In this document: positions 1-64,000 of the stretch, piece by piece
Position numbering within the stretch: position 1 is the stretch's first letter
Layout of the letters: the number at the start of each line of letters is the position of its first letter
Source of the DNA: Collinsella sp. An307
GTDB taxonomy: Bacteria > Actinomycetota > Coriobacteriia > Coriobacteriales > Coriobacteriaceae
Length of the DNA: 64,000 nucleotides
NCBI RefSeq assembly: GCF_002161805.1
Contig: NZ_NFIP01000005.1
Span: 124,001-188,000, forward strand
Reading direction: 5' to 3'
Notes under the pieces: generated by a model
The model's database searches: none
Told to the model about the DNA's origin: nothing
Seen by the model: the letters and a program-made list of their open reading frames with translations, nothing else
Program-made: the position numbers and the translations under genes

Positions 1-1
1 G

Positions 2-247
2 CACTTCATGGCCAAGATCACGGGCTCCGGCTGCAGCCTGGGCGGCGTGTGCGCCGTGTATGCCGCATGTGCGGAGACCCCGCTTGCGGCGGCGCTTGCG
101 GCGGTGGGCGTCTACAACGTTGCAGGCGAGCGCGCCGGTGCACGGGTAAACGCGCCGGCAAGCTTCCAGGTGGCGTTTCTGGACGAGCTCTACCTCGCCA
201 CGCCCGAGGACATCGCACACCACACCTTTGAGATCGAGGAGGCATAA
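2..247 (+). CDS. thiM: Hydroxyethylthiazole kinase, C-terminal part (cut by window edge)
   Basis: This is the last ~81 codons of a gene that begins before the window. The motif AKITGSGCSLGG matches the conserved ATP/anion-hole segment near the C-terminus of ThiM, where the Cys-containing loop precedes the catalytic region. ThiM phosphorylates 4-methyl-5-hydroxyethylthiazole in the cytoplasm for thiamine salvage. Its stop codon directly abuts the ATG of the next gene, which indicates translational coupling, and thiE follows, supporting a salvage operon. The identification rests on a short fragment plus context; another ribokinase-fold kinase is less likely. Confidence 0.75.
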   Translation, partial: HFMAKITGSGCSLGGVCAVYAACAETPLAAALAAVGVYNVAGERAGARVNAPASFQVAFLDELYLATPEDIAHHTFEIEEA

Positions 248-601
248 ATGAACGCGCTGGTTGCCGTGGCCATCGCGCCGGTGGGCGTGGGTGACGAGCT
301 GAAGGAGTACGTGGCGGAGGTTATCCGTGTCATCCGCGAAAGCGGCCTTTCCTGTCGCACCAACTCCATGTTCACCGAGATCGAGGGCGAGTGGGACGAT
401 GTGATGCGCACCGTGCGCGACGCGACCTTTGTGCTCGCGGAGCGCGGCATCCGCACCGAGGTGGTGCTCAAGGCCGATATCCGCCCCGGCTTTGAGAACA
501 TGATGGAGCGCAAGGTGCGCGTGGTGGACGAGATTCTGGACGGCGCGGGCTCCGATGAGGCCGCGGCGAACGGCGCCGGCGCGTGCGCCTGCAAGGCATA
601 G
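248..601 (+). CDS. MTH1187/YkoF-type thiamine-binding protein (UPF0045)
   Basis: A 117-residue protein that starts directly after the thiM stop. It opens with MNALVAVAIAPVGVG, the first beta strand typical of the UPF0045/Thiamine_BP family, and contains the family region TNSMFTEIEGEWDDV. Family members are small ferredoxin-like proteins that bind thiamine or its thiazole/HMP precursors. The position between thiM and thiE strongly supports a role in salvage or substrate delivery. The tail after about residue 100 is Ala/Cys-rich (ACACKA) and looks disordered. Family assignment is good; the actual ligand is inferred. Confidence 0.8.
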   Translation: MNALVAVAIAPVGVGDELKEYVAEVIRVIRESGLSCRTNSMFTEIEGEWDDVMRTVRDATFVLAERGIRTEVVLKADIRPGFENMMERKVRVVDEILDGAGSDEAAANGAGACACKA

Positions 602-612
602 GGGAGTGCGCT

Positions 613-1314
613 ATGAGCATACGTGACAACCTGGATATCTCGGCATATCTGGTATTAGGGCCCGAGAACACCTGCGGTCGCCCTGTGGAAGAGGTGGTGG
701 CTCAAGCGCTCGACGCCGGCTTCACCATCATCCAGGTGCGTTCCAAGGTGGCGGGCGCGCGCGAGATGATCGACTGCGCGCGCCGCGTGGCAGATGCCAT
801 TGCCGCTGCCGGCAAGTCCGACACCGTGCCTCTGCTCATCGATGACCGGCTCGATGTGGCACTCGCTGCGCGCGAGATGGGCGTCAAGGTGGACGGTGTT
901 CATGTGGGGCAGTCTGATATTCCGCCCGAGATTTGCCGGAAGTTCCTCGGCGAGGATGCGGTGGTGGGGCTCTCTGCCGCCGCGCATGAGATGCGTCACT
1001 ATATCGAGACGGCCGATGTCTCGGCGGTGGATTACTTTGGCGTGGGCCCCCTGCACGAGACGGCTACCAAGCCCGACTGCGGTCTTGACGACGACGGGCA
1101 TGTGATCACCCGTAGTCTTGCCGAGCTCGCCGAACTCCACCAGGTGAGCCCGCGCCCCATCGTGGTGGGCGGCGGCGTCAAGGCGGCCGACATCCCCGCA
1201 CTTGCAGCAACCGGTGTGGAGGGCTTCTTTGTGGTGTCCGCCGTGGCGGGCGCCGATGACCCGCATGCGGCAGCTAAGGAGCTCGTCGACCTCTGGCGTG
1301 CAAACAGCGACTAG
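613..1314 (+). CDS. thiE: Thiamine-phosphate synthase
   Basis: A 233-residue TIM-barrel enzyme that joins HMP-pyrophosphate and thiazole phosphate to give thiamine phosphate. Visible family segments are IQVRSK (pyrimidine/pyrophosphate loop), LLIDDRLDVALA, DGVHVGQSD, DYFGVGPLHETATK and the phosphate loop VVGGGVKAADIP. I chose ATG 613 because GGGGAG lies 7-12 bases upstream; an in-frame ATG at 583 would overlap the preceding gene and has no comparable site. It is the last gene of the thiamine unit. The 40-base hairpin region that follows may end transcription. Confidence 0.92.
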   Translation: MSIRDNLDISAYLVLGPENTCGRPVEEVVAQALDAGFTIIQVRSKVAGAREMIDCARRVADAIAAAGKSDTVPLLIDDRLDVALAAREMGVKVDGVHVGQSDIPPEICRKFLGEDAVVGLSAAAHEMRHYIETADVSAVDYFGVGPLHETATKPDCGLDDDGHVITRSLAELAELHQVSPRPIVVGGGVKAADIPALAATGVEGFFVVSAVAGADDPHAAAKELVDLWRANSD

Positions 1315-1354
1315 ACGCTATCCCTCAGAACGTCAGATTGTTCACTCTTGTGTG

Positions 1355-1379
1355 CCGGGCCCGGTCTTTCCGGGCCCGG
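1355..1379 (+). terminator. Perfect 10-bp hairpin after thiE
   Basis: CCGGGCCCGG, a 5-base loop TCTTT, then CCGGGCCCGG again; each arm is itself a palindrome. No T run follows, so it is a non-canonical terminator at best. It sits immediately upstream of the cysS -10 element. Confidence 0.5.
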
Positions 1380-1384
1380 TCGCG

Positions 1385-1390
1385 TATAAT
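1385..1390 (+). promoter_or_regulatory. Candidate cysS promoter -10
   Basis: A perfect TATAAT lies 74 bases before the cysS start. The matching -35 position falls inside the GC hairpin and has no TTGACA-like sequence, so the promoter may need an activator or may be chance. Confidence 0.4.
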
Positions 1391-1463
1391 CGAGCAGTAT
1401 CGCGCCCTGCCGTCGCGGCAAACCCGCGCCAGCATCACGGGCGAGGCAACGCGAGGAGATCTC

Positions 1464-2930
1464 ATGCTTATCTACAACTCGGCCACGCACAAAAAAGAGG
1501 AGTTCGCCCCCATCGAAGAGGGCAAGGTCCGTATGTACGTGTGCGGCCCGACGGTCTACGACAACATCCACATCGGCAACGCACGCACGTTCATCTCCTT
1601 TGACGTGATTCGCCGCTGGCTCATCGCGTCGGGCTTTGAAGTGACGTTTGCCCAGAACCTGACCGACGTGGACGACAAGATCATCAATCGCGCCAACGAG
1701 CAGGGACGCACCGCCGCCGAGGTGGCCGAGGAGTTCTCGAAGAAGTTCATCGACGTCATGCATGCGGCCAACGTGATGGACCCCGATGTGCGCCCGCGTG
1801 CCACCAAGGAAATCGGCCCTATGATTGGCATGATCAAGACGCTCATTGAGGGCGGACATGCCTATGCGGCCGATAACGGCGACGTGTACTTTGCGGTGCG
1901 AAGCGATCCCGCGTATGGCGAGGTGTCCGGTCGCAAGGTTGACGACCTTATGGTGGGCGCGCGCATCGCCGCGGGCGAGGCCAAGCGCGACCCGCTGGAC
2001 TTTGCGCTTTGGAAGGCCGCCAAGCCCGGCGAGCCGAGTTGGAAGAGCCCGTGGGGCGAGGGGCGCCCGGGCTGGCACACCGAGTGCGCCGCCATGGTGC
2101 ACCGTTACCTGGGCTGCCCGATCGACATCCACGGCGGCGGGTCCGACCTTGCCTTCCCGCACCACGAGAACGAGTGCGCCCAAGCCACCTGCGCCTGGCA
2201 CGAGGGCTTTGCCAACACGTGGATGCATACGGGCATGCTGCTCGTCGACGGCGAGAAGATGAGCAAGTCGCTCGGCAACTTCTTTACGCTCGAGGAGGTG
2301 CTCGAGAAGCACTCCGCGGCTGCCCTGCGCCTGCTCATGCTGCAGACGCATTATCGCTCGCCGCTCGACTTTAGCTGGGAGCGCCTTGCCGGTGCCGAGA
2401 ACTCGCTGGCGCGCATCGCCGGCACCGTCAAGAACTTGGTGTGGGCTGCGCACCATGCCGAAGGCGTGGCAGACGCTGAGCTCGGAGCTTCGCTCGAGGC
2501 AGCGGTCGATGCCGCAAAGGCGGAGTTCGAGCGCCAGATGAACGACGACTTCAACACCGCGGGCGCGCTCGCGGCGTACTTCCAGCTGGTGACCGACGCC
2601 AATACCTACCTTGATCAGGCGGGCTCCGCAGTTGATGTAGACGTGGCAACGGGCGCCGCGGCGAGCATTGCCGGCGCGTTCAAAATCCTGGGTATTGAGC
2701 TTCCCGAGCCGGAGGAGGAGCTGCCGGTGGGACTCCTCGGCGTGGCCGCAGGGCTTTGCGCCTACACGGGCGACGACGTTGCCGAGGCGGCCGAGCAGAT
2801 TCTCGCCGCCCGCGCCGAGGCCCGTGCTGCCAAGAACTGGGACGTGGCCGACGCCATCCGCGACCAGCTGCGTGACATGGGGCTCGTGATTGAGGACACC
2901 GCCGCTGGTAGCCGCATCAAGCACGCGTAA
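1464..2930 (+). CDS. cysS: Cysteinyl-tRNA synthetase
   Basis: A 488-residue class I aminoacyl-tRNA synthetase that charges tRNA-Cys. The HIGN signature is at residues 36-39 and KMSKS at 265-269. Cys27 (YVCGPT), the Cys in WHTECAAM and HHENE supply the zinc site that selects cysteine. ATG 1464 is preceded by CGAGGAG at good spacing; the reading frame is open further upstream but without a ribosome site. Length is normal for the family. In B. subtilis cysS is followed by mrnC and rlmB; here a 2.2-kb decayed region intervenes before rlmB. Confidence 0.97.
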   Translation: MLIYNSATHKKEEFAPIEEGKVRMYVCGPTVYDNIHIGNARTFISFDVIRRWLIASGFEVTFAQNLTDVDDKIINRANEQGRTAAEVAEEFSKKFIDVMHAANVMDPDVRPRATKEIGPMIGMIKTLIEGGHAYAADNGDVYFAVRSDPAYGEVSGRKVDDLMVGARIAAGEAKRDPLDFALWKAAKPGEPSWKSPWGEGRPGWHTECAAMVHRYLGCPIDIHGGGSDLAFPHHENECAQATCAWHEGFANTWMHTGMLLVDGEKMSKSLGNFFTLEEVLEKHSAAALRLLMLQTHYRSPLDFSWERLAGAENSLARIAGTVKNLVWAAHHAEGVADAELGASLEAAVDAAKAEFERQMNDDFNTAGALAAYFQLVTDANTYLDQAGSAVDVDVATGAAASIAGAFKILGIELPEPEEELPVGLLGVAAGLCAYTGDDVAEAAEQILAARAEARAAKNWDVADAIRDQLRDMGLVIEDTAAGSRIKHA

Positions 2931-2962
2931 TCTCGGCGACTGCTTTTTCTGCAGGAATACGA

Positions 2963-2994
2963 GCCGCTCTTTCCCCGAGGAAAGGGCGGCTTTT
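2963..2994 (+). terminator. Rho-independent terminator of cysS
   Basis: Stem GCCGCTCTTTCC / GGAAAGGGCGGC (12 pairs, one G-U), loop CCGA, followed by TTTT. Confidence 0.85.
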
Positions 2995-3192
2995 GCATAT
3001 GGACTAAGCAATTTCGAGTTCGCATGCGAGACGAACGGGGCATTTGTGCAAACAGCGTTTGCACAGCTTCCCGTTACATGACGAAACCCCTTTCAGAGAG
3101 TTTTTATCTTTTCACTAATTCGGAGGGGCTGTGTGGCGATTGAAAGGCCTAGTAGGTTTAATTGCTCGGGGCTTTTTCTTGCGTACTTTTAT

Positions 3193-3422
3193 GCGTAACC
3201 GGTGGTGTTTCCCCTCGTGAAAAGCGATATCGGGCTCACGGATGACCAGCAACGCGTGTACGACCTACGTAGTACCGCACGACCCATGGCGGCGGGGAGT
3301 TGCTGGAAGGAGTCGATTTCAGCAGGTTGAAGCTTACGAGGATTCTTCAACGCCTCGTTTCCCTTGGCGTGGCTGAGACAATTGGCGTAGCGAGGGGGAC
3401 GAAGTATCGTCGATTGGCGTAG
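3193..3422 (+). pseudogene. Decayed winged-helix protein fragment
   Basis: Two overlapping frames carry pieces of what looks like one protein C-terminus. The upstream piece reads GLTDDQQRVYDL (about 3218-3270). After a frameshift the second piece, ending at 3422, reads LLEGVDFSRLKLTRILQRLV followed by SLGVAETIGVARGTKYRRLA and a stop. The RGT(K/R)YR ending and preceding helix pattern resemble the C-terminal winged helix of Fic-type or AlbA-type proteins. There is no usable start and no complete domain, so I call it a relic. The rest of 2995-3464 shows nothing else recognisable. Confidence 0.4.
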
Positions 3423-3464
3423 ATGGCGCTGCAGAGCGATAGGGTTGCGCAGAATCGGGTTGCC

Positions 3465-4022
3465 TTACGATAGTCGCCTGTTATCTCCGCAGCCCAGCTG
3501 CTCGAGCAACGGCTCCAAGTACGAGCGATTGCAGCCATCGAAGCCCTCGTGCATGCCCGCGAGCGAGATCTTCTCGCGCTCGTTGCCGCGCGCGATCTCG
3601 TCTTCGAGCATTTTGAAGTAGATGCGCATGGCGATTTTATCCATCACGCCGAGCCGCTCGAAGTGGAATCCACCGCGGCAGTACACCCACGGCAGATCGG
3701 GGTAGCTATCTGCGGGGAAGGAGCGACGGAACGCCTCCTCGTGCTCGCTCGCAGGCCACAGGTCGCACGGCATGGGCGTTGCACCCACCGCGATTACGGC
3801 ATAGCGCTTCTCGGGATGCTTCGCCATGTACGCTTGGAAACGCTTGGCGCCCTTGATGCTCGCCGCATGGAACCAGCTGGCAAACACTACGAGTTCGGCA
3901 TCCGTGGCAACCGCCTCGATGCGATCAAGCGGTTCAGGCGTGCAACTCAGCTCTTCGGCCATCCAGTCAGCGTACGTCTTTGTCGATCCCGTTTGCGAGC
4001 AATATACAACAGCGGCTTTCAT
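3465..4022 (-). CDS. Flavodoxin-domain protein
   Basis: A 185-residue protein starting MKAAVVYCSQTGSTKTYADW, which carries the flavodoxin FMN phosphate-binding loop SQTGSTKT on the first strand-helix turn. Later segments (LVVFASWFHAASIKG, YAVIAVGATPMP) match the following strands of the flavodoxin fold, so it resembles flavodoxin-type or protoporphyrinogen oxidase-like (HemG) proteins. ATG 4022 has AGGAGA 6 bases upstream; an ATG five codons earlier lacks a site. It is transcribed against its neighbours and lies in the decayed stretch between cysS and rlmB. Its electron partner is unknown. Confidence 0.75.
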   Translation of the reverse strand: MKAAVVYCSQTGSTKTYADWMAEELSCTPEPLDRIEAVATDAELVVFASWFHAASIKGAKRFQAYMAKHPEKRYAVIAVGATPMPCDLWPASEHEEAFRRSFPADSYPDLPWVYCRGGFHFERLGVMDKIAMRIYFKMLEDEIARGNEREKISLAGMHEGFDGCNRSYLEPLLEQLGCGDNRRLS

Positions 4023-4104
4023 ACGTTCTCCTAGCATCAGGGCCTATGGTCAACTATTCCCTGCAAGGTCGTATTTGCCGCTGTCGTGAATAAAGCCTTA
4101 CCAA

Positions 4105-4453
4105 GTGCTGATGAATGCGATCAAGCCAATAGCGACCAATAGTCGAAAGACTCTTTTTCACGAAGTGAGCGTTTCAATGGTGATTGTTCAGGTCGCCGGC
4201 CCCGAGGGGAAGGTAATAGAGGGGCACCTGATGCCCGACCACGTGCACATGCTTGTGAGCATCCCGCCCAAGATCGGCGCCTCGGGCTTCATGGGCTGCC
4301 TGAAGGGGAGGAGCTCGCCGCTCATGTTCGACCGGCCCGCCACGAGTCAAGGGGCCATCGGGCCTGAACGGCGGTTCAGGCCAGGGACTTGAGCCCCTGG
4401 CCTGGGGCCATAGGGTTATACCCTAAGAGCAGACCACCCGCTAGTGGGTGGTC
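4105..4453 (+). mobile_element. IS200/IS605 remnant with truncated Y1 (HUH) transposase
   Basis: A 95-codon frame contains IEGHLMPDHVHMLVSIPPK, the HUH metal-binding signature (HVH at 4240-4248) of TnpA from IS200/IS605, followed by GCLKGRSSPLMFDR. The N-terminal part is degenerate, and the C-terminal half with the catalytic Tyr is missing. Downstream come three successive hairpins, including GACCACCC / GGGTGGTC at 4432-4453, the kind of subterminal structure these elements use for strand recognition. It appears to be an internally deleted, immobile copy whose right end abuts a nuclease gene fragment. Confidence 0.7.
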
Positions 4454-4455
4454 AT

Positions 4456-4926
4456 GATTGGTCGCACAATATCGCGCTGATGGACAAGGTGAAGGGTGTG
4501 AAGCAGCGACTTTGGTACGCACAGGCATCAATAGAGAACGGTTGGTCACATGCTGTACTCATCCATCAGATTGAATCACATCTCTACGAGCGCCAGGCGC
4601 TGTCCGGTATCGTGAACAACTTCAGCCGTACGCTTCCCGAGTCAGAGAGCGAGCTCGCGCAGCAGGCGCTTAAGGACCCATTCATCTTCGATTTCATTAC
4701 GGCCGAGCAGAGCCGATCCGAGCGCGATATAGAGACGCAGATGGTCGAGAATGTGACGAAGGTGCTGCTGGAGCTGGGGACTGGCTTCGCATTCATGGGC
4801 AACCAGTATCATCTAACTAGAGTGCGTATTATCAAAAACCAGCATCCAGTAAACTGCGTATTATTGGAATATGGGAGCTACGGTAAACTGCGTACTTTTG
4901 AAAAAGCATGCTGTCTTACTAGATAG
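4456..4926 (+). pseudogene. YhcG-like (DUF1016/PDDEXK) nuclease fragment
   Basis: The frame beginning WSHNIALMDKVKGVKQRLWY and continuing ASIENGWSHAVLIHQIES is characteristic of the junction between the DUF1016 N-terminal domain and the PDDEXK domain of YhcG-type nucleases. It runs to GTGFAFMGNQYHL, where the family normally continues into the catalytic strands. Here it switches to unrelated residues and stops. Both ends are lost: the N-terminal ~120 residues at the IS200 right end, and the catalytic part at about 4815. It is a relic of a defence-associated or restriction-linked gene. Confidence 0.75.
4823..4899 (+). repeat. Three short direct repeats spaced 32 and 34 bases
   Basis: TGCGTATTAT at 4823 and 4855, and TGCGTACTTTT at 4889; the last two are also preceded by GTAAAC. 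They lie exactly where the YhcG frame ends and the ATPase fragment begins. Confidence 0.5.
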
Positions 4927-5166
4927 ATTCCCTGTTTACGAGGCGACTCTCAAGAAAACCATTCAGCGATTTCATATGGCGAATTCAAGAGGCGTTTCGG
5001 CAGACGTGTCGGTGATTCGTTCATCGTTCATCCGAAGGCTCTGTCGCAAGATGAGAGCGGATTGAGAATACCGACGTACATGATGTTCTGTGCGGCCGAG
5101 GATCAAAAGCAAGAGAATGAAGTACTATTTTTGGAATGGCTGGGCGAGGCAAGTTTGTCTGTTTGA
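4927..5166 (+). pseudogene. C-terminal fragment of an AAA ATPase (DUF4143-type)
   Basis: In the same frame as the nuclease relic, directly after its stop, the sequence reads SYGEFKRRFGRRVGDSFIVH and then PKALSQDESGLRIPTYMMFC. This closely resembles the C-terminal end of DUF4143 ATP-binding proteins, where an E-F-K-x-R-F-G segment is followed by a V-x-H-x-K-D/A-L strand and a final PLYM-like motif. No start, P-loop or core domain is present. I see a junk-yard remnant, possibly joined to the nuclease relic by deletion. The family call is from pattern memory. Confidence 0.5.
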
Positions 5167-5194
5167 GCTGAGCGAGAGAATGAACGGGGCGGAT

Positions 5195-6049
5195 ATGGCA
5201 AAACGTGGCAACACTGATAAGCGGAGGCGTGTGGGAAATTCTCAGGTAGTGGGCGCTTATATTGAGGGGCGCCGGGCTGTAACGGAGGCGCTGCGTGCCG
5301 GCTTTCCCGTCAAGCGTGCGCTCGTGGCCGAGGGTGAGGGCAAAGATGCCGCGCTGGTGCAGCTTGTTGACTACCTGCATGCGGCCGGCGTGCCCGTTAT
5401 CACTCGTCCCCGCGCCGAGCTCGACGCCATCTCCGCACACGGTGCGCATCAGGGTATCGCGCTTGAGGTTGGCGCCTTCCCGTACGCTGAGCTTGCCGAT
5501 ATCGTTGCGCGCGCGGGCGAGGGCCCCGCGCTCGTGGTGGTGCTCGACCACGTGACCGATGCCGGCAACTTTGGCGCCATTGTGCGCACGGCCGAGGTCG
5601 TGGGCGCCGCGGGCGTGGTCATTGCCAACAAGCGCGCGGCCGAGGTGACGGTTGCTACCTATAAGACCTCCGCCGGCGCTGTCATGCACCTGCCCATCGC
5701 GCGCGTGCCCAACATCGCTCGTGCGCTTGAGGATCTCAAGCAGGCGGGCTTTTGGTGTGTCGGCGCGAGCGAGCATGCCGAAGGGTCCTGCTGGGAGTCG
5801 TCGCTTACCGGGCGCATCGCTCTTGTGATGGGGTCTGAGGGCGAGGGCATCTCGCGCCTGGTGCTCGAGACCTGCGATGACCTCACGCGCTTGCCGCAGC
5901 GCGGGGTGACCGAGAGCCTGAACGTGGCGCAGGCAACCACGGCGCTCGCCTACGAATGGCTCCGCGTGAACATCGCCGAGCTCGGCGACGCCGGTGCTGC
6001 AGTCTCCGACCAGGGCCGCGAGATTGCCGCGGCAGGGGCGGGGGAGTAG
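5195..6049 (+). CDS. rlmB: 23S rRNA 2'-O-methyltransferase, TrmH/SpoU family (RlmB-like)
   Basis: A 284-residue SPOUT enzyme. The N-terminal substrate-binding domain (YIEGRRAVTEALRAG) is followed by the three SPOUT knot motifs: VVLDHVTDAGNFGAIVRTAE, IALVMGSEGEGISRL and RLPQRGVTESLNVAQATTAL. RlmB methylates G2251 of 23S rRNA using SAM. ATG 5195 follows GGGGCGG; ATG 5180 is an alternative start. The gene lies four bases before the NYN nuclease gene, as in the B. subtilis rlmB-rae1 pair. The upstream frame to 5090 runs into the decayed region and is not part of the protein. Confidence 0.9.
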   Translation: MAKRGNTDKRRRVGNSQVVGAYIEGRRAVTEALRAGFPVKRALVAEGEGKDAALVQLVDYLHAAGVPVITRPRAELDAISAHGAHQGIALEVGAFPYAELADIVARAGEGPALVVVLDHVTDAGNFGAIVRTAEVVGAAGVVIANKRAAEVTVATYKTSAGAVMHLPIARVPNIARALEDLKQAGFWCVGASEHAEGSCWESSLTGRIALVMGSEGEGISRLVLETCDDLTRLPQRGVTESLNVAQATTALAYEWLRVNIAELGDAGAAVSDQGREIAAAGAGE

Positions 6050-6052
6050 CCC

Positions 6053-6748
6053 ATGTCCAAGAAGAACCGTGCGAAGGCCAAGGCAAAACGCTTTGGCGAG
6101 GGCTCGGCAAAGCCTCTTGTCTCGGCGAGCACCTTTGGGGTCGGCAACGCCTTCTCGGCGGCGTTTGGCGAGGTGGCTGAGCCGGCGCGCGGCACCAACG
6201 CGCGCGGCCAAAAGGAGCTCCTGGTGGTCGATGGTTACAACGTCATTCATGCCGACCCGCGCTACGAGCGCCTTATCTTCGACCGCTCGGACGATCCCTA
6301 TTCGCGCGATGTCTACGACGCGGCGCGCACCTCGCTCATCGCGGATGTGGCCGCTTTTGCGCAGGGGCGCTACGAGCCGGTGATCGTGTTCGATGGTGCG
6401 GGCAACGTGAACCCCGACCGTCCGAATCTCCCGCAGGCGGGGGTGCGCATCGAGTTTTCGCCCACGGGGGTCTCGGCCGACACCATCATCCAGCGCCTGT
6501 GCACTGACGCTCGTGAGCATGGTCGCGCCTGCTCGGTCGTCACGAGCGACGGCACGATCCAGGCGACGGTCATGGGCAAGGGCGTCACGCGCATCTCGGC
6601 GCGTATGTTTGTGGGCGAGGTCAAGCAGGTTGATGCCGATGTGGCGGAAGCAGAGGCGGCGCCCGATATCAAGCTCACCCTCGGCAGTAGACTCGGCGGG
6701 GATTCTCTCTCTAAGCTGGCGGCGCTCCGCGACAGCCTGCGCGGATAG
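6053..6748 (+). CDS. NYN/PIN-like ribonuclease, Rae1 (YacP) family
   Basis: A 231-residue protein with a basic N-terminus (MSKKNRAKAKAKR) and a variable linker, then the NYN domain from about residue 56: LLVVDGYNVIHADPRY with the first catalytic Asp, VIVFDGAGN, GVSADTIIQRL and VVTSDGTIQ with further acidic residues. In B. subtilis the homologue Rae1 cleaves mRNA on ribosomes in a translation-dependent way. It directly follows rlmB, as in Bacillus. The extra ~55 N-terminal residues and the C-terminal tail are additions relative to the ~170-residue Rae1. Substrate is inferred from the family. Confidence 0.8.
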   Translation: MSKKNRAKAKAKRFGEGSAKPLVSASTFGVGNAFSAAFGEVAEPARGTNARGQKELLVVDGYNVIHADPRYERLIFDRSDDPYSRDVYDAARTSLIADVAAFAQGRYEPVIVFDGAGNVNPDRPNLPQAGVRIEFSPTGVSADTIIQRLCTDAREHGRACSVVTSDGTIQATVMGKGVTRISARMFVGEVKQVDADVAEAEAAPDIKLTLGSRLGGDSLSKLAALRDSLRG

Positions 6749-6752
6749 CAGG

Positions 6753-6780
6753 TTATTAGCATGTAATTATCTGCTAGAAT
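6753..6780 (+). promoter_or_regulatory. Candidate promoter of the toxin-antitoxin pair
   Basis: TTATTA (-35-like), a 16-base spacer, then TAGAAT with an extended TGC in front (6772-6780). It lies 46 bases before the antitoxin start. Confidence 0.5.
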
Positions 6781-6825
6781 GGACGGCGACGACAAGATCC
6801 GGGTTGTATCGGCAGGGAGGTCGCG

Positions 6826-7113
6826 ATGTCCAAAACAGCTGCGCTTACTGATTTCAATCGTTCGCCTAATACGTTGCTCGCCGAGCTCCATGAGTCTCAG
6901 CAACCTTGCTATCTCACCAAAAATGGTAAGGCATGCGCCGTCATCATGGACCCCGACGCATTTGAGCAGGCGATGTCTTTCCGTGCAGAAGCGCGTGAGC
7001 GTGAGATGCGCGTCTATGACGGCGTGCTTCGGGGCTATGAGGATTATTGCGCGGGGAGGGTTACGCCGGCTCGTGAGGCGCTCGCTGCGCTCCGAGAGAA
7101 AAAAGGCTGGTAG
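6826..7113 (+). CDS. Phd/YefM-RelB-type antitoxin
   Basis: A 95-residue protein, ALTDFNRSPNTLLAELHESQ then PCYLTKNGKACAVIMDPDAF, the typical antitoxin pattern of a DNA-binding N-terminal fold that ends in a KNGKAxAV(I/V)(M/L) strand. The charged C-terminal half would wrap the toxin. GGGAGG precedes ATG 6826. It is four bases from the RelE-like gene, the usual antitoxin-first order. It should bind its own promoter and neutralise the downstream toxin. The partner assignment rests on adjacency. Confidence 0.85.
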   Translation: MSKTAALTDFNRSPNTLLAELHESQQPCYLTKNGKACAVIMDPDAFEQAMSFRAEAREREMRVYDGVLRGYEDYCAGRVTPAREALAALREKKGW

Positions 7114-7116
7114 CGT

Positions 7117-7422
7117 ATGGCGTATCGCGTCTATTTCGCAAACAGCGTCCTCGACTTTATCGATGAGCATGTTACGTCAGAACGCGTTTTTGAGCGCATT
7201 GAGGCGTATCGCGAGTTGCTGGAGAGCTACCCATACCTTGGCGCTGCATATGATCCGGAGTACGCGGCGGCGCAGCCTCCGATCCCCTGCAGGCGACTGC
7301 CGATTCCCGATACGCCGTTTACCATGTATTACGCCGTTGATGACGAGGCGCAGGCAGTTAATGTGTTCTACCTAGACTTCTCGGCGGCAAACCCGCGATA
7401 TCGTTTCAGGTATCTCGATTAG
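7117..7422 (+). CDS. RelE/ParE-type toxin
   Basis: A 101-residue basic-to-neutral protein, MAYRVYFANSVLDFIDEHV with helices EAYRELLESYPYLG, then RRLPIPDTPFTMYYAVDDEA and VNVFYLDFSAANPRYRFRY. The strand order and the terminal F-Y-D/x-x motif are those of the RelE/ParE fold. Family members either cleave ribosome-bound mRNA (RelE) or poison gyrase (ParE); the sequence alone does not decide which. It follows the antitoxin by four bases and ends before a tRNA promoter. Confidence 0.8.
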   Translation: MAYRVYFANSVLDFIDEHVTSERVFERIEAYRELLESYPYLGAAYDPEYAAAQPPIPCRRLPIPDTPFTMYYAVDDEAQAVNVFYLDFSAANPRYRFRYLD

Positions 7423-7465
7423 GTTGTGGGCTCGTGTGCAGAACGGCTCGGTTGCGCTTCGCTGC

Positions 7466-7494
7466 TTGCCGCTTGCACCGTCATTCAGTATCCT
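7466..7494 (+). promoter_or_regulatory. Promoter of tRNA-Thr(TGT)
   Basis: TTGCCG, 17-base spacer, TATCCT; the predicted start lies about 40 bases before the tRNA. Confidence 0.6.
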
Positions 7495-7542
7495 ATAGAA
7501 GCTTCGTGCGGGGGTGCATATGCGCCGCCAAGCGCCGAGCGT

Positions 7543-7614
7543 GCCAGCGTGGCTCAACGGTAGAGCAAGTGATTTGTAATCACTGGGTTGCGGGTTCGAT
7601 TCCTGTCGCTGGCT
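7543..7614 (+). tRNA. tRNA-Thr (anticodon TGT)
   Basis: Acceptor GCCAGCG / CGCTGGC, D-arm GGCTCAACGGTAGAGC, anticodon stem AGTGA / TCACT around TTTGTAA (TGT), T-arm GCGGGTTCGATTCCTGT. No CCA is encoded. Confidence 0.95.
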
Positions 7615-7627
7615 CCCTTACACATCA

Positions 7628-7664
7628 AGCCCAGAGACCGATGGGGTCTCTGGGCTTTCGTTTT
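7628..7664 (+). terminator. Terminator after tRNA-Thr
   Basis: Twelve-pair perfect stem AGCCCAGAGACC / GGTCTCTGGGCT with a five-base loop, then TTTCGTTTT. The next 190 bases hold nothing I can support. Confidence 0.85.
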
Positions 7665-7853
7665 GCGAACCCGCCTCTGTTCGGAGCGTGGTGCGGGTGT
7701 GGCACCTTTTGGTGTTGACCGTACGCCAGTATCAAGAGGTTATGGTGGGTGTACGCGACAAGGGCGGTCCATGGGGTTTGTGTTGACCAAACTGACGCCT
7801 ATCAACTGCGAGAGCAGAAGACGGCAGCCCGCGCCGCGCCCCGTGAGCGAGGC

Positions 7854-10730
7854 CTAGCGGAGGATGCGCACCGCCACGCGATACGTTCCTGCGGCGTTGA
7901 TGCGGTACGGCTCCTCCACGTCCGACCCCCAGCTATCGATGCCGCCCACGCCGCGCATCGCGCCGTACAGGCACAGGTGCGTGCGCTCCGTTACGGGGAG
8001 CTCCTCGGGGTGCGCGGCGCTTTCAATCTCGAGTGCGCTCGCGGGAAGCGCCGAGAACGCGAACGGTTCCTCCTCCATAACGAACGCGATCTTGCCCGTG
8101 CAACGCTCGCCAGCATCGCGCACCGCGAGTTCAAGCTCGTGCGTGTGCATGTGGCAACCGCAGTCCTGTGGGACGAGGTAGGCGGGTACGTGCGGCTCCT
8201 CATGGTGGCGGCCAAAGGTGCCGCCGCGCCAGCGGTCGGGGTACGTCTCGCCCGAGAGGCCCGTCCAGGCAACGTCCGCGACAGGTAACGGGGTCACCAG
8301 GTGCACGCCAAAACACGGCAGCTCAGGTAGCCCCTCGGCACCGGTGTAGAGCGCCTCGACGAGCATGCCAGCACCTGCCTCAACGGTGTAGCGCAGGATT
8401 ATCTCCGCTCCGGGGACGACGTCTGCCGCAAAGCGGTACGCCACCACCACGCGGCGCGGGCCGAGCTCCTCCACGCGCTGATCCGTGCAGCGGCAGAACG
8501 CCTCTGCGGCGAGCCAGGCGGCGCTTCTTGCCGGGAAGCCGCACCCGCGGTCGTTATCGGTCGAGGCGCGCCAAAGCGCGGGCCGCGGTGCCCGCCAGAG
8601 CCACTCGCGCCCGTCCACGCGCAGGCTCACGGGTCCATGTTCCGCCCACGAGAAGAGGACGGAGAGCTCGCCGCACGTAACGCCAAGGTTCACATCGCCC
8701 TGCACGATTGCAAGGTCGGGTGCTTCTGCGGCACGTTCGCGCCGCGTCGCTGCCTGCACGGCAATCGTGCGTGTGCTCTGTGCCTCGGCAGCATCGCGTG
8801 CGGCATCGTGCGCGGCGCGCGCGGAGGCGTCTGCGTACCAGTAGCGCACCTCCTGCATCGCGGGCTTCTCAGTGCCGTCGGCAAAGACGATGCCGTCGCC
8901 GCTGAACGCGTAGTCGCTCGGTCGCTCGCCAAAGTCTCCACCGTAGCCCAGCGTGCGCCGTGCGAATGCATCGCGCCGCCAGAGGGCCTGGTCCATGTAG
9001 TCCCAGATAAAGCCTCCCTGGTACTGGTCAAACTCTTCGCCCAGACGCATATAGCTCTCCATGCCGCCCAGGCTGTTGCCCATGTCGTGCATGTACTCGC
9101 AGAGTATGAAGGGCTTTTTGGGCGAGCTCTCAAGGTAGCGGCGGATGTCCGTCGGCGTTGCGTACATGCGGCTCTCTACGTCCGAGGTCTCCTCCCATGT
9201 GGGGTCGTAGCCCTTGCGCCCCCGTGCTTGGAACACGCCTTCGTAATGAACGGGACGGCTCGGGTCCGCCTCGTGGAAGAAGCGGCTCATAGCGAGGATG
9301 GCATCGCCGGCGTACGACTCGTTGCCGCAGCTCCACATAAGGACCGCAGGATGGTTCTTGTCCCGCTCAAACATCGAGCGCGCGCGGTCGATGACGGCGG
9401 GTGTCCACGCGGCGAGGCTACCCGGTACGTTCCATGCGGGATCCACGGCTCCGAGCTTTTGCCAGCTGCCGTGGGTCTCGAGGTTTGCCTCGTCAATCAT
9501 ATAGATGCCGTTCTCGTCACAGAGGTCGTACCACGGCGTCTGATCGGGGTAGTGGCAGGTGCGTACGGCATTGATGTTGTTGCGCTTGAAGACCTCCATC
9601 GCGCGGAGCATGTCGTCACGTGCGATGGCACGGCCGCGCTCGGCGCTCCACTCGTGACGGTTTACGCCGCAGAAGAACAGGCGCTGCCCGTTGAGACGCA
9701 AGACGCCGTTCTCGATCCCCACGCGGCGAAAGCCCGTCCGCACGGTTGCGTGCTCCACCTCGCGTCCGGAGTAGAAGTCGACAAGCGCCACCTCGACCGT
9801 ATAGAGCGCCGGATGCTCGTGGCTCCAGGGGACGATGTTCTCGATTCGCAGGGGGCAAGCGAGCTCGACCGTGCGCGCGCCCTCCCAGGGGCAGTCTGCC
9901 TTCTCGACGTTCGTAAAGCCCGGCGCCCCCTCATAAAGCTTGGCCCCGTTCGCGTCCGTTATGCGCAGCTGCACAATGCACGACGCGAGCGTCTCGGCAT
10001 CGTTGGTGGAGGTAAGGGTGATGCGCGGGTCGAGTATGCCCGTGGTGTTGTCCATGCCGAGCCCGGCCCTCAGCCACACATCCTCAACATGCAGGCGCGG
10101 CTTGGCGTAGAGCACTACGGGACGGAAGATGCCAAAGAATCGGAACATATCTTGATCTTCCAGCCACGATGCGCTCGCGTGCTGAAAGACCTCGACGGCA
10201 AGGCGGTTCACCCCCGGGTGCAGATAGTCGGTGAGGTCAAAGTCGCTCGGGGTGAAGCTGTCCTCGGCGTAGCCTACAAAGCGCCCATTTACCCAGAGAT
10301 AGAAAGCGCGCTCAACGCCCTGGAAAGAGATGCATACGCGCATATCCTCCCATGCGGGGTCGAGCTCGAAGTCGCGCACATAACAGCCCACGGCGCAGCG
10401 ACTGGCGTCGATGGCGGGCGGACGCAGGTCGGAGATACCGTCCCAGGGGTATTGCGTATTCACATATTGGATTTGACCGTATCCCTCGAGCTCGATATGG
10501 GCGGGCACTTGGATGGTGCCAAAGCCGGAGAGATCGGCGTCTTCGCGCCAGAAGTCGCGCGGTCGCTCGTCTATGGAGGGAGCGTAGGCAAAGCGCCAGC
10601 TGCCGTCGAGCGAGCGCGTGCAGGTGCGCAGGGCGCCGCGCCACGTGTGGTCCGAGTGCGCGGGGAGCCGGTTCACCTCAAAGACCTCGGGGTCCTGGAG
10701 CCAGGCGAGGGTGGGGGACAAAGCGTTCAC
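7854..10730 (-). CDS. Beta-galactosidase, glycoside hydrolase family 2
   Basis: A 958-residue LacZ-type enzyme. Order: GH2 sugar-binding domain (WRGALRTCTRSLDGSWRF, VPAHIELEGYG), immunoglobulin-like domain, TIM barrel, small beta-domain and a C-terminal beta-sandwich. The acid/base Glu471 is in MWSCGNES and the nucleophile Glu545 in ILCEYMHDMGNS; NRHEWSAERGRA and FIWDYMDQALW are further active-site segments. No signal peptide, so it is cytoplasmic and likely hydrolyses lactose or galactosides. I chose GTG 10730 because GGAGG lies just upstream; the frame stays open far upstream without coding character. It stands alone, without a transporter beside it. Confidence 0.93.
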   Translation of the reverse strand: MNALSPTLAWLQDPEVFEVNRLPAHSDHTWRGALRTCTRSLDGSWRFAYAPSIDERPRDFWREDADLSGFGTIQVPAHIELEGYGQIQYVNTQYPWDGISDLRPPAIDASRCAVGCYVRDFELDPAWEDMRVCISFQGVERAFYLWVNGRFVGYAEDSFTPSDFDLTDYLHPGVNRLAVEVFQHASASWLEDQDMFRFFGIFRPVVLYAKPRLHVEDVWLRAGLGMDNTTGILDPRITLTSTNDAETLASCIVQLRITDANGAKLYEGAPGFTNVEKADCPWEGARTVELACPLRIENIVPWSHEHPALYTVEVALVDFYSGREVEHATVRTGFRRVGIENGVLRLNGQRLFFCGVNRHEWSAERGRAIARDDMLRAMEVFKRNNINAVRTCHYPDQTPWYDLCDENGIYMIDEANLETHGSWQKLGAVDPAWNVPGSLAAWTPAVIDRARSMFERDKNHPAVLMWSCGNESYAGDAILAMSRFFHEADPSRPVHYEGVFQARGRKGYDPTWEETSDVESRMYATPTDIRRYLESSPKKPFILCEYMHDMGNSLGGMESYMRLGEEFDQYQGGFIWDYMDQALWRRDAFARRTLGYGGDFGERPSDYAFSGDGIVFADGTEKPAMQEVRYWYADASARAAHDAARDAAEAQSTRTIAVQAATRRERAAEAPDLAIVQGDVNLGVTCGELSVLFSWAEHGPVSLRVDGREWLWRAPRPALWRASTDNDRGCGFPARSAAWLAAEAFCRCTDQRVEELGPRRVVVAYRFAADVVPGAEIILRYTVEAGAGMLVEALYTGAEGLPELPCFGVHLVTPLPVADVAWTGLSGETYPDRWRGGTFGRHHEEPHVPAYLVPQDCGCHMHTHELELAVRDAGERCTGKIAFVMEEEPFAFSALPASALEIESAAHPEELPVTERTHLCLYGAMRGVGGIDSWGSDVEEPYRINAAGTYRVAVRILR

Positions 10731-10898
10731 GGTGCCTCCAATCGGTTGGTTGGTGCCAGTGTAGCGCGCGCGGACCCATCTTGCCGACGCCTGCCGTTTA
10801 CCGCCCGAGCGCGCCGTCTGCCGATGCCGTAGCTGTAACGCTGCCGTCGCGTGCGCGGTGTGCTGTAATACGGGGACCAATGGGGTGGGGTGGTTTAT

Positions 10899-11438
10899 AT
10901 GGCTACGGGCAGCAAGAACGGAAAGAGGCGTCGCAGGAACCATCGCCGTCCAAACAGGCGCACGGTTGGTTCTTACATTGACGAGCCCTTTGGCCTTGTT
11001 ATGAACTGTTTCTTGGGGTTTTGGCTGTTCTGCACCCTGCCAACGTACTTCCTCACGCAGAACAAGGAGTACTTTTGGCAGTTCTACGGCCCGATTATCG
11101 TGCCGGCTCTTCTTATCATCATCGCGGTATGGGTTATTGGCGGTATCGTGAAGTATGGGGCCCGCGCGATAGTGGCTGTGCCCGTGCAGATGTGCTACAC
11201 CATCATTGTTCTGCTGGGGCTTGTCTGGCAGCTTATCGCTGCAATCGGCGAGGCAATCGGCCTGTCCGTCCCTATGTTTCTCACAGTGAGAACGCCGGGT
11301 GCGCCCACCGAGGACGGTCACTGGCACGACGAGCCGCGCGAGACGCCATCGAGCGGGCTCGGGACGTTCGAGCAGACCTATATTGCTTACAAAGGGACTA
11401 AGGCGCTGTTTGACAGCGACGAGCCGCGCCGTCGCTGA
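10899..11438 (+). CDS. Small membrane protein of unknown function
   Basis: A 179-residue protein divergent from the beta-galactosidase. A very basic N-terminus (GKRRRRNHRRPNRR) is followed by three hydrophobic spans at roughly residues 34-55, 64-90 and 97-125, then a ~50-residue hydrophilic tail. The basic head suggests an N-in orientation. ATG 10899 follows GGTGGGG; a GTG three codons upstream is also possible. I recognise no family. It lies before the tRNA-tuf unit but is separated from it by 150 bases and a strong promoter, so no functional link is implied. Confidence 0.65.
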   Translation: MATGSKNGKRRRRNHRRPNRRTVGSYIDEPFGLVMNCFLGFWLFCTLPTYFLTQNKEYFWQFYGPIIVPALLIIIAVWVIGGIVKYGARAIVAVPVQMCYTIIVLLGLVWQLIAAIGEAIGLSVPMFLTVRTPGAPTEDGHWHDEPRETPSSGLGTFEQTYIAYKGTKALFDSDEPRRR

Positions 11439-11588
11439 GGCACCGTCGCGCTCATTCGGAGCCCCAGCCGATCGGTGCGCCTTCACAACACGTTCACGAC
11501 AACGCGCCGCGCAGTAAAAGACGAATCAATAAAACCGCAGGAAACCCGAGTATAGATACGCCCGGTGGCGTGTATTTAAGCAAAGTGG

Positions 11589-11618
11589 TTGACAGGCACC
11601 GGCACCGCGTCGTACTAT
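11589..11618 (+). promoter_or_regulatory. Promoter of the tRNA-tuf unit
   Basis: Perfect -35 TTGACA, 18-base spacer, -10 TACTAT, 62 bases before tRNA-Tyr. It is the best -35 in the window, as expected for a stable RNA and elongation factor unit. Confidence 0.8.
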
Positions 11619-11679
11619 TCTTTCGCTCGCGGAGATGCTTAGCCGTCTGGCAAAAGCGCTTTGCGGGTCTTGCTTCTCT

Positions 11680-11764
11680 GGGAGTGTGCCCGAGTGGTTA
11701 ATGGGGACGGGCTGTAAACCCGTTGGCTCTGCCTACCAAGGTTCGAATCCTTGCGCTCCCACCA
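11680..11764 (+). tRNA. tRNA-Tyr (anticodon GTA)
   Basis: Acceptor GGGAGTG / CGCTCCC, anticodon stem ACGGG / CCCGT around CTGTAAA, long variable arm typical of tRNA-Tyr, encoded CCA. Confidence 0.95.
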
Positions 11765-11774
11765 GCAAGCAAGT

Positions 11775-11850
11775 GCCTGTATAGCTCAGTCGGTAGAGCA
11801 CTTCGTTGGTAACGAAGAGGTCACCAGTTCAAGTCTGGTTGCAGGCTCCA
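11775..11850 (+). tRNA. tRNA-Thr (anticodon GGT)
   Basis: Acceptor GCCTGTA / TGCAGGC, anticodon stem CTTCG / CGAAG around TTGGTAA, encoded CCA. It lies 10 bases after tRNA-Tyr. Confidence 0.95.
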
Positions 11851-11854
11851 GTAC

Positions 11855-11931
11855 GGCGGTGTAGCTCAGTTGGTTAGAGCACACGGTTCATACCCGTGGC
11901 GTCACTGGTTCGAATCCAGTCACCGCTACCA
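11855..11931 (+). tRNA. tRNA-Met, elongator type (anticodon CAT)
   Basis: Acceptor GGCGGTG / CACCGCT, anticodon stem CACGG / CCGTG around TTCATAC, encoded CCA. The anticodon stem lacks the three G-C pairs of initiator tRNA. Confidence 0.9.
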
Positions 11932-12024
11932 AGGTAACACGGTGGCTTTCCCACTCCGGGGGAGCCACTTAGGTTAAGAAGGCATTGTCCCCGCCGGGGA
12001 CGACCTTTGAAGGAGGAGGGCTAA

Positions 12025-13215
12025 ATGGCCAAGGAAAAGTTCGAGCGCACTAAGCCGCATGTTAACATCGGCACCATCGGCCACGTGGACCACGGTAAGA
12101 CCACGCTGACCGCCGCCATCACCAAGGTTCTCTCCGAGACCGAGGGCTGCAAGGCCGACTTCACGGCGTTCGAGAACATCGACAAGGCTCCCGAGGAGCG
12201 CGAGCGCGGCATCACCATCTCCGTTGCTCACGTCGAGTACGAGACCCAGAACCGTCACTACGCTCACGTTGACTGCCCGGGCCACGCTGACTACATCAAG
12301 AACATGATCTCCGGTGCTGCCCAGATGGACGGCGCTATCCTGGTCATCGCCGCTACCGACGGCCCCATGGCTCAGACCCGCGAGCACATCCTGCTCGCCC
12401 GTCAGGTCGGCGTTCCCTACATCGTCGTGTTCCTGAACAAGTGCGACATGGTCGACGACGAGGAGCTCATTGACCTCGTCGAGATGGAGACCCGTGAGCT
12501 CCTCTCCGAGTACGACTTCCCGGGAGACGACATCCCCGTCGTCCGTGGTTCCGCTCTCGGCGCCCTCAACGGCGAGGAGAAGTGGATGGATTCCGTCCGC
12601 GAGCTCATGGCCGCTGTTGACGAGTACATCCCGACCCCCGAGCGTGACGACGCCAAGCCGTTCCTGATGGCCGTCGAGGACACCATGACCATCTCCGGCC
12701 GTGGTACCGTTGCTACCGGTCGTGTCGAGCGCGGCGTGCTCAAGCTCAACGAGCCCGTCGAGATCGTCGGCATCAAGGAGACCCAGTCCTCCGTCGCCAC
12801 CGGCATCGAGATGTTCCGTAAGACCATGGACTTCTGCGAGGCTGGCGACAACGTCGGCATTCTGCTCCGTGGTATCAAGCGCGAGGACATCGAGCGCGGC
12901 CAGGTTCTCTGCAAGCCCGGCTCGGTGCACCCGCACACCAAGTTCACCGGCGAGGTCTACGTCCTCACCAAGGAGGAGGGCGGCCGTCACACCCCGTTCT
13001 TCGATGGTTACCGTCCGCAGTTCTACTTCCGTACCACTGACGTGACCGGCACCGTCAAGCTCCCCGAGGGCACCGAGATGGCCATGCCTGGTGACCACAT
13101 CACCATCGAGGGCGACCTCATCCACCCGATCGCCATGGAGGAGGGCCTGCGCTTCGCTATCCGCGAGGGTGGCCACACCGTCGGCTCGGGCGTTGTCTCC
13201 ACGATCATCGAGTAA
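12025..13215 (+). CDS. tuf: Elongation factor Tu
   Basis: A 396-residue GTPase that delivers aminoacyl-tRNA to the ribosome. Walker [10 protein letters not shown] is at residues 19-27, switch [10 protein letters not shown] follows, and the G-specificity motif NKCDMVD is present; domains 2 and 3 follow to the C-terminus. AAGGAGGAGGG lies before ATG 12025. A GC-rich hairpin (GTCCCCG / CGGGGAC) precedes the ribosome site in the leader. It is the last gene of a unit with three tRNAs, resembling the E. coli tRNA-tufB operon. Codons are strongly biased, as for a highly expressed gene. Confidence 0.99.
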
Positions 13216-13246
13216 CTTCGGTTATCCGGTAATCACGAGCTACCTG

Positions 13247-13283
13247 CAACCCGGTTCCCTCTCGGGGGAGCCGGGTTGTTTTC
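13247..13283 (+). terminator. Terminator of tuf
   Basis: CAACCCGG / CCGGGTTG outer stem with TTCCC / GGGAG inside, then TTTTC. Confidence 0.85.
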
Positions 13284-13412
13284 TGTCACGGTCGGTAGCA
13301 CTTGATCGATCTGCAGCCAGGTGAATCTGCGTGTCAAGATAATCTATCTGCGCACGAGCTACCTGAGGTTATGTATCGTTTCTGCAGACAGGCCGCCCGG
13401 CCTACCAGACCG

Positions 13413-13441
13413 TTGACGTAACATCCACGAGATGATAATGT
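13413..13441 (+). promoter_or_regulatory. Promoter of rpmG-secE-nusG
   Basis: TTGACG, 17-base spacer, TAATGT, 45 bases before rpmG. Confidence 0.7.
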
Positions 13442-13485
13442 AATCCACCGTGCCCGTCCGGGCGGTATTGGAGGTAATAAGTTTC

Positions 13486-13635
13486 ATGCGTACCCTAGTC
13501 ACCCTTGCATGCACCGAGTGCAAGCGTCGCAACTACACGACGACCAAGAACAAGGCCACCATGCCTGATCGCATGGAGATCAAGAAGTATTGCCCCTGGT
13601 GCCACCGTCACACGGTCCACAAGGAGACTCGCTAG
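13486..13635 (+). CDS. rpmG: 50S ribosomal protein bL33
   Basis: A 49-residue zinc-ribbon ribosomal protein: [20 protein letters not shown] with the first CxxC, and [15 protein letters not shown] with the second. The C+ form suggests zinc dependence. ATG 13486 has GGAGG 12-16 bases upstream; the open frame starting at 13450 includes the promoter-proximal leader and is too long for bL33. It heads the unit with tRNA-Trp, secE and nusG, matching rpmGB-secE-nusG in Bacillus. Confidence 0.96.
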
Positions 13636-13647
13636 TCTTCTAACCAT

Positions 13648-13723
13648 ACGCCAGTAGTTCAATTGGTAGAGCATCGGTCTCCAAAACCGAGTGTTGAGGG
13701 TTCGAGTCCTTCCTGGCGTGCCA
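13648..13723 (+). tRNA. tRNA-Trp (anticodon CCA)
   Basis: Acceptor ACGCCAG / CTGGCGT, anticodon stem TCGGT / ACCGA around CTCCAAA, encoded CCA. It lies between rpmG and secE, a common bacterial arrangement. Confidence 0.95.
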
Positions 13724-13732
13724 GTAACCAAT

Positions 13733-13765
13733 CCGTAAGCCCCGCTCTTTGGGGCTTACGGTTTT
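13733..13765 (+). terminator. Strong hairpin between tRNA-Trp and secE
   Basis: Eleven-pair perfect stem CCGTAAGCCCC / GGGGCTTACGG, 7-base loop, then TTTT. It may partly terminate, or set the 3' end of the rpmG-tRNA transcript, leaving secE-nusG lower or separately expressed. Confidence 0.75.
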
Positions 13766-13801
13766 ACCATGTTTGAGCGTGTTTTGCCGGAGGTAGCCAC
13801 T

Positions 13802-14140
13802 ATGGCCAACAAGAAGACTCCTAAGAAGGGAACTGCAGCCGCTGCTCCCTCAAAGGACACTGCCAAGAAGGCCGAGAAGGCAAAGCAGAGCAAGGCTCCG
13901 GCCAAGGCGGCTAAGGGCAAGGGCGGTAAGGCCGCTAAGCCCGGTTTCATCGAGCGCACCAAGAAGTACTTCTCCTCGGTCCGCACCGAGATGCGCCGTG
14001 TTACGTGGCCGACCAAGCAGGAGCTCATCAACTACTCCGTTGCCGTGTGCGTCTCGCTTGTCGTTGTTGGTGTGGTCATCGCTGCGCTCGACTTCGTCAT
14101 CAGTGAGGGCCTCGTGCTCTTCTCCGGTCTGAGGGGGTAA
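13802..14140 (+). CDS. secE: Preprotein translocase subunit SecE
   Basis: A 112-residue inner-membrane protein of the SecYEG channel. A long Lys/Ala-rich cytoplasmic arm (residues 1-50) precedes the conserved amphipathic segment SVRTEMRRVTWPTKQEL and one transmembrane span (VAVCVSLVVVGVVIAALDF). ATG 13802 has GGAGGT upstream; an earlier ATG at 13769 lies next to the terminator and has no site. nusG starts three bases after the stop. Confidence 0.95.
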   Translation: MANKKTPKKGTAAAAPSKDTAKKAEKAKQSKAPAKAAKGKGGKAAKPGFIERTKKYFSSVRTEMRRVTWPTKQELINYSVAVCVSLVVVGVVIAALDFVISEGLVLFSGLRG

Positions 14141-14143
14141 TCC

Positions 14144-14680
14144 GTGTCTAAGCGTTGGTATGTGGTTCACACCTATTCCGGTTACGAGAAGAGCGTCAAG
14201 TCCGACCTCGAGCATCGCATCGAGACCATGGGGATGCAGGATCGCATCTTTGATATCGAGATTCCTATGGAGAGCGTGACCGAGATCAAGGAGGGCGGCA
14301 AGCGCGAGACCAAGGACGTCAAGATCTTCCCGGGCTATGTGCTCGTTCGTATGGAGATGGATGACGACGCTTGGACGTGCGTCCGCAACACCCCCGGTGT
14401 CACCGGCTTCCTCGGCGCTAACGGCAAGCCCTCTCCGCTTTCGCGCGATGAGTACAACAAGATGATGCGTCGCTCCAAGAAGGGCGATTCTCCCAAGCGC
14501 ACCGCTGTCGGCCTCGAGGTCGGCACGTCGGTCCGCGTTACCTCCGGCCCGCTCGCCGATTTCGACGGTCAGGTCGCCGAGGTCGACGCGAACGCCGGCA
14601 AGGTGAAGGTCACCCTTGTGATCTTTGGGCGCGAGACGCCGGTCGAGCTCGGCTTCGATCAGGTGGCTGTCATCAGCTAA
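14144..14680 (+). CDS. nusG: Transcription termination/antitermination factor NusG
   Basis: A 178-residue protein with the NGN domain (RWYVVHTYSGYEKSVKSDLE, FPGYVLVRMEMDD, NTPGVTGFLG) and a C-terminal KOW domain (GTSVRVTSGPLADFDGQVAE). It binds RNA polymerase and couples it to the ribosome or Rho. The start is GTG 14144, three bases after secE, so translation is probably coupled. A hairpin CGAGCGG / CCGCTCG at 14708-14728 lies in the leader between nusG and rplK. Confidence 0.97.
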   Translation: MSKRWYVVHTYSGYEKSVKSDLEHRIETMGMQDRIFDIEIPMESVTEIKEGGKRETKDVKIFPGYVLVRMEMDDDAWTCVRNTPGVTGFLGANGKPSPLSRDEYNKMMRRSKKGDSPKRTAVGLEVGTSVRVTSGPLADFDGQVAEVDANAGKVKVTLVIFGRETPVELGFDQVAVIS

Positions 14681-14799
14681 TTCGTCCGTTCGCGAGCCTG
14701 TGTTCCCCGAGCGGCCGCTCACCGCTCGAGGTGCTTCTAGCACGGGCACGCTGACGATATAGATTTACGTTAGAAGCATTCTTTAAGGAAGGTTCCAAG

Positions 14800-15228
14800 A
14801 TGGCTGAGAAGAAGGTTGCAACCGTCATCAAGTTGCAGATCAACGCCGGTCAGGCTAACCCGGCTCCTCCGGTGGGTCCTGCCCTCGGTGCTGCCCAGGT
14901 CAACATCATGCAGTTCTGCCAGGCGTTCAACGCCGCCACGCAGGACAAGATGGGCGACGTCATCCCCGTTGAGATCACCGTCTACGAGGATCGCTCGTTC
15001 ACCTTCATCACCAAGACCCCGCCTGCGGCTCACCTCATCAAGAAGGAGCTCAAGCTCAAGAGCGGCTCCGCTGTGCCCCAGCGCGACAAGGTCGGCCAGC
15101 TCACTCAGGAGCAGCTCACCAAGATCGCTGAGATCAAGATGCCGGACCTCAACGCCAACGACATTGAGGCCGCCAAGAAGATCGTCGCCGGTACCGCCCG
15201 TTCCATGGGCGTGACCATCGCCGAGTAA
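14800..15228 (+). CDS. rplK: 50S ribosomal protein uL11
   Basis: A 142-residue ribosomal protein of the L11 stalk base: the N-terminal domain begins [20 protein letters not shown] and contains [19 protein letters not shown]; the rRNA-binding C-terminal domain contains [18 protein letters not shown] lies before ATG 14800. A 120-base leader separates it from nusG. rplA follows after a weak hairpin (AGGGCGC / GCGCCCT, 15243-15263). Confidence 0.98.
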
Positions 15229-15271
15229 CACGGTGTAATCGAGGGCGCTCTTGCGGGCGCCCTTGTTAGGC

Positions 15272-15292
15272 GGTGCGCCGCGGTGGCGCACC
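15272..15292 (+). promoter_or_regulatory. Hairpin in rplA leader, possible L1 autoregulation site
   Basis: Perfect eight-pair stem GGTGCGCC / GGCGCACC with a five-base loop, 45 bases before rplA. L1 represses its own mRNA in many bacteria, but I cannot confirm the L1 recognition fold here. Confidence 0.3.
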
Positions 15293-15336
15293 ACGATGTG
15301 GGAGGGCACCTGCCCGTTGACCACAGGAGGTATAAC

Positions 15337-16044
15337 ATGGCAAAGCATGGAAAGAACTTCCGCGCTGCGGCCGAGAAGGTCGACAGCCAGAATCTCTACA
15401 GCCCGCTCGCGGCTGTGAAGCTCGTCAAGGAGGTCGCTCCGGCCAAGTTTGACGAGACCGTTGAGGCTCACTTCCGTCTGGGCATCGACACCCGTAAGGC
15501 TGACCAGAACGTCCGTGGCTCCATCTCGCTGCCCCACGGCACCGGCAAGAGCGTGCGCGTTGCTGTCTTCGCTGAGGGCGAGAAGGCTCGCGAGGCGGAG
15601 GAGGCCGGCGCCGATGTCGTTGGTTCCGACGAGCTCGTCGCCCAGATTCAGTCTGGCGAGATCAACTTCGACGCTGCTATCGCCACGCCGAACATGATGG
15701 CCAAGGTTGGCCGCATCGGTAAGATCCTCGGCCCCCGTGGCCTCATGCCGAACCCCAAGCTCGGCACCGTGACCATGGATGTTGCCAAGATGGTCTCCGA
15801 GCTCAAGGCCGGCCGTGTTGAGTACCGCGCCGACCGCTACGGCATCTGCCACGTGCCGGTGGGCAAGGTCTCCTTCGACGATCAGAAGCTCGTGGAGAAC
15901 TACGCTGCTCTCTACACCGAGCTCCTGCGCGTGAAGCCCGCTTCCGCCAAGGGCCGTTACGTCAAGAGCATCTCGCTCTCCTCGACCATGGGCCCCGGCG
16001 TGAAGGTCGATCCTTCCGTCCAGCGCGACTTCATGGCTGAGTAG
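15337..16044 (+). CDS. rplA: 50S ribosomal protein uL1
   Basis: A 235-residue L1 stalk protein beginning [16 protein letters not shown], with [34 protein letters not shown] and the conserved [22 protein letters not shown] 15337 follows AGGAGGT; the open frame to 15283 contains the leader hairpin and is not coding. L1 ends the ribosomal run here: rplJ and rplL, which normally follow, are not in the window. Confidence 0.97.
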
Positions 16045-16070
16045 TTTGCTGACATACTGAAGCCTTGTTG

Positions 16071-16106
16071 GGCCCGATTCCGTTTCTGGCGGAGTCGGGC
16101 CTTTCG
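16071..16106 (+). terminator. Terminator of rplKA
   Basis: GGCCCGA..CCG / CGG..TCGGGCC with a two-base internal mismatch, then TTTCGTGTT. Confidence 0.8.
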
Positions 16107-16175
16107 TGTTAGGGTGGCTTGATGTGCGTCGTGCGTGGGAGGTTACCCGTCGTTTCGCCAATGGGGAGAGGTTCT

Positions 16176-17795
16176 ATGAGCCAGCGCGTGAGAATCGGCT
16201 ATATCGCTGTTTTTGTAGTGGGCGCTGTGCTTATGCTGGCACCCGCCCTCACCGACGTGTTCTGGTTTGACGAAGCCTACTCCATTGCGCTTGCTCGCCA
16301 GAGCTTGCCTGAGATCTGGCGCATCGGTGCCGCGGACGTACATCCCCTTCTCTACTACGTGCTCTTGCATGGGGTGTGTGCCGTGTTTGGCGAAAGCGTT
16401 GTCGCTTACCGCCTGTTCAGCGTCGCCGGAATGATTGCCACGGCGTTGCTGGGGCCCAAGCTTGTGCGACGGGACTTTGGGGTGCGCGTGGGGCTCCTGT
16501 ATAGTGCGCTCGTGCTCTTCACCCCGTATGCCCTCTTTCAAGCGACCGAGATCCGCATGTACAGCTGGGCGATGTTCACCGTCATGCTCTGCTTCCTTAT
16601 GATGCTGCGCATCGTCTATGCGCTTCGCCAGAAATCCGGCGAGGACGTGCCTTTCTCCTGGTGGCTCGTCTTTGGCATCTCGAGCTTTGCGGCAGCGTCG
16701 CTGCACTACTACGCGTTGCTTTCCGCATTCATGCTGAACCTTATGGTTCTTATCGAGCTTGTGCGCGTGCGTGCGCCGCGTCGTGAGGCGCTGCGGTTTG
16801 TGGCGAGCGCGGTGCTGCAGGTCGCCTTATACGCCCCTTGGCTGCTCACCCTCATAGCAAAAATGGGTGATATGACGGGTGGCAGGTTCTGGATCGCACC
16901 GCTTGGTGTGAAGTCGCTGGTGCAGCTCGTCTTGTATCCGCTCGTTACCCCTGCGATGAGCATAGGGGCTGCGCGACTGTTTGGTGATGAGGCATCCGCC
17001 CTGCTGCCAGGCGTTCTTATGGTCGTGGCGGTAGTGCTTACCCTTTGTGCGGCGGGATGCCTTCTGGCGGGCAACATCGCGTTGCAAAAGAGTGGGGAGC
17101 GCCCTGCTATGGCGCTTCGCCGGGGAGCTGTCCTCTACCTCGGTATCATCGTGCTCGGTGGGGTAGTCTCCTTTGCGCTGGGAACGACGGTGCTCTATTA
17201 CCGCTACCTTGTGATTGCGTTGCCGCCCTTGCTGCTCGCCCTTGCCGTGGGCGTTTGCAAGATACGGGCGCGCGGAAGATGGCGCGCGCTTGCTGGAGCA
17301 ATGCTCGCGGTATTGGCGCTCTTCCAGACCATGTCGGCGGTAGAGCTAGCCTATGACCCGGCGAATAGCGCCGTGCGCGATGCTGTGCTCGAAGTTGCGT
17401 ACACAGATGATGGCGAGCGCCGCCCCGTCGTATCCAACGACATCATCGCCTTGGGAACGTTGGCCACGCACGAGCTCGTAGACGGTGAGGCGGGGGAGAC
17501 GGCGTCCAAGCTTGGGCCGGAGCTTGTGTATGCAGATGATATCTCGGGGTATTGGTCTGCGGCGTACGACTGCTTTGCCCCGGCGCTCACCTGCACCGAG
17601 GACACTGAGACGCTGGCGTCGGCCGCCCCCAACGGTGAGATTATTTGGCTATCGCGCAACCAGGGGGAGGACGGCGCCGCCGTGAAGGACCTTCTGGAAT
17701 GTGGGCTTACCAAGCTGGACGCACAGACCATTTGGAGCCCGTACGAGCGCGATACCTATGTAATCACGCTGTTGAGAGTGCCCGATTCGCGCTAG
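16176..17795 (+). CDS. GT-C family membrane glycosyltransferase (PMT/ArnT-like)
   Basis: A 539-residue polytopic protein. The first luminal loop carries VFWFDEAYSIALARQ with the catalytic-type Asp-Glu, and the next loop ADVHPLLYYVLLHG, the D-x-H-P-x-x-Y-Y signature of lipid-linked-sugar glycosyltransferases such as ArnT and PMT. About ten further hydrophobic spans follow, then a ~130-residue soluble C-terminal domain. ATG 16176 is preceded by GGGAGAGG. It probably transfers a sugar from a polyprenyl phosphate donor to a cell-surface acceptor; donor and acceptor are unknown. It stands alone. Confidence 0.8.
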   Translation: MSQRVRIGYIAVFVVGAVLMLAPALTDVFWFDEAYSIALARQSLPEIWRIGAADVHPLLYYVLLHGVCAVFGESVVAYRLFSVAGMIATALLGPKLVRRDFGVRVGLLYSALVLFTPYALFQATEIRMYSWAMFTVMLCFLMMLRIVYALRQKSGEDVPFSWWLVFGISSFAAASLHYYALLSAFMLNLMVLIELVRVRAPRREALRFVASAVLQVALYAPWLLTLIAKMGDMTGGRFWIAPLGVKSLVQLVLYPLVTPAMSIGAARLFGDEASALLPGVLMVVAVVLTLCAAGCLLAGNIALQKSGERPAMALRRGAVLYLGIIVLGGVVSFALGTTVLYYRYLVIALPPLLLALAVGVCKIRARGRWRALAGAMLAVLALFQTMSAVELAYDPANSAVRDAVLEVAYTDDGERRPVVSNDIIALGTLATHELVDGEAGETASKLGPELVYADDISGYWSAAYDCFAPALTCTEDTETLASAAPNGEIIWLSRNQGEDGAAVKDLLECGLTKLDAQTIWSPYERDTYVITLLRVPDSR

Positions 17796-17856
17796 TAAAA
17801 AGTGCGACAAAGCGCGAGACGCTAAAGCAGCCCTCAGCTATTTATAAAAAAGTATA

Positions 17857-17885
17857 TCGACAGACATAGTACATCGTGTTACATT
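17857..17885 (+). promoter_or_regulatory. padR promoter with overlapping imperfect dyad
   Basis: TCGACA, 17-base spacer, TACATT. An imperfect dyad GTACA-TCG-TGTTAC (17869-17882) overlaps the -10 element, where PadR proteins commonly bind their own promoters. Confidence 0.55.
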
Positions 17886-17919
17886 ATGCCTGAGGAACAG
17901 CATCCAGGGAGGTGACGCG

Positions 17920-18270
17920 ATGGCCACACGCGATGCAGTGAGCGACCTCATTCGTGGAAACATCGATGCCATCATCCTGTGCGTGCTCTCGGACGGAGAT
18001 AGCTATGGGTACGAGATCCTGAAGGAGATCGCCCAGACCAGTCGAGGCGCGTACGAGATGAAGGAGCCCTCGCTCTACACGAGCCTGAAGCGCCTCGAAG
18101 GCCAAGGCTTTGTGGAGAGCTACTGGGGCGACGAGACCCAGGGGGCGCGGCGCAAGTACTACCGCGTAACCGATGCGGGCAAGACCGAATTAAACGTCGC
18201 AACAGAGCGCTGGGTGCATGTACGCGAGATTATCGACCGCTTGCTCAAGCAGGACGGGGGAGAGAGATGA
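17920..18270 (+). CDS. PadR-family transcriptional repressor
   Basis: A 116-residue winged-helix regulator. IDAIILCVLSDGDSYGYEIL and KEPSLYTSLKRLEGQGFVES followed by ARRKYYRVTDAGK are the hallmark PadR segments. GGGAGGTGA precedes ATG 17920. Its stop overlaps the next start by four bases (ATGA), so the two are translated together. In this arrangement the downstream gene encodes a membrane protein that may sense or signal. It is likely autoregulated through the dyad at its promoter. Confidence 0.9.
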   Translation: MATRDAVSDLIRGNIDAIILCVLSDGDSYGYEILKEIAQTSRGAYEMKEPSLYTSLKRLEGQGFVESYWGDETQGARRKYYRVTDAGKTELNVATERWVHVREIIDRLLKQDGGER

Positions 18271-19502
18271 ACGAGCTGAGGATGTACGTCGAGCATCTCT
18301 TTGAGGGCAAGGTCCTCACGGCAGAGATGATCGAGCTGAAAGAGGAAATGTACGGGAACCTTGTTGCGCGCTACGAGGATTATCTGGCGGGCGGCATGGA
18401 TGCTGCCGAGGCTCTCGAGAAGACCAAGGCGAGCATTACGAGCGTTGAGGACGTTCTCGCGGGTGAGGATGCGGACGAAGTGGCCGAGGCGGGGGCTCCG
18501 GTGGTGCAGCCCACCGCGGACGCTGAGCCGGTTGCGGAGGAGCCCGTGTCTTCGGCATCGCAGGCCGAAGCGCCTGCTGCTGAGACCACGGTGCTGTCCG
18601 GCGCCACCGCCGCACACGCCGCGGGTACGCCTGTGCCGCCTCAGACAGAGCCGGAGCTGGCGGACCTCGCCACGCCTGCGATGGGCCGTAAGATTACGTC
18701 AAAGGTTCTCATCGCGAGTTTGATCGCGCTTGTATTCGTCGTGCTCGCGGCGTTTTTTGGGGTCCTCGCGGTTGGCTGTGTCTCCTTTGGCGTGACCGAT
18801 GATACGCAAGGGCAGGTTACGACTGCCAACACCGTGCAGGGTACTGGTAACGACACGGCGGACGGCACCACGGGCAACGGTAACACCTCAGGCAACAACG
18901 GCGCCGCGAGTAACAACAACGCTGTGGGCAACGGCAACGCCGCCGGCAACGCCGGCCAAGGTCAGTCGACCACGCCTCGTTTCGAGGACCCCGAGGACCA
19001 GGCGGAGTACGAGGCCACGAGCGCGCTCGACAGCGCCATCGCCAACCAGACCGCCGCGAGCCTGGCTGAGATGGCGGGGGCCGGTAACGCCCCGGCAAGC
19101 ATGGTGCAGTCGCTGCCGCTTGGCGAGTATGCGGGTTCCACGGGCAACGACACCCAGCAGGCGAGGTTCAACGTGCGTTACGACAACGTCTCTGACCTTA
19201 TTGATGGCGACGCCATCGACCGGGCGCTCCTCTACAACGCCACAGCCCTCATGAGCGCCCACAGCGATATCCGGCAAGTGACCATCACGGTGCATGAGCG
19301 CTACGACAGCGACTACGACACCGATACCTACACGTTTGACCGTGCAACGCTCGAGCACGCCTACAGCAACGCCAGCAACGGTGCCATCGCAGCGCTCGAC
19401 AGCTCGCTCTTTGCGAGTGAGGAGGCGTGGCAGAACGTGCGCGACTACGTGTTCCGCGAGAACTTCTGCGAGCGCCAGGTCGATTTTGCAGAGGTCGAGT
19501 AA
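18267..19502 (+). CDS. PadR-coupled single-span membrane protein
   Basis: A 411-residue protein. The first ~75 residues (LRMYVEHLFEGKVLTAEMIE, LKEEMYGNLVARYEDYLAGG, MDAAEALEKTKASI) resemble the helical HAAS/permease-prefix domain commonly encoded beside PadR. An Ala/Pro/Glu-rich stretch follows, then one transmembrane span (about 146-172). Outside, a Gly/Asn/Thr-rich linker (178-232) leads to a ~170-residue C-terminal domain of unknown family. The layout suggests an N-in anti-regulator or sensor whose outer domain faces the wall. Function is inferred from context only. Confidence 0.7.
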   Translation: MNELRMYVEHLFEGKVLTAEMIELKEEMYGNLVARYEDYLAGGMDAAEALEKTKASITSVEDVLAGEDADEVAEAGAPVVQPTADAEPVAEEPVSSASQAEAPAAETTVLSGATAAHAAGTPVPPQTEPELADLATPAMGRKITSKVLIASLIALVFVVLAAFFGVLAVGCVSFGVTDDTQGQVTTANTVQGTGNDTADGTTGNGNTSGNNGAASNNNAVGNGNAAGNAGQGQSTTPRFEDPEDQAEYEATSALDSAIANQTAASLAEMAGAGNAPASMVQSLPLGEYAGSTGNDTQQARFNVRYDNVSDLIDGDAIDRALLYNATALMSAHSDIRQVTITVHERYDSDYDTDTYTFDRATLEHAYSNASNGAIAALDSSLFASEEAWQNVRDYVFRENFCERQVDFAEVE

Positions 19503-19544
19503 GTGGATACGTTCTTTCCACGTTGGGCCACAGGACGGTAATTC

Positions 19545-19598
19545 GTAAACGTTTTGCATGGGGCGTCACCGTAACGTGGCGCCCCATAGTGCGTTTAC
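19545..19598 (+). terminator. Long hairpin after the PadR pair
   Basis: Inner stem ATGGGGCGTCAC / GTGGCGCCCCAT (19558-19587, one mismatch) and outer stem GTAAACG / CGTTTAC. There is no T run on either strand, so this is an unusual terminator or a structured 3' end. Confidence 0.5.
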
Positions 19599-19650
19599 AG
19601 CGACACATTACGAAGGGCTTATCCCTTTCGGCGGAATTGATGAAGACTGT

Positions 19651-19679
19651 TTGAGCGGGGGCCGGGGACGGCATAATAC
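19651..19679 (+). promoter_or_regulatory. Promoter of the 19762 gene
   Basis: TTGAGC, 17-base spacer, TAATAC, 83 bases before the start codon. Confidence 0.6.
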
Positions 19680-19761
19680 CTCGGACAAGGAAATACGTTA
19701 TCTATTTGGTAGCGTATTGCCGAATACGCGCCCGAGGGCGCTCGTGAGAAAGGTCTCGATT

Positions 19762-20325
19762 ATGTCTGAGAATACGGTTATACACGGCGCGGTTGCTGCT
19801 GCCGAGCCGAGCGTTCGCGAGGCGGCGCTTGAGGCGGAGGATGCTCGTCGCACCCTGGTTGCTGAGCTCGCGGGTCTTGGGGCGACGATGGCCGCAGCTA
19901 TGGATGCCGACCCGAGCTTTATGCCTTGCGGGCAGGCCTTTGGTGTTGTGATTGATGGTCTGGCGGCCGCTGCCGCATCGACGAGCGTCGTGGAGCTCGG
20001 CGCGCTCTCGGAGGTCGTGCGCGCCCGCAGCGAGCATGTGGCGGCGCACCGCGGCGTCTCGCAGGGAAGCGCCGCCGACGTGCGTCATGCTATGGGCGAG
20101 GCGTCGGGGAAGCCGACGATGCGCGCCCATCTTCTTGCCGAGCTCATGGGCATCGCCTTGGCGGCGCAGCGTGGTATGTCGCTCGGTGCCATGTCGGACG
20201 AGGTGAACGAGCTGCTCGTCCGCGGGCTCGATGCGCTTTCTTATGGCGAGGATACCGAGTACGTGGTGGAGTGCCTCGCGAACTGCGCGTCGGCATCTGC
20301 CCACGCGTTTGCGCTCGTGGCGTAG
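19762..20325 (+). CDS. Hypothetical helical cytoplasmic protein
   Basis: A 187-residue, Ala/Glu-rich protein beginning MSENTVIHGAVAAAEPSVRE. No signal peptide or membrane span is visible, and the pattern is almost entirely helical. I recognise no family or motif. GAGAAAGG lies before ATG 19762; the frame is open to 19558 but crosses the hairpin and promoter, so the longer version is not credible. It ends three bases before the stop of the convergent LysR gene. Codon use is like its neighbours, so it is probably a genuine gene. Confidence 0.65.
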   Translation: MSENTVIHGAVAAAEPSVREAALEAEDARRTLVAELAGLGATMAAAMDADPSFMPCGQAFGVVIDGLAAAAASTSVVELGALSEVVRARSEHVAAHRGVSQGSAADVRHAMGEASGKPTMRAHLLAELMGIALAAQRGMSLGAMSDEVNELLVRGLDALSYGEDTEYVVECLANCASASAHAFALVA

Positions 20326-20328
20326 GCG

Positions 20329-21231
20329 TCAGGCGTTCTGGGCAATGGCGGAGCGCAAGAGCCGCATAAACGCCTCCATAACAGGGGTTACCCACTTCTG
20401 ATCGCGATACAGGACTTGGATCGCCATTCGGGGCAGCTCGAGGGTGGTGCGAAGCTGCGCAAGCGACCCGGTTTCCAAGGCGGCTGAGGCGGAGAAGCGC
20501 GGTACAAGCGCAACGCCCGCGCCGTCTGCCGCAAGGCGAACGAGCATCTCGGTGCTGCCCGTCTCGATTGTGGGGGTGACAACAATATCGTGCTCGGCGA
20601 GGGCGCGGTCGAAATCGTGCCGGTAGCTCTCGCCGCGCTCTGTCAAGACAAAGGGCAGGTGCGCCAGGCCCTCGGGATCGAGCGTGGTATCGGCCTCGGG
20701 CACAAGGCCGGGTGCGGCTGCAAGCACCACCGCTTCGTCACGCAGCGTCTCTCGTGTAAAGCCAGGAAGCGTTATGGGCTGCTCGAAGGTGAGTATGAGA
20801 TCGAGCTCACCTCTGCGACACTTGTCGGCGAGCTCTTCAAGGGCTGATGTCACCACGACGACCTGGGCCGCAGGATGTTCACGCGCAAATGCAGCAAGCA
20901 CGGGCGGCAGCAGCGAGGTGGCGGTTGACTCTACGCTGCCGATGCGAAGGGTGCCGGTGAGGTCACCCTCGTCGGAAGCGGGGGAGACAGCTGCCGCGGC
21001 GGCAGACGCTGCTTCCATGAGAATGTGGGCATGAAAAGCAAAGGTGCGACCCGCGTCGGTCAGGATGACGCCGCGCGGTACCCGCTCGAAAAGTGCCGCA
21101 CCTAGCTCGGCTTCCAGCTGCTTAATCTGCATGGTGACCGCAGATTGGGAATAGCCGAGTTTGACGGCCGCATGCGAGAAGCTGCCCACTTCGGCAACTT
21201 TTAAAAAGGTCTCCACTACGCGTAGCTCCAT
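20329..21231 (-). CDS. LysR-family transcriptional regulator
   Basis: A 300-residue regulator. The winged-helix domain MELRVVETFLKVAEVGSFSH with AAVKLGYSQSAVTMQIKQLE is classic LysR, and a periplasmic-binding-like effector domain follows (GTLRIGSVESTATSLLPPVL). ATG 21231 has AAAGGGG upstream on its strand. The earlier frame to 21351 covers the intergenic operator region. It is divergent from the PLP decarboxylase gene, the usual LysR arrangement for control of the neighbour. The effector is unknown but may be the amino acid substrate. Confidence 0.92.
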   Translation of the reverse strand: MELRVVETFLKVAEVGSFSHAAVKLGYSQSAVTMQIKQLEAELGAALFERVPRGVILTDAGRTFAFHAHILMEAASAAAAAVSPASDEGDLTGTLRIGSVESTATSLLPPVLAAFAREHPAAQVVVVTSALEELADKCRRGELDLILTFEQPITLPGFTRETLRDEAVVLAAAPGLVPEADTTLDPEGLAHLPFVLTERGESYRHDFDRALAEHDIVVTPTIETGSTEMLVRLAADGAGVALVPRFSASAALETGSLAQLRTTLELPRMAIQVLYRDQKWVTPVMEAFMRLLRSAIAQNA

Positions 21232-21264
21232 CCCTTGCCCCTTTCCACGGTTCGCGCTGCTACA

Positions 21265-21274
21265 GATAGCTATC
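21265..21274. promoter_or_regulatory. Candidate LysR operator
   Basis: Perfect palindrome GATAGCTATC in the AT-rich divergent region between lysR and the decarboxylase, followed by AT-rich sequence suitable for promoters in both directions. Confidence 0.4.
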
Positions 21275-21374
21275 ATTTTTATTGATGCAAGTATAGTAAG
21301 TATGAATTTTACATATGGATGACTCCCGACGATGATAGTGCCGTACCGCACGAACGCAACGAGGGAGGATGCCC

Positions 21375-22793
21375 ATGTACACCCGCGAGACGCAGATGGA
21401 GCAAGAGGTCGAGCGCGCCGCTGTCCGCTTTGTATGCGACCTTTTTGAGCGCAACCGCAACCTGTCGGACGGGCCGGTCATCAACGAGCCCGCGCCGGAG
21501 CACCTCGCCCGGCTCGCCGAGCGCGCTATCCCCGCTGAAGGGCGCCCGCTCGAAGAGGTCGTCCGCGAGATGGAGCGCGATGTGATCGGTTACGGCTACA
21601 ACGCCGACCATGCGCGCTTCATGGGCTTTGTTCCGGGTCCGACCTCGGCCATCTCTTGGTTGGGCGATATGATCTCGGCGGGATACAACCGCCATGCGGG
21701 AAGTGTTGCCAACTATCCTGCGGGACACGCCGTGGAGGAGGGCCTCATCCGCTGGCTCTGCGACAAGGCAGGATTCCCGGCGGGAGCGAGCGGAACCTTC
21801 GTCTCGGGCGGATCGATGGCAAACTTCACCGCCTGTGTGGCCGCGCGCGACACGGTTCTCGACGAGCGCGACTGGCCGCGCGCGGTGGCGTACGTGTCCG
21901 GGCAGACGCACAGCTCGGTCGCTAAGGGCCTGCGCATGATGGGCGTGACCGATGCGCGCATCCGCACGATCGCGGTCGACGACCTGTTCCGCATGAGGAC
22001 CGACGACCTCGCCCGCGCCATTCATGAGGACCGGGCGGCCGGACTCGCCCCGTTCATGGTCATCGCCACGGCGGGCACCACCAATACAGGGTCGGTTGAC
22101 CCCCTGCCCGAGGTCGCCGCCATTTGCCGGCGCGAGGGCCTGTGGGTGCACGTCGACGGAGCCTTTGGTGCAAGCGCGCTTCTCACGCGCTACCGCGATC
22201 TGCTCGCGGGCGTGGAGCTCGCCGACTCGCTCAGCTGGGACGCGCATAAGTGGCTTTTCCAGACCTATTCGTGCAGTATGCTGCTCGTACGCGACGAGCG
22301 CACGCTTCTCAAGAGCTTCAGTGCGCACCCCGAGTACCTCGCCGACCTGGAGGGCGACGCCGATCTGGTGAACCCTTGGGATCTGGGGCCTGAGCTTACC
22401 CGCCCTGCGCGCGGGCTCAAGCTGTGGTTCACGTTGCAGGTAATGGGCGCCGACGGCATGGCCGATTGCATCGAGCACGGCTTCGACCTCGCTCGCTGGG
22501 CGGAGGACGAGCTGCGTGCCACGCCGGATGTCGAGATTGTCTCGCCCGCCCAGATGGCTATGGTGAACTTCCGCTTCGCGCCGGCGGGATTGAGCGAGCA
22601 CGAGCGCGATGCTCTCAACGCACGTGTCTCTGCGCGCATGCTCGAGAGCGGTTACGCGGGCGTCTTCACCACCGAGCTCGCCGGCAAGAAAGTGCTGCGC
22701 CTTTGCGCGATCCATCCCCGCACGCACGAGGAGGAAGTGCGCGAGATCGTGCGCCGGCTCGCCGCCTTCGCAGCGGAAGAGCTTGGCGCGTAG
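21375..22793 (+). CDS. Group II PLP-dependent amino acid decarboxylase
   Basis: A 472-residue fold-type I enzyme. HARFMGFVPGPTSAISWLGD, FVSGGSMANFTACVAARD, the His-stacking segment SGQTHSSVAKGLRMMG, the PLP Asp in VHVDGAFGAS and the Schiff-base Lys292 in SWDAHKWLFQ are those of aromatic-L-amino-acid/glutamate-type decarboxylases. The usual NPHKW is DAHKW here. GAGGGAGG favours ATG 21375 over ATG 21369. It releases CO2 to give an amine; which amino acid it uses (Trp, Phe, Tyr or other) cannot be told. No transporter is adjacent. Control by the divergent LysR is likely. Confidence 0.88.
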   Translation: MYTRETQMEQEVERAAVRFVCDLFERNRNLSDGPVINEPAPEHLARLAERAIPAEGRPLEEVVREMERDVIGYGYNADHARFMGFVPGPTSAISWLGDMISAGYNRHAGSVANYPAGHAVEEGLIRWLCDKAGFPAGASGTFVSGGSMANFTACVAARDTVLDERDWPRAVAYVSGQTHSSVAKGLRMMGVTDARIRTIAVDDLFRMRTDDLARAIHEDRAAGLAPFMVIATAGTTNTGSVDPLPEVAAICRREGLWVHVDGAFGASALLTRYRDLLAGVELADSLSWDAHKWLFQTYSCSMLLVRDERTLLKSFSAHPEYLADLEGDADLVNPWDLGPELTRPARGLKLWFTLQVMGADGMADCIEHGFDLARWAEDELRATPDVEIVSPAQMAMVNFRFAPAGLSEHERDALNARVSARMLESGYAGVFTTELAGKKVLRLCAIHPRTHEEEVREIVRRLAAFAAEELGA

Positions 22794-22870
22794 GCACCGC
22801 GTATCCGGTTTTGCTCGTTGGTAACCGGTTGGAAACACACGCGCCGCTCACGGGATTGTGGGCGGCGCCC

Positions 22871-22899
22871 TTGCCTGCCTTTGCTACACTTCATACCAA
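22871..22899 (+). promoter_or_regulatory. Candidate promoter of the leucine operon
   Basis: TTGCCT, 17-base spacer, TACCAA. A competing extended -10, TGCTACACT at 22882-22890, overlaps it. Either would start transcription before the leader peptide. Confidence 0.4.
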
Positions 22900-22945
22900 T
22901 GCAGTGCCGGGAGTCGGCGCTGCCGGCGAAGGGACTCGCGGCACT

Positions 22946-23044
22946 ATGGTTATGGGAGAGAACATTTGGGCAGGTAAGGCCACCTCGGCCGCTGCCGCAT
23001 GCTCGCTCCTAACCCTAGCGCTACTACGCGCCGATGCGCGCTAG
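22946..23044 (+). CDS. Leucine leader peptide
   Basis: A 32-codon frame ending just before an attenuator. Codons 21-27 encode L-L-T-L-A-L-L, five leucines in seven codons. Four of the five are CTA, which is rare in this GC-rich genome, where CTC and CTG dominate. GAAGGG lies 12 bases before ATG 22946; ATG 22952 is an in-frame alternative. The leucine run sits in the 5' arm of a perfect ten-pair hairpin. Stalling on scarce Leu-tRNA would open that hairpin, as in classical leu/trp leader attenuation. Confidence 0.75.
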   Translation: MVMGENIWAGKATSAAAACSLLTLALLRADAR

Positions 23045-23047
23045 GGT
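23012..23047 (+). promoter_or_regulatory. Pause hairpin over the leader leucine codons
   Basis: ACCCTAGCGC (23012-23021) pairs perfectly with GCGCTAGGGT (23038-23047). Its 3' arm overlaps GATGCGC at 23033-23039, which is complementary to GCGCATC at 23099-23105 inside the terminator, giving a possible antiterminator. Confidence 0.6.
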
Positions 23048-23086
23048 CCTTCCCGTCTGAGCGGTCGCAACCGCACGTTACTTCAG

Positions 23087-23150
23087 AAGCACCCCGATGC
23101 GCATCTACCCAACGCCTTGCAGGGCGTGACGCGCGACGGGGTGCTTTTCC
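23087..23150 (+). terminator. Leucine attenuator terminator
   Basis: Ten-pair outer stem AAGCACCCCG / CGGGGTGCTT ending in TTTT, with an inner hairpin ACGCC / GGCGT. It lies between the leader peptide stop and leuA, so it would block the operon when leucine is plentiful. Confidence 0.75.
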
Positions 23151-23246
23151 GTTGATAGGGTCTCACAATCACGTCACCTCCTGCATCGCCCGACCCGGCA
23201 CAATGCCGGAGCGCTCGCGCCCCGGCCAGAGCAACAGGAGGACCGT

Positions 23247-24773
23247 ATGACCCGCAAGATCGCCATCTTTGACACCACGCTCCGCGACGGCGAGCAGTCT
23301 CCCGGCGCCAGCATGAACACCGAGGAAAAGCTCATTGTCGCGCGCCAGCTTATCCGCATGAACGTGGATGTTATCGAGGCGGGCTTCCCCATCTCGAGCC
23401 CCGGTGACTTCAAGAGCGTCTCCGAGATTGGTCGCCTCGCGGGCGACAAGTGCGTTGTTTGCGGCCTCACGCGCGCTGTCGACAAGGACATCGAGGTTGC
23501 GGCGGAGGCGCTCAAGACCGCTAAGCGCCCGCGTATCCACACCGGCCTCGGCGTCTCCCCGAGCCATCTGCGCGACAAGCTTCACCTGACCGAGGACGAG
23601 GCCATCGAGCGCGCCATTCGCGCCGTCAAGCTCGCCCGCAACTTTGTGGACGATGTTGAGTTCTACGCCGAGGACGCCGGCCGCGCCGATCAGGACTTCC
23701 TGGTGCGCATCATCGAGGCCGCCATCAAGGCGGGCGCCACGGTGGTGAACATCCCCGACACCACGGGCTACAACATGCCGTGGGCGTTCGGCGCGCGCAT
23801 CGCCGACCTGCGTGCGCGCGTGGACGGCATCGAGGATGCAACCATCTCTGTGCACACCCATAACGACCTCGGCATGGCGACGGCGCTCGCCATCGAGGCC
23901 GTGCGCAACGGCGCGACGCAGGTTGAGTGCACCATCAACGGCCTTGGCGAGCGCGCAGGCAACACGGCGCTCGAAGAGGTAGTCATGGCCATCAAGATGC
24001 ACGGTGCCGAGCTCGACGCGCACACCGACATCGTCACCCAGGAACTGACGCGCGCCTCCAAGCTCGTGAGCTCGATTACGGGCATGACGGTGCAGGCCAA
24101 CAAGGCCATCGTTGGCGCCAATGCCTTTGCGCACAGCTCCGGCATCCACCAGGACGGCGTCCTCAAGGCGCGCGACACCTACGAGATCATCGATCCGGCG
24201 GACGTGGGCGCCGGCGGCTCGCAGATCATCCTCTCCGCTCGTAGCGGCCACGCAGCGCTGCGCCACCGCATGGCAGAGCTCGGTTACACCTTTGCCGATG
24301 ATGAGTTTGAGAGCATCTACCAGGCGTTCCTTGAGGTTGCAGATAAGAAGAAGGAAGTGTACGACGAGGACCTGGAATCCATCGTGCACGAGCGCGAGCG
24401 CGAGACCCGTGCCATCTGGACCCTCGGTGCCGTGCAGGTGTCCTGCGGCTTCCCGCTCACGCCCACGGCAACGCTCACCTTGGTGGGCGAAGACGGCGCC
24501 GAGCACACGGTGGCCGCCTTTGGCACTGGCCCCATCGACGCGGTCTATAAGGCCGTGAACCAGATCGTGAGCGTGGAAAACGACCTCTCCGAGTTTGCGA
24601 TCAAGGCAATCACGCGCGGCATCGATGCGCTGGGCGAGGTCACGGTGCGCGTAACGGCGGGCGACGGTCAGGTCTACACGGGCCGCGGCTCGGACAACGA
24701 TATCATCGTGTCCTCCACCAAGGCCTACATCAACGCGCTCAACCGCCTCATCTCTGAACAGCGGCAAGCGTAA
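23247..24773 (+). CDS. leuA: 2-Isopropylmalate synthase
   Basis: A 508-residue enzyme catalysing the first committed step of leucine synthesis, acetyl-CoA plus 2-oxoisovalerate. The barrel begins [20 protein letters not shown] (metal/substrate motif), metal-binding HTHNDLGMA follows, then [20 protein letters not shown]; the C-terminal LeuA dimer/regulatory domain (about 370-505) should bind leucine for feedback inhibition. AGGAGGA precedes ATG 23247. The length is that of the LeuA1 group. It heads the leu operon and is controlled by the upstream attenuator. Confidence 0.95.
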
Positions 24774-24790
24774 GGCACTCTTCGGGGACT

Positions 24791-24877
24791 GCCGGGGCGC
24801 GGATATCATCCCGTGCTCAGACAGTCCTCGCGCTACGCGTTGCGGAACTGCGCGCGGGACGATATCCGCGCCCCGGC
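24791..24877 (+). repeat. Large hairpin repeat, copy A (leuA-leuC gap)
   Basis: A 23-pair stem with one mismatch (24791-24813 with 24855-24877). The conserved core CCGTGCTCAGACAGTCCTCG and GCGGAACTGCGCGCGG lies at the stem tip. It is in inverted orientation to copy B. Confidence 0.85.
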
Positions 24878-24926
24878 TTCCGCACGGCGCAGTTCTGTTT
24901 GAACGAGGTAATACATCACAGGGGGA

Positions 24927-25008
24927 TTCGGGTGCATCCTCCGCGCGCAGTTCCGCAGGCAAGCGAAGCGCAGCCGAGGACTGTCTGAGCACGGAGGATG
25001 CACCCGAA
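24927..25008 (+). repeat. Large hairpin repeat, copy B (leuA-leuC gap)
   Basis: Perfect 17-pair stem TTCGGGTGCATCCTCCG / CGGAGGATGCACCCGAA with core GCGCGCAGTTCCGCA and GAGGACTGTCTGAGCACG. It ends 28 bases before leuC. Confidence 0.85.
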
Positions 25009-25035
25009 CCACCGGGGAAGGATAAAGGAGTATCA

Positions 25036-26301
25036 ATGGCTAGACCTATGACCGTAGCCGAGAAGATTTTGGCTGCACACGCCGGGCTCGATGAGGTGCG
25101 CCCCGGCCAGCTTGTAGAGTGCGACCTCGATATCGTGCTCGCCAATGACATCACGGCGCCCATTGCCATCGATGTCTTCCGCGAGCTCGGAGCAACGCAG
25201 GTGTTCGACCGCGACCGTGTGTGCCTCGTGCCGGACCACTATGCGCCCAATAAGGACATCAAGAGCGCCGAGCAGACCAAGAAGATGCGCGACTTTGCCC
25301 ATGAGCAGAAGATTACGCACTATTGGGAGCAGGGTTGCGCGGGCATTGAGCACGCGCTTCTGCCCGAGCAGGGCGTTGTGGTCCCGGGCGACCTCATCAT
25401 CGGCGCCGACAGCCACACCTGCACCTACGGCGCGCTCGGCGCGTTCTCCACGGGCGTGGGCTCGACCGATGCAGGCGTGGGTCTTGCGACCGGTCGCGCC
25501 TGGTTCAAGGTGCCCCCCACCATCAAGTTCGTGATTGATGGCGAGCTCACCGACGGCGCCGCCGCAAAGGACATCATCCTCCACATCATCGGCCTCATCG
25601 GCGTAGACGGCGCGCTCTACCAGGCTATGGAGTTCACCGGTTCCACCATCGCGAACCTCTCGATGGAGGGGCGCATGTGCATCTCCAACATGGCGATCGA
25701 GGCGGGCGGCAAGGCCGGCATCATGGAGGTCGACGATGTGGCACGCGCGTGGCTGCGTGACCGTTGCGAGCGCGACTACGTGGAGTACCACGCCGACGCG
25801 GATGCCGAATACGCCCAGGTGATTCATATCGACGCGGCGGACATCAAGCCGTGCGTCTCCTGGCCGCACCTGCCTTCCAACACGCATCCTGTGACGGAGA
25901 GCCGCGACATCAAGATCGACCAGGCGGTCATTGGCAGCTGCACCAACGGCCGCATGGAGGACATGCGCGCCGCCGCCGAGGTGCTGCGCGGTCGCCGCGT
26001 GAACGAAAACGTGCGCTGCATCGTGATTCCCGCCACGCAGGCGGTCTTCAAGCAGTGCATGGCCGAGGGACTGGCCGATGTCTTCATCGACGCCGGCTGC
26101 GTGTTCTCCACGCCCACTTGCGGTCCGTGCTTGGGCGGCTACATGGGCATCCTTGCGGCGGGGGAGCGCTGCGTCTCCACCACCAACCGCAACTTCGTCG
26201 GCCGCATGGGCGACCCCACCTCTGAGGTCTACCTCGCGAGCCCGGCTGTTGCCGCTGCCTCTGCCGTGGCGGGCCACATCGCCCTGCCGAGCGACCTGTA
26301 A
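25036..26301 (+). CDS. leuC: 3-Isopropylmalate dehydratase, large subunit
   Basis: A 421-residue aconitase-superfamily subunit, cytoplasmic. The [4Fe-4S] ligands are in IGSCTNGRMED and the C-x-x-C of STPTCGPCLGG; IIGADSHTCTYGALG is the conserved active-site segment. The single-domain length fits the type that pairs with a separate small LeuD. AAGGAG lies before ATG 25036. It follows leuA after two structured repeats and precedes leuD after two more. Confidence 0.95.
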   Translation: MARPMTVAEKILAAHAGLDEVRPGQLVECDLDIVLANDITAPIAIDVFRELGATQVFDRDRVCLVPDHYAPNKDIKSAEQTKKMRDFAHEQKITHYWEQGCAGIEHALLPEQGVVVPGDLIIGADSHTCTYGALGAFSTGVGSTDAGVGLATGRAWFKVPPTIKFVIDGELTDGAAAKDIILHIIGLIGVDGALYQAMEFTGSTIANLSMEGRMCISNMAIEAGGKAGIMEVDDVARAWLRDRCERDYVEYHADADAEYAQVIHIDAADIKPCVSWPHLPSNTHPVTESRDIKIDQAVIGSCTNGRMEDMRAAAEVLRGRRVNENVRCIVIPATQAVFKQCMAEGLADVFIDAGCVFSTPTCGPCLGGYMGILAAGERCVSTTNRNFVGRMGDPTSEVYLASPAVAAASAVAGHIALPSDL

Positions 26302-26310
26302 ACCGTGCTG

Positions 26311-26387
26311 GGGACCGGGACATATCATCCCGTGCTCAAACAGCGCGCTGCGCGCGAACTGCGCGCGGGACGATATGCCCCGGTCCC
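26311..26387 (+). repeat. Large hairpin repeat, copy C (leuC-leuD gap)
   Basis: A 22-base arm pair (26311-26332 with 26366-26387) with two mismatches. The core CCGTGCTCAAACAG and GAACTGCGCGCGG places it in the same orientation as copy A. The outer stem bases differ from copy A but remain paired. Confidence 0.85.
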
Positions 26388-26439
26388 ATCGACGGCTTAC
26401 CGGTTGTTCTGTCGATTAATCATGCTCGCTGCGGAGGGC

Positions 26440-26512
26440 GGGACGGCATCCTCCGCGCGCAGTTCCGCAGGCCAAAGGCCGAGGACTGTCTGAGCACGGA
26501 GGATATGCTCCC
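26440..26512 (+). repeat. Large hairpin repeat, copy D (leuC-leuD gap)
   Basis: ATCCTCCG / CGGAGGAT inner stem, with a core GCGCGCAGTTCCGCAGG and GAGGACTGTCTGAGCACG nearly identical to copy B. The loop GCCAAAGGC differs from B. Confidence 0.85.
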
Positions 26513-26545
26513 ACACCTCAACAGACGAACAAGGAGGATCATCTC

Positions 26546-27052
26546 ATGAAGTTCGAAGGTACCGTTTTCCGTTATGGGCGCGACGTGGACACCGATGTCA
26601 TCATCCCCGCGCGCTACCTCAACAGCTCTGACCACGCGCACCTGGCGGCGCATGCGATGGAGGACCTCGACCCCACCTTTGCCACCCGCGTCCAGCCGGG
26701 TGATATCGTGGTCGCGGAGGAGAACTTTGGGTGCGGTTCCAGCCGCGAGCACGCGCCGGTTGCCCTCAAGGCGGCGGGCGTGTCGTGCGTCATCGCCAAG
26801 AGCTTTGCGCGCATCTTCTACCGTAACGCCATCAACGTGGGCCTCGCCATCATGGAGTGTCCGGAGGCCGTGGACGCCATCGCCGACGGCGCGCGCGTGG
26901 CGGTCGACACCGAGACCGGCACCATCACCAACCTCGACACCGGCGCCACCTTTACCGCTGAGCCCTTCCCGCCGTTCATTGCCGAGATTATCGAGGCGGG
27001 CGGCCTGGTGGAGCGCACACGTCAGAAGCTTGCCGCGCAGGCGGATGCGTAA
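26546..27052 (+). CDS. leuD: 3-Isopropylmalate dehydratase, small subunit
   Basis: A 168-residue swivelling-domain subunit that completes the dehydratase with Leu[19 protein letters not shown] and [19 protein letters not shown] are the diagnostic motifs (the latter is the substrate-binding S-x-R loop). AAGGAGGA precedes ATG 26546. leuB begins 11 bases after the stop. Confidence 0.95.
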
Positions 27053-27063
27053 AGGAGGCGTGT

Positions 27064-28230
27064 ATGGCGCTCGATAACCCCTTTGCATCCGGCCCGTCGT
27101 CGATTGATTGGAGTTGCAACGTGAAGAAGACCTATCAGATCTGCTGCCTGCCGGGCGATGGCATTGGCCCCGAGATCATCGCCGAGGGCAAGAAGGTGCT
27201 TGCTGCGGTGAGCGCCAAGTACGGTGTGGCGTTTGCCTGCGAGGATGCGCTCATTGGCGGCGCTGCCATCGATGCTACCGGCAACCCGCTGCCCGACGAG
27301 ACGCTTGCCGCCGCAAACGCTTCCGACGCGGTGCTGCTCGCCTCGGTGGGCGGGCCCAAGTGGGATACGACCGACCCCGCCGCCCCTCGCCCCGAGCAGG
27401 GTCTGTTGAAGATCCGCAAGGAGCTCGGTCTTTACACCAACCTGCGCCCGGTCCAGATCTTTGCCGCGCTCGCCGACGCCTCGACGCTGCGTCCCGAGGT
27501 CATCGACGGCGTGGACATGATGATCGTGCGCGAGCTCACGGGTGGGCTCTACTTTGGCCGCCGCGAGCGCTTCTACGATGAGGCGGGCGCCGGCACGGAC
27601 GGGGCGCCCGGCCAGCGCGCCTACGACACGCTCGAGTACCGCGAGTACGAGATTGAGCGCATCGCGCGCCAAGCGTTTGAGGCCGCCCGCAAGCGCCGTG
27701 GCAAGGTGTCGAGTGTCGACAAGGCCAACGTGCTCGAGACGAGTCGCATGTGGCGTGAGATCGTACATCGCATCCACGATGCGGAGTATCCGGACGTGGA
27801 GCTCGAGGACGTGCTTGTGGACAACGCCGCCATGCAGCTCATCAACCGCCCCGCAACCTTTGATGTGGTGGTGACCGAGAACATGTTCGGCGACATCCTC
27901 TCCGACGAGGCCGCCCAAATCACGGGGTCGCTCGGCATGCTCGCCAGTGCGAGCCTGGGCGACGGCGTGGCGCTTTACGAGCCGAGCCACGGCTCCGCAC
28001 CCGATATCGCGGGACAGGGTGTTGCGAACCCGCTCGCGCAGATTCTCTCGGTCGAGATGATGCTGCGCTACAGCTTTGATATGGGAGATGCGGCCGACGA
28101 TATCCGCCGTGCGGTGACCGCGGTCCTCGACGAGGGCTGGCGCACGCGCGACATCGCCGACGCCGCGACGCCTGCGGAGAAGATCCTCGGCACCACCGCC
28201 ATGGGTGACAAGGTGGTAGAGCACCTGTAA
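27064..28230 (+). CDS. leuB: 3-Isopropylmalate dehydrogenase
   Basis: A 388-residue beta-decarboxylating dehydrogenase that oxidises 3-isopropylmalate with NAD. CLPGDGIGPEIIAEG, the substrate motif MIVRELTGGLYFG, KANVLETSRMWREI, DVVVTENMFGDILSDEAAQI and GSAPDIAGQGVANPLAQILS are all present. AAAGGAGG favours ATG 27064, giving an ~18-residue N-terminal extension; GTG 27121 would give the usual length but has a weaker site. It is the last gene of the leu operon; no obvious terminator follows before the convergent membrane protein. Confidence 0.94.
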   Translation: MALDNPFASGPSSIDWSCNVKKTYQICCLPGDGIGPEIIAEGKKVLAAVSAKYGVAFACEDALIGGAAIDATGNPLPDETLAAANASDAVLLASVGGPKWDTTDPAAPRPEQGLLKIRKELGLYTNLRPVQIFAALADASTLRPEVIDGVDMMIVRELTGGLYFGRRERFYDEAGAGTDGAPGQRAYDTLEYREYEIERIARQAFEAARKRRGKVSSVDKANVLETSRMWREIVHRIHDAEYPDVELEDVLVDNAAMQLINRPATFDVVVTENMFGDILSDEAAQITGSLGMLASASLGDGVALYEPSHGSAPDIAGQGVANPLAQILSVEMMLRYSFDMGDAADDIRRAVTAVLDEGWRTRDIADAATPAEKILGTTAMGDKVVEHL

Positions 28231-28241
28231 GTGCGACTCCC

Positions 28242-28940
28242 TTACGGGTTGAGCGAGCCGCCAAAGTAGGGGATAAAGAGCAGAAGCGCCGCGAGGCTCA
28301 CGGCAAAAAGAACGATACCCGCCACCTCGATCGCGATTGCCCAGCGCGGTCGAGGTGCGTGCGTTGTGAGTCCCGCCGCGGCAAAGACACACAGAAAAAT
28401 GCTCACGCCGAGGCCCGCCATGCACAGACCCTCGCAAAAGGCGAGGCGGGGCAGGTCGGCGGCGGCAACGGTGGCGTAGTGATAGCTGTGCAGCAAGCTC
28501 ACGTCACCCGTTGCCATCATGTACGCGCCGGGCGCGATGCCAAAAAGTGAGCCCAGCGCGCCAAACACGCCGCATACAAGAAGGCGGGTTTTCGGGGTCA
28601 TGCCGGCGAGCATCCCGGTGTCGCCGCCGGTGATGAGGCCGCCGTTGTGGCGGATGATCGAGGCGAGCATCACAACAATGCCCGCAATCATGGTGACAAC
28701 GCCGACAACGCTTGCCCACGCGGGCAGTACGCTCGGCACCATAAGCATGCAGCCCACGCCTGCGGCGACAAGTCCCACGCCGGTCTCACGTGCGAGCGGG
28801 GCAAGCTCGGCGGCGGGCGTCGTGGCGTAGTGGTAGCTGTGCAACAGCCGCGGGTTGCCGGTTACCATCTGCCAGATGCCGAGGCCGACGATGCAAAGCC
28901 CAATGCCAACGGCGATGGCCGTACCGATGAGCGATTCCAT
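28242..28940 (-). CDS. Membrane protein with a duplicated module (DUF3784-like)
   Basis: A 232-residue polytopic protein with about six hydrophobic spans. Two halves repeat the same module: QMVTGNPRLLHSYHYATTPA with RETGVGLVAAGVG at about residues 24-62, and YMMATGDVSLLHSYHYATVA with CEGLCMAGLGVS at about 140-180. The LLHSYHY motif after the first helix of each half is highly conserved and resembles the DUF3784 type of small membrane protein. Function is unknown. It is convergent with leuB and 97 bases from the amidohydrolase stop. Confidence 0.75.
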   Translation of the reverse strand: MESLIGTAIAVGIGLCIVGLGIWQMVTGNPRLLHSYHYATTPAAELAPLARETGVGLVAAGVGCMLMVPSVLPAWASVVGVVTMIAGIVVMLASIIRHNGGLITGGDTGMLAGMTPKTRLLVCGVFGALGSLFGIAPGAYMMATGDVSLLHSYHYATVAAADLPRLAFCEGLCMAGLGVSIFLCVFAAAGLTTHAPRPRWAIAIEVAGIVLFAVSLAALLLFIPYFGGSLNP

Positions 28941-29037
28941 AGGTGCCGCCTTTCACGTTACCGTCTGAAACGTGCTCGCTATTGTAGTCCTCTCAGGCGC
29001 GATGGGCGGGAGTTTTTCAGGTGCTCGGCGGGCGGCA

Positions 29038-30432
29038 TCATGCTGCGTGCGGCAGGTCTTTCGTCTTGGGGAGCGGTGTGTTGTCGGCGAGAATCTCGTC
29101 CAGCTCGGCATCAAGCTCGCTCATATGCTTTACCTGAGGATTCTCAATCAGATGCCCCTGCGCCATAACGTAGAGCGGCTGCCGCAGATGCGCGAGGTCC
29201 TCGAGCGGGTTTTCTCGCGTGACGAGGATATCTGCCGAGAGCCCCTCCGCAATGCGCCCACAGACGTCGCCAAGTCCGAGGATCTGCGCGTTGATTGCGG
29301 TAGCGGTATGCAGGGCAAAGGCGGGTGAGACCTCAGCATACTTGGCAAAGTAGGCCACCTCGCGCCACATGTCGTAGTGCGTGACGTACGGACAGCTCGA
29401 GTCGGTGCCGAGCCCCACGGTGATGCCGAGCTCGAGTGCGCGACGCGCCCCTTCGACAATGCCCGCGCAAACGATGTCGCCGTTCACCTTTTGCACGTCG
29501 CTCGAGTGCGTCTTCTCGGCAGGAAGCTTCACAAACGGCAGCGCAGGTGAAATGGTGCAGGTAAGCGTGGGTGCACGGCCCGCGAGCTGCTTGCCTGAGC
29601 CGCTCTGGAAGAGCTCCTCGATCTGAGGTGTCATGGGTGCGCCGTGCTCAATGGTGTCGACGCCGCCCTCAAGCGCGGCGAGCACGCCGTCGGTGCTCTC
29701 CACGTGTGCCATGACGGGAAGTCCTGCCTCGTGGCTCGCCGCGCAGGCTGCCTCGATCATGGCAGGTGGCATACGGAGCACGCCCGGCTCGCCGACCTTC
29801 TCGGCATCAAAGACGCCGCCGGTGATGAAGAGCTTGATGACGTCCGCCCCCGCCTGGGCTAGCGCGCGCACGGCACGGACGGCGTCCTCAGGCGTCTCAC
29901 ATACCTCGGCAAAAAGACCGGCGCCGTGTCCGCCGGGGACGGTGATGCCGGTGCCGGGCGCTACCACGCGCGGCCCTGCGAAGCGACCGGCGCGAATTTG
30001 GTCACGACACCAGATGTCGCCAAGCGCGGGGTCGCCCGCGCCGCGCACGGTCGTGACGCCGCTTGCGAGCTGCGTTACGACGGCGGACTTGATGAGCTTG
30101 TGGATGAGGGCGCGGCCCAAGGGGTTTGACTGGGCGAGCTTGATAAGCGCGCTCGCGTTGCCCGAGCTCACCGGGGTTCCGCTTCCAATAAAGTGCGCGT
30201 GCAGGTTGATGAGCCCCGGCATAAGGTAGGCGCCCGCAAGGTTGATAATGCGCGCGCCGGGGGCGAGGCGTTTGGCGTGCGCATAGGCATCACTGCCAAC
30301 CGGCGCCTCGGCAATATGCGCGATTGTGCCGTCGCGCACGATAACAATGCTGTCCGAATGAGGTTGCATGTCCGCCGTACCGTCCAGAATGGTTGCGTTG
30401 ATGAACGCGAGGTCACGCTTCTCTGGCTTCAT
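29038..30432 (-). CDS. Metal-dependent amidohydrolase (imidazolonepropionase/prolidase-like)
   Basis: A 464-residue cytoplasmic enzyme. The composite beta-sandwich starts RDLAFINATILDG and returns at GLSADILVTRENPLED. The barrel has the first metal motif LMPGLINLHAHFIG, ITGGVFD near the bridging-Lys position, PVMAHVESTDGV, DTIEHGAPM and the last metal Asp in GLGTDSSCPYVTHY. This matches the subgroup with Xaa-Pro and Xaa-Arg dipeptidases and imidazolonepropionase; the substrate cannot be chosen. GAAAGGCG precedes ATG 30432. It forms a single unit and is divergent from the XRE-kinase pair. Confidence 0.85.
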   Translation of the reverse strand: MKPEKRDLAFINATILDGTADMQPHSDSIVIVRDGTIAHIAEAPVGSDAYAHAKRLAPGARIINLAGAYLMPGLINLHAHFIGSGTPVSSGNASALIKLAQSNPLGRALIHKLIKSAVVTQLASGVTTVRGAGDPALGDIWCRDQIRAGRFAGPRVVAPGTGITVPGGHGAGLFAEVCETPEDAVRAVRALAQAGADVIKLFITGGVFDAEKVGEPGVLRMPPAMIEAACAASHEAGLPVMAHVESTDGVLAALEGGVDTIEHGAPMTPQIEELFQSGSGKQLAGRAPTLTCTISPALPFVKLPAEKTHSSDVQKVNGDIVCAGIVEGARRALELGITVGLGTDSSCPYVTHYDMWREVAYFAKYAEVSPAFALHTATAINAQILGLGDVCGRIAEGLSADILVTRENPLEDLAHLRQPLYVMAQGHLIENPQVKHMSELDAELDEILADNTPLPKTKDLPHAA

Positions 30433-30581
30433 GGGTGCGCCTTTCGCCGTGGTTGCGATGCTCTAAGCATACGCCCCTAGCGCGCGCATGCGCCCGGCAA
30501 TTGCGCTTGCCGGCAGCGAATGTACCGCGCCCGGGCGTCCTTGGGTATCATGGACAAAGCTATGGGGGATAAGGAGCGGCC

Positions 30582-31037
30582 GTGCAAGAAGAGCGCCTTA
30601 CCGAAGACTTGGTAAACCGTCTGCTTGAGGCGGCGACTCCCGAGGCGTTTCTTGCCGAGGACGATGCTGTTATCGACCGCTCGCTCGCCGATTATCTAAA
30701 CGAGCTCCTTGCGGACCGGAAGACGCGCTTTGATGCGAGGTTCAACCGGTCGCGGCTGGCCGCCGATTCCGGTGTGAATAGCACTTTTGTATACGACATC
30801 TTTGACGGCAAGAGCATGCCGGGCCGCGATAACGCCATCATGCTCGCCTTTGGTCTGCGCTGCGATGTGCGTGAGACGCAGCGCTTGCTCAGGCTCGCGG
30901 GAGTTTCTGAGTTATGGCCCAAGCGCCGGCGCGACGCCATCATCCTCTGGTGTGTGAAACACGGCATGACGCGCGTGGTCTGCGACGATGAGTTGTATCG
31001 CTTGGGCGAGCGTCCGTTGTTTGATCCTAAGGCATAA
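30582..31037 (+). CDS. XRE-like helix-turn-helix regulator paired with a kinase
   Basis: A 151-residue protein starting at GTG 30582 after AAGGAGCGG. The central part RSRLAADSGVNSTFVYDIFD (about 50-70) is a helix-turn-helix, followed by AIMLAFGLRCDVRETQRLLR, typical of short lambda-repressor-type regulators. The C-terminal third is of unknown role. It ends 9 bases before the kinase gene, so the two form an operon. This regulator-kinase pairing suggests the kinase controls or is controlled by the regulator; that is inference. Confidence 0.75.
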   Translation: MQEERLTEDLVNRLLEAATPEAFLAEDDAVIDRSLADYLNELLADRKTRFDARFNRSRLAADSGVNSTFVYDIFDGKSMPGRDNAIMLAFGLRCDVRETQRLLRLAGVSELWPKRRRDAIILWCVKHGMTRVVCDDELYRLGERPLFDPKA

Positions 31038-31046
31038 GGAGGCGCG

Positions 31047-32786
31047 ATGGACGAGCGTGCGGTGCGACAGGCTATGAGCATCGATGATGCGTACGTGGTC
31101 GAGCGACGCCTGGCCAAGGGTCCGGACGGTACGACCGAGCTCGTGAGCATAGACGGCGCCGGTCCGTTCGTGCGTCGGCGTATGCCTATCGCTCGTGCGC
31201 GTCGTGCGGTTTGGGCGGCACTCGCAGACTGCCAAGACCCGCGCCTGCCGCACGTTCGGATGAGCTATGAGCTGCCAGACGAGTACGTGGTGGTGCTCGA
31301 CTATGCAGAGGGCGAGACCCTCGCCGATCTGGTCGCGCGCGAGGGCGCCTTATCCTGTTCCCAGGCGTGCGATCTTGCCGCCGATCTTTGTGGAGCTCTT
31401 TCTGTGCTGCATGCGCACGGCCTGGTGCACCGTGACGTGGCGCCCGCGAATATTGTTGTGGGCGAGAACGGCGTTCACCTCATCGATTTTGGCAATGCGT
31501 GCCTGCCTGCGCTGGAGCAGGAGGAGGAGAACCCGCAAGGCACGTGGGGCTTTGCTGCGCCCGAGCAGCACGGCTTCACGCAGGTGGATGCCCGTGCCGA
31601 TCTGTATGCGGTGGGCCGCGTCGCCGCGTTCGTGCTTACCGGGGCATTGCCCGAGGGCAACACCCAGCGTGAGCTCCGTGACCACGTGGCGCACCTGCCT
31701 GAGGCGGTCCGCGCCGTTATCGAGCGCGCCTGCGCCTTTGAGCCGAGCGCGCGCTATCAATCTGCCGAGGAACTCGCCCGTGCGTTTGGCGCCGCATGTG
31801 CAGGTGAGGCTGCTCCTGCGGAGGATGCCGCGAATTCCGGCGCGCCCACTAAAGACGCTGTACCCGTGAGCGCTGCGGCTGCCACGCCCCAAGGGGCTGC
31901 TGAGGTCCCGCCAACAACATGGCCGCAACCTTCTGCGCAGGAGGCCCCTTCTGCGGGACGGCGCTGGTCTGCTAAGCGCATCGTTGGCGTGTGCGCGATT
32001 GCCCTCGTTGTGGTGGTTGCAATCGCCGCCGTCGCCATGAACATGAATCAAACTCAGGCGAATCTCATCCCGTCCGAGGGCTTTGAGAAAGATGAGCAGG
32101 TGGACGCAGATGTCTCTGCGGTTGGCAATGCCCCTGCGGCAACCGACGACTCTGCTGCTATCGGCGTGACAGCGGGCATCTCAACCGATGACGTTGCCCG
32201 TGCGCACGCGGCGCTCAAACTCGCCGAGACCGGTTGGTCCATCGATGCGAACGGTTACATCAGCTACGCCTTCTCCCTCGAAAATACGAGCGACGACCTG
32301 CTTGTTGACTTTCCCGCGGTGACTATAACGGGATATGACGACGCGGGTTCGGTAGTCTCATCCGACACCATGACGCTCGCCGCGCTCTATCCCGGGCAGA
32401 CGCAGTACTGCGCGAGTATTGCTGGCAATGGGGCGGGCGCCGCTACGGTCGAGTTCAGCATCGGGATGCCCGGTGACTGGGACGTCAGGCGCATCACGGG
32501 GAGTGCGAGCACCTACGAGGTCACCGACGCTATCCTCGTAAGCAACGGATTTGGCGGCTCGGCTGCCACGGGTAAGGTGCGACTCGCCGTCGCGGGCGAT
32601 GATATGTCGACCGCCATGGGAAGCATCGCCCTGACCGCTCTTGTGCGGGACGACGCGGGCTCCATCGTGGCAAGTGGCGAGACGTACATCGACATGATTC
32701 CCGAGGGTTCAACGGCTTCCTTTGAGATCCCGCTCTTCACTCCGGCCGCCTCTGGAACGCTCGAGGTCCATGCTCGAACGTGGTAG
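31047..32786 (+). CDS. Membrane Ser/Thr protein kinase with extracellular domain
   Basis: A 579-residue protein. The kinase domain (about 15-260) has a glycine-loop-like LAKGPDGTTELV, catalytic loop LVHRDVAPANIVV (H128-R129-D130, N135), DFG at 147-149 and the APE segment FAAPEQ (171-173). The beta-3 site reads FVRRRMP, with Arg where the ATP-anchoring Lys is expected. A Pro/Ala linker precedes one transmembrane span (about 311-332). The outer ~245 residues form a beta-rich domain of unknown family. AAGGAGG precedes ATG 31047. It is probably a wall or stress sensor of the PknB type, with possibly reduced catalysis. Confidence 0.85.
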   Translation: MDERAVRQAMSIDDAYVVERRLAKGPDGTTELVSIDGAGPFVRRRMPIARARRAVWAALADCQDPRLPHVRMSYELPDEYVVVLDYAEGETLADLVAREGALSCSQACDLAADLCGALSVLHAHGLVHRDVAPANIVVGENGVHLIDFGNACLPALEQEEENPQGTWGFAAPEQHGFTQVDARADLYAVGRVAAFVLTGALPEGNTQRELRDHVAHLPEAVRAVIERACAFEPSARYQSAEELARAFGAACAGEAAPAEDAANSGAPTKDAVPVSAAAATPQGAAEVPPTTWPQPSAQEAPSAGRRWSAKRIVGVCAIALVVVVAIAAVAMNMNQTQANLIPSEGFEKDEQVDADVSAVGNAPAATDDSAAIGVTAGISTDDVARAHAALKLAETGWSIDANGYISYAFSLENTSDDLLVDFPAVTITGYDDAGSVVSSDTMTLAALYPGQTQYCASIAGNGAGAATVEFSIGMPGDWDVRRITGSASTYEVTDAILVSNGFGGSAATGKVRLAVAGDDMSTAMGSIALTALVRDDAGSIVASGETYIDMIPEGSTASFEIPLFTPAASGTLEVHARTW

Positions 32787-32876
32787 GGTTGATGGGTTAT
32801 AGAGGCAAGGACACGTATGTGCCGAATGCCTTAATAGCGTCGGCTCATCCAATATGAGCAAGGCTCCATTTACGTG

Positions 32877-33200
32877 TTATATGCGCGAAACGAGGAGCTG
32901 GTTGATAGATACGTGCGCCTCTGCAGCTTCCATTGCGACGCGGCGATGTTGATCAGGAGTCATGCGCAAGGGGAACTTGCCGCTGAACTTTCGCGTTCCC
33001 AAGGGGATAGGAGGAACTTCTCCCCTTTCCGCCATATCTACGAGAACGTCTTCTACAAGGTCAACAAGCCCGTGCAGTGCCCCCTCCTGCCGGTCGTCAA
33101 CACAGGAGAGAGACGGAAACTCTGCGACGGTAGCGATGAAGCTGGAATCCTCCTCCGACCAGAACACGCGATAGGTATATTCATTCGCTTTACGAGCCAT
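32877..33200 (-). CDS. HicB-family antitoxin
   Basis: A 107-residue protein. The N-terminal partial RNase H-like fold YTYRVFWSEEDSSFIATVAE with FPSLSCVDDRQEGAL is typical of HicB. The C-terminal GKFPLRMTPDQHRRVAMEA with VSINQLLVSRI is a ribbon-helix-helix DNA-binding domain. It follows hicA with an 11-base overlap, so translation is coupled. It should bind HicA and repress the shared promoter. Confidence 0.85.
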   Translation of the reverse strand: MARKANEYTYRVFWSEEDSSFIATVAEFPSLSCVDDRQEGALHGLVDLVEDVLVDMAERGEVPPIPLGTRKFSGKFPLRMTPDQHRRVAMEAAEAHVSINQLLVSRI

Positions 33201-33438
33201 CGCTTGTCCTCCTTTCCACTGCAGCGAGGAGCTGCTTTATTTGGTATGGGGCGACGAAGCCCGAGCGATCTTGGATATTGACGCGCGGGTCTCCCGGCCA
33301 AGGCGTGCGGAACACATGATGAGAGCCGTGAATACGAGGAGGCCCAAAAAAGAACCGGGCAACTCTATCGGCATCTTTGAAGCGAACATGGTTCGGTTGG
33401 CGCCTCATCCTTTGAATTAACTCATAAATATCCGGCAT
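33190..33438 (-). CDS. HicA-type mRNA interferase toxin
   Basis: An 82-residue basic protein MPDIYELIQRMRRQPNHVRF with RFFFGPPRIHGSHHVFRTPW and VAPYQIKQLLAAVE. The G-S-H catalytic signature of the HicA double-stranded RNA-binding fold is present (GSHHV), and the length matches the longer HicA subgroup. GAGGGGG lies before ATG 33438; the frame open to 33480 would cross the promoter. The order toxin-antitoxin is the usual HicAB order. Confidence 0.82.
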   Translation of the reverse strand: MPDIYELIQRMRRQPNHVRFKDADRVARFFFGPPRIHGSHHVFRTPWPGDPRVNIQDRSGFVAPYQIKQLLAAVERRTSDGS

Positions 33439-33451
33439 TGCTACCCCCTCG

Positions 33452-33480
33452 ATAATATCGCATATGATATCGTTTGGCAA
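33452..33480 (-). promoter_or_regulatory. hicAB promoter with CGATA dyad
   Basis: On the minus strand TTGCCA, 17-base spacer, TATTAT. The spacer and -10 region contain inverted CGATA/TATCG elements, a plausible HicB operator. Confidence 0.65.
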
Positions 33481-33742
33481 ATTGTGATACCAAACATCTG
33501 TTCGCTTTAAGTAGAGAACAAATGTTCTATATCAACAAGACTTCATTTCAAACAATTCAGTTGGCAGCTGAAGAATCCGTGCTGCCGATTCGCGAAAATC
33601 GCAACGACCTTCTCGAAAGGATGCGCACGAGCGCATCAAACCCATCGAGAAGGGATGACGATGAGCGATTGGAATGCAGCTATGGGACGCGAGCGCAAAC
33701 GCTGCGACAACGCGGCAGAGGGCGCCTTGCGCCGTATTCTTG

Positions 33743-33761
33743 CCGCCCGGTTACCGGGCGG
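33743..33761 (+). other. Small hairpin before the MerR gene
   Basis: CCGCCCG / CGGGCGG with a five-base loop. The region 33481-33789 between hicA and merR otherwise holds only the hicAB promoter and no clear gene; a 45-codon upstream extension of the MerR frame lacks a ribosome site. Confidence 0.4.
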
Positions 33762-33789
33762 TACAGGATGGGGTGGAAAGGAGGTGCCC

Positions 33790-34671
33790 ATGTGGCAACG
33801 GTCTGAGGTCGAACGCCTCACGGGCTTGTCGCGCCATGCGATTCAAGACCTGTGCAATCAAAACACGAGCCGTGACGGTCTGGGGTTTTGGGTCCCCGCG
33901 GTGTCCAAGCCGGGCTATGCGCGCTACGACGAGGGCGACCTCCTCGCGTTCTACCTGGTGCGGCAGCTCACCCGTGCCGGTTTTACGCTGGCAGAGGTGG
34001 AGCCGGTGGTGTTTGGCATGCTCGAGGACGATGAGTCGTTCGAGCGCGCGTTAGAGAGCAAAGAGCGTCGGCTTGTTGCGCAGCGCGATGCGGTGGAGGC
34101 CAAGCTCGCGGCTCTTGAGCTTCTGGAGGACGCGGTGCCGAGCGCCCCCGAGAATCGCCTCTACACCATCATGGGCGAGGCGCTCAGCGCATGCGCGGAT
34201 GCAGCGATTGATGTGGCCACAGAGAAAACTTCGCTCGAAAGCCAAGATGCCGAGCTCTTGCGGCAGAGGCTACTTGGCGCAGTGTTCGAGATGCTCGATG
34301 TCATCAAAGGGGACCTTCCCTGTTTTTGGCGGCGCCCGAGCGCGCCTCATCGCGATCATGGTGAGAAATGTGGTCTAGAGCATGTTGTGCACGCCCTGAA
34401 TGACCTTCAGCAGGCGGGTGTTCGCCCTGCGGCTCGTCCCTCGCGTGCCTTTGTTGTTGCAACGGCCCAGCGTCTAGCGGGCATCGCCTCCCCAGGGCGT
34501 TCCGTGCTCGGTGGGGATCATCTTCAACCACGAGCCAAGGCCGCCGTGTACTCCCTCGAAGCATTCTGTGCCGCGCCCGAGACCGGCGTGCCCATCGAGC
34601 TCGTCTTTGGCAACGGATCGTACGGCTTTCTTGCGCAAGCGACGCGCGCCTGCGCTGCAGAAATCGACTAG
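33790..34671 (+). CDS. MerR-like transcriptional regulator
   Basis: A 293-residue protein. The N-terminus MWQRSEVERLTGLSRHAIQD with ARYDEGDLLAFYLVRQLTRA and FTLAEVEPVV is the MerR helix-turn-helix plus wing. A coiled coil (about 85-115) and a ~150-residue effector-binding part of unknown family follow. AAAGGAGG precedes ATG 33790. The next gene is 16 bases downstream, suggesting an operon with a membrane protein and a lipoprotein. The ligand is unknown. Confidence 0.8.
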   Translation: MWQRSEVERLTGLSRHAIQDLCNQNTSRDGLGFWVPAVSKPGYARYDEGDLLAFYLVRQLTRAGFTLAEVEPVVFGMLEDDESFERALESKERRLVAQRDAVEAKLAALELLEDAVPSAPENRLYTIMGEALSACADAAIDVATEKTSLESQDAELLRQRLLGAVFEMLDVIKGDLPCFWRRPSAPHRDHGEKCGLEHVVHALNDLQQAGVRPAARPSRAFVVATAQRLAGIASPGRSVLGGDHLQPRAKAAVYSLEAFCAAPETGVPIELVFGNGSYGFLAQATRACAAEID

Positions 34672-34687
34672 GGAAAGGATGCAAGAA

Positions 34688-35236
34688 ATGGACCAACACC
34701 AAGAAGTGTCCTCGGCAAAGGTGATGCTCATACTGAGAATCGCCATGGTCGCTTTGGCGGCTCTGCTGGTCGGCTGTTTCTTCCTGCCGTGGGGCTCCGC
34801 AATCGCGGAGTTTCGTGACGCTGCCGCGCAGATGCCTGAGGCGTGGTTCTACGAGCCTGCCGGCCTTACCGCTGCCGACGCCGCCGATCTGTCGCTTGTG
34901 GAATACGCGGCTTCCTATCAGACGCTCGAGGGAGCGCTTCGCGACGTGTACGTTTCGATCATGTACGCCGCGGTAGCGCTGCCTGCTATTGCGTTGCTGT
35001 TTGCCGCGCTTGGCAAGCCCGTTCCTGCATCGATATTCGCCGTGCTGACGCTCGCGGTCACAGAGCTTCTGCGTTGGGATTTTGGCGATCGAGGTGTGTT
35101 GCCCAGCGCTTCGCACGATTGGGGTATCGCACCGACGGTCTATATGGTTGTGGCAATCGTGCTCATTGCGCTGGGTATTGCCTCGGCGGTACTCAAGCAT
35201 CGTGTGAAGAAGGCAAAGGCAGCGGCTGCTGTCTAG
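34688..35236 (+). CDS. Four-span membrane protein of unknown function
   Basis: A 182-residue protein with hydrophobic spans near residues 11-32, 90-112, 117-135 and 150-172, and a ~55-residue loop after the first span. AAAGGA lies eight bases before ATG 34688; ATG 34679 is too close to it. It starts just after the MerR gene and ends 14 bases before the lipoprotein gene, so the three are likely co-transcribed. I recognise no family. Confidence 0.65.
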   Translation: MDQHQEVSSAKVMLILRIAMVALAALLVGCFFLPWGSAIAEFRDAAAQMPEAWFYEPAGLTAADAADLSLVEYAASYQTLEGALRDVYVSIMYAAVALPAIALLFAALGKPVPASIFAVLTLAVTELLRWDFGDRGVLPSASHDWGIAPTVYMVVAIVLIALGIASAVLKHRVKKAKAAAAV

Positions 35237-35250
35237 ATGGGAGGTAGAAC

Positions 35251-36300
35251 ATGAGAAAGGTATTTGCTTGGGCAGGCGCATTGGCTTTGGCGGCGGCGCT
35301 CACCGCATGCAGTGGGGGAGGAGCTCCTGCACAGACAGGGCAGGGCGACACAACGTCAGCGCCTACATCTGACAGCCCGTTCGAGGCCATCATCGCCGAG
35401 GCGCAGGCAGATTTCTCGGAAACGAGTCAGAAGATTCTCGACGCGCAGGAGAAGATGTTCTCTGAGGTCGGCGAGACCTACGAGGAGTACCTCGAAAACA
35501 CCGACAAGATACAAGCTTGGTATGACCTGGCGGTGAGTGAGACCGAGGCCCTTGGCGAACGTGCCGTTTCCTATGGCCGTGAGTATTATCAGGCAGTTGT
35601 GGATAACGTTGATGTCACGGAAGACCGTGATTGGGAGCGTGCTACCGAGGACTTCTATGATGCCATTTACGACGACGCGTTCGACGATTACTACGATGCC
35701 GTGTACGACGATGCGTTTGAGGACATATACGATAAGTATTACGACGGCATAATCGCCGATGCGTACGAGACGACTCCGTATGATGAGTGGTCGGATGTCA
35801 GCGGTGACGCATACGACGCCTACTCCGACGCGCATTCAGATGTGTACGACGCCTACTCCGACGCTCATTCAGACGTGTATGACGATTACTCGGATATTCG
35901 CAGCGCGTTCTACAACAACGATTTTGATGTCGAGGGCGTGTTTGCACCCGTCGAGCTCAAGAGTGACAGCGCACCCGAGGCGGAAGAAGCCGTTGCCGAA
36001 CCCGAGGAAGAGCCGACGGACGATGCTGCCGGTGATGAGTCGACGCCGTCTGCGGATTTTAAGACCGCGATGGACGAGTATGAGGCGTTCTTCGACGAGT
36101 ACGTCGCGTTTATGCAGGCATATAATGCAGACCCCTCAGCGACGGATCTTCTTGCGCAGTACCCCGACATGATGACGCAGTATGCGGATACGATGGCCGC
36201 GATGAGCGATATTGACGCGGGGAGTTTGACGCCTGAGGACTATGCCTACTACGCCGAAGTGACCGCACGCATCACCGCAAAGCTCGCCGAAGTGGCATAG
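35251..36300 (+). CDS. Tyr/Asp-rich repeat lipoprotein (DUF6591-like C-terminus)
   Basis: A 349-residue lipoprotein: signal peptide with lipobox LTAC, lipidated Cys20. After a coiled-coil-like region comes an extremely acidic, Tyr-rich repeat zone (about 135-230), with DAIYDDAFDDYYDAVYDDAF and the near-exact tandem DVYDAYSDAHS repeated. A Glu/Pro linker then leads to a helical C-terminal domain (FKTAMDEYEAFFDEYVAFMQ) that resembles DUF6591 of Firmicute and actinobacterial lipoproteins. GGGAGG precedes ATG 35251. The acidic repeat could bind cations or wall polymers; that is speculation. Confidence 0.75.
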   Translation: MRKVFAWAGALALAAALTACSGGGAPAQTGQGDTTSAPTSDSPFEAIIAEAQADFSETSQKILDAQEKMFSEVGETYEEYLENTDKIQAWYDLAVSETEALGERAVSYGREYYQAVVDNVDVTEDRDWERATEDFYDAIYDDAFDDYYDAVYDDAFEDIYDKYYDGIIADAYETTPYDEWSDVSGDAYDAYSDAHSDVYDAYSDAHSDVYDDYSDIRSAFYNNDFDVEGVFAPVELKSDSAPEAEEAVAEPEEEPTDDAAGDESTPSADFKTAMDEYEAFFDEYVAFMQAYNADPSATDLLAQYPDMMTQYADTMAAMSDIDAGSLTPEDYAYYAEVTARITAKLAEVA

Positions 36301-36303
36301 CCG

Positions 36304-36519
36304 CTAGAAATCGATGAGGTCGCGCACCTTCACGTCGAGCGCCTGAGCGATGCGAATCAAAACGTCGATGCCAACATCAGCCGTTCCCGTCTCGATCTTC
36401 CAGAGATAGGAACGGCTGGTCCCGGTCATAAGGGCGAGTTGGCGCTGCGAGATGCCGCGCTCGGCTCGTCTCGACCGTATACGAGAGCCCAATGCCCGCT
36501 TGTCGTGCACGTTATCCAT
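36304..36519 (-). CDS. Short XRE-family regulator
   Basis: A 71-residue single-domain helix-turn-helix protein: LGSRIRSRRAERGISQRQLA, LMTGTSRSYLWKIETGTADV and LIRIAQALDVKVRDLI, a textbook XRE fold. It is divergent from the 36596 lipoprotein gene across a 76-base gap that holds a perfect 20-base palindrome. It therefore likely represses itself and/or the lipoprotein. Confidence 0.88.
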   Translation of the reverse strand: MDNVHDKRALGSRIRSRRAERGISQRQLALMTGTSRSYLWKIETGTADVGIDVLIRIAQALDVKVRDLIDF

Positions 36520-36538
36520 TTCTCTAGCGTACGTGCGC

Positions 36539-36570
36539 TATGATGCAGAGTGGCTCTCTAAAGAGAGCCA
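36539..36570 (+). promoter_or_regulatory. Promoter -10 and palindromic operator before the 36596 gene
   Basis: TATGAT at 36539-36544 is followed by the perfect palindrome TGGCTCTCTAAAGAGAGCCA (36551-36570), positioned as an operator over the start of transcription. The -35 is weak. Confidence 0.55.
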
Positions 36571-36595
36571 TCTGGTTGAACCCTAAGGAGATAGA

Positions 36596-37891
36596 GTGAG
36601 AAAAGGACGGGCATTATTCTTGGCTTTGACAAGTGTGGCACTAACGCTTTCTCTGGTCGGCTGTAGCTCTCAGGGCGAACCGGATGAGGTGACAATACAA
36701 ACTGCTGATAATGCTTTAACGGTTTCGCTCGAAGTCGAATGCAGGTCTAACCTATTTTTCAGTCGCTATGACATCGCATTTTATGTAGACGAGGAACTCC
36801 AAGAGGTCATAGACCATGGAGCGACCAAGCAGTATGAGATTGACTTGTCTGAAGGCGACCATGTGCTGAGGTTCGCCAAAGAAGGCGATAATGAGGTAGA
36901 TGGAAGCGTCGAAATAACAGTTAATGACAATATGGCTCTTAAGTGCGTTCTGGGGTGTACCTCTTCTCAAGTAGAGGTGCAGATGGTGGAGTCTATCTTC
37001 CCACCGATTGCGTCAGACGAAGCTGTTTCAATGAGCCATGATGATGTTCGAGAGGCATTTGAGCAGGCTGGATTCACGGAGATTCGTGAGGAAGAGCTAA
37101 GAGACCTTGCCCTCGACCAGGCTGACCATAACTGGCTTGTCGGGTCAATTTCAATCGATGGAGATGATTCTTTTGACAAGGAGAGCTCCTTCCTTGCCGA
37201 TGATGAAGTGCTGATTTCTTATCATGTTCTTGGCGATATAAATCCTCCTGCATCCGCCTCAGAGCTTGTCGGCCAGGATTATGAGAAAGTTGCCGAACAG
37301 TTCGCTAGCGCTGGATTTAGCAATGTAAAGACAGAACCGGCAGCATCGGCGGGTACGGTGGGGGCAGTCAGTCAAGTGACCATCGGAGGTTTTTTCGGTT
37401 CTTCAGATTTTGTGCGTGGTGACTCTTTCCCCTTTGATGAACAGGTGACCATTCAATACTACGAAGAGGACCCCGATGCTGAGACTCCCAATGCAAATGC
37501 GAATGCGAATGCTGAAGTGGAAGAGGTGCTCACCATTGACTCCTCTCCAGATTTAGCTAGCCTCCTCTCTTCGGGTGAAACCAATGCCTCTTGGTTCAGC
37601 ACAAGCTATCGCGGAAAAACGATTCAGTTTGATGGACATGTCGCGAGCTTAATGACCCATGGGGATTACTCAACCCGTTGGGATGTTTTGATCCTCGCAG
37701 GCAATAACGGAGCAAGTCCATCCCTTGGCCCCAATTTCAAACTGATTAACGTCAGCTTTTATGACATGAACGTAACTAATGCAGATACATTACGCGAGGG
37801 GCAAAACATAACGGTCACTGCTGTCGTAGGAGATTACGATTCCGCGACAGATTGGCTAGAGCTCGATCCCGTTTCAATTTCAATTAGATAG
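36596..37891 (+). CDS. Lipoprotein with PASTA-like repeats and DUF4839-like C-terminus
   Basis: A 431-residue lipoprotein starting at GTG 36596 after AAGGAG; lipobox LVGC with Cys23. An Ig-like N-terminal part is followed by two PASTA-like units (DDVREAFEQAGFTEI about 147-165 and LVGQDYEKVAEQFASAGFSN about 224-243). An Asn/Ala linker precedes a C-terminal beta domain (about 315-431; GKTIQFDGHVASLM, NITVTAVVGDY) that resembles DUF4839. Codons are less GC-biased than the neighbours, a sign of transfer. It probably faces the wall; function unknown. Confidence 0.7.
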   Translation: MRKGRALFLALTSVALTLSLVGCSSQGEPDEVTIQTADNALTVSLEVECRSNLFFSRYDIAFYVDEELQEVIDHGATKQYEIDLSEGDHVLRFAKEGDNEVDGSVEITVNDNMALKCVLGCTSSQVEVQMVESIFPPIASDEAVSMSHDDVREAFEQAGFTEIREEELRDLALDQADHNWLVGSISIDGDDSFDKESSFLADDEVLISYHVLGDINPPASASELVGQDYEKVAEQFASAGFSNVKTEPAASAGTVGAVSQVTIGGFFGSSDFVRGDSFPFDEQVTIQYYEEDPDAETPNANANANAEVEEVLTIDSSPDLASLLSSGETNASWFSTSYRGKTIQFDGHVASLMTHGDYSTRWDVLILAGNNGASPSLGPNFKLINVSFYDMNVTNADTLREGQNITVTAVVGDYDSATDWLELDPVSISIR

Positions 37892-37928
37892 CAGCAGGCC
37901 CTTTTATCTCGATGATTGGAAGCACCAA

Positions 37929-38627
37929 GTGTTTTGTACTAAATGCGGGAAGCAGTTGAATGATGACGATCGATTTTGCCCCAGTTGTGGCAAATCGACT
38001 GGTATGTTGGCGCCGGACGGAGCAGGAGCAAGGCGAGAGCAATGGGAGGGGACCGTATTCAAGTGTCCGTGTTGCGGCCAGGTGCTCGATGCGTTCTCCG
38101 TCGTCTGTCCTTCGTGCGGCTTCGAGCTTCGTGATGCGAAAGCGACAACATCGCTAAGCGTTTTATCGCTGAAGCTGCAGGAAATTACGGCACACGCTGA
38201 TAAGGGGGTAAAACAAACATTACTTGAAAGGCTCCGGCGCGACACGTCGGATGTCGACGATCGGGCAGCGGCTTTGATCAAGGCTTTTCCCATACCTAAC
38301 ACCAAGGAAGATCTTATCGAATTCATCATCGCATCTGCTGCAAATATCAACATAGATGCGTTCAATGAGATGAAGAGGGGTAATTTATCCTCTTCTGAGA
38401 TTGCGATGTCCAATGCATGGTTATCAAAACTTGAGCAGGCCTATCGGAAGGCGTCAATCGTCCTTGATGGTGAGGCATCGTTTGCTAAAGCGAAAGAGAT
38501 GTATGTCAGTACGATGAAAAAAGTATCATCGGCTAGGCATGCGATTATCCGTTTTTGGATCGCTCTTGGACTCGTATGGGTGGGAATCATCCTTTTCTGC
38601 CTTTTGATGGCGACCGTGAATTCTTAG
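37929..38627 (+). CDS. Double zinc-ribbon protein with C-terminal membrane anchor
   Basis: A 232-residue protein with GTG start 37929. Four CxxC knuckles give two zinc ribbons: FCTKCGKQL with RFCPSCGKS, and FKCPCCGQV with VVCPSCGFEL. A helical region follows, then one transmembrane span (WIALGLVWVGIILFCLLMAT). The ribbons face the cytoplasm. The SPFH gene begins 15 bases after the stop, so this heads a five-gene set. Zinc-ribbon proteins often accompany SPFH proteins and may act as adaptors. Confidence 0.75.
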   Translation: MFCTKCGKQLNDDDRFCPSCGKSTGMLAPDGAGARREQWEGTVFKCPCCGQVLDAFSVVCPSCGFELRDAKATTSLSVLSLKLQEITAHADKGVKQTLLERLRRDTSDVDDRAAALIKAFPIPNTKEDLIEFIIASAANINIDAFNEMKRGNLSSSEIAMSNAWLSKLEQAYRKASIVLDGEASFAKAKEMYVSTMKKVSSARHAIIRFWIALGLVWVGIILFCLLMATVNS

Positions 38628-38642
38628 GAAAAGTGAGATGTA

Positions 38643-40022
38643 ATGAGTGCTTTTAACAAGAATGCCGGCGGTTTCATGGATGAGATCCGCTGCGACGAAC
38701 CGAGCTACCTCATCTGGAAGTGGCGCCCGGCGGGCTCGCAGAAGGGCGCGAACCGCCGAGAGAACGCCATCCGCTGGGGCTCTTCGTTGCGCGTGCGCGA
38801 TGGGGCGGTCGCCGCGTTCGTCTACCACCAGAAGGACGGCACCTACCAGGACTTTATCGAGGGTCCCTACGACCAGATTCTCAAGACGGCCAACCTACCG
38901 GTTCTTGCCAGCATCGTCGGCCTCGCCTACGACGGCGGCACTCCCTTCCAGGCCGAGGTCTACTTCATCAACCTCGCTCAGGTGGTACAGATCCGCTTCG
39001 GTGTACCGTTCTTCGATGTTTATGATCCACGTTTTCTCGATTTTGGCGTTCCCGTGGCAGTGCGCGGGACGGTGACGTTTGCCATTAAGGACTACCGTCA
39101 GTTCATCAAACTGCACAGACTCGACGAATTCGATCTTGAGACATTTAAGAGTCAGGTGAAAGATGCGATTAGGCGTTATTTGAAAGGCGCAGTCGCCAAC
39201 GCCCCTACGGACCTTGGCATTCCGCTCGTCCAGATCGAGCGCGGCCTCGCCAAGATCCACGACGCCGTGGAGCCCCAGGTCAAGGAGCGCCTCTCGAGAG
39301 ACTTCGGCGTCGCGGTGTCCGGGGTGGACATCTCCGCCATCGAACTCGACAAGACGAGCGACGGCTACCGTCGGCTCATGTCCGTGACGCGCGATGTCGA
39401 GCAGGCGACCGTCCAAGCTCAGACCGAGGTCAACATCAAGAACCTCCACGACCAGCAGCGCATCAACGCCGAGAACCTCGAGGAGACCCTTCGTATTCAG
39501 CGCGAGGAGGCCCAGCGCGCCCAGCGCATGACCACCGAGACCGCCAACATCGGCGCATTCCAGCTCGAGAAGCAGGCCGAGGTGGGTGTCGCCGGCGCCA
39601 GCGCGCTCGGCCAGATGGGCGCCAACGGTGCGACCGAGATGGGGGCCGGTTCCGGCGGCGGGTTCGATCCGGCTGCGATGATGGCCGGCATGGCCGTCGG
39701 CGGCGCCGTGGGCCAGAACGTCGCGGGAATGATGAACGGCATGATGGGCGGGCTCGGCGGCCAGCCGGCGCAGCCCGGCGCCCAGGTTCCGCCCCCGGTC
39801 CCTCAGGCCGGCTACCACGTGGCCGTGAACGGCGCCGCGAGCGGGCCCTTCTCGCCCGCGATTCTCGCCCAGATGGTCGCTGCAGGCGCGCTCACACGTG
39901 ACAGCCTCGTCTGGAAGCAGGGGATGGCCGAGTGGCGCCGCGCCGGGGACGTCGACGAGCTCGCTTCCGTTTTCGGGGGCGAAGCACCCGCCGGCATGGC
40001 ACCGATTCCGCCAGCCGTCTAA
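38643..40022 (+). CDS. SPFH-domain (virion core-like) protein with GYF_2 domain
   Basis: A 459-residue protein of the bacterial SPFH/virion-core family: IWKWRPAGSQKGANRRENAI and YHQKDGTYQDFIEGPYDQIL at the N-terminus, then the SPFH beta-sheet and long helix (about 120-320, rich in Glu/Gln/Arg). A Gly/Met linker leads to a GYF_2-type domain (about 395-450; YHVAVNGAASGPFSPAILAQ, DSLVWKQGMAEWRRAGDVDE). SPFH proteins form membrane-bound cages or microdomains; the GYF_2 domain suggests partner binding. It is the hub of the five-gene set. Confidence 0.85.
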   Translation: MSAFNKNAGGFMDEIRCDEPSYLIWKWRPAGSQKGANRRENAIRWGSSLRVRDGAVAAFVYHQKDGTYQDFIEGPYDQILKTANLPVLASIVGLAYDGGTPFQAEVYFINLAQVVQIRFGVPFFDVYDPRFLDFGVPVAVRGTVTFAIKDYRQFIKLHRLDEFDLETFKSQVKDAIRRYLKGAVANAPTDLGIPLVQIERGLAKIHDAVEPQVKERLSRDFGVAVSGVDISAIELDKTSDGYRRLMSVTRDVEQATVQAQTEVNIKNLHDQQRINAENLEETLRIQREEAQRAQRMTTETANIGAFQLEKQAEVGVAGASALGQMGANGATEMGAGSGGGFDPAAMMAGMAVGGAVGQNVAGMMNGMMGGLGGQPAQPGAQVPPPVPQAGYHVAVNGAASGPFSPAILAQMVAAGALTRDSLVWKQGMAEWRRAGDVDELASVFGGEAPAGMAPIPPAV

Positions 40023-40032
40023 GGGGGAGACC

Positions 40033-40404
40033 ATGGACGAGAGCAGCTTCTACTCTATTGACCGTCTCGTAGAGTTTGGTCTTACGCTTGGCGTGGCAAC
40101 GCAGATGGCTAACTCCATGAATGCGGGCCTCCAGGCCATGCGGATGCCCGGGGCGAGAAACCCCATGCAGCCCAACGCGCTTGCGGAGGACCAGCCTCTC
40201 TTCTACGTGGTTCTCGACGGCAAGTCTGTGGGCCCGCTCGCCACCTCCGAGCTCTCACGCTTCATCGCCGAGAAGCGCGTGACCAAGGAGACCTACGTTT
40301 GGAAGCCGGGGATGCAAAATTGGCAGCTTGCGGAAAACGTGCCGGAAGTATTGCGTCTTGTTGCAATGACCCCGCCTCCGGTTCCTACCATGGGAGATGA
40401 ATAA
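40033..40404 (+). CDS. GYF_2-domain small protein
   Basis: A 123-residue protein with ATG 40033 after GGGGGAGA. An N-terminal helix (LVEFGLTLGVATQMANSMNA) is followed by the GYF_2-type domain LFYVVLDGKSVGPLATSELS with ETYVWKPGMQNWQLAENVPE. The domain is the same type as the C-terminus of the SPFH protein, 10 bases upstream, so the two may share a partner or oligomerise. No catalytic motif. Confidence 0.8.
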   Translation: MDESSFYSIDRLVEFGLTLGVATQMANSMNAGLQAMRMPGARNPMQPNALAEDQPLFYVVLDGKSVGPLATSELSRFIAEKRVTKETYVWKPGMQNWQLAENVPEVLRLVAMTPPPVPTMGDE

Positions 40405-40427
40405 CGGAAGATCCATATCTACCTCAG

Positions 40428-41960
40428 ATGCTTGGTCTTGTGTTGCAGAAAGAATGGTGTAGGAGTTTGTCCAACAGAAATGGTTCGCTCAAGCCAAACG
40501 TGAATGAAGAAATCCGTATTCCTGCGGAAGCGGCGGGAAGAGGCGTTGGCGCAGAGCAAATTGTTAACCATCTTTATGACCAAGAAAAGTTCCATGCTTG
40601 GCAGGGGCATGGGTTTGCCGCCGAGCAGGCAAATAATCTTCACGATAAACTGTTGGGCAAAGATGCTCGCATTCTTGGGGATGATTGCGCCAAAAACGGT
40701 CCCGATCGCATAGTTAACGGGCGGTGGATTCAGTCAAAATACTATGCAAATGGGCGTAATGCGATTAATGCATGTTTTGAAGACGCCGGTAAAGGAGCTT
40801 TCAGATACGTTGGCAAGCATGGTGAGCCGATGGTCATAGAAGTGCCGAAAGACGACATTATCTATGAGCAGGCGCTCAAAGCCATGCGTGAGAAGATTGC
40901 CAAAGGCCAGGTTGACGGAGTCAATGATCCTGCTCAAGCGGAAACCCTGGTAAAGCGGGGTAACTACACGTATCAGCAGGCAAGGAACATCGCGAAAGCG
41001 GGCAATATCGATTCGCTGAAATACGATGCGACTAATGGCGCGGTTACCGCCGCTTCCGCTTTCGGCGTAAGCGCTGTAATTGCTTTTGGAACCTGTATCT
41101 GGTGTGGTGACAAGCCAGAGGTGGCGGCAAAGAAGGCCGCCTTTTGTGGTCTCAAGGTCGGAGGCACATCTTTCATTGTTTCTGTTATATCTAGCCAGTT
41201 GTTGAAAGCGGGACTAAACAGCGCAATGGTTTCCAGCACGGAGGCGATAGCTACGGCGCTCGGTCCCAAGGCGTGCGCAGTTATAATCAATGCGTTTAGG
41301 ACTGGCTCCAACATATACGGCGCTGCTGCAATGAGGAGTGCTGCAAAGTTACTTCGCGGTAATGTGGTGGTCGCCGGGCTTACCGTTGTCGTTCTCTCGT
41401 CCTTCGATATAGCTGACATCGTTCGCGGCAGGATATCTCCTGGCCAGCTTGCGAAGAATCTTGCTGAGACGCTTTCGTCTGTAGCAGGAGGAACTGCTGG
41501 ATGGGTGGGGGGTGCCGCTCTTGGTTCCATGGTGCTTCCGGGAGTGGGAACGGTTGTTGGAGGGGTGGTAGGTTCCCTGGGAGGTGGCGCTGTAGCGGGT
41601 GTTGCGGCAAGCGCCTTGGCGGGACTGTTCATCAAAGATGACGCAGAGCAGATGTGCGCCCTCATAGAAGAGCGGATTGGGCTGGTGACGGTTGAATATC
41701 TTATGAGCGAGGACGAGGTTAAGAAGCTTGTCAATTCTGTCAGCCGCCGTCTGGATGGGAGCGCTCTCAAGGACATGTACGCATCTTCTGACAGACCTGC
41801 TTATGTCTCAGAATTCATAAAAAGTGATGTCGGTGAAATCGTATCCGAGAGATCTCATATAGCGGGTGACATTGACAGTCAGATTGCGGATGGTCTCGTA
41901 AGGCTCTTGGAGGAATCGACTGAAAAGGAAAAGAATGATGGATGTGAAGGGCTTGCTTAA
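40428..41960 (+). CDS. Glycine-zipper membrane protein of the SPFH cluster
   Basis: A 510-residue protein. The N-terminal region has FHAWQGHGFAAEQANNLHDK and LGDDCAKNGPDRIVNG, and TYQQARNIAKAGNIDSLKYD follows, segments I recall from an uncharacterised enterobacterial family. The middle has hydrophobic helices (about 200-330) and then a glycine zipper (about 361-398; LPGVGTVVGGVVGSLGGGAV) typical of proteins that insert in or permeabilise membranes. The start at 40428 has no strong ribosome site and may lie downstream. Codons are less GC-biased than the core genes. Function is unknown. Confidence 0.7.
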   Translation: MLGLVLQKEWCRSLSNRNGSLKPNVNEEIRIPAEAAGRGVGAEQIVNHLYDQEKFHAWQGHGFAAEQANNLHDKLLGKDARILGDDCAKNGPDRIVNGRWIQSKYYANGRNAINACFEDAGKGAFRYVGKHGEPMVIEVPKDDIIYEQALKAMREKIAKGQVDGVNDPAQAETLVKRGNYTYQQARNIAKAGNIDSLKYDATNGAVTAASAFGVSAVIAFGTCIWCGDKPEVAAKKAAFCGLKVGGTSFIVSVISSQLLKAGLNSAMVSSTEAIATALGPKACAVIINAFRTGSNIYGAAAMRSAAKLLRGNVVVAGLTVVVLSSFDIADIVRGRISPGQLAKNLAETLSSVAGGTAGWVGGAALGSMVLPGVGTVVGGVVGSLGGGAVAGVAASALAGLFIKDDAEQMCALIEERIGLVTVEYLMSEDEVKKLVNSVSRRLDGSALKDMYASSDRPAYVSEFIKSDVGEIVSERSHIAGDIDSQIADGLVRLLEESTEKEKNDGCEGLA

Positions 41961-42324
41961 GAGGGCTGCTGACGACTATGCGCCTGCACTTGGTGAGTTG
42001 AATTCTGAAGTTAATCAGAAGGCATTTGCAAAAGGTTCCGCCTTTTCTGAAGTAAGAGTTACCAACAGCAGCCCTTATAAGACCGTACGGGATGCAATGA
42101 TAGATGAGGGCGACGTATTGCTCGACGATGAGGATGGCGGAACGGTGCTTGCCATGATAAAGGGAGGGCTTGGCGGAATGGCACCGGTGCTCCTTGCCGC
42201 TGTTGTATCTTCAGAAGGGGTGATCTCGATTGGTGCCTATTCCAAAGAGGGTCTCATTCCCCAGCATGCATCGCAGCGCGCCATCGATTCTTTCGAGAAA
42301 CGTCTGAGGGATTTCTCAAACTGA
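41935..42324 (+). CDS. Small protein overlapping the glycine-zipper gene
   Basis: A 129-residue protein starting at ATG 41935 (or 41938), with AAAGGAAAAG upstream, overlapping the previous gene by 26 bases. The N-terminal half is mixed charged; residues ~75-95 (GLGGMAPVLLAAVVSSEGVI) are hydrophobic. I recognise no family. The overlap implies coupled translation with the glycine-zipper protein, so it may be its chaperone or immunity partner; that is inference. Confidence 0.65.
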   Translation: MMDVKGLLKRAADDYAPALGELNSEVNQKAFAKGSAFSEVRVTNSSPYKTVRDAMIDEGDVLLDDEDGGTVLAMIKGGLGGMAPVLLAAVVSSEGVISIGAYSKEGLIPQHASQRAIDSFEKRLRDFSN

Positions 42325-42697
42325 ACAGACGAGTACGTGTTTCGAGATGCGCTTTTTATAGCCATAAAGACTCTTGTCATGCCGCGATACCGCCCTTTAT
42401 ATCGGAGGTTGGAAACATATACTGTTCCTTGATATTCGGGAAATCGTGCCCGCTGAGCCTCCTGTGCAGATGCGGCTCTCCTCTCAAACGAAGCGGATCT
42501 ATCTGCGTTAGGGCGAACAGAAGGTGTTTCGCGCAGAAGAAGTTGCGATATCGTCGCGCTAATCGTTGGAAGATAGATTCGCATTGTTGAAAGCAGTCTA
42601 CTTGTGAGCCACTTCCCCTAAACTTAACGTGAGGGGAGTGAAGCGAAGTTCGCTTTCCTTGCGAAGCCAGAAGGGGAAGCGAGCGTAGGGGGCGCTT
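42325..42697. other. Gene-free gap after the SPFH cluster
   Basis: About 370 bases, AT-richer than the neighbours. A minus-strand frame (42237-42584) has no ribosome site and an implausible sequence. A small hairpin GAAGCGAA / TTCGCTTTC occurs near 42642-42660. I see no gene, tRNA or array. Confidence 0.5.
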
Positions 42698-43639
42698 ATG
42701 TACGAGGACGAGAACCGCGATTTAGGTCCGGCTGCAGAGTATGCCGAGGCAACGTATGCAACGGAGCTTGCTGCAGGCCCCGACCCCATGGCGTTCATGG
42801 TTCGCTACAAGTTCGTGGTAATCGCCATCTTGGTGGTCGTTGCGCTCGTTTCGGCGTTGCCTTTGCGTGCCGTTTTCACCACGCCCGATACCTATGCTCC
42901 CACCATCGCAACCATCGACGAGAAGAAGGCAACGGTGCTCGGTCTCACGGCTGCAGCTGCGGGCGCTTCGGCGGCGATCACGGCTATTCCCGATGACGTG
43001 GGAACGCCTGTTGCGGATAACCTGATGGATCTCTGCTCCAACTTCACGATTGTGCTTGTGGCCCTCTACCTCGAGAAATACCTGCTCACCATTTTTGGCT
43101 TCACTACGTTTGCCGTGCTCATCCCCGTGGCATGCGCCCTCTTTGCGGCGTCGCTGCTGCTCTTCCGCAGCCGCGGCGGCGCGGTGTGCGCACACATCGC
43201 GCGCAAGCTTTTGGCGCTCGGCGTCGTGCTCATGCTTGCCGTGCCGGTTAGCGTCTTTGTGACCGATATGATCGACACCACCTACGAGACGTCTGCCGAG
43301 ATCACCGGCGAGCAGGCGGACGAGGCCTCCGAGGCAGATACGGAGGAGGGCGACGGCAACGTGCTCGATTACCTTCTGAGCATTCCCGGCGCTGTGGTGG
43401 ACGGTTTAACGTCGGTCTCCGATGAGCTTCTCAACCAGGTGAACCGTCTCATCGAGTGGTTTGCCGTTATGGTGGTCACCTCGTGTGTGATTCCTATCCT
43501 CGTGCTCGTCTTCTTCCTTTGGATGGCAAATCTCATCCTGGGGATTAACATCGACGTTCCCATGAATGCGCTCAAGGCGCGGGGGAGTCGGCTCAAGCAG
43601 ATGCCGGCTAAGGCCATGAAGTCTTCGCGCAAGGGATAA
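42698..43639 (+). CDS. Polytopic membrane protein of unknown function
   Basis: A 313-residue protein with about five hydrophobic spans, roughly residues 37-58, 110-130, 135-155, 168-188 and 250-282, and an acidic loop (EQADEASEADTEEGDGN) before the last span. The end is basic (SRLKQMPAKAMKSSRKG). Weak GGGGGC precedes ATG 42698. I recognise no family. It stands alone and its stop is 27 bases from the convergent transporter gene. Confidence 0.65.
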   Translation: MYEDENRDLGPAAEYAEATYATELAAGPDPMAFMVRYKFVVIAILVVVALVSALPLRAVFTTPDTYAPTIATIDEKKATVLGLTAAAAGASAAITAIPDDVGTPVADNLMDLCSNFTIVLVALYLEKYLLTIFGFTTFAVLIPVACALFAASLLLFRSRGGAVCAHIARKLLALGVVLMLAVPVSVFVTDMIDTTYETSAEITGEQADEASEADTEEGDGNVLDYLLSIPGAVVDGLTSVSDELLNQVNRLIEWFAVMVVTSCVIPILVLVFFLWMANLILGINIDVPMNALKARGSRLKQMPAKAMKSSRKG

Positions 43640-43665
43640 CCATTACGTGCCGTTGCGACGAATAC

Positions 43666-44895
43666 CTACTTCTGTGCGCTGCGCTTGCGATCGAGAGCGT
43701 ATGTGACGCCCGTGAGCACCCAGGCAACGAGGGAGAACGCCGCTCCCACAAGGCCTACCTGAGCGAGGCCCATGCCGCCTACCACGGCGCCGCCCACCGC
43801 GGTGCCAAAGGCGATGCCGGTATTGAATGCGGTGGGTTCGAGCGAGCTCGCGAGCGTGAGCGCTTTGGGGTGCCAGCGCTGTGCATCCTTCATAAAGACG
43901 GAGATGCAGGGCACCGACACAATATACATGGTGAGGGCAAGGGCGAGTATCGCGGCGATGGCGGGAGCGGTGGCGCTTCCCAAAAGCCAGATGAGGGCAA
44001 GCATGGCTGCCTGGACGGGGAAGCTCGCCATAAGCGCGCGTAGCCCAAAGCGCGCATCTGCCCAACCCGAGATAAGGTTTGAGAAGAAGCACATCACACC
44101 GTATGCCATGAGCACGGTACTTGCACCGAGAGCGTCGAGGCCAACGACCTCCTCCAGATAAGGCGTGATGTAGCCGTAGAGCACATACACCGATCCCACG
44201 CCAAAGACAAAGATGAGCGCGCCGGTTATGACCTGCGGCTCGGTAAGGAGCGATGCCTGTTCGCCCATGGTGGCGGGCTCGTCGGTCGCACCTGAGCGCG
44301 GCAGCGCCACCAGGAGCGCAAGCGACGTGGCGAGCGCAAGCACAAGCGAGGCCACCATGACAAGGTGCCAGTCAAACGCGTGGGCGATCATCTTGCCCGC
44401 CGAGGTGATGAGGACCATTGCCACAGAGAACGCGGCGTAAACCACCGAGATGGTCATGGAGGTGCGCTCGACGCCCGCCAGCTCGGGAATGTAGGTGACA
44501 CCGAGCGCGAGCAAAGCTCCCGAGACGGCGCCCAGAAGCACACGCGACGCGAGCAGAATCTCAAACGTGGGCGCGAACGTCATGGCAAGGTTCGCCAGAC
44601 AGAAGAGAACGGTGTAGGCCACAAGCAGGGGGAACCTGCGGAAACGCCCGGTGGTGATGGCGAGCGTGGGCGTGAGCACCGCATAGGCGACCGAGAAGAA
44701 GCTGATGAGCTCGCCCACGCGCGAGAGGCTCACCCCAAAGGATGCGGCGAGTTCGCTCTCGATGCCAATGACCACAAACTCCGAGCAGCCGAGCGAGAAT
44801 CCGAGCACCACAAGCAAAGCGACGCAGAGGCGCGCGCGTGCGGGCGAGTGCACGTCGGTCTCATGCGGACGGTCGGTACCTTTCAACTCTTGCAT
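43666..44895 (-). CDS. MFS transporter, DHA1-type
   Basis: A 409-residue, twelve-span major facilitator. VVLGFSLGCSEFVVIGIESE and ASFGVSLSRVGELISFFSVA open the first helices, and the motif A-like loop TGRFRRFPLLVAY follows helix 2; LASRVLLGAVSGALLALGVT is the helix 4-5 region of DHA1 drug and nucleoside exporters such as AraJ or PbuE. Likely a proton-driven exporter of small molecules; the substrate is unknown. Transcribed alone, convergent with the preceding membrane protein. Confidence 0.85.
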   Translation of the reverse strand: MQELKGTDRPHETDVHSPARARLCVALLVVLGFSLGCSEFVVIGIESELAASFGVSLSRVGELISFFSVAYAVLTPTLAITTGRFRRFPLLVAYTVLFCLANLAMTFAPTFEILLASRVLLGAVSGALLALGVTYIPELAGVERTSMTISVVYAAFSVAMVLITSAGKMIAHAFDWHLVMVASLVLALATSLALLVALPRSGATDEPATMGEQASLLTEPQVITGALIFVFGVGSVYVLYGYITPYLEEVVGLDALGASTVLMAYGVMCFFSNLISGWADARFGLRALMASFPVQAAMLALIWLLGSATAPAIAAILALALTMYIVSVPCISVFMKDAQRWHPKALTLASSLEPTAFNTGIAFGTAVGGAVVGGMGLAQVGLVGAAFSLVAWVLTGVTYALDRKRSAQK

Positions 44896-45104
44896 CGCTT
44901 CCCCCTAAGAATCTAAGCTTGACGATTGTAGCAGCCATGGTGCGACGCGGCGTGACCGGGCGGCTACCTTTGGGTAAAGCATCGGCATAGATGCCGTAAG
45001 GAAACGGTCTTGATTGCTCGCTGACGGCCGTGGCGGTCTGTGCGCTTGTTACCGTCGAGAAGATAATGCCCGGCAACAGGCAAACGCGTGTGAGGAGGAC
45101 CGCC

Positions 45105-45704
45105 ATGGATGAAGACAAGAATGAGGATATGCAGAGCGCAAACGATCGCTCTGCGGAAGATGGCCCCATCGCGCTGCCGCTTCCGTGGGGAAAGATCTCT
45201 CTTGTCGCCATTCTCATCTTAGTGGCTGCCGTTGGTTTCTTCTTTCTCATGCAGCGTGCAAGGGGCAACTTCGTCATGGGAACGATCGGTGTGGTTGCCC
45301 AGTATTTCGTAGCGGTGGTGTTTATCTTGCTGGCGGGCTTTCTGGCCCTTCCGGTGGTGGCGGGCATCCGCTCCCTGTCCCATATCGCCGGACGCATCGC
45401 CGCAGCGCTTGCAGCGCTTGTCATCACGGCGGTCTTCGCGTGGATCTTCCTTGCGGCGCCTATTCTTGACATCCCTCACCTTTCGAGCCCGTCGGTGACA
45501 AGGCTCACCGAGGTCGAAGTGGAGGTGGATGACAGTTACGAGTCGTCGACTTTCTACAAGCTCCAGGGCACCGACGCCGAGGGTAACCTGCAGATCTTTG
45601 ACGTCGATCGCGCGGTCTTTGACGCTTGGGACCCCGAGGTAGACGAGGTCACGGTGACCTATCTCCCGCATACTGAAACGGTGCTCTCCCTCGTGTGCTC
45701 ATAA
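45105..45704 (+). CDS. Three-span membrane protein with C-terminal soluble domain
   Basis: A 199-residue protein with ATG 45105 after GAGGAGGA. An acidic N-terminus precedes three hydrophobic spans (about 28-47, 60-85 and 95-118). A ~75-residue beta-rich domain follows (VEVEVDDSYESSTFYKLQGT, VTVTYLPHTETVLSLV). I recognise no family; the C-terminal strand pattern is like domains that follow membrane anchors in stress proteins. A small hairpin AAGACG / CGTCTT lies at its stop. Confidence 0.65.
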   Translation: MDEDKNEDMQSANDRSAEDGPIALPLPWGKISLVAILILVAAVGFFFLMQRARGNFVMGTIGVVAQYFVAVVFILLAGFLALPVVAGIRSLSHIAGRIAAALAALVITAVFAWIFLAAPILDIPHLSSPSVTRLTEVEVEVDDSYESSTFYKLQGTDAEGNLQIFDVDRAVFDAWDPEVDEVTVTYLPHTETVLSLVCS

Positions 45705-45882
45705 GACGCCTCGTTTATACGTCTTGCGGAGTTGATGCGTTGCCTTTGCGAGCTCGCCCAACCGTCGGGCCATTGTCTTAAACCAGATATTGAGGCACCC
45801 TATGTGACCGGGCGCGCATGGGATAATCAATCTATCTGTGCCGCCGTCAACAAGGCGGCAGACCTGCTGCAAAGGAGATGCC

Positions 45883-47436
45883 ATGTACCAAGAGAACGCC
45901 ATCTGGATGGGTGTGGGCGCGGAGCCTGACAACAAGCACGTGAACCTGCTGCTCAACCAGGCGAACCGCCACGGCCTTATCGCCGGTGCCTCTGGTACAG
46001 GCAAGACCGTTACGCTCAAGGTTATGGCCGAGGGCTTCTCTAAGGCGGGCGTTCCGGTGTTTATGGCCGACGTCAAGGGCGACATCACCGGTATGGCGCA
46101 GGCAGGCAAGGACTCCGAGGACATGCAGGAGCGTATCAAGCGCTTTGGCATCGAGGGTTTCACCTACGCGGGCTGCCCCGTGCGCATCTGGGATATGCTC
46201 GGCGGCGCTGGTCTGCCGGTGCGTATCACCATCTCCGACATGGGCCCGTCGTTGCTTTCGCGCCTGCTCGAGCTTACCGAGGTGCAGGAGGGCGTGCTCG
46301 ACATCGTCTTCCGCATCGCCGATGACAAGAACCTCCTTTTGATCGACCTCAAGGACCTGCGCGCCATGCTCAACTTCGTGGCCGAGCACGCCGACGAGTA
46401 CGAGACCACCTACGGCAAGGTCTCCGCCCAGTCGGTGGGCGCGATTCTGCGCACTCTGATCTCGGTCGAGGACCAGGGCGGTGACGTTTTCTTTGGCGAG
46501 CCGGCGCTCGACCTCAACGATTGGTTCCAGTGTGCCGAGAACGGCCAGGGCTACGTTAACATCCTGAACGCCGCAAAGCTCATCCAGAGCCCGCAGATCT
46601 ACGCCATGTTCCTCCTGTGGATGCTCTCCGAGCTCTTTGACACCCTGCCCGAGGAGGGCGACCTCGACAAGCCCAAGTTCGTCTTCTTCTTTGACGAGGC
46701 GCATCTTCTGTTCAACGACATGCCGACCGAGTTCCTCGACAAGATCGTGCAGGTCGTGAAGCTCATCCGCTCCAAGGGTGTGGGTGTGTATTTCATCACG
46801 CAGAGCCCTTCCGACATTCCCGACGAGGTGCTCGCGCAGCTCTCCAACCGCATCCAGCACGGTCTTCGCGCCTACACGCCCGCCGAGCAGAAGGCGGTGC
46901 GCGCCGCCGCGCAGTCGTTCCGCGAGAACCCCGCCTTCAAGAGCGAAGACGTTATCCTCGAGCTCGGCACCGGTGAGGCGCTCGTTTCCTTCCTGAACGA
47001 GGACGGCCAGCCCGAGATCGTCGAGCGCGCCAAGATCCTCCCGCCGCAGTGCCTCATGGCCGCCGCCTCTGACGACGTGATGAAGGAGGCCCTCTCCGCG
47101 CAGGATGAGCTCATGAAGAAGTACGGCGAGGCCGTCGACCGCGAGAGCGCCGAGGAGCAGATCGAGGAGCTCGAGGAGGAAGAGGAGAAGGCCGCCAAGG
47201 AGGAAGAGGAGCGCAAAAAGCGCGAGGAAGAAAAGGCCATGAAGGAGAAGGCCAAGGCCAAGGCTGCCGAGAAGGCCGCGATTCGCGCCGAGGAGCGCAA
47301 GATCCGCCAGCGCGAGAAGCAGCAGGAGCAGATGATGAAGGGCATCGGCAAGATTGCAAGCCGGGTGCTGGGCTCCTTTGGTCGCGAGGCCACGCGCCAG
47401 ATCACGCGCAACCTGTTTGGTGGGCGTCGCCGCTAG
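45883..47436 (+). CDS. HerA-like ATPase, DUF853/YjgR family
   Basis: A 517-residue cytoplasmic ATPase of the HerA-FtsK superfamily. Walker A is GASGTGKTVTLKVMAEGF (about 36-44), FMADVKGDITGMAQAG follows, and Walker B is FVFFFDEAHLLFND. The arginine finger region and GVYFITQSPSDIPDEVLAQL are typical of YjgR. The C-terminal ~100 residues form a highly charged coiled coil ending in RQITRNLFGGRRR. AAAGGAGA precedes ATG 45883. Role in the cell is unclear; HerA relatives act in DNA processing. It is convergent with the GNAT gene. Confidence 0.88.
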   Translation: MYQENAIWMGVGAEPDNKHVNLLLNQANRHGLIAGASGTGKTVTLKVMAEGFSKAGVPVFMADVKGDITGMAQAGKDSEDMQERIKRFGIEGFTYAGCPVRIWDMLGGAGLPVRITISDMGPSLLSRLLELTEVQEGVLDIVFRIADDKNLLLIDLKDLRAMLNFVAEHADEYETTYGKVSAQSVGAILRTLISVEDQGGDVFFGEPALDLNDWFQCAENGQGYVNILNAAKLIQSPQIYAMFLLWMLSELFDTLPEEGDLDKPKFVFFFDEAHLLFNDMPTEFLDKIVQVVKLIRSKGVGVYFITQSPSDIPDEVLAQLSNRIQHGLRAYTPAEQKAVRAAAQSFRENPAFKSEDVILELGTGEALVSFLNEDGQPEIVERAKILPPQCLMAAASDDVMKEALSAQDELMKKYGEAVDRESAEEQIEELEEEEEKAAKEEEERKKREEEKAMKEKAKAKAAEKAAIRAEERKIRQREKQQEQMMKGIGKIASRVLGSFGREATRQITRNLFGGRRR

Positions 47437-47468
47437 TTTTGGGCGCGCTGCGGTGCTTGGCGCGCGGC

Positions 47469-47605
47469 TCAAGTCGTTTATGAGCGTAATCGCGTGCCAA
47501 CCACGTTGCTACGAGTGTGGCTAAACAAGTTTATCTGCGAAAACCCACCCTGTACCATGTGGGGTACAGGGCGGGTTCTCAGCTTTACGCTCATAAGCGA
47601 CTTGA
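47469..47605. repeat. 137-bp inverted-repeat element with internal terminator hairpin
   Basis: Terminal arms 47469-47489 and 47585-47605 are 21-base inverted repeats with one mismatch (ends CAAGTCG / CGACTTG). The centre holds a hairpin CCCTGTACC / GGTACAGGG (47548-47571), with A-rich and T-ending flanks. It sits between convergent genes, so it may be a two-way terminator or a small non-coding mobile element. Confidence 0.8.
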
Positions 47606-47671
47606 ACGTTCTGGCGCCCAGTCGGGATGGAGCGCTGTGACGATGGGGCGCGGGGCGGGTTGCGTGGCGCC

Positions 47672-47965
47672 CTAGGCGACGAGTTCGGCCCACTCGGGGT
47701 GACGCTCGAACCAGCTCACGGCATACGAGCACGTGGGGCGCGCCTTGCGATGGGTTTCCTTTAGCTCGCGTGCCGCCTGCTCGAGGAGCATGCCTGCGAT
47801 GCCCTGACCGCGGAGCGACTCATCCACAAACGTGTGGTTGATCTCCACGGTACCCGGCTCGCGATCGGGGAAAGTGACCTCGGCGAGGGTGGTTCCGTCG
47901 GGGGCGACGTAGCGAATGGCGTGGGAGTGGACCTCAATCTGGTTTTCGGGGGCCTTCTTAGTCAT
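47672..47965 (-). CDS. GNAT-fold N-acetyltransferase (YjdJ/NATD1-type)
   Basis: A 97-residue mini-GNAT. IRYVAPDGTTLAEVTFPD, then VEINHTFVDESLRGQGIAGM carries the acetyl-CoA loop R-G-Q-G-I-A, and KARPTCSYAVSWFERHPEW is the typical end of NATD1/YjdJ. GAAAGGCG precedes ATG 47965; the longer frame to 48118 is upstream sequence. Acceptor unknown. Confidence 0.85.
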   Translation of the reverse strand: MTKKAPENQIEVHSHAIRYVAPDGTTLAEVTFPDREPGTVEINHTFVDESLRGQGIAGMLLEQAARELKETHRKARPTCSYAVSWFERHPEWAELVA

Positions 47966-48177
47966 GGCTCGCCTTTCTGTTGGTTCGCGCCTGGGGCGCG
48001 CGGCTTTACGCGTGGTGCATCCATCGTGTACCCACGGCAGCGCGCGAGCCACATCGCATTCGCTTTGCAACGCATCGGTAACAGAGGGGTTACGCCCGGG
48101 AAACGCAAGCGGTACCATGAGGCGGTAAACGGTATCTGCGAGCAGCGCGTGGGCAGCGCAATCGATTCGGCAGGTTG

Positions 48178-50736
48178 ATGACTATGGCTTCAACACGCAA
48201 GGCGTACGTTCAGCCAACTCATATCCAGGTGCGCGGCGCACGCGTGCATAACCTAAAGAACATCGATGTGGATATCCCCCTCGGTTGCCTCACGGGGATC
48301 GCGGGCGTGTCGGGGTCGGGCAAAAGCTCGCTTGCGCTCGGCACGCTCTACGCCGAGGGCAGCCGCCGCTATCTCGATGCGCTTTCTACCTACACGCGGC
48401 GCCGTATTGCGAGCGTGGGCCGTGCGACGGTTGACGAGGTGCTCCACGTGCCCGCCGCGCTCGCGCTGCGCCAGCGTCCCGGCATACCCGGCGTCCACTC
48501 CACATTTGGCACCTCGACCGAGCTTCTCAACTACCTGCGCCTCATGTTCTCGCGCCTCGGCAGCCACCAGTGCCCGCATTGCGGCGCGCACGTTCCGCCG
48601 AGCATGGATGTCGCGCTTATGATTCCCACTCGCTGCCCGGAGTGTGGCCAGGAGTTCATGGGGCCGGGTGCCGAGGACCTCGCTTTTAACAGCGGAGGCG
48701 CCTGCCCTACGTGTGGCGGCACGGGTATCGTGCGCACGGTGGACGAGTCGACGCTTGTGCCCGACGAGTCGCTTTCCATTGAGGAGGGCGCTGTTGCATC
48801 GTGGCAACAACTCATGTGGAAGCTCATGCGCGACATCGCGCGCGAGATGGGCGTCCGCACCGATGTGCCCTTCTCGGAGCTCACGCCCCGCGAACGAGAG
48901 ATTGTCTTCCACGGCCCCGCCGAGAAGCACCACATGTTCTATCAGAGCTCCAAGACCGGTGACGTGGGCGAGATGGACTTCACCTACTTCAACGCGGTCT
49001 ATACGGTCGAGAACGCCCTCTCCAAGGTGAAAGACGAGAAGGGCCTGGCGCGCCTAGCGAAATTCCTCAAAGAGGAGGTGTGCCCAGACTGCGGCGGCAC
49101 GCGCCTTTCTGCGCGCGCTCGGGGCTCCATCATCGACGGCATGAACCTGGGCGATGTGGCGCGCATGACGCTCGACGAGCTTGAGGTGTGGGTGGGGACC
49201 GTGCCCGCGCTCATGCCCGAGGCAATGGTGCCCATGGCGCGCGCCATCGTGGCCGAGATGGCCGAGCCCATTTGCCGCCTGAAGCAGCTCGGCCTCGGCT
49301 ACCTCGCCCTCGACCGCGCAAGTTCCACCCTCTCTACCGGCGAGCGCCAGCGCGTGCAGCTTGCCCGCGCCGTGCGCAACCGCACGTGCGGCGTGCTCTA
49401 CGTGCTCGACGAGCCCTCCATTGGCCTGCACCCCTCCAATGTAGAGGGACTGCTCGGCGTGGTGGACGACCTTTTGGGCGATGGCAACTCGGTGGTGCTC
49501 GTCGACCACGATGTGCGGGTTCTGCGCCATGCCGATCATCTGGTGGAGATTGGTCCCGGCTCGGGCGAGGCCGGCGGGCGCGTGATTGCCGAGGGCAGTG
49601 TGGCCGACGTGGTGGCACATCCCGCCACGCGCATAGGGCCGTTTCTCTCGGGCGAGCGGCGCGTTCGCGTGCGCACGCGCACGGCGGCGGATGCGGTGTT
49701 TGCCGAGGGGTCCATCGACCTTGAGACGGGTGCCATCCATACCGTGAAACCCCTTGACGTGCGGATCCCGCGCGGACGCCTCACCGCGGTGACGGGCGTG
49801 TCAGGCTCGGGCAAGACCACGCTCGTGCTCGAGAGCCTCATCCCTGCGCTCAAGGCATCCATCGCGGGCGAGGCGCTGCCCGGGCACGTGAAGCGTGTCG
49901 AGGCGGCGGGTATCCGCCGCGCGAACCTCATCGACGCTACGCCTATTGGCGCCAACGTTCGCTCGACGGTCGCCACCTATTCGGGCGTGCTCGACGATTT
50001 GCGCCGCGTCTTTGCAAAGCTGCCCGAGGCGCGCGAACGCGGCCTCAAGGCGGGGGCGTTTTCCTACAACACCGGGTCGCTCCGCTGCCCCACGTGTGAC
50101 GGAACCGGGCAGATCTCGCTCGACGTGCAGTTTCTGCCCGATGTAGACATCCCCTGTCCGGACTGCGGCGGGGCGCGCTTTGGACGCGACGCCTACGCCA
50201 TCAAGCTCGGCGGCGACCTGAGCCTGCCGGAGCTTCTCTCCTATACGGTCGACCAAGCGCGCGAGGCGCTCGCCGATACGGGCCTGCGTTCGGCGCTCGG
50301 CAAGCTCAAGATCCTTTCCGAGCTGGGGCTCGGCTACCTCACGCTCGGCGAGGCAACGCCGGCGCTCTCGGGCGGCGAGGCGCAGCGCCTCAAGCTTGCA
50401 AGCGAACTCACGCGCGACCAGGCAGACGCCCTCTTTGTGTTTGACGAGCCCACCATCGGCCTGCATCCGCTCGACGTGGAGGTGCTGCTCGGCGTGCTCG
50501 AGCGCTTGATTGACCATGGGGCGACGATTGTGGTTATCGAGCACGACCTCGACATGATTGCCAACGCCGATTACGTGATCGACCTCGGTCCCGGCGGCGG
50601 CGAGGCGGGCGGACGCATCGTTGCCGCGGGCACGCCCGATCAGGTCGCGCGCGAGCCCGAGAGCGTGACGGGCCGCTACATTGCTGAGGAGTTATCTGGC
50701 GAGGGCTGGTGCGGCGCCTCAGTTCCGCTATCCTAG
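48178..50736 (+). CDS. UvrA2-like ABC excinuclease ATPase
   Basis: An 852-residue tandem ABC ATPase. Two Walker A loops (GVSGSGKSSL about residue 41, GVSGSGKTTL about 542), two signature motifs (STLSTGERQRVQLARAVRNR, PALSGGEAQRLKLASELTRD) and several zinc knuckles (CPHC/CPEC, CPTCGGTG, CPDCGG, CPTCDGTG) match UvrA. It is about 90 residues shorter than housekeeping UvrA, fitting the UvrA2 class that lacks most of the UvrB-binding domain. Such proteins bind DNA and are linked to drug or damage resistance. ATG 48178 or 48184 is the likely start. Confidence 0.88.
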   Translation: MTMASTRKAYVQPTHIQVRGARVHNLKNIDVDIPLGCLTGIAGVSGSGKSSLALGTLYAEGSRRYLDALSTYTRRRIASVGRATVDEVLHVPAALALRQRPGIPGVHSTFGTSTELLNYLRLMFSRLGSHQCPHCGAHVPPSMDVALMIPTRCPECGQEFMGPGAEDLAFNSGGACPTCGGTGIVRTVDESTLVPDESLSIEEGAVASWQQLMWKLMRDIAREMGVRTDVPFSELTPREREIVFHGPAEKHHMFYQSSKTGDVGEMDFTYFNAVYTVENALSKVKDEKGLARLAKFLKEEVCPDCGGTRLSARARGSIIDGMNLGDVARMTLDELEVWVGTVPALMPEAMVPMARAIVAEMAEPICRLKQLGLGYLALDRASSTLSTGERQRVQLARAVRNRTCGVLYVLDEPSIGLHPSNVEGLLGVVDDLLGDGNSVVLVDHDVRVLRHADHLVEIGPGSGEAGGRVIAEGSVADVVAHPATRIGPFLSGERRVRVRTRTAADAVFAEGSIDLETGAIHTVKPLDVRIPRGRLTAVTGVSGSGKTTLVLESLIPALKASIAGEALPGHVKRVEAAGIRRANLIDATPIGANVRSTVATYSGVLDDLRRVFAKLPEARERGLKAGAFSYNTGSLRCPTCDGTGQISLDVQFLPDVDIPCPDCGGARFGRDAYAIKLGGDLSLPELLSYTVDQAREALADTGLRSALGKLKILSELGLGYLTLGEATPALSGGEAQRLKLASELTRDQADALFVFDEPTIGLHPLDVEVLLGVLERLIDHGATIVVIEHDLDMIANADYVIDLGPGGGEAGGRIVAAGTPDQVAREPESVTGRYIAEELSGEGWCGASVPLS

Positions 50737-50792
50737 GTGGGCAACGAATCGACCGACCCGGCCCTGCCCGACGGGGCCTGTAAGGGGGACCC

Positions 50793-51209
50793 ATGATTAA
50801 AGAAATCGTGCGCGACCGCGACTTCTTGAGCAAGCCTGCCGAGGAAGCCACCGCTGCCGACACCGAGGTCATCCAGGACCTGCGCGACACGCTCGAGTCG
50901 CTCGACGACGCCGTGTGCCTCGCGGCGAACCAGATCGGCTCTACCAAGGCCGTTATTGCCTACCGCGACGGCGACCGCATCGCCGTCATGCTCAATCCCA
51001 AGATCAAGCGCGGCGCGCAGCCCTACAAGACGCAGGAGAGCTGCCTGTCGCTCGACGACCTCTCTGAGGTCCGTCGTTTCCAGATGATCACGGTTTCCTA
51101 CCAGGTGCTTTCCGGCGAGAACCTGGTCTCGCGCACCAAGCGCCTGAATGGCTGGACGGCCGAGGTCGTGCAGCACGCCATCGATCACTGCGCGGGCAAG
51201 CTGGTCTAA
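50793..51209 (+). CDS. Peptide deformylase homologue, probably inactive
   Basis: A 138-residue protein of the PDF fold. Motif 1 is CLAANQIG (usual GxGLAAxQ), motif 2 is QESCLSL (EGCLS-like) and motif 3 is VVQHAIDHCAG. The catalytic Glu of H-E-x-x-H is Ala (codon GCC), while both metal-binding His and the Cys are kept. A true PDF removes formyl groups from new proteins; without this Glu the reaction should be lost or altered. GGGGGA precedes ATG 50793. It follows uvrA2 closely and precedes a membrane protein by nine bases. Confidence 0.8.
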   Translation: MIKEIVRDRDFLSKPAEEATAADTEVIQDLRDTLESLDDAVCLAANQIGSTKAVIAYRDGDRIAVMLNPKIKRGAQPYKTQESCLSLDDLSEVRRFQMITVSYQVLSGENLVSRTKRLNGWTAEVVQHAIDHCAGKLV

Positions 51210-51218
51210 GGAGCGAGC

Positions 51219-51755
51219 ATGGAGGGTCGCGAGCAATCGGGGGTGGAGCGTCGCCTTAGCCGTCTGCGCGTTGCGGTTATCGCCCTCGGCGTCGTGTCGG
51301 CTCTGTCGCTTGTCGCCGTGGGGGTGCTGGCCTGGCAGGTCATGTCACTGCGCGGCACGCTCGACGCATACGACCAGGTGGTGAGCGCCGTCGGTGAGCA
51401 GGGCGGCATGCTGGGCGATGACGCGCTAAGCGGCGGCGCACACGACGCACCGGATGGCTCGCACGCATCTGGTGCCACCTCGGACGGGGCGGACGAGGAT
51501 GCCAATGACAAGGGCGGCGTCGACCCCGATGATCTGCGCGCGGCAGATCTTCTCGATATCATTGGGGAGAGCTGGGCAAACGCGCAGCGCATTCTCGACT
51601 CGTACGGTGTCGATCAAGCGGACCTTGTCATCAACACCGATGACGGCGGCATGGTGTGGAACCCTGCCAACTGGACGGTCACACTCGTGACCGACTTGGA
51701 CGAGCCCGGTCGCGTTGCGGTCTATCTCCGCCACGACTCCTGGGGCCTGTTCTAG
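51219..51755 (+). CDS. Single-span membrane protein of unknown function
   Basis: A 178-residue protein. One transmembrane span at about 17-42 (VAVIALGVVSALSLVAVGVL), then an Asp/Gly/Ala-rich linker (about 60-105) and a ~65-residue C-terminal domain (LLDIIGESWANAQRILDSYG, WNPANWTVTLVTDLDEPGRV). GGAGCG lies before ATG 51219. It follows the deformylase homologue by nine bases and ends before a strong terminator. I recognise no family. Confidence 0.6.
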   Translation: MEGREQSGVERRLSRLRVAVIALGVVSALSLVAVGVLAWQVMSLRGTLDAYDQVVSAVGEQGGMLGDDALSGGAHDAPDGSHASGATSDGADEDANDKGGVDPDDLRAADLLDIIGESWANAQRILDSYGVDQADLVINTDDGGMVWNPANWTVTLVTDLDEPGRVAVYLRHDSWGLF

Positions 51756-51822
51756 GGCGCGCATGCCCGCGTCTTGGGCATCTCGTGCAACAACGGGCCC
51801 TCGCAGCAAGCGCTATCAACAA

Positions 51823-51868
51823 GGAAGCCCCGCGCTACCATCTGGTGCGCGGGGCTTCCTGCGTTTTT
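51823..51868. terminator. Strong terminator between convergent genes
   Basis: Thirteen-pair perfect stem GGAAGCCCCGCGC / GCGCGGGGCTTCC, extended by ACCA / TGGT, followed on the plus strand by TTTTT. Confidence 0.9.
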
Positions 51869-51906
51869 ATGCGGGGCGCTTGGCGCCCGTGAAAAGCGCG
51901 GGGATC

Positions 51907-52221
51907 TTACCTCTTGCCGAAGAGACCGCCGATGCCCTCCATGATGTTGCCAAGCGGGTTCTCGCCGCCGCCGAGGAGGTCGCCAAGGCCGCCGAGTTTA
52001 GAGAGGTCGAGAGCGGAGAGATCGATGTTGGAGAGGTCGATGCCGCCGTCAGCGATGCGCTCCTTCACGCCGTCGATGATCTGGCTGAGGTCGCCCTCGC
52101 CGAGGGTCTGGCCGGTGATGTCCTCGATGGCACCCTTGGGATCGGAGAGGATGTCGCCGATCTTCTCGGGGGCGTCGCCAACGTGCTGCATAATCTGGTC
52201 GATGATCGCCTGGATGTCCAT
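51907..52221 (-). CDS. Small acidic hypothetical protein
   Basis: A 104-residue protein MDIQAIIDQIMQHVGDAPEK, then repeated DLS units (IDLSNIDLSALDLSKLGGLG) and a Gly-rich end GGLFGKR. GAAAGGAGC precedes ATG 52221. The length, the Ile/Leu-Asp-Leu-Ser rhythm and the Gly-rich tail give a distinctive pattern, but I do not recognise a family. It is transcribed toward the terminator at 51823-51868 and is divergent from the PurF-like gene. Confidence 0.7.
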   Translation of the reverse strand: MDIQAIIDQIMQHVGDAPEKIGDILSDPKGAIEDITGQTLGEGDLSQIIDGVKERIADGGIDLSNIDLSALDLSKLGGLGDLLGGGENPLGNIMEGIGGLFGKR

Positions 52222-52330
52222 GGGGCTCCTTTCAGGGGTCCTAATACCTGTTGCTATAAAGCGTCCCCCATTGTAACCGTCTTCCTTGCGTTAATTTGTG
52301 CACGGCGCCCGCGCTCGACCTCCGGCCTTC

Positions 52331-52336
52331 TATAAT
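52331..52336 (+). promoter_or_regulatory. Candidate -10 of the PurF-like gene
   Basis: Perfect TATAAT, 35 bases before the start codon, flanked by GGCC inverted repeats. No -35 match at the right distance. Confidence 0.4.
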
Positions 52337-52371
52337 GGCCGGGTAGAGAAATCCTTGCGAGAAAGGTGCCT

Positions 52372-53802
52372 ATGGGCGGTTTCTTTGGGGCGGCTTCGCG
52401 CCGTGACGTGGTGCTTGACGTATTCTTTGGTGTCGACTACCACTCGCATCTGGGCACGCGTCGGGCGGGCATGGTGTTCTGCGAGGGGACCGGTGGGTTT
52501 CAAAAAGAAATTCACTCCATCGAGAATACGCCGTTCCGTTCGCGCTTTGATAAAGACCTCGAGCGCTTCCATGGCACAAGCGGCATCGGTTGCATTAGCG
52601 ATACCGACCCTCAGCCGCTGCTGGTGCGTTCGCACCACGGCACGTTTGCCATCACCACGGTAGGCATCATCAACAACGCTGACGAGCTGATCGACGCGTA
52701 CTTCGAACGCGGTGGTGCTCAGTTTATGGCGATGAGCTCCGGCGCCGTTAACGGCACTGAGCTTGTGGCAGCGCTCATCAACCAGAAAGACGACCTTGTC
52801 GAGGGCATCGCCTACGCCCAGAGCGTTATCGACGGTTCGCTCACCCTGCTCGTGATGACCGAGGACGGCACCATCTACGCGGCGCGTGACCGCATGGGCC
52901 GCCTGCCGGTGCTCATCGGCCGCGACGCGGCGGGGGAGGGCTACTGCATCTCGTTTGAGAGCTTCGTTTACCACAAGCTCGGCTACGAGGACGCCTACGA
53001 GCTCGGCTCGGGCGAGATCGTGCGCATCACCGCCGACGGTTTCGAGACGCTCGTTCCCGCGGGCGATCAGATGAAGATCTGCGCGTTCCTTTGGGTGTAT
53101 TACGGTTACCCCAACTCCAACTACGAGGGCGTGAACGTTGAGGTTATGCGCTACCGCAACGGCCACATCATGGCGCGCGACGAGCGCGAGGCCGGCACGC
53201 TTCCCGAGGTCGACTACGTTGCGGGCGTGCCCGATTCGGGCCTGCCGCATGCGATCGGCTATGCCAACGAGAGCGGTGCCACCTTCGCGCGTCCGTTCAT
53301 CAAGTACACGCCCACGTGGTCGCGTTCGTTCATGCCCACCAACCAGGAGGTCCGCGACCGCATCGCCGAGATGAAGCAGATTCCCGTGCCCGAGCTTATC
53401 GACGGCAAGAAGCTGCTTCTGGTCGACGACTCCATCGTGCGCGGCACGCAGCTCGGCAACACGGTCGACTTCCTGTACAACGCGGGCGCGACTGAGGTTC
53501 ACATGCGCTCCGCTTGCCCGCCGATCATGTTCAGCTGCAAGTACCTCTCGTTCTCTCGCGGCAAGTCCGATCAGGACCTCATTGCCCGCCGCGTGGTGCG
53601 CGAGCTCGAGGGCCCCGAGGGCGACAAGCACCTCGACGAGTACGCCGACAGCACGACCGAGCGCGGCCAGTGCATGCTGAAGAGGATCTGCGAGCAGCTG
53701 GGCTTTGACAGCCTCGGCTACCAGAGCCTCCCGGGCATGCTCGAGGCGATTGGCATCGACCCCACGAAGGTCTGCACCTATTGCTGGGACGGCAAGGAGT
53801 AG
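52372..53802 (+). CDS. PurF-like phosphoribosyltransferase lacking the amidotransferase Cys
   Basis: A 476-residue protein with the two-domain layout of amidophosphoribosyltransferase. The N-terminal Ntn domain begins MGGFFGAASRRDVVLDVFFG, where PurF has the processed catalytic Cys (C-G-I-F/V-G); Gly stands in its place. The C-terminal domain keeps the PRPP-binding motif LLLVDDSIVRGTQ and the conserved end CTYCWDG. GAGAAAGG precedes ATG 52372. It may use free ammonia or a different amine or glutamine route, or act as a regulator. It is annotated as purF in many genomes, but that function is doubtful here. Confidence 0.8.
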   Translation: MGGFFGAASRRDVVLDVFFGVDYHSHLGTRRAGMVFCEGTGGFQKEIHSIENTPFRSRFDKDLERFHGTSGIGCISDTDPQPLLVRSHHGTFAITTVGIINNADELIDAYFERGGAQFMAMSSGAVNGTELVAALINQKDDLVEGIAYAQSVIDGSLTLLVMTEDGTIYAARDRMGRLPVLIGRDAAGEGYCISFESFVYHKLGYEDAYELGSGEIVRITADGFETLVPAGDQMKICAFLWVYYGYPNSNYEGVNVEVMRYRNGHIMARDEREAGTLPEVDYVAGVPDSGLPHAIGYANESGATFARPFIKYTPTWSRSFMPTNQEVRDRIAEMKQIPVPELIDGKKLLLVDDSIVRGTQLGNTVDFLYNAGATEVHMRSACPPIMFSCKYLSFSRGKSDQDLIARRVVRELEGPEGDKHLDEYADSTTERGQCMLKRICEQLGFDSLGYQSLPGMLEAIGIDPTKVCTYCWDGKE

Positions 53803-53874
53803 AGCAGGGTCCGCTCATCGCTTGTCGCAACGTCTGAAGCGACGCGTCCAGTAAAAACGCAGCTATTCAACAAT

Positions 53875-53910
53875 CTGACCGCCGACCCTCGAGTAGAGGG
53901 CGGCGGTCAG
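53875..53910 (+). terminator. Hairpin after the PurF-like gene
   Basis: CTGACCGCC-CCCTC / GAGGG-GGCGGTCAG with a small internal mismatch. There is no T run, so termination is uncertain. Confidence 0.5.
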
Positions 53911-54113
53911 CTCATAAACGCACAGTTGTGGGAGGTCGAGTCCCGTCCTATACCGCACCGAGGCTGTTGAGATTGTTGTATAGCTGGCTTTTCTTTCAGC
54001 CGTCGCTTGCGATTAGCCACCCGGCATAGCGCTTCTGGCGCCACACTTCCAGCGCCCGCTGTGACAGTTCGGGCGCACTGCCCTATGCTGCGGACGTCCA
54101 CTGCCGTGCTTTT

Positions 54114-54268
54114 TGCAAGAATTGGGGTAGTGAACCCGGGTAGTGAACCCGTGGGTGCGCCCGCGGAAGAAGCGCAGGTAGGAAGCCTGCAAAAACTGAG
54201 GTACTGAACCCAGGCTCGGGCGGGGCGCTGAATTGTGCACACCGGGGTTCACTACCTCAGTTTTTGCA
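54114..54268 (+). repeat. 24-base repeat cluster GGTAGTGAACCC
   Basis: Copies at 54114-54137, 54188-54211 and, inverted, 54245-54268, of the form TGCAA-AA-TG-GGTA-TGAACCC. A truncated GGGTAGTGAACCC lies in tandem at 54138-54150. The last two copies form a 24-base inverted repeat with one mismatch. Confidence 0.75.
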
Positions 54269-54304
54269 AATTTTACGGCAGCGCGCGCCTGAGGTACGGC
54301 CATG

Positions 54305-54426
54305 GGTTCAATGGAGTTGCAAAATTGAACCTCTGTATTTCGAAAACGTGCTATACTCGCTTGAAATTGAACTTTGAACCATAACTTTGAACCAATGAGG
54401 TTCAAATACGAAGGAAGTTCAATTTC
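54305..54426. promoter_or_regulatory. Array of TTGAAC/GTTCAA operator-like boxes
   Basis: Seven TTGAAC or GTTCAA boxes in 122 bases: GTTCAA at 54306, TTGAAC at 54325, 54367, 54374 and 54387, GTTCAA at 54400 and 54417. Three are arranged as perfect dyads: GGTTCAAT / ATTGAACC, TTTGAACC-5-GGTTCAAA and GAAATTGAACTT / AAGTTCAATTTC. A TATACT -10 lies at 54352-54357. This is probably the control region of the downstream XRE fusion. Confidence 0.7.
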
Positions 54427-54506
54427 AGTAAGCGCGTTCTAGGCGCGCTTCTGAGGTGCGTTTATCCGAGCGCTGCCGGAGGCGGTGCTGTTCAAGGGGA
54501 GACCGT

Positions 54507-56180
54507 ATGCCGCACGAACTGTTTGCCGAGCGCCTGGGCGTAGCGATGACCGCCTCCGGCCTCAACCAGGTGGGCCTCATCCGTGCGGCGGCATCCCGCG
54601 GACGCAAGCTCGGCAAAAGCCAGGTAAGTCAATATGTAAGCGGCAAGACGCTTCCGCGCCGAGATGTTATGGCGCTTCTCGCCGATGTCCTTGAGGTGGA
54701 TGCGGCGTGGCTCGCTGGCGGCACCGGTGGCGCCGTCGGCACCGACGCGCCCGACGCGGCCCAGCCGGCGGGCACAGCCCAGACCGCCGACGCCCCCGGC
54801 TCTCCGGACGCGGCGCAGTCCTCGCACGCTGAGGCAGCTCCCCCCGGACGAGCTTCCGGGCGGCTTGAGACCGCCCCGCCAAACGGCGATGCCCGTCGCG
54901 GGAACGAGAAGGGGAGTGCTGCGGGCAGGAAGAGCCCGACGCCTACGCAAGGGAGCAGAAACATGCGCGATTTCAAGAAGTCCAACAAACTCGATAACGT
55001 TCTGTACGATGTGCGCGGTCCGGTGGCCGACGAGGCTGCCCGCATGGAGGATGAGGGCCTGCGTATCTTGAAGCTCAACATCGGCAACCCGGCCCCCTTT
55101 GGTTTCCGCACGCCCGATGAGGTTGTGGCCGATATGCGCCAGCAGCTTCCGGACTGCGAGGGCTACTCAAATTCCAAGGGCCTCTTCTCTGCGCGTAAGG
55201 CAATCATGCAGTACGCGCAGCTGAAAAACATCCCCAACGTCTCCATGGACGGTATCTACACGGGCAACGGTGTCTCGGAGCTCATCCAGCTGTGCATGAA
55301 CGCGCTGCTCGACACCGGTGACGAGATTCTCATCCCGAGCCCCGACTATCCGCTCTGGACCGCCTGCGCCACCCTCGCCGGCGGCACACCCGTGCACTAC
55401 GTGTGCGACGAAGAGGCCGAGTGGAACCCCGATCTGGCGGACATGGAGTCCAAGATCACAAGCAACACTAAGGCCATCGTCATTATCAACCCCAACAACC
55501 CCACCGGTGCGGTCTACCCGCGCGAGGTGCTTGAGGAGATTGTCGAGATCGCTCGTCGGCACCAGCTCATGATCTTCTCGGACGAGATCTACGACCGCCT
55601 CTGCATGGACGGCATCAAGCACATCTCCATCGCCGCGCTCGCGCCCGATCTGCCCTGCGTGACGTTCTCCGGCCTTTCCAAGAGCCACATGATCGCGGGC
55701 TACCGTATCGGATGGATGATTCTCTCGGGCAACAAGCGCTGCATGAAGGATTTCATCTATGGCATCAACATGCTCTCCAACATGCGCCTGTGCTCGAACG
55801 TCCCTGCGCAGTCCATCGTCCAGACCGCGCTCGGCGGCTACCAGAGCGTGGAGCGCTACGTGGAGCCGGGCGGCCGCATCTACGAGCAGCGCGAGTTTGT
55901 CTACAAGGCGCTGAACGAGATTCCGGGCATCACCGCCGTCAAGCCCAAGGCCGCGTTCTACATCTTCCCCAAGATGGATGTAGAACGCTTCAACATCACC
56001 GATGACGAGCAGTTTGCCCTCGACCTGCTGCACGAGAAGCGCATCCTCATCACCCGTGGCGGCGGCTTCAACTGGGCAAAGCCCGATCACTTCCGTATCG
56101 TGTACCTGCCGCGTATGGAGGTGCTGCGCGAGGCTCTCGCCGACCTTGCCGATTTCTTTGCGCACTACCGTCAGGCTTAA
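54507..56180 (+). CDS. XRE helix-turn-helix fused to an AlaA/AlaT-type aminotransferase
   Basis: A 557-residue fusion. Residues 1-70 form an XRE-type DNA-binding domain (ERLGVAMTASGLNQVGLIRA, KSQVSQYVSGKTLPRRDVMA). An Ala/Pro/Gly linker (about 75-150) joins it to a class I aminotransferase: LNIGNPAPFGFRTPDEVV, IINPNNPTGAVY, SDEIYDRLC and the PLP Lys392 in SGLSKSHMIAGYRIGW. An internal ATG 54963 has AAGGGAG at ideal spacing and would give a stand-alone 405-residue enzyme, the size of E. coli AlaA. It likely makes alanine from pyruvate and glutamate and may sense PLP or alanine. AGGGGAG precedes ATG 54507. Confidence 0.88.
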   Translation: MPHELFAERLGVAMTASGLNQVGLIRAAASRGRKLGKSQVSQYVSGKTLPRRDVMALLADVLEVDAAWLAGGTGGAVGTDAPDAAQPAGTAQTADAPGSPDAAQSSHAEAAPPGRASGRLETAPPNGDARRGNEKGSAAGRKSPTPTQGSRNMRDFKKSNKLDNVLYDVRGPVADEAARMEDEGLRILKLNIGNPAPFGFRTPDEVVADMRQQLPDCEGYSNSKGLFSARKAIMQYAQLKNIPNVSMDGIYTGNGVSELIQLCMNALLDTGDEILIPSPDYPLWTACATLAGGTPVHYVCDEEAEWNPDLADMESKITSNTKAIVIINPNNPTGAVYPREVLEEIVEIARRHQLMIFSDEIYDRLCMDGIKHISIAALAPDLPCVTFSGLSKSHMIAGYRIGWMILSGNKRCMKDFIYGINMLSNMRLCSNVPAQSIVQTALGGYQSVERYVEPGGRIYEQREFVYKALNEIPGITAVKPKAAFYIFPKMDVERFNITDDEQFALDLLHEKRILITRGGGFNWAKPDHFRIVYLPRMEVLREALADLADFFAHYRQA

Positions 56181-56202
56181 GGCAACAATACGCACTCGTG
56201 AG

Positions 56203-56253
56203 GCGCCCGGCGTGCTCGACGGACAGGACCGTCAAAGCGCGCCGGGCGCTTTT
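56203..56253 (+). terminator. Terminator after the aminotransferase fusion
   Basis: Ten-pair perfect stem GCGCCCGGCG / CGCCGGGCGC with an inner GACGG / CCGTC hairpin, followed by TTTTG. Confidence 0.85.
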
Positions 56254-56459
56254 GTTGTCGGGCGGCCGATGCACCGTTCGCCCGGCCCCACGGACCGCTC
56301 ACGGAGCGCGCGCCGGGCAAGCCTTGTAGTTTGCTTGATGATTGGCGCCCCCTCAGGCACTCGGGGTAATATGCCTTTCGAAGGTTTAACTCCTATACGC
56401 CGCCCGCTTCGCCGGGCGGTATCCGTGCCTGTGCACGGTCACCGAAAGGACCTCACGTC

Positions 56460-57365
56460 ATGAAGGCCATCATCCCCGCCGCCGGTCTCGGCACCCGCTT
56501 CCTCCCGTCCACCAAGTGCACCCCCAAGGAGATGCTGCCGGTCCTCGACAAGCCGGTCATCCAGTACGTGGTCGAGGAGGCGCTCGAGCCCGAGGAGGTC
56601 ACGGACGCCATCATCGTCACCTCCCCGAACAAGCCGGAGCTGCTCTCCTACTTCCAGCCCGACCTCTCGCTCGAGCAGCTGCTGCGCTCCCGCGGCAAGG
56701 GCGCCTACGCCGACGCCGTCGCCGAGGCGGGCGGCCTTCCGGTGGACTTCCGCTTCCAGTACAAGCCCAAGGGCCTCGGCCACGCCATCCGCTCGGCGGC
56801 CGACGCCGTCGCCGGCGAGAGCTTCCTCGTGCTCCTCGGCGACTACGTGGTCCCCGCGCGCGACATCTGCGACAAGATGCTCGAGGTCTCCGCGGCCCAC
56901 GGCGGCGCGAGCGTGATCGCGGTGGCGCCCTGCGCGCCCGAGGAGGTCTCCCGCTACGGCGTGATCGCCGGCGAGCGCGCCGGCTCCCTCGAGGGCTCCG
57001 AGGGCGTGGGCGACGAGGAGCCGGGCGCCGTCTGGCGCATCTCCGGCCTCGTGGAGAAGCCCGAGGCGTCCGAGGCCCCGTCGAACCTCTACATCGTCGG
57101 CCGCTACCTGCTGAGCCCGCTCGTCATGGACCTCCTCGAGGACCAGACGCCCGGCGCCGGCGGCGAGGTCCAGCTCACCGACGCCATGGCCCGCTCGCTC
57201 GACCGCGAGGCCATGTACGCGGTGGTCATCGACCCGCTCTCGGGCTACGACACGGGCACGCCGTCCGGCTGGATGGCCACCAACGCCCTCATGGCCGCCG
57301 CCGACCCGCGCTTCGCGGGCGCCTTCTGGGACGCGATCGACGAGCGCGGCGGGCTCACCCGCTAG
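56460..57365 (+). CDS. galU: UTP-glucose-1-phosphate uridylyltransferase
   Basis: A 301-residue nucleotidyltransferase that makes UDP-glucose for glycans. MKAIIPAAGLGTRFLPSTKC with PKEMLPVLDKP is the nucleotide-binding signature, and QYKPKGLGHAIRSA, LLGDYV and GRYLLSP are further conserved segments. A GAAAGGA lies before ATG 56460. Third codon positions are almost all G or C, more extreme than the neighbours. A hairpin leader (56399-56419) precedes it and a terminator follows. It stands alone. Confidence 0.95.
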   Translation: MKAIIPAAGLGTRFLPSTKCTPKEMLPVLDKPVIQYVVEEALEPEEVTDAIIVTSPNKPELLSYFQPDLSLEQLLRSRGKGAYADAVAEAGGLPVDFRFQYKPKGLGHAIRSAADAVAGESFLVLLGDYVVPARDICDKMLEVSAAHGGASVIAVAPCAPEEVSRYGVIAGERAGSLEGSEGVGDEEPGAVWRISGLVEKPEASEAPSNLYIVGRYLLSPLVMDLLEDQTPGAGGEVQLTDAMARSLDREAMYAVVIDPLSGYDTGTPSGWMATNALMAAADPRFAGAFWDAIDERGGLTR

Positions 57366-57409
57366 GACACGGACCCACGGGTCAGGCAACATACCAGAGT
57401 ATGCCGTCG

Positions 57410-57446
57410 ACGGGCGGTCGCGTGCGAGCGCGGCCGCCCGTTTGCC
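57410..57446 (+). terminator. Terminator of galU
   Basis: ACGGGCGG-CGCG / CGCG-CCGCCCGT (57410-57422 with 57429-57441), then TTT. The region up to the rpoB promoter holds nothing else. Confidence 0.75.
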
Positions 57447-57552
57447 TTCCACATAAAACGCATGAACAGATGTTCGATTTAGGCGCTGTACCTGCGGTTT
57501 CATCCAACACTTTTTTCGCTACCCCAAAAGCCGTTGTCCGTCAAGAACAAAC

Positions 57553-57581
57553 TTGCCGAGCGGTATCTCCCTTTGTAAACT
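57553..57581 (+). promoter_or_regulatory. Promoter of rpoBC
   Basis: TTGCCG, 17-base spacer, TAAACT, giving an untranslated leader of about 115 bases. No rplJL genes lie upstream, so this must drive rpoB directly. Confidence 0.65.
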
Positions 57582-57702
57582 AATAGGCTGCGATAGTTGG
57601 CCCTCTGCTGCCTCGAGCACGCGGGCGTCCTTTTGCGACGCATCGCCGCTCCGGCACAAAGGGCTTGTTGGACAGCGCTTCCCAAAAAGGAGGAAACACC
57701 TG

Positions 57703-60700
57703 GTGTCAACCGCAACGTATATCCCGGAAGCAACACCCACGGAGCGCGGGCGCTTCAGCTTCGGCAAGATCGCCGACGCGATGGAGCTCCCCAACCTTAT
57801 CTCGGTGCAGAAGGAGTCGTTCGAGCGCTTCATGACCGACGGTCTTCGTGAGGCCTTCCGCGAGTCGAGCCCCATCCGCAGCCAGAACCATGTGCTCGAG
57901 GTCACCTTCGGCGAGCACCAGTTCGGCGATCCGGCGCACGATGTCGACGAGTGCCGCGAGAAGGACATGACCTACCAGGCGCCGCTGCTCACCGACGTTC
58001 GCCTCACCAACCGTGAGACGGGCGAGATCAAAGAGCAGCTCGTCTTCATGGGCGATTTCCCCATGATGACCGATCAGGGCACCTTCATCATCAACGGCAC
58101 GGAGCGCATCGTCGTCTCCCAGCTCGTCCGCAGCCCGGGTGTGTACTACTCCCAGGAGATGGACGGCGGCAAGCAGGTCTACAAGGCTCAGGTCATCCCG
58201 AGCCGTGGCGCTTGGCTTGAGTTTGAGGTCGACAAGCGCGACCAGCTCGTGGTCTCCATCGACCGTAAGCGCAAGCAGTCCGCGACTATGTTCCTGCGCG
58301 CCCTCGGCATCGCCGTCACCAACGACGAGATCATCGAGCTCCTCGGTGACTCCGACGTGGTGAAGCGCACCATCGAGCGTGACACCGCGCTCACCCGCGA
58401 GGATGCCTTGATCGAAATCTACCGTCGTCTGCGTCCGGGCGAGCCGCCCACCGTCGACGCCTCGCGCAGCCTTCTCGAGGGCCTGTTCTTCAACAGCCAG
58501 CGCTACGACCTCGCGCGCGTCGGCCGTTACAAGGTCAACAAGAAGCTCGGCCTCACCACCGAGGAAGAGGTTTCGATCCTCACCGACGAGGACATCGTGG
58601 CGACGCTTCGCTACCTGCTGTCCCTCGCGGCGGGCGAGCCCGGCTTCAAGACCGACGACATCGACCACTTTGGCAACCGCCGCGTCCGCACCGTGGGCGA
58701 GCTCGTTGCGAACCAGTTCCGTATCGGCATGAGCCGTATGGAGCGCGTCGTCCGTGAGCGCATGAGCTCGCAGGATATTGACGAGATCACCCCGCAGTCG
58801 CTCATCAACATCCGTCCGATCGTGGCGGCCATCAAGGAGTTCTTCGGCTCCAGCCAGCTCTCCCAGTTCATGGACCAGTCCAACCCGCTCACCGGCCTTT
58901 CGCACAAGCGCACCCTCTCCGCGCTCGGCCCTGGCGGCCTTGCCGGCCATAAGTCCGGCTCCAGCCGCCGCACCAACGTGCCGACGGCCGTCCGTGACGT
59001 TCACAACTCGCACTACTCCCGCATGTGCCCGATCGAGACCCCCGAAGGCCCCAACATCGGCCTTATCGGTCGTCTCGCGCTCTATGCGCGCGTGAACGAG
59101 TACGGCTTCATCGAGGCTCCGTATCGTCGCGTCGAGAACGGCAAGGTCACCGATCAGATCGACTGGATGACGGCTGACGAGGAGGAGAGCCACATCATTG
59201 CGCCGGCCTCCACGCCCGTCGACCCCAAGACCAACGAGTTCGTGACCGTTGACGGCGAGGGCAACCTCGTGCGCCCGCACACCATCGTCGCCCGCACCCG
59301 CGACTTCGACGGCTCCTTCGGTGCCCCCGCCGACGTGCCGGTGAACGACGTCGACTACATGGACGTGTCGCCCCGCCAGATGATCTCGGTCGCGGCGACG
59401 CTCATTCCGTTCCTCGAGCACGACGACGCCAAGCGTACCCTCATGGGTGCAAACATGCAGCGTCAGGCCGTGCCGCTCATCCATCCGGCCGCCCCGTACG
59501 TGGGCACCGGTATGGAGCGTCGCGCCGCGCTCGACTCCGGCGAGGTCACCCTTGCCCGTCACGCCGGCGAGGTCATCTTCGCGGACGCCTCCAAGATCAC
59601 CATCAAGTCCGCCGACGGCCTGGACGAGTACAACCTGCCCAAGTACGAGCGCTCCAACCAGTCGACTTGCATCAACCATCGTCCGCTCGTGAAGGTGGGC
59701 GACGAGGTCGCCAAGGACCAGCCCATCGCCGACGGCCCCTCGACCGATCACGGCGAGCTCGCGCTCGGCCAGAACCTCACCGTCGCCTACATGAGCTGGG
59801 AAGGCTACAACTACGAGGACGCTATCGTCGTCTCCGAGCGCGTGGTGGCCGAGGACCTGCTCACGACCATCAACATCTCGCGCCACGAGATCGATGCCCG
59901 CGACACCAAGCTCGGTCCCGAGGAGATCACCCGCGAGGTGCCCAACCTCTCCGAGTCCATGCTCGCCAACCTCGACGAGGACGGTATCATCCGCATCGGC
60001 GCCGAGGTGGGCCCCGGCGACATCCTCGTCGGTAAGGTCACGCCCAAGGGCGAGAGCACCCAGACCGCCGAGGAGCGCCTGCTCAAGGCCATCTTCGGTG
60101 CGAAGGCCCACGACGTCCGCGACACCTCGCTCAAGATGCCGCATGGCGCCTACGGCCGCGTCATCGACGTGGTGCGCTTCAGCCGCGAGAACGGCGACGA
60201 CCTCACGCCCGGCGTGAACGAGCAGGTGCGCGTCTACGTCGCCCAGCGTCGTAAGATCCAGCAGGGCGACAAGATCGCCGGTCGTCACGGCAACAAGGGC
60301 GTCATCTCCACCATTCTGCCTGTGGAGGACATGCCCTATATGGCAGACGGTACGCCCGTGGACATCATCCTGAACCCGCTCGGCGTACCCTCCCGTATGA
60401 ACGTGGGCCAGCTGCTCGAGTGCCACCTCGGCTGGGCCGCCGCCTGCGGTTGGGACCCCGAGAACGAGGACTCCGACACCTACGTACCCGGCCCGTTCTT
60501 TGTCTCCACGCCCGTCTTCGACGGCGCCAAGGAGGACGAGATCGCCGAGGTCATCCGTCGTGCCAACAAGAACATGCTGAACCTCGCCTCCGAGCGCTAC
60601 GGTGAGCACATGGATCCCCGCTTCGTGACCCAGCTCGACGAGCGCGGCAAGACGCGCCTCTTCGACGGCCGCTCCGGCGAGGAGTTCCGTGAGCCCATCA

Positions 60701-61200
60701 CCGTGGGTACCTCCTACATCCTGAAGCTCGGCCACATGGTCGACGACAAGATCCACGCGCGCTCGACGGGCCCCTACAGCCTCGTCACCCAGCAGCCGCT
60801 CGGCGGCAAGGCCCAGTTCGGTGGCCAGCGCTTCGGCGAGATGGAGGTCTGGGCGCTCTACGCGTACGGTGCCTCCAACGTGCTGCAGGAGATCCTGACC
60901 GTCAAGTCCGACGACACCGTGGGCCGCGTGAAGACCTACGAGTCCATCGTCAAGGGCGAGAACATCCCCACGGCCGGCCTCCCCGAGTCCTTCAAGGTTC
61001 TCGTGAAGGAGATTCGCTCGCTCGCGCTCGACATCGAGCCCATGCACGACGTGGACCCTGCGGACGCCGAGCCCGTCCAGGATGCTGCCGAAGACGCGTC
61101 CACCGACACCCTCGACGCCATCGATGAGCTCGACACCTCCGTTGAGGCTGCCGACGCCCTCATCGACGAGCTCGCCGCTACCACCACCGAGAAGGAGTAG
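57703..61200 (+). CDS. rpoB: RNA polymerase beta subunit
   Basis: A 1165-residue subunit of the core polymerase. The rifampicin region [20 protein letters not shown], then [11 protein letters not shown], shows wild-type-like residues (Gln, Asp, His, Ser at the usual resistance sites). The C-terminal [31 protein letters not shown] are conserved. The start is GTG 57703 after AAAAAGGAGG, since no ATG lies nearby; the longer open frame includes the leader. The last ~60 residues are an acidic Ala/Asp tail. rpoC follows after six bases. Confidence 0.98.
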
Positions 61201-61206
61201 TTGACT

Positions 61207-64000
<2,794 letters not shown>

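Follow-up and report, generated by a model that had tools for sequence, protein, structure and literature searches.

The window (the whole 64,000-nucleotide stretch of DNA that was analysed) contains, at positions 37929–42324, five genes in one orientation. A first-pass annotation had described them as a tightly spaced cluster encoding a zinc-ribbon membrane protein, an SPFH protein ending in a GYF_2 domain, a stand-alone GYF_2 protein, a 510-residue glycine-zipper protein and a small overlapping protein. This description is accurate: all five ORFs are present in the ORF list of the window at those coordinates and with those domains, successive genes are separated by gaps of 15, 10 and 23 bp, and the last pair overlaps by 26 bp. 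Only the start of the stand-alone GYF_2 gene had to be corrected, as the listed ORF begins at 39898 and the likely ATG, preceded by GGGGGAG, is at 40033. Three features had been overlooked: an upstream DUF4839 lipoprotein gene, a divergent XRE-type HTH gene and a nuclease-like domain. The last of these is the most informative feature of the cluster. The locus and its flanks comprise the following features:

36304–36519, minus strand: XRE-type HTH regulator, 71 aa (HTH_3, 1.2e-14), divergent from the cluster
36596–37891, plus strand: DUF4839 lipoprotein gene, first of the directon (DUF4839, 4.5e-30)
37929–38627, plus strand: core gene 1, double zinc-ribbon protein (ZnR) with one C-terminal TM segment, residues 209–227 (Zn_Ribbon_1, 5.8e-12)
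38643–40022, plus strand: core gene 2, SPFH protein with C-terminal GYF_2 (Band_7_1, 5.8e-21; GYF_2, 4.6e-19)
40033–40404, plus strand: core gene 3, stand-alone GYF_2 protein, 123 aa (GYF_2, 2.5e-15), with Pro-rich tail TPPPVP
40428–41960, plus strand: 510-aa YeeR-family protein with N-terminal PD-(D/E)XK-like domain and C-terminal hydrophobic glycine-zipper region
40581–41033, plus strand: predicted PD-(D/E)XK-like domain, residues 52–202, with E66, D93, Q102 and K104 as predicted active site
41043–41621, plus strand: five predicted hydrophobic segments, residues 206–398 (hydropathy; GxxxG zipper 354–391)
41935–42324, plus strand: 129-aa partner protein, overlapping the 510-aa gene
40350–42686, no strand: cassette stretch missing from the same-genus relative G002 (blastn of the window against locus L066)
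42698–43639, plus strand: 313-aa membrane protein (TM313), conserved right border of the variable slot

The cluster is composed of two modules, which we are very confident are separate: module A, the core (ZnR, SPFH-GYF and GYF genes), and module B, the genes for the 510-aa and 129-aa proteins. The core was found in 12 of 398 genomes of the class, this one included, and in the 11 other genomes either different genes or none lie downstream of it. In most core loci ZnR homologues adjoin the SPFH gene and stand-alone GYF homologues lie immediately 3′ of it. In the same-genus relative G002, the DUF4839, ZnR, SPFH and GYF genes and TM313 are present at 84–96% protein identity. Alignment of the window with the corresponding locus, L066, by blastn covers 36300–40349 and 42687–48250 (89% and 92–96% nucleotide identity in the flanks), with no match in the middle, and the slot there is filled by another gene. 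The same gene swap is seen in a second species pair (G034 and G015). The 510-aa gene is present in none of eight other same-genus genomes, and the closest homologues of its product, 77–81% identical, belong to other genera, one of them located in a predicted prophage. Module B is a horizontally acquired cassette in the variable slot behind module A, in agreement with the transferred module that had been proposed. At the cassette borders, the search for flanking repeats gave short two-copy matches only and no clear insertion signature. The first-pass annotation had also interpreted the cluster as one five-gene device and had named lack of conservation elsewhere as grounds for rejecting it. The complete set was seen in this genome only, among the genomes and loci searched; more than 40 loci of the 510-aa family have neither SPFH nor GYF genes, and the cassette lies beside the core nowhere else. 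On this evidence a conserved five-gene unit was rejected, core and cassette being separable.

Less GC-biased codons had been noted in the last two genes. Their GC3 values (0.50 and 0.51) are indeed lower than those of the SPFH (0.82) and GYF (0.72) genes; however, the ZnR (0.53) and DUF4839 (0.46) genes are equally low. Because of these two genes, the cluster is a mosaic rather than a set of three native and two foreign genes. The DUF4839 gene lies 37 bp upstream of the ZnR gene in the same orientation, and its homologues (in L066, L067, L080 and L108) are found beside the core only sometimes. Homologues of the XRE-type regulator, 57–99% identical, accompany other core loci and also occur in related variable slots without the core. 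A homologue of TM313 occupies the equivalent position in L066, L067 and L068.

The two GYF_2 domains had been suggested to share a partner. Conserved PPxP motifs are present in both GYF proteins, and the SPFH-GYF protein carries PPPVP ahead of its GYF domain in addition to a Pro-rich tail. The motif was found in none of 40 homologues of the 510-aa protein. As both GYF proteins contain PPxP and the YeeR proteins do not, the two GYF proteins probably bind one another, and the proposed partner would lie within the pair itself. Module A is best read as a membrane-scaffold operon with a layout like the YdjG/YdjI part of the Bacillus subtilis PspA-ydjGHI operon, in which the GYF domains probably bind the conserved PPxP motifs in the module's own linkers and tails and so hold it together. 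YdjG contains a zinc ribbon, and core gene 1 is YdjG-like in layout; the Band_7_1 SPFH protein of the window has a zinc-ribbon TM partner. In B. subtilis the SPFH protein is encoded beside the membrane proteins YdjG and YdjH, which are needed for its localisation (PMC8581546). In contrast to that operon, the window cluster has GYF_2 domains and lacks a PspA gene, with no PspA/ESCRT-III match among the window proteins encoded at 35251–44895.

The N-terminal part of the 510-aa protein was modelled alone, since a Foldseek search with the whole protein gave no significant match; at E ≤ 0.001 neither the whole protein nor the isolated domain returned any. The domain model (pLDDT 87, pTM 0.83) comprises a helix at 9–24, strands at 29–31, 43–45 and 48–52, further helices, a strand at 85–88 and a helix at 92–107, and the predicted structure shows an α-β-β-β-α-β order around residues that are invariant. 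These residues, E66, D93, Q102 and K104, are conserved in 40 of 40 homologues across phyla and correspond to the signature of an acidic strand residue (D93), a (D/E/Q)xK motif (Q102-x-K104) and an earlier Glu (E66). The only informative fold comparison for the isolated domain came from a second look by VIA-align. Most of its first 33 rows were PD-(D/E)XK enzymes or their relatives with Z scores of 3.6–5.5, all such matches remaining below 6: YaeQ, CdiA-CT, Hjc, AF1548, EcoT38I, MspJI, N.BspD6I, XisH, Can2, VRR_NUC, I-Ssp6803I, HindIII, LmuA, SPARDA and TseT. Comparison of the whole-protein model also gave Hjc, I-Ssp6803I and TseT. What the domain has in common with PD-(D/E)XK nucleases (Hjc, YaeQ, VRR_NUC, Can2 and LmuA, for example) is the predicted fold order and the E, D, Q-x-K signature. 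The window protein differs from them in having no significant sequence match and in the fusion of the domain to a hydrophobic glycine-zipper region. The 510-aa protein matched no Pfam or NCBIfam nuclease family, and Pfam matches to Mur_ligase, DUF1269 and RTX were weak or under the cut-off and were rejected. Based on the model, we assign the N-terminal domain to the PD-(D/E)XK fold with high confidence. That the protein is an active nuclease is somewhat more likely than not, catalysis being deduced from the predicted active site.

The C-terminal half of the protein is hydrophobic, and a motif count placed GxxxG steps at residues 354–391. Its membrane topology was derived from hydropathy, residues 294–401 being modelled with low confidence, and on this prediction the membrane insertion claimed in the first-pass annotation is likely. 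PADLOC matches to LeoB/LeoBC (to 8e-9) were discounted as probably reflecting glycine-zipper composition, the window match being restricted to the zipper and the tail that follows; matches to phage tape-measure PHROGs were set aside as likely zipper composition too. Homologues of the 129-aa protein are adjacent in Coriobacteria and in four Lachnospiraceae loci (C4 cluster), and a small partner lies directly 3′ of the 510-aa-family gene in seven distinct genomes. It is a possible antitoxin, immunity protein or cofactor.

The 510-aa protein is 32.9% identical to Escherichia coli YeeR (97% coverage, E 2e-46), and some E. coli copies are named ‘YeeR family protein’ in RefSeq. The family was found in 41 loci in genome contigs as well as in plasmids, phage and six viral contigs. 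Several homologues have a defence-like context: one in a prophage (L009/L137) lies between tail genes and a large serine integrase, and others adjoin an integrase (L142) or tail genes (L139) or lie 3′ of an endolysin gene (L054). A WYL regulator is encoded nearby in about ten family loci. Some homologues carry an N-terminal accessory domain (BnzA-N, TerD or zinc ribbon), which the window protein lacks. The YeeR family, which includes yeeR of the E. coli CP4-44 prophage (b2001) and full-length forms in other E. coli, shares with the window protein the nuclease-like domain and a glycine-zipper C-terminus. However, full-length E. coli YeeR (840 aa) has an extra N-terminal region of ∼350 residues with TM segments, and its gene sits between those for Ag43 and irmA, unlike the window gene. 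These two features mark an E. coli subgroup and not the whole family. Family members occur in 1780 of the 5426 complete genomes of E. coli; the K-12 copy is truncated, having lost the membrane half and kept the nuclease-like domain. In E. coli, yeeR is co-transcribed with flu and irmA (PMC6480617), an arrangement that would suit an envelope role as well. We found no functional study of, or experiment on, any family member in the literature.

Two known or candidate defence systems show similarities to the family. PDC-M09B, a PADLOC candidate, has a similar order of nuclease-like motifs (HGF.AE, D, IQ.K) and a membrane region. Family members match it at up to 3e-6, the window protein at a weak E of 0.0054, and hhalign gave a similarly weak result (probability 24%, E 8e-4). 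From these sequence comparisons, PDC-M09B would seem to be distantly related and similarly laid out. Its neighbour in PDC-M09, a glycine-rich membrane protein, was not seen in the window, and no other PDC-M09 component was found among the window proteins at 36596–43639. Given the weak match and the missing partner, the window protein was not assigned to PDC-M09, on which we found no paper. The second system, Bunzi (BnzA, BnzB), is counted among TerB-domain anti-phage systems (PMC10952713). Several homologues carry the BnzA N-terminal domain as a fusion (E to 1e-23), a gene beside one homologue encodes this domain, and TerB-like genes adjoin others. Identity with Bunzi is ruled out, as the window protein lacks the BnzA-N domain and neither BnzA nor BnzB was matched among the window proteins.

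We consider it about an even chance that the overall explanation is a membrane-tethered nuclease carried on mobile elements, with a scaffold operon alongside. The C-terminal helices and glycine zipper would anchor the 510-aa protein in the inner membrane or oligomerise it there. Its PD-(D/E)XK-like domain, on the cytosolic side, would use E66, D93 and Q102-x-K104 to cut nucleic acid close to the membrane. In homologues the accessory domain may sense a presumed trigger; in the window protein, which has none, the 129-aa protein may control activity. Either incoming DNA would be cut at the membrane or the infected cell killed. The defence-like role raised in the first-pass annotation fits carriage on mobile elements, and a role in phage defence or superinfection control is plausible at slightly less than even probability. 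PADLOC matches in the neighbourhood of the protein showed no clear excess over 20 control regions: 171 models were matched among 146 neighbours and 87 among 136 control proteins, with overlapping models and with a Dnd system in one of the control regions.

Overlap of the last two genes, the recurrence of the small partner and the prophage, plasmid and island locations would also suit a toxin-antitoxin pair kept for mobile-element stability, with the 510-aa protein as membrane-active or nucleolytic toxin and the 129-aa protein as antitoxin. We regard this as unlikely, because an obligate antitoxin should not be absent so often: in most homologues the small partner is missing or replaced by a WYL regulator, TerB-like protein or Sel1-repeat protein, and many family members are single genes. 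An envelope- or adhesion-related membrane protein with a non-catalytic nuclease-like fold, which would be in line with the glycine-zipper membrane region and the co-transcription of yeeR with flu (Ag43) and irmA, is similarly improbable. Invariance of the four active-site residues across phyla would serve no purpose in a dead fold, the K-12 copy retained the domain after losing its membrane half, and the Ag43 neighbourhood was limited to Enterobacteriaceae among the loci examined.

A single five-gene membrane-integrity system, in which the SPFH-GYF scaffold and the glycine-zipper effector act jointly, is very unlikely. It would agree with the shared orientation and the 10–23 bp gaps, with the lack of a terminator-like site between the GYF and 510-aa genes (searches there for terminators or promoters gave chance-level matches only) and with a ZnR homologue (37% identical, 4e-42) upstream of the 510-aa-family gene in the Acetatifactor locus L013. 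Against it stand the separability of core and cassette and the 510-aa family, which offers the GYF domains no PPxP motif. A working link between modules A and B is in itself unlikely. Also improbable is a previously undescribed, modular membrane-based immune system, in which the core would serve as a membrane chassis, sensing or localising attack and driving an exchangeable effector encoded behind it. In this reading, the effectors swapped between strains would be a membrane-tethered PD-(D/E)XK protein here and GIY-YIG-like, Fic, bPH-SHOCT or LOR-domain proteins elsewhere. The GIY-YIG assignment itself was not retained, being a motif reading with no Pfam match and with the usual catalytic Arg not apparent from the alignment.

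The YeeR family is present in one third of complete E. coli genomes, in prophages and on plasmids, and has had neither a Pfam or NCBIfam model nor a known function. Truncation of the K-12 copy could be the reason why studies in that strain would have missed the function of yeeR. If the proposed reading is true, the family would constitute a widespread membrane-tethered nuclease, and the long-known and unexplained gene yeeR would gain a function.

All five open reading frames that the first-pass annotation had read as one membrane system (37929–42324) were found in the window:

37929–38627, ZnR, double zinc ribbon (Pfam)
38643–40022, SPFH-GYF, Band_7_1 and GYF_2 domains (Pfam)
40033–40404, stand-alone GYF protein, GYF_2 domain (Pfam); best start at 40033, preceded by the ribosome-binding stretch GGGGGAG
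40428–41960, 510-aa protein of the YeeR family
41935–42324, 129-aa partner protein

The mechanical ORF start of the GYF gene, 39898, was set aside in favor of 40033. The first four genes are separated by gaps of 15, 10, and 23 bp, and the fifth overlaps the fourth by 26 bp. The cluster starts further upstream than had been assumed: ZnR is preceded, at a distance of 37 bp, by a DUF4839 lipoprotein gene, with a divergent XRE-type regulator gene. The low-GC codons ascribed to the last two genes were confirmed (GC3 of 0.50 and 0.51, versus 0.82 and 0.72 for SPFH-GYF and GYF), but they are not confined to this pair, as ZnR (0.53) and the DUF4839 gene (0.46) are equally low.

The genes are real, but their grouping as a single unit was mistaken, as the 510-aa gene and the core (ZnR, SPFH-GYF, and GYF) are separable in the loci compared. 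Between the window and G002, a genome of the same genus, 36300–40349 aligns at 89% and 42687–48250 at 92–96%, and the middle does not align. Because the alignment stops and resumes at those borders, the cassette with the 510-aa gene was delimited as 40350–42686. The same swap pattern, with common genes further on, was observed between G034 and G015, also of this class. Neither G002, G015, nor G034 has the 510-aa gene, and it is likewise missing from all eight same-genus genomes searched. When more than 40 loci of 510-aa homologues were searched with the core proteins, neither SPFH nor GYF genes were found; in one Acetatifactor locus (L013), a ZnR-like gene lies upstream of the homologue. The site itself is variable: in related genomes it holds DUF4230 or DUF4839 genes and GIY-YIG-like cargo, with no SPFH core. 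It forms a variable chromosomal slot in this bacterial family, which extends from the DUF6591/HTH border to the border formed by a 313-aa membrane protein gene and an MFS gene (36304–42698 in the window; loci L106–L112). The nearest models of the MFS transporter (43666–44895) are Cmx/CmrA chloramphenicol efflux proteins, with a score well under their cut-offs.

Good homologues of the SPFH protein are patchily distributed over three families (12 of 398 class genomes, including the window's own). In most of these 12 genomes, ZnR, SPFH-GYF, and GYF are found side by side, and the same HTH gene frequently accompanies them in divergent orientation; the gene 3′ of GYF differs between loci.

Genes behind GYF in the core loci
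G002: GIY-YIG-like protein
G034: 444-aa protein and GIY-YIG-like protein
G015: bPH-SHOCT protein and RelBE-like pair
G367: small inverted gene and GIY-YIG-like protein
G312: 103-aa protein, Fic protein, and 509-aa protein
G242: LOR-domain protein
Remaining core loci: nothing clear, or a degraded copy

In locus L080 (5910–7551), the core is degraded, with one TAG within SPFH and a shortened GYF. The GIY-YIG-like family of the G002 locus (L066, 6973–7773) has a hydrophobic N-terminal half and occurs in 41 of 398 class genomes, mostly apart from the SPFH core; no Pfam family matched it, and the alignment shows no clear counterpart of the usual catalytic Arg.

The 510-aa protein matched no Pfam or NCBIfam family. 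It is predicted to be a membrane-tethered form of a PD-(D/E)XK-type protein, for which the name YeeR already exists. Residues 52–202 are its best-conserved part (mean column identity of 66%), and E66, D93, Q102, and K104, in the context GHGFAAE ... NGADRIVDG..IQSKYC, are invariant in 40 of 40 sequences. The predicted structure of this region (pLDDT 87, pTM 0.83) has the strand and helix order expected for PD-(D/E)XK enzymes. A Foldseek search of the PDB with the domain model gave no significant match. In VIA-align, most of the first 33 rows were PD-(D/E)XK proteins or relatives, drawn from many unrelated families, with singly weak Z-scores of 3.6–5.5; Hjc, I-Ssp6803I, and TseT were also among the ranked matches of the whole-protein model. 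The PD-(D/E)XK reading is based on the agreement of many families together with the four invariant residues. The part C-terminal to the domain, modeled with low confidence, has five hydrophobic segments and successive GxxxG steps.

Homologues occur in Coriobacteria, Bacillota, one Synergistales genome, and Gammaproteobacteria, on one Lactococcus and one Selenomonas plasmid, in an Oscillospirales phage, and in six viral contigs, as a rule in one copy per genome (20 genomes searched whole). The E. coli homologue is YeeR of CP4-44. Full-length yeeR (840 aa; for example, L051, 8939–11461) has places in 1780 of 5426 complete E. coli genomes, each covering at least 80% of the gene. By comparison with it, K-12 yeeR (L055, 8780–10312) has kept the nuclease-like domain and lost the membrane half, in agreement with its description as truncated (PMC6480617); yeeR is transcribed together with flu and irmA (PMC6480617).

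An extra N-terminal domain is common among the homologues: the N-terminal part of PADLOC BnzA (Bunzi) in ten (best 1e-23), zinc ribbons in a few, and TerD (4e-48) in one Neobacillus protein (L030, 7281–9398). Genes that recur in the neighborhood encode a WYL regulator (∼10 loci), the small protein downstream of the homologue (in seven distinct genomes), and a TerB-like protein (in four loci). On the Lactococcus plasmid (L050, 8953–9810), the gene 3′ of the YeeR-type gene has the BnzA N-terminal domain at its own C-terminus, and an Abi family gene lies ∼5 kb beyond. A GTPase gene (MMR_HSR1/DUF697) directly 5′ of another YeeR-type gene (L042, 6671–7825) recalls the enterobacterial GTPase gene upstream of an Ag43-type gene and yeeR. 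The PADLOC candidate PDC-M09B has the same motif order as the 510-aa family, although the formal link is weak; in a Coriobacteria genome (L116, 1498–4310), a candidate PDC-M09B gene neighbors one for a glycine-rich membrane protein.

In a predicted Olsenella prophage, the gene pair is flanked by tail genes on one side and a large serine integrase on the other. Further copies are located next to an integrase (L142) or tail genes (L139), with gene calls read from ORFs, and one follows an endolysin (L054). Accessory genes of prophages, many of which counter other phages, are typically found at such positions. In PADLOC, the 146 proteins nearest the homologues matched 171 models at 1e-8, counting overlapping models, among them components of BREX, Gabija, Mokosh, DRT, and restriction-modification systems. 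The 136 control proteins, from 20 regions on the same contigs, matched 87, with the sets differing in make-up and one control region holding a Dnd system. The only clear difference was in WYL regulators (10 proteins, versus none in the control families listed).

Proline-rich peptides are known ligands of GYF domains. A PPPVP motif immediately precedes the GYF domain of the SPFH protein, and most homologues of this protein also have PPIPP in their tail. The stand-alone GYF protein and most of its homologues terminate in TPPPVP or a comparable sequence, and a PPxP motif was found in 0 of 40 sequences of the 510-aa family. From these motifs, the simplest conjecture is that each GYF protein would have the other as its partner rather than the nuclease-like protein.

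The core is most likely a membrane scaffold with the layout of YdjG/YdjI from the B. subtilis PspA-ydjGHI operon (PMC8581546), although PspA is missing from it. Because the genes are closely spaced and the cargo has been exchanged more than once, a working link between core and cassette would be possible. The cassette itself is predicted to be a mobile, membrane-tethered nuclease, whose target during infection would probably be nucleic acid at the inner membrane.

Follow-up and report, generated by a model that had tools for sequence, protein, structure and literature searches.

Regulators of the MocR/GabR/PdxR type carry an N-terminal helix-turn-helix (HTH) domain attached through a flexible linker to a domain with the class I aminotransferase fold, control their own promoter and bind repeated operators spaced by helical turns (PMC5320631), all of which are traits shared with the locus described here, where promoter control and operator binding are inferred from sequence. 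The trigger enzymes PutA, BirA and NadR, like the present protein as read from its sequence, are metabolic enzymes with a DNA-binding domain, PutA being a single-target autorepressor (PMC8249747). In the phage TP901-1, the operator OL, 5'-AGTTCATGAAACGTGAACT-3', contains the half-site TGAACT, and the CI repressor, which has a flexible linker and needs dimerisation for tight binding, binds two half-sites as a dimer far more tightly than an isolated head does (PMC4941734). AlaA of E. coli forms dimers, with an N-terminal arm that reaches into the active site (PMC4094517). Shorter in-frame products from internal starts have been described for Cas11b, made from cas8b (PMC11899642), and for the N-terminal proteoforms of Salmonella (PMC11005335).

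The present analysis concerns a 64,000-nucleotide stretch of Collinsella sp. An307 (NZ_NFIP01000005.1, positions 124,001 to 188,000, hereafter the window), in which one gene joins a phage-repressor-like HTH domain to an AlaA-like aminotransferase. No prior description of such a fusion was found in the literature, restricted to open-access work. We consider it rather probable that this gene as a whole is a trigger-enzyme autorepressor of its own promoter that also yields the free enzyme, its products and DNA binding being inferred.

Organisation of the fusion gene

An earlier reading of these letters without database searches (the sequence-only reading) had described an HTH domain linked to a complete AlaA-like enzyme, the PLP lysine being residue 240 of a 405-residue internal product as in E. 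coli AlaA, and had set this XRE version apart from the GntR-type domain of MocR proteins. Its coordinates, frame and lengths (557 and 405 residues, the latter from the ATG at 54963) were found correct, and the architecture was supported by Pfam, by alignment to E. coli AlaA (4cvq) and by the reading frame (Table 1). From the look of their translations, we take the upstream gene (52366-53802) to be PurF-like and the downstream one (56460) to be GalU-like, so that the fusion gene seems to stand alone. The Rfam search over the window returned tRNAs only and no leader RNA, its sole matches being five tRNA genes at 7543-13720.

Table 1. Features of the fusion locus, in window positions
Feature	Position	Strand	Remarks
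Outlying half-site GTTCAA	54306..54311	-	
Putative operator AAATTGAACCT	54322..54332	+	exact consensus; end of TTGAAC lies 21 nt ahead of the -10 box
Probable -10 box TATACT	54352..54357	+	-10-like box recurs in relatives
Putative operator AAATTGAACTT	54364..54374	+	exact consensus; at predicted transcription start
Putative operator half-site TTGAAC	54374..54379	+	
Putative operator half-site TTGAAC	54387..54392	+	
Putative operator half-site GTTCAA	54400..54405	-	inverted
Putative operator AAATTGAACTT	54415..54425	-	exact consensus, inverted
Half-site GTTCAA	54490..54495	-	overlaps full-length Shine-Dalgarno; may be chance
Shine-Dalgarno AAGGGGAG of full-length start	54494..54501	+	duplex -8.3 kcal/mol
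Full fusion ORF	54507..56180	+	557 aa, HTH - linker - AlaA-like aminotransferase; ATG 54507 to TAA 56180
Cro/CI-type (XRE) HTH, residues 4-71	54516..54719	+	Pfam HTH_3, TP901-1 CI N-terminal domain, pLDDT
Hypervariable Ala/Pro-rich linker, residues 74-152	54726..54962	+	low complexity; predicted disordered
Internal Shine-Dalgarno AAGGGAG	54949..54955	+	duplex -7.6 kcal/mol; AAAGGAG/AAGGGAG kept in relatives
Internal start codon ATG	54963..54965	+	Met1 of E. coli AlaA; in frame, 405 aa product
AlaA-like aminotransferase, 405 aa	54963..56180	+	active-site residues intact
PLP lysine codon	55680..55682	+	K392 of fusion = K240 of short product

Pfam HTH_3 was matched by the N-terminal part at 25.4 bits for a cut-off of 23 (21.9 in the scan of the whole protein) and by 16 of 16 relatives at E<=0.01; the domain also matches HTH_31, and no match to GntR was obtained for it. 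The distinction from MocR proteins drawn by the sequence-only reading thus holds, the HTH being of the XRE superfamily and not GntR. Membership of the MocR family was rejected on the same ground, although the aminotransferase-fold criterion was met. A search with the HTH profile identified the N-terminal domain of the phage TP901-1 CI as the nearest solved structure (E about 2e-15), the recognition-helix region, KLGKSQVSQYVSGK, having KLxKSxxSQYV in common with it. Matches of the profile to BurrH were discarded, no single repeat being significant. Structure prediction, with one plasmid-derived row left out of its input, gave a five-helix domain with a pLDDT of 96-98 over residues 11-70 and values below 50 over most of linker residues 78-150. 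Only these confidences for HTH and linker were used, because the lobes of the enzyme part were misplaced relative to 4cvq (rmsd about 20 Å); the fold lists were full of aminotransferases and uninformative on the HTH. Stand-alone proteins of 120-237 aa carrying the same HTH family occur in Clostridia (locus L204 in genome G539, and L209-L220); they are possibly the source of the fused domain and are perhaps phage repressors.

Residues 153-557 of the fusion align with E. coli AlaA from Met1 onward without a gap (E 7e-163, 56% identity) and match the class I aminotransferase fold (Aminotran_1_2, E 8.5e-57). K240, Y15, R18, Y129, Y210 and R378 of AlaA are all conserved with identical numbering in the short product, and K392 of the fusion is invariant across 41 relatives. 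The active site is thereby intact as judged from these residues, the alanine/2-oxoglutarate activity itself being inferred. The enzyme is called AlaA-like because the NCBIfam equivalog test was not met, the best model, NF006230, scoring 363.8 bits for a cut-off of 534. For 41 diverse relatives, the majority-residue fraction averages 0.67 over the HTH and 0.85 over the enzyme, and falls to 0.17 over the linker.

Distribution of the fusion and unfused copies

A search for the fusion in relatives, suggested as a check by the sequence-only reading, retrieved it by whole-protein comparison in nearly all 65 genomes of the family and by the HTH profile in 142 of the 296 Coriobacteriia genomes, in at least four families of a single order, the Coriobacteriales, throughout which it is found; the frames matched by the profile nearly always measure about 490-590 aa. 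Beyond the class, the profile gave no match in a sample of the phylum. The names of order and families rest on named contigs and on what is generally known of this group. At practically every one of the approximately 150 loci, which come from independent genomes and belong to two phyla, the frame runs without a break over about 490-594 aa; the only shorter one among the HTH matches of the family (genome G019) is broken by Ns. The fusion also occurs sporadically in Lachnospiraceae and relatives, with five clear cases in 391 genomes of their class, and is carried by eight Lachnospiraceae or Clostridiales contigs and by a Roseburia plasmid.

The latter, NZ_CP135163.1 of Roseburia sp. 831b (243 kb; locus L066, 4906-9485), encodes a fusion that shares approximately 71% identity with the one in the window; its neighbours are pdxT, pdxS and a gene of the PLP-dependent aminotransferase family. 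A transfer between phyla is probable for this copy, and its neighbourhood makes a link of the fusion to PLP supply possible.

The enzyme alone served as query against 23 Coriobacteriales genomes devoid of the fusion: a close AlaA was lacking in 22, of which two are incomplete assemblies, and one had an unfused copy. This AlaA (genome G187, contig C64, locus L243) starts exactly at the internal Met, behind GAAGGAGG, a strong Shine-Dalgarno (SD) sequence; upstream of it the HTH has been lost, and no operator is present in 800 nt. The unfused Lachnospiraceae copies L106 and L107 likewise have this Met as their start, preceded by an SD.

Conservation of an internal translation start

The sequence-only reading had noticed the internal AAGGGAG well spaced before the ATG at 54963 and had suggested that one gene may make both a regulator-enzyme and a free enzyme. 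The spacer proved to be 7 nt, and the duplex energy (-7.6 kcal/mol) is near the -8.3 of the full-length start; between 54456 and 54963, no other in-frame start candidate is stronger than -3.0. Among 146 distinct junctions of relatives, with an SD counted when of at least 4 nt and the start codon in frame, 138 have an ATG with an SD and two a GTG with an SD (L190, L205), two are weak and four have no start at all. Over 127 distinct internal contexts, such an SD is present in 99%, against 31% for control Met codons of the enzyme, and its mean energy is -7.69 kcal/mol against -3.91 under a synonymous-codon null and -3.67 ahead of 1794 control Met codons elsewhere in these enzymes. Averaging by genus, over 35 genera, still leaves an excess above the synonymous null (Wilcoxon p about 1e-4); in the Atopobiaceae genera g22, g34 and g75 the SD is not stronger than this null. 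Relatives share ancestry and are not independent, and these counts therefore overstate the evidence.

Across the 41 relatives, the majority-residue fraction is 0.35 over the SD-bearing codons and rises to 0.90 for the Met. The residues that the SD encodes change (QRS, ARS, GGS, PGS, EGR, REV, KEE) and the AAGGAG-like SD stays, so that, as read from these alignments, DNA rather than peptide is conserved at the junction. In several lineages the Met is shifted by 1-4 codons (MSDAIRTF, MTTPVRTF, MPRRQF, MSTREF) and remains at SD distance, moved ATGs at SD spacing being found in L024, L029, L031, L061 and L111. The local fold leaves the internal SD only modestly open (P unpaired 0.37). Taken as a pattern of sequence conservation, this clearly indicates selection on an internal translation start. 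The start is absent in L158, L164, L178 and L183, though fusion and operators are kept there; as these belong to four different genera, the internal start can be lost and is not universal, and the free enzyme is not indispensable. Relatives keeping the linker and losing the ribosome site would have contradicted the sequence-only reading; the opposite was seen, the linker being unconserved and SD and ATG persisting across about 35 genera. Of its two-product proposal, a conserved start for the enzyme alone is upheld by the 138 of 146 junctions, with the reservation of the four lineages without it; the products themselves remain inferred, without experimental proof.

A conserved array of putative operators at the promoter

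In the upstream regions of 147 loci (about 309 nt each), TTGAAC/GTTCAA is seen 626 times against 19.7 expected from shuffles, the same genes giving flat controls in the coding sequence of the HTH (10 against 7.9 expected) and of the enzyme (34 against 35.8 expected). The aligned operator consensus is AAATTGAACTT, with AAAATGAACTT as the Lachnospiraceae version. Half-sites are most commonly spaced by 42, 7, 21, 10, 32-33 and 19 nt (31 nt also being seen), and the commonest distance of TTGAAC from a -10-like box among relatives is 10 nt downstream (30 occurrences). TGAACT, the half-site of TP901-1 OL, is the core of this motif, which was found without knowledge of OL. The sequence-only reading had not seen the array, which makes the regulator half of its proposal concrete, no binding data being available.

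The motif is confined to the locus. AAATTGAACY occurs three times in the whole 2.2-Mb genome, always at the fusion promoter, and in a class-wide scan 75 of 93 exact sites of fusion-bearing genomes, counted by hand, lie at the fusion gene; the other 18 are single and nearly all within ORFs. A wider regulon was rejected, the AAATTGAACYT sites elsewhere being of this kind, and with two mismatches allowed the real pattern was not commoner than a reversed control. Several genomes of genus g3 share one AAATTGAACTT site close to where a conserved ORF begins (MTAKKKFNFKAPLEVFAKS...; L224, L227, L228, L231); though conserved, this site is probably a codon coincidence.

Half-sites also lie inside linkers, upstream of the internal start, at 24 loci (e.g. 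L131, L154, L163, L164): counted up to the internal Met, 30 are seen against 2.7 expected, or 4.1 under the synonymous null. They could act as an intragenic roadblock or control an internal promoter; the linker of the window gene has none. An excess of GTTCAA in linkers counted up to the enzyme was dismissed as false, because MREFK is coded by GAGTTCAA.

Proposed mechanism and alternative explanations

In the reading that we favour, the full-length form would carry its phage-CI-like HTH on a flexible linker attached to a complete AlaA enzyme, an aminotransferase of the alanine/glutamate type, whose dimerisation would pair two HTH heads. The paired heads may then bind pairs of TGAACT half-sites around their own -10 box, and full-length dimers would repress transcription by covering this box and the transcription start. 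Initiation at the internal ATG would provide a head-less enzyme supplying activity, the subunits of which could pair with full-length ones and weaken DNA binding, so that the ratio of the two starts would set the strength of the feedback. Since AlaA is dimeric with its N-terminal arm in the active site, the enzyme part can be the dimeriser and perhaps the sensor, the state of cofactor or substrate possibly passing through this N-terminal "plug" arm, to which the linker attaches. The evidence for a two-start, self-controlling gene is strong at the level of sequence, because an entire bacterial order retains the layout, although no protein has been measured; production of both proteins, binding of the HTH to the array, repression, mixed dimers and any response to a ligand are inferred. 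That the short product acts as an anti-repressor built into the gene, its mixed dimers titrating HTH subunits and the start ratio setting a single-gene feedback gain read through the state of PLP or substrate, is a tentative extension that we do not hold to be the likelier case.

Were only the full-length protein made, the internal Met would be a relic of the old start of the enzyme and the SD-like sequence incidental, which would suit the four lineages that manage without an internal start and the genera lacking an SD excess over the synonymous null. A relic would however be expected to decay in a linker of such low identity, whereas SD and ATG are retained in the great majority of junctions despite the changing peptide, the shifted ATGs and the GTG replacements that keep the SD, and we regard this explanation as unlikely. 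The position of the SD exactly at the domain boundary would also fit a slowing of elongating ribosomes that lets the HTH fold before the enzyme, without any initiation; a pause would not require a start codon, whereas an ATG or GTG has been retained at SD distance even where it has moved, and the internal Met matches the start of unfused enzymes, leaving this possibility very improbable.

The autorepressor reading also has to be weighed against an HTH that activates, or against a MocR-like sensor of PLP or amino acids with a wider regulon. MocR proteins can act as activators as well as repressors and recognise direct or mixed repeats that lie whole helical turns apart (PMC5320631), to which the spacings of 10, 21, 31-33 and 42 nt can be likened, and the Roseburia fusion has pdxST and the PLP-dependent aminotransferase-family gene as neighbours. 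Against this, the operators flank the -10 box and cover the probable transcription start, and the strong motif is restricted to the fusion gene; we judge it a minor possibility, slightly more credible than exclusive synthesis of the full-length protein, and recognise that the preference for repression over activation is inferred from operator position alone. An assembly or annotation artefact joining two adjacent genes, in favour of which nothing was seen, can be set aside with near certainty, as the continuous frame of the relatives in two phyla already refutes it.

Implications

If the autorepressor reading is true, a phage-repressor-type head has been placed on a core amino-acid enzyme of which the same gene also provides the free form, in a layout conserved throughout an order to which common gut bacteria belong. 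The locus would constitute a compact feedback circuit within one gene, open to testing, and an example of an internal translation start under clear selection. Genetic tools are available for Coriobacteriia (PMC9734109). Database entries naming only an "aminotransferase" of roughly 520 aa would then overlook a transcription factor and also a second protein.

Comparison with known systems

The internal products of Cas11b and Salmonella rest on starts proven by experiment, which is not the case here, and in the fusion it is a transcription-factor domain that the longer product adds to an enzyme. E. coli AlaA has no HTH, and its plug residue I17 is replaced by V17 in the fusion enzyme (4cvq, PMC4094517). 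In TP901-1 CI a helical C-terminal domain dimerises, a role presumably taken by the AlaA part in the fusion, and the half-sites at the fusion promoter are mostly further apart than those of the phage (PMC4941734). PutA, BirA and NadR combine other enzymes with another HTH, and the second start of the fusion would in addition yield a head-less enzyme (PMC8249747). The HTH of MocR regulators is winged and of GntR type, in contrast with the Cro/CI-type of the fusion, their sensor domain is merely aminotransferase-like whereas the fusion conserves the whole AlaA active site, and the operator motif of the fusion differs in being confined to its own gene (PMC5320631). The locus has a MocR-like layout arrived at by way of another HTH family, with an inferred second product in addition; to our knowledge, no internal start has been reported in MocR proteins.
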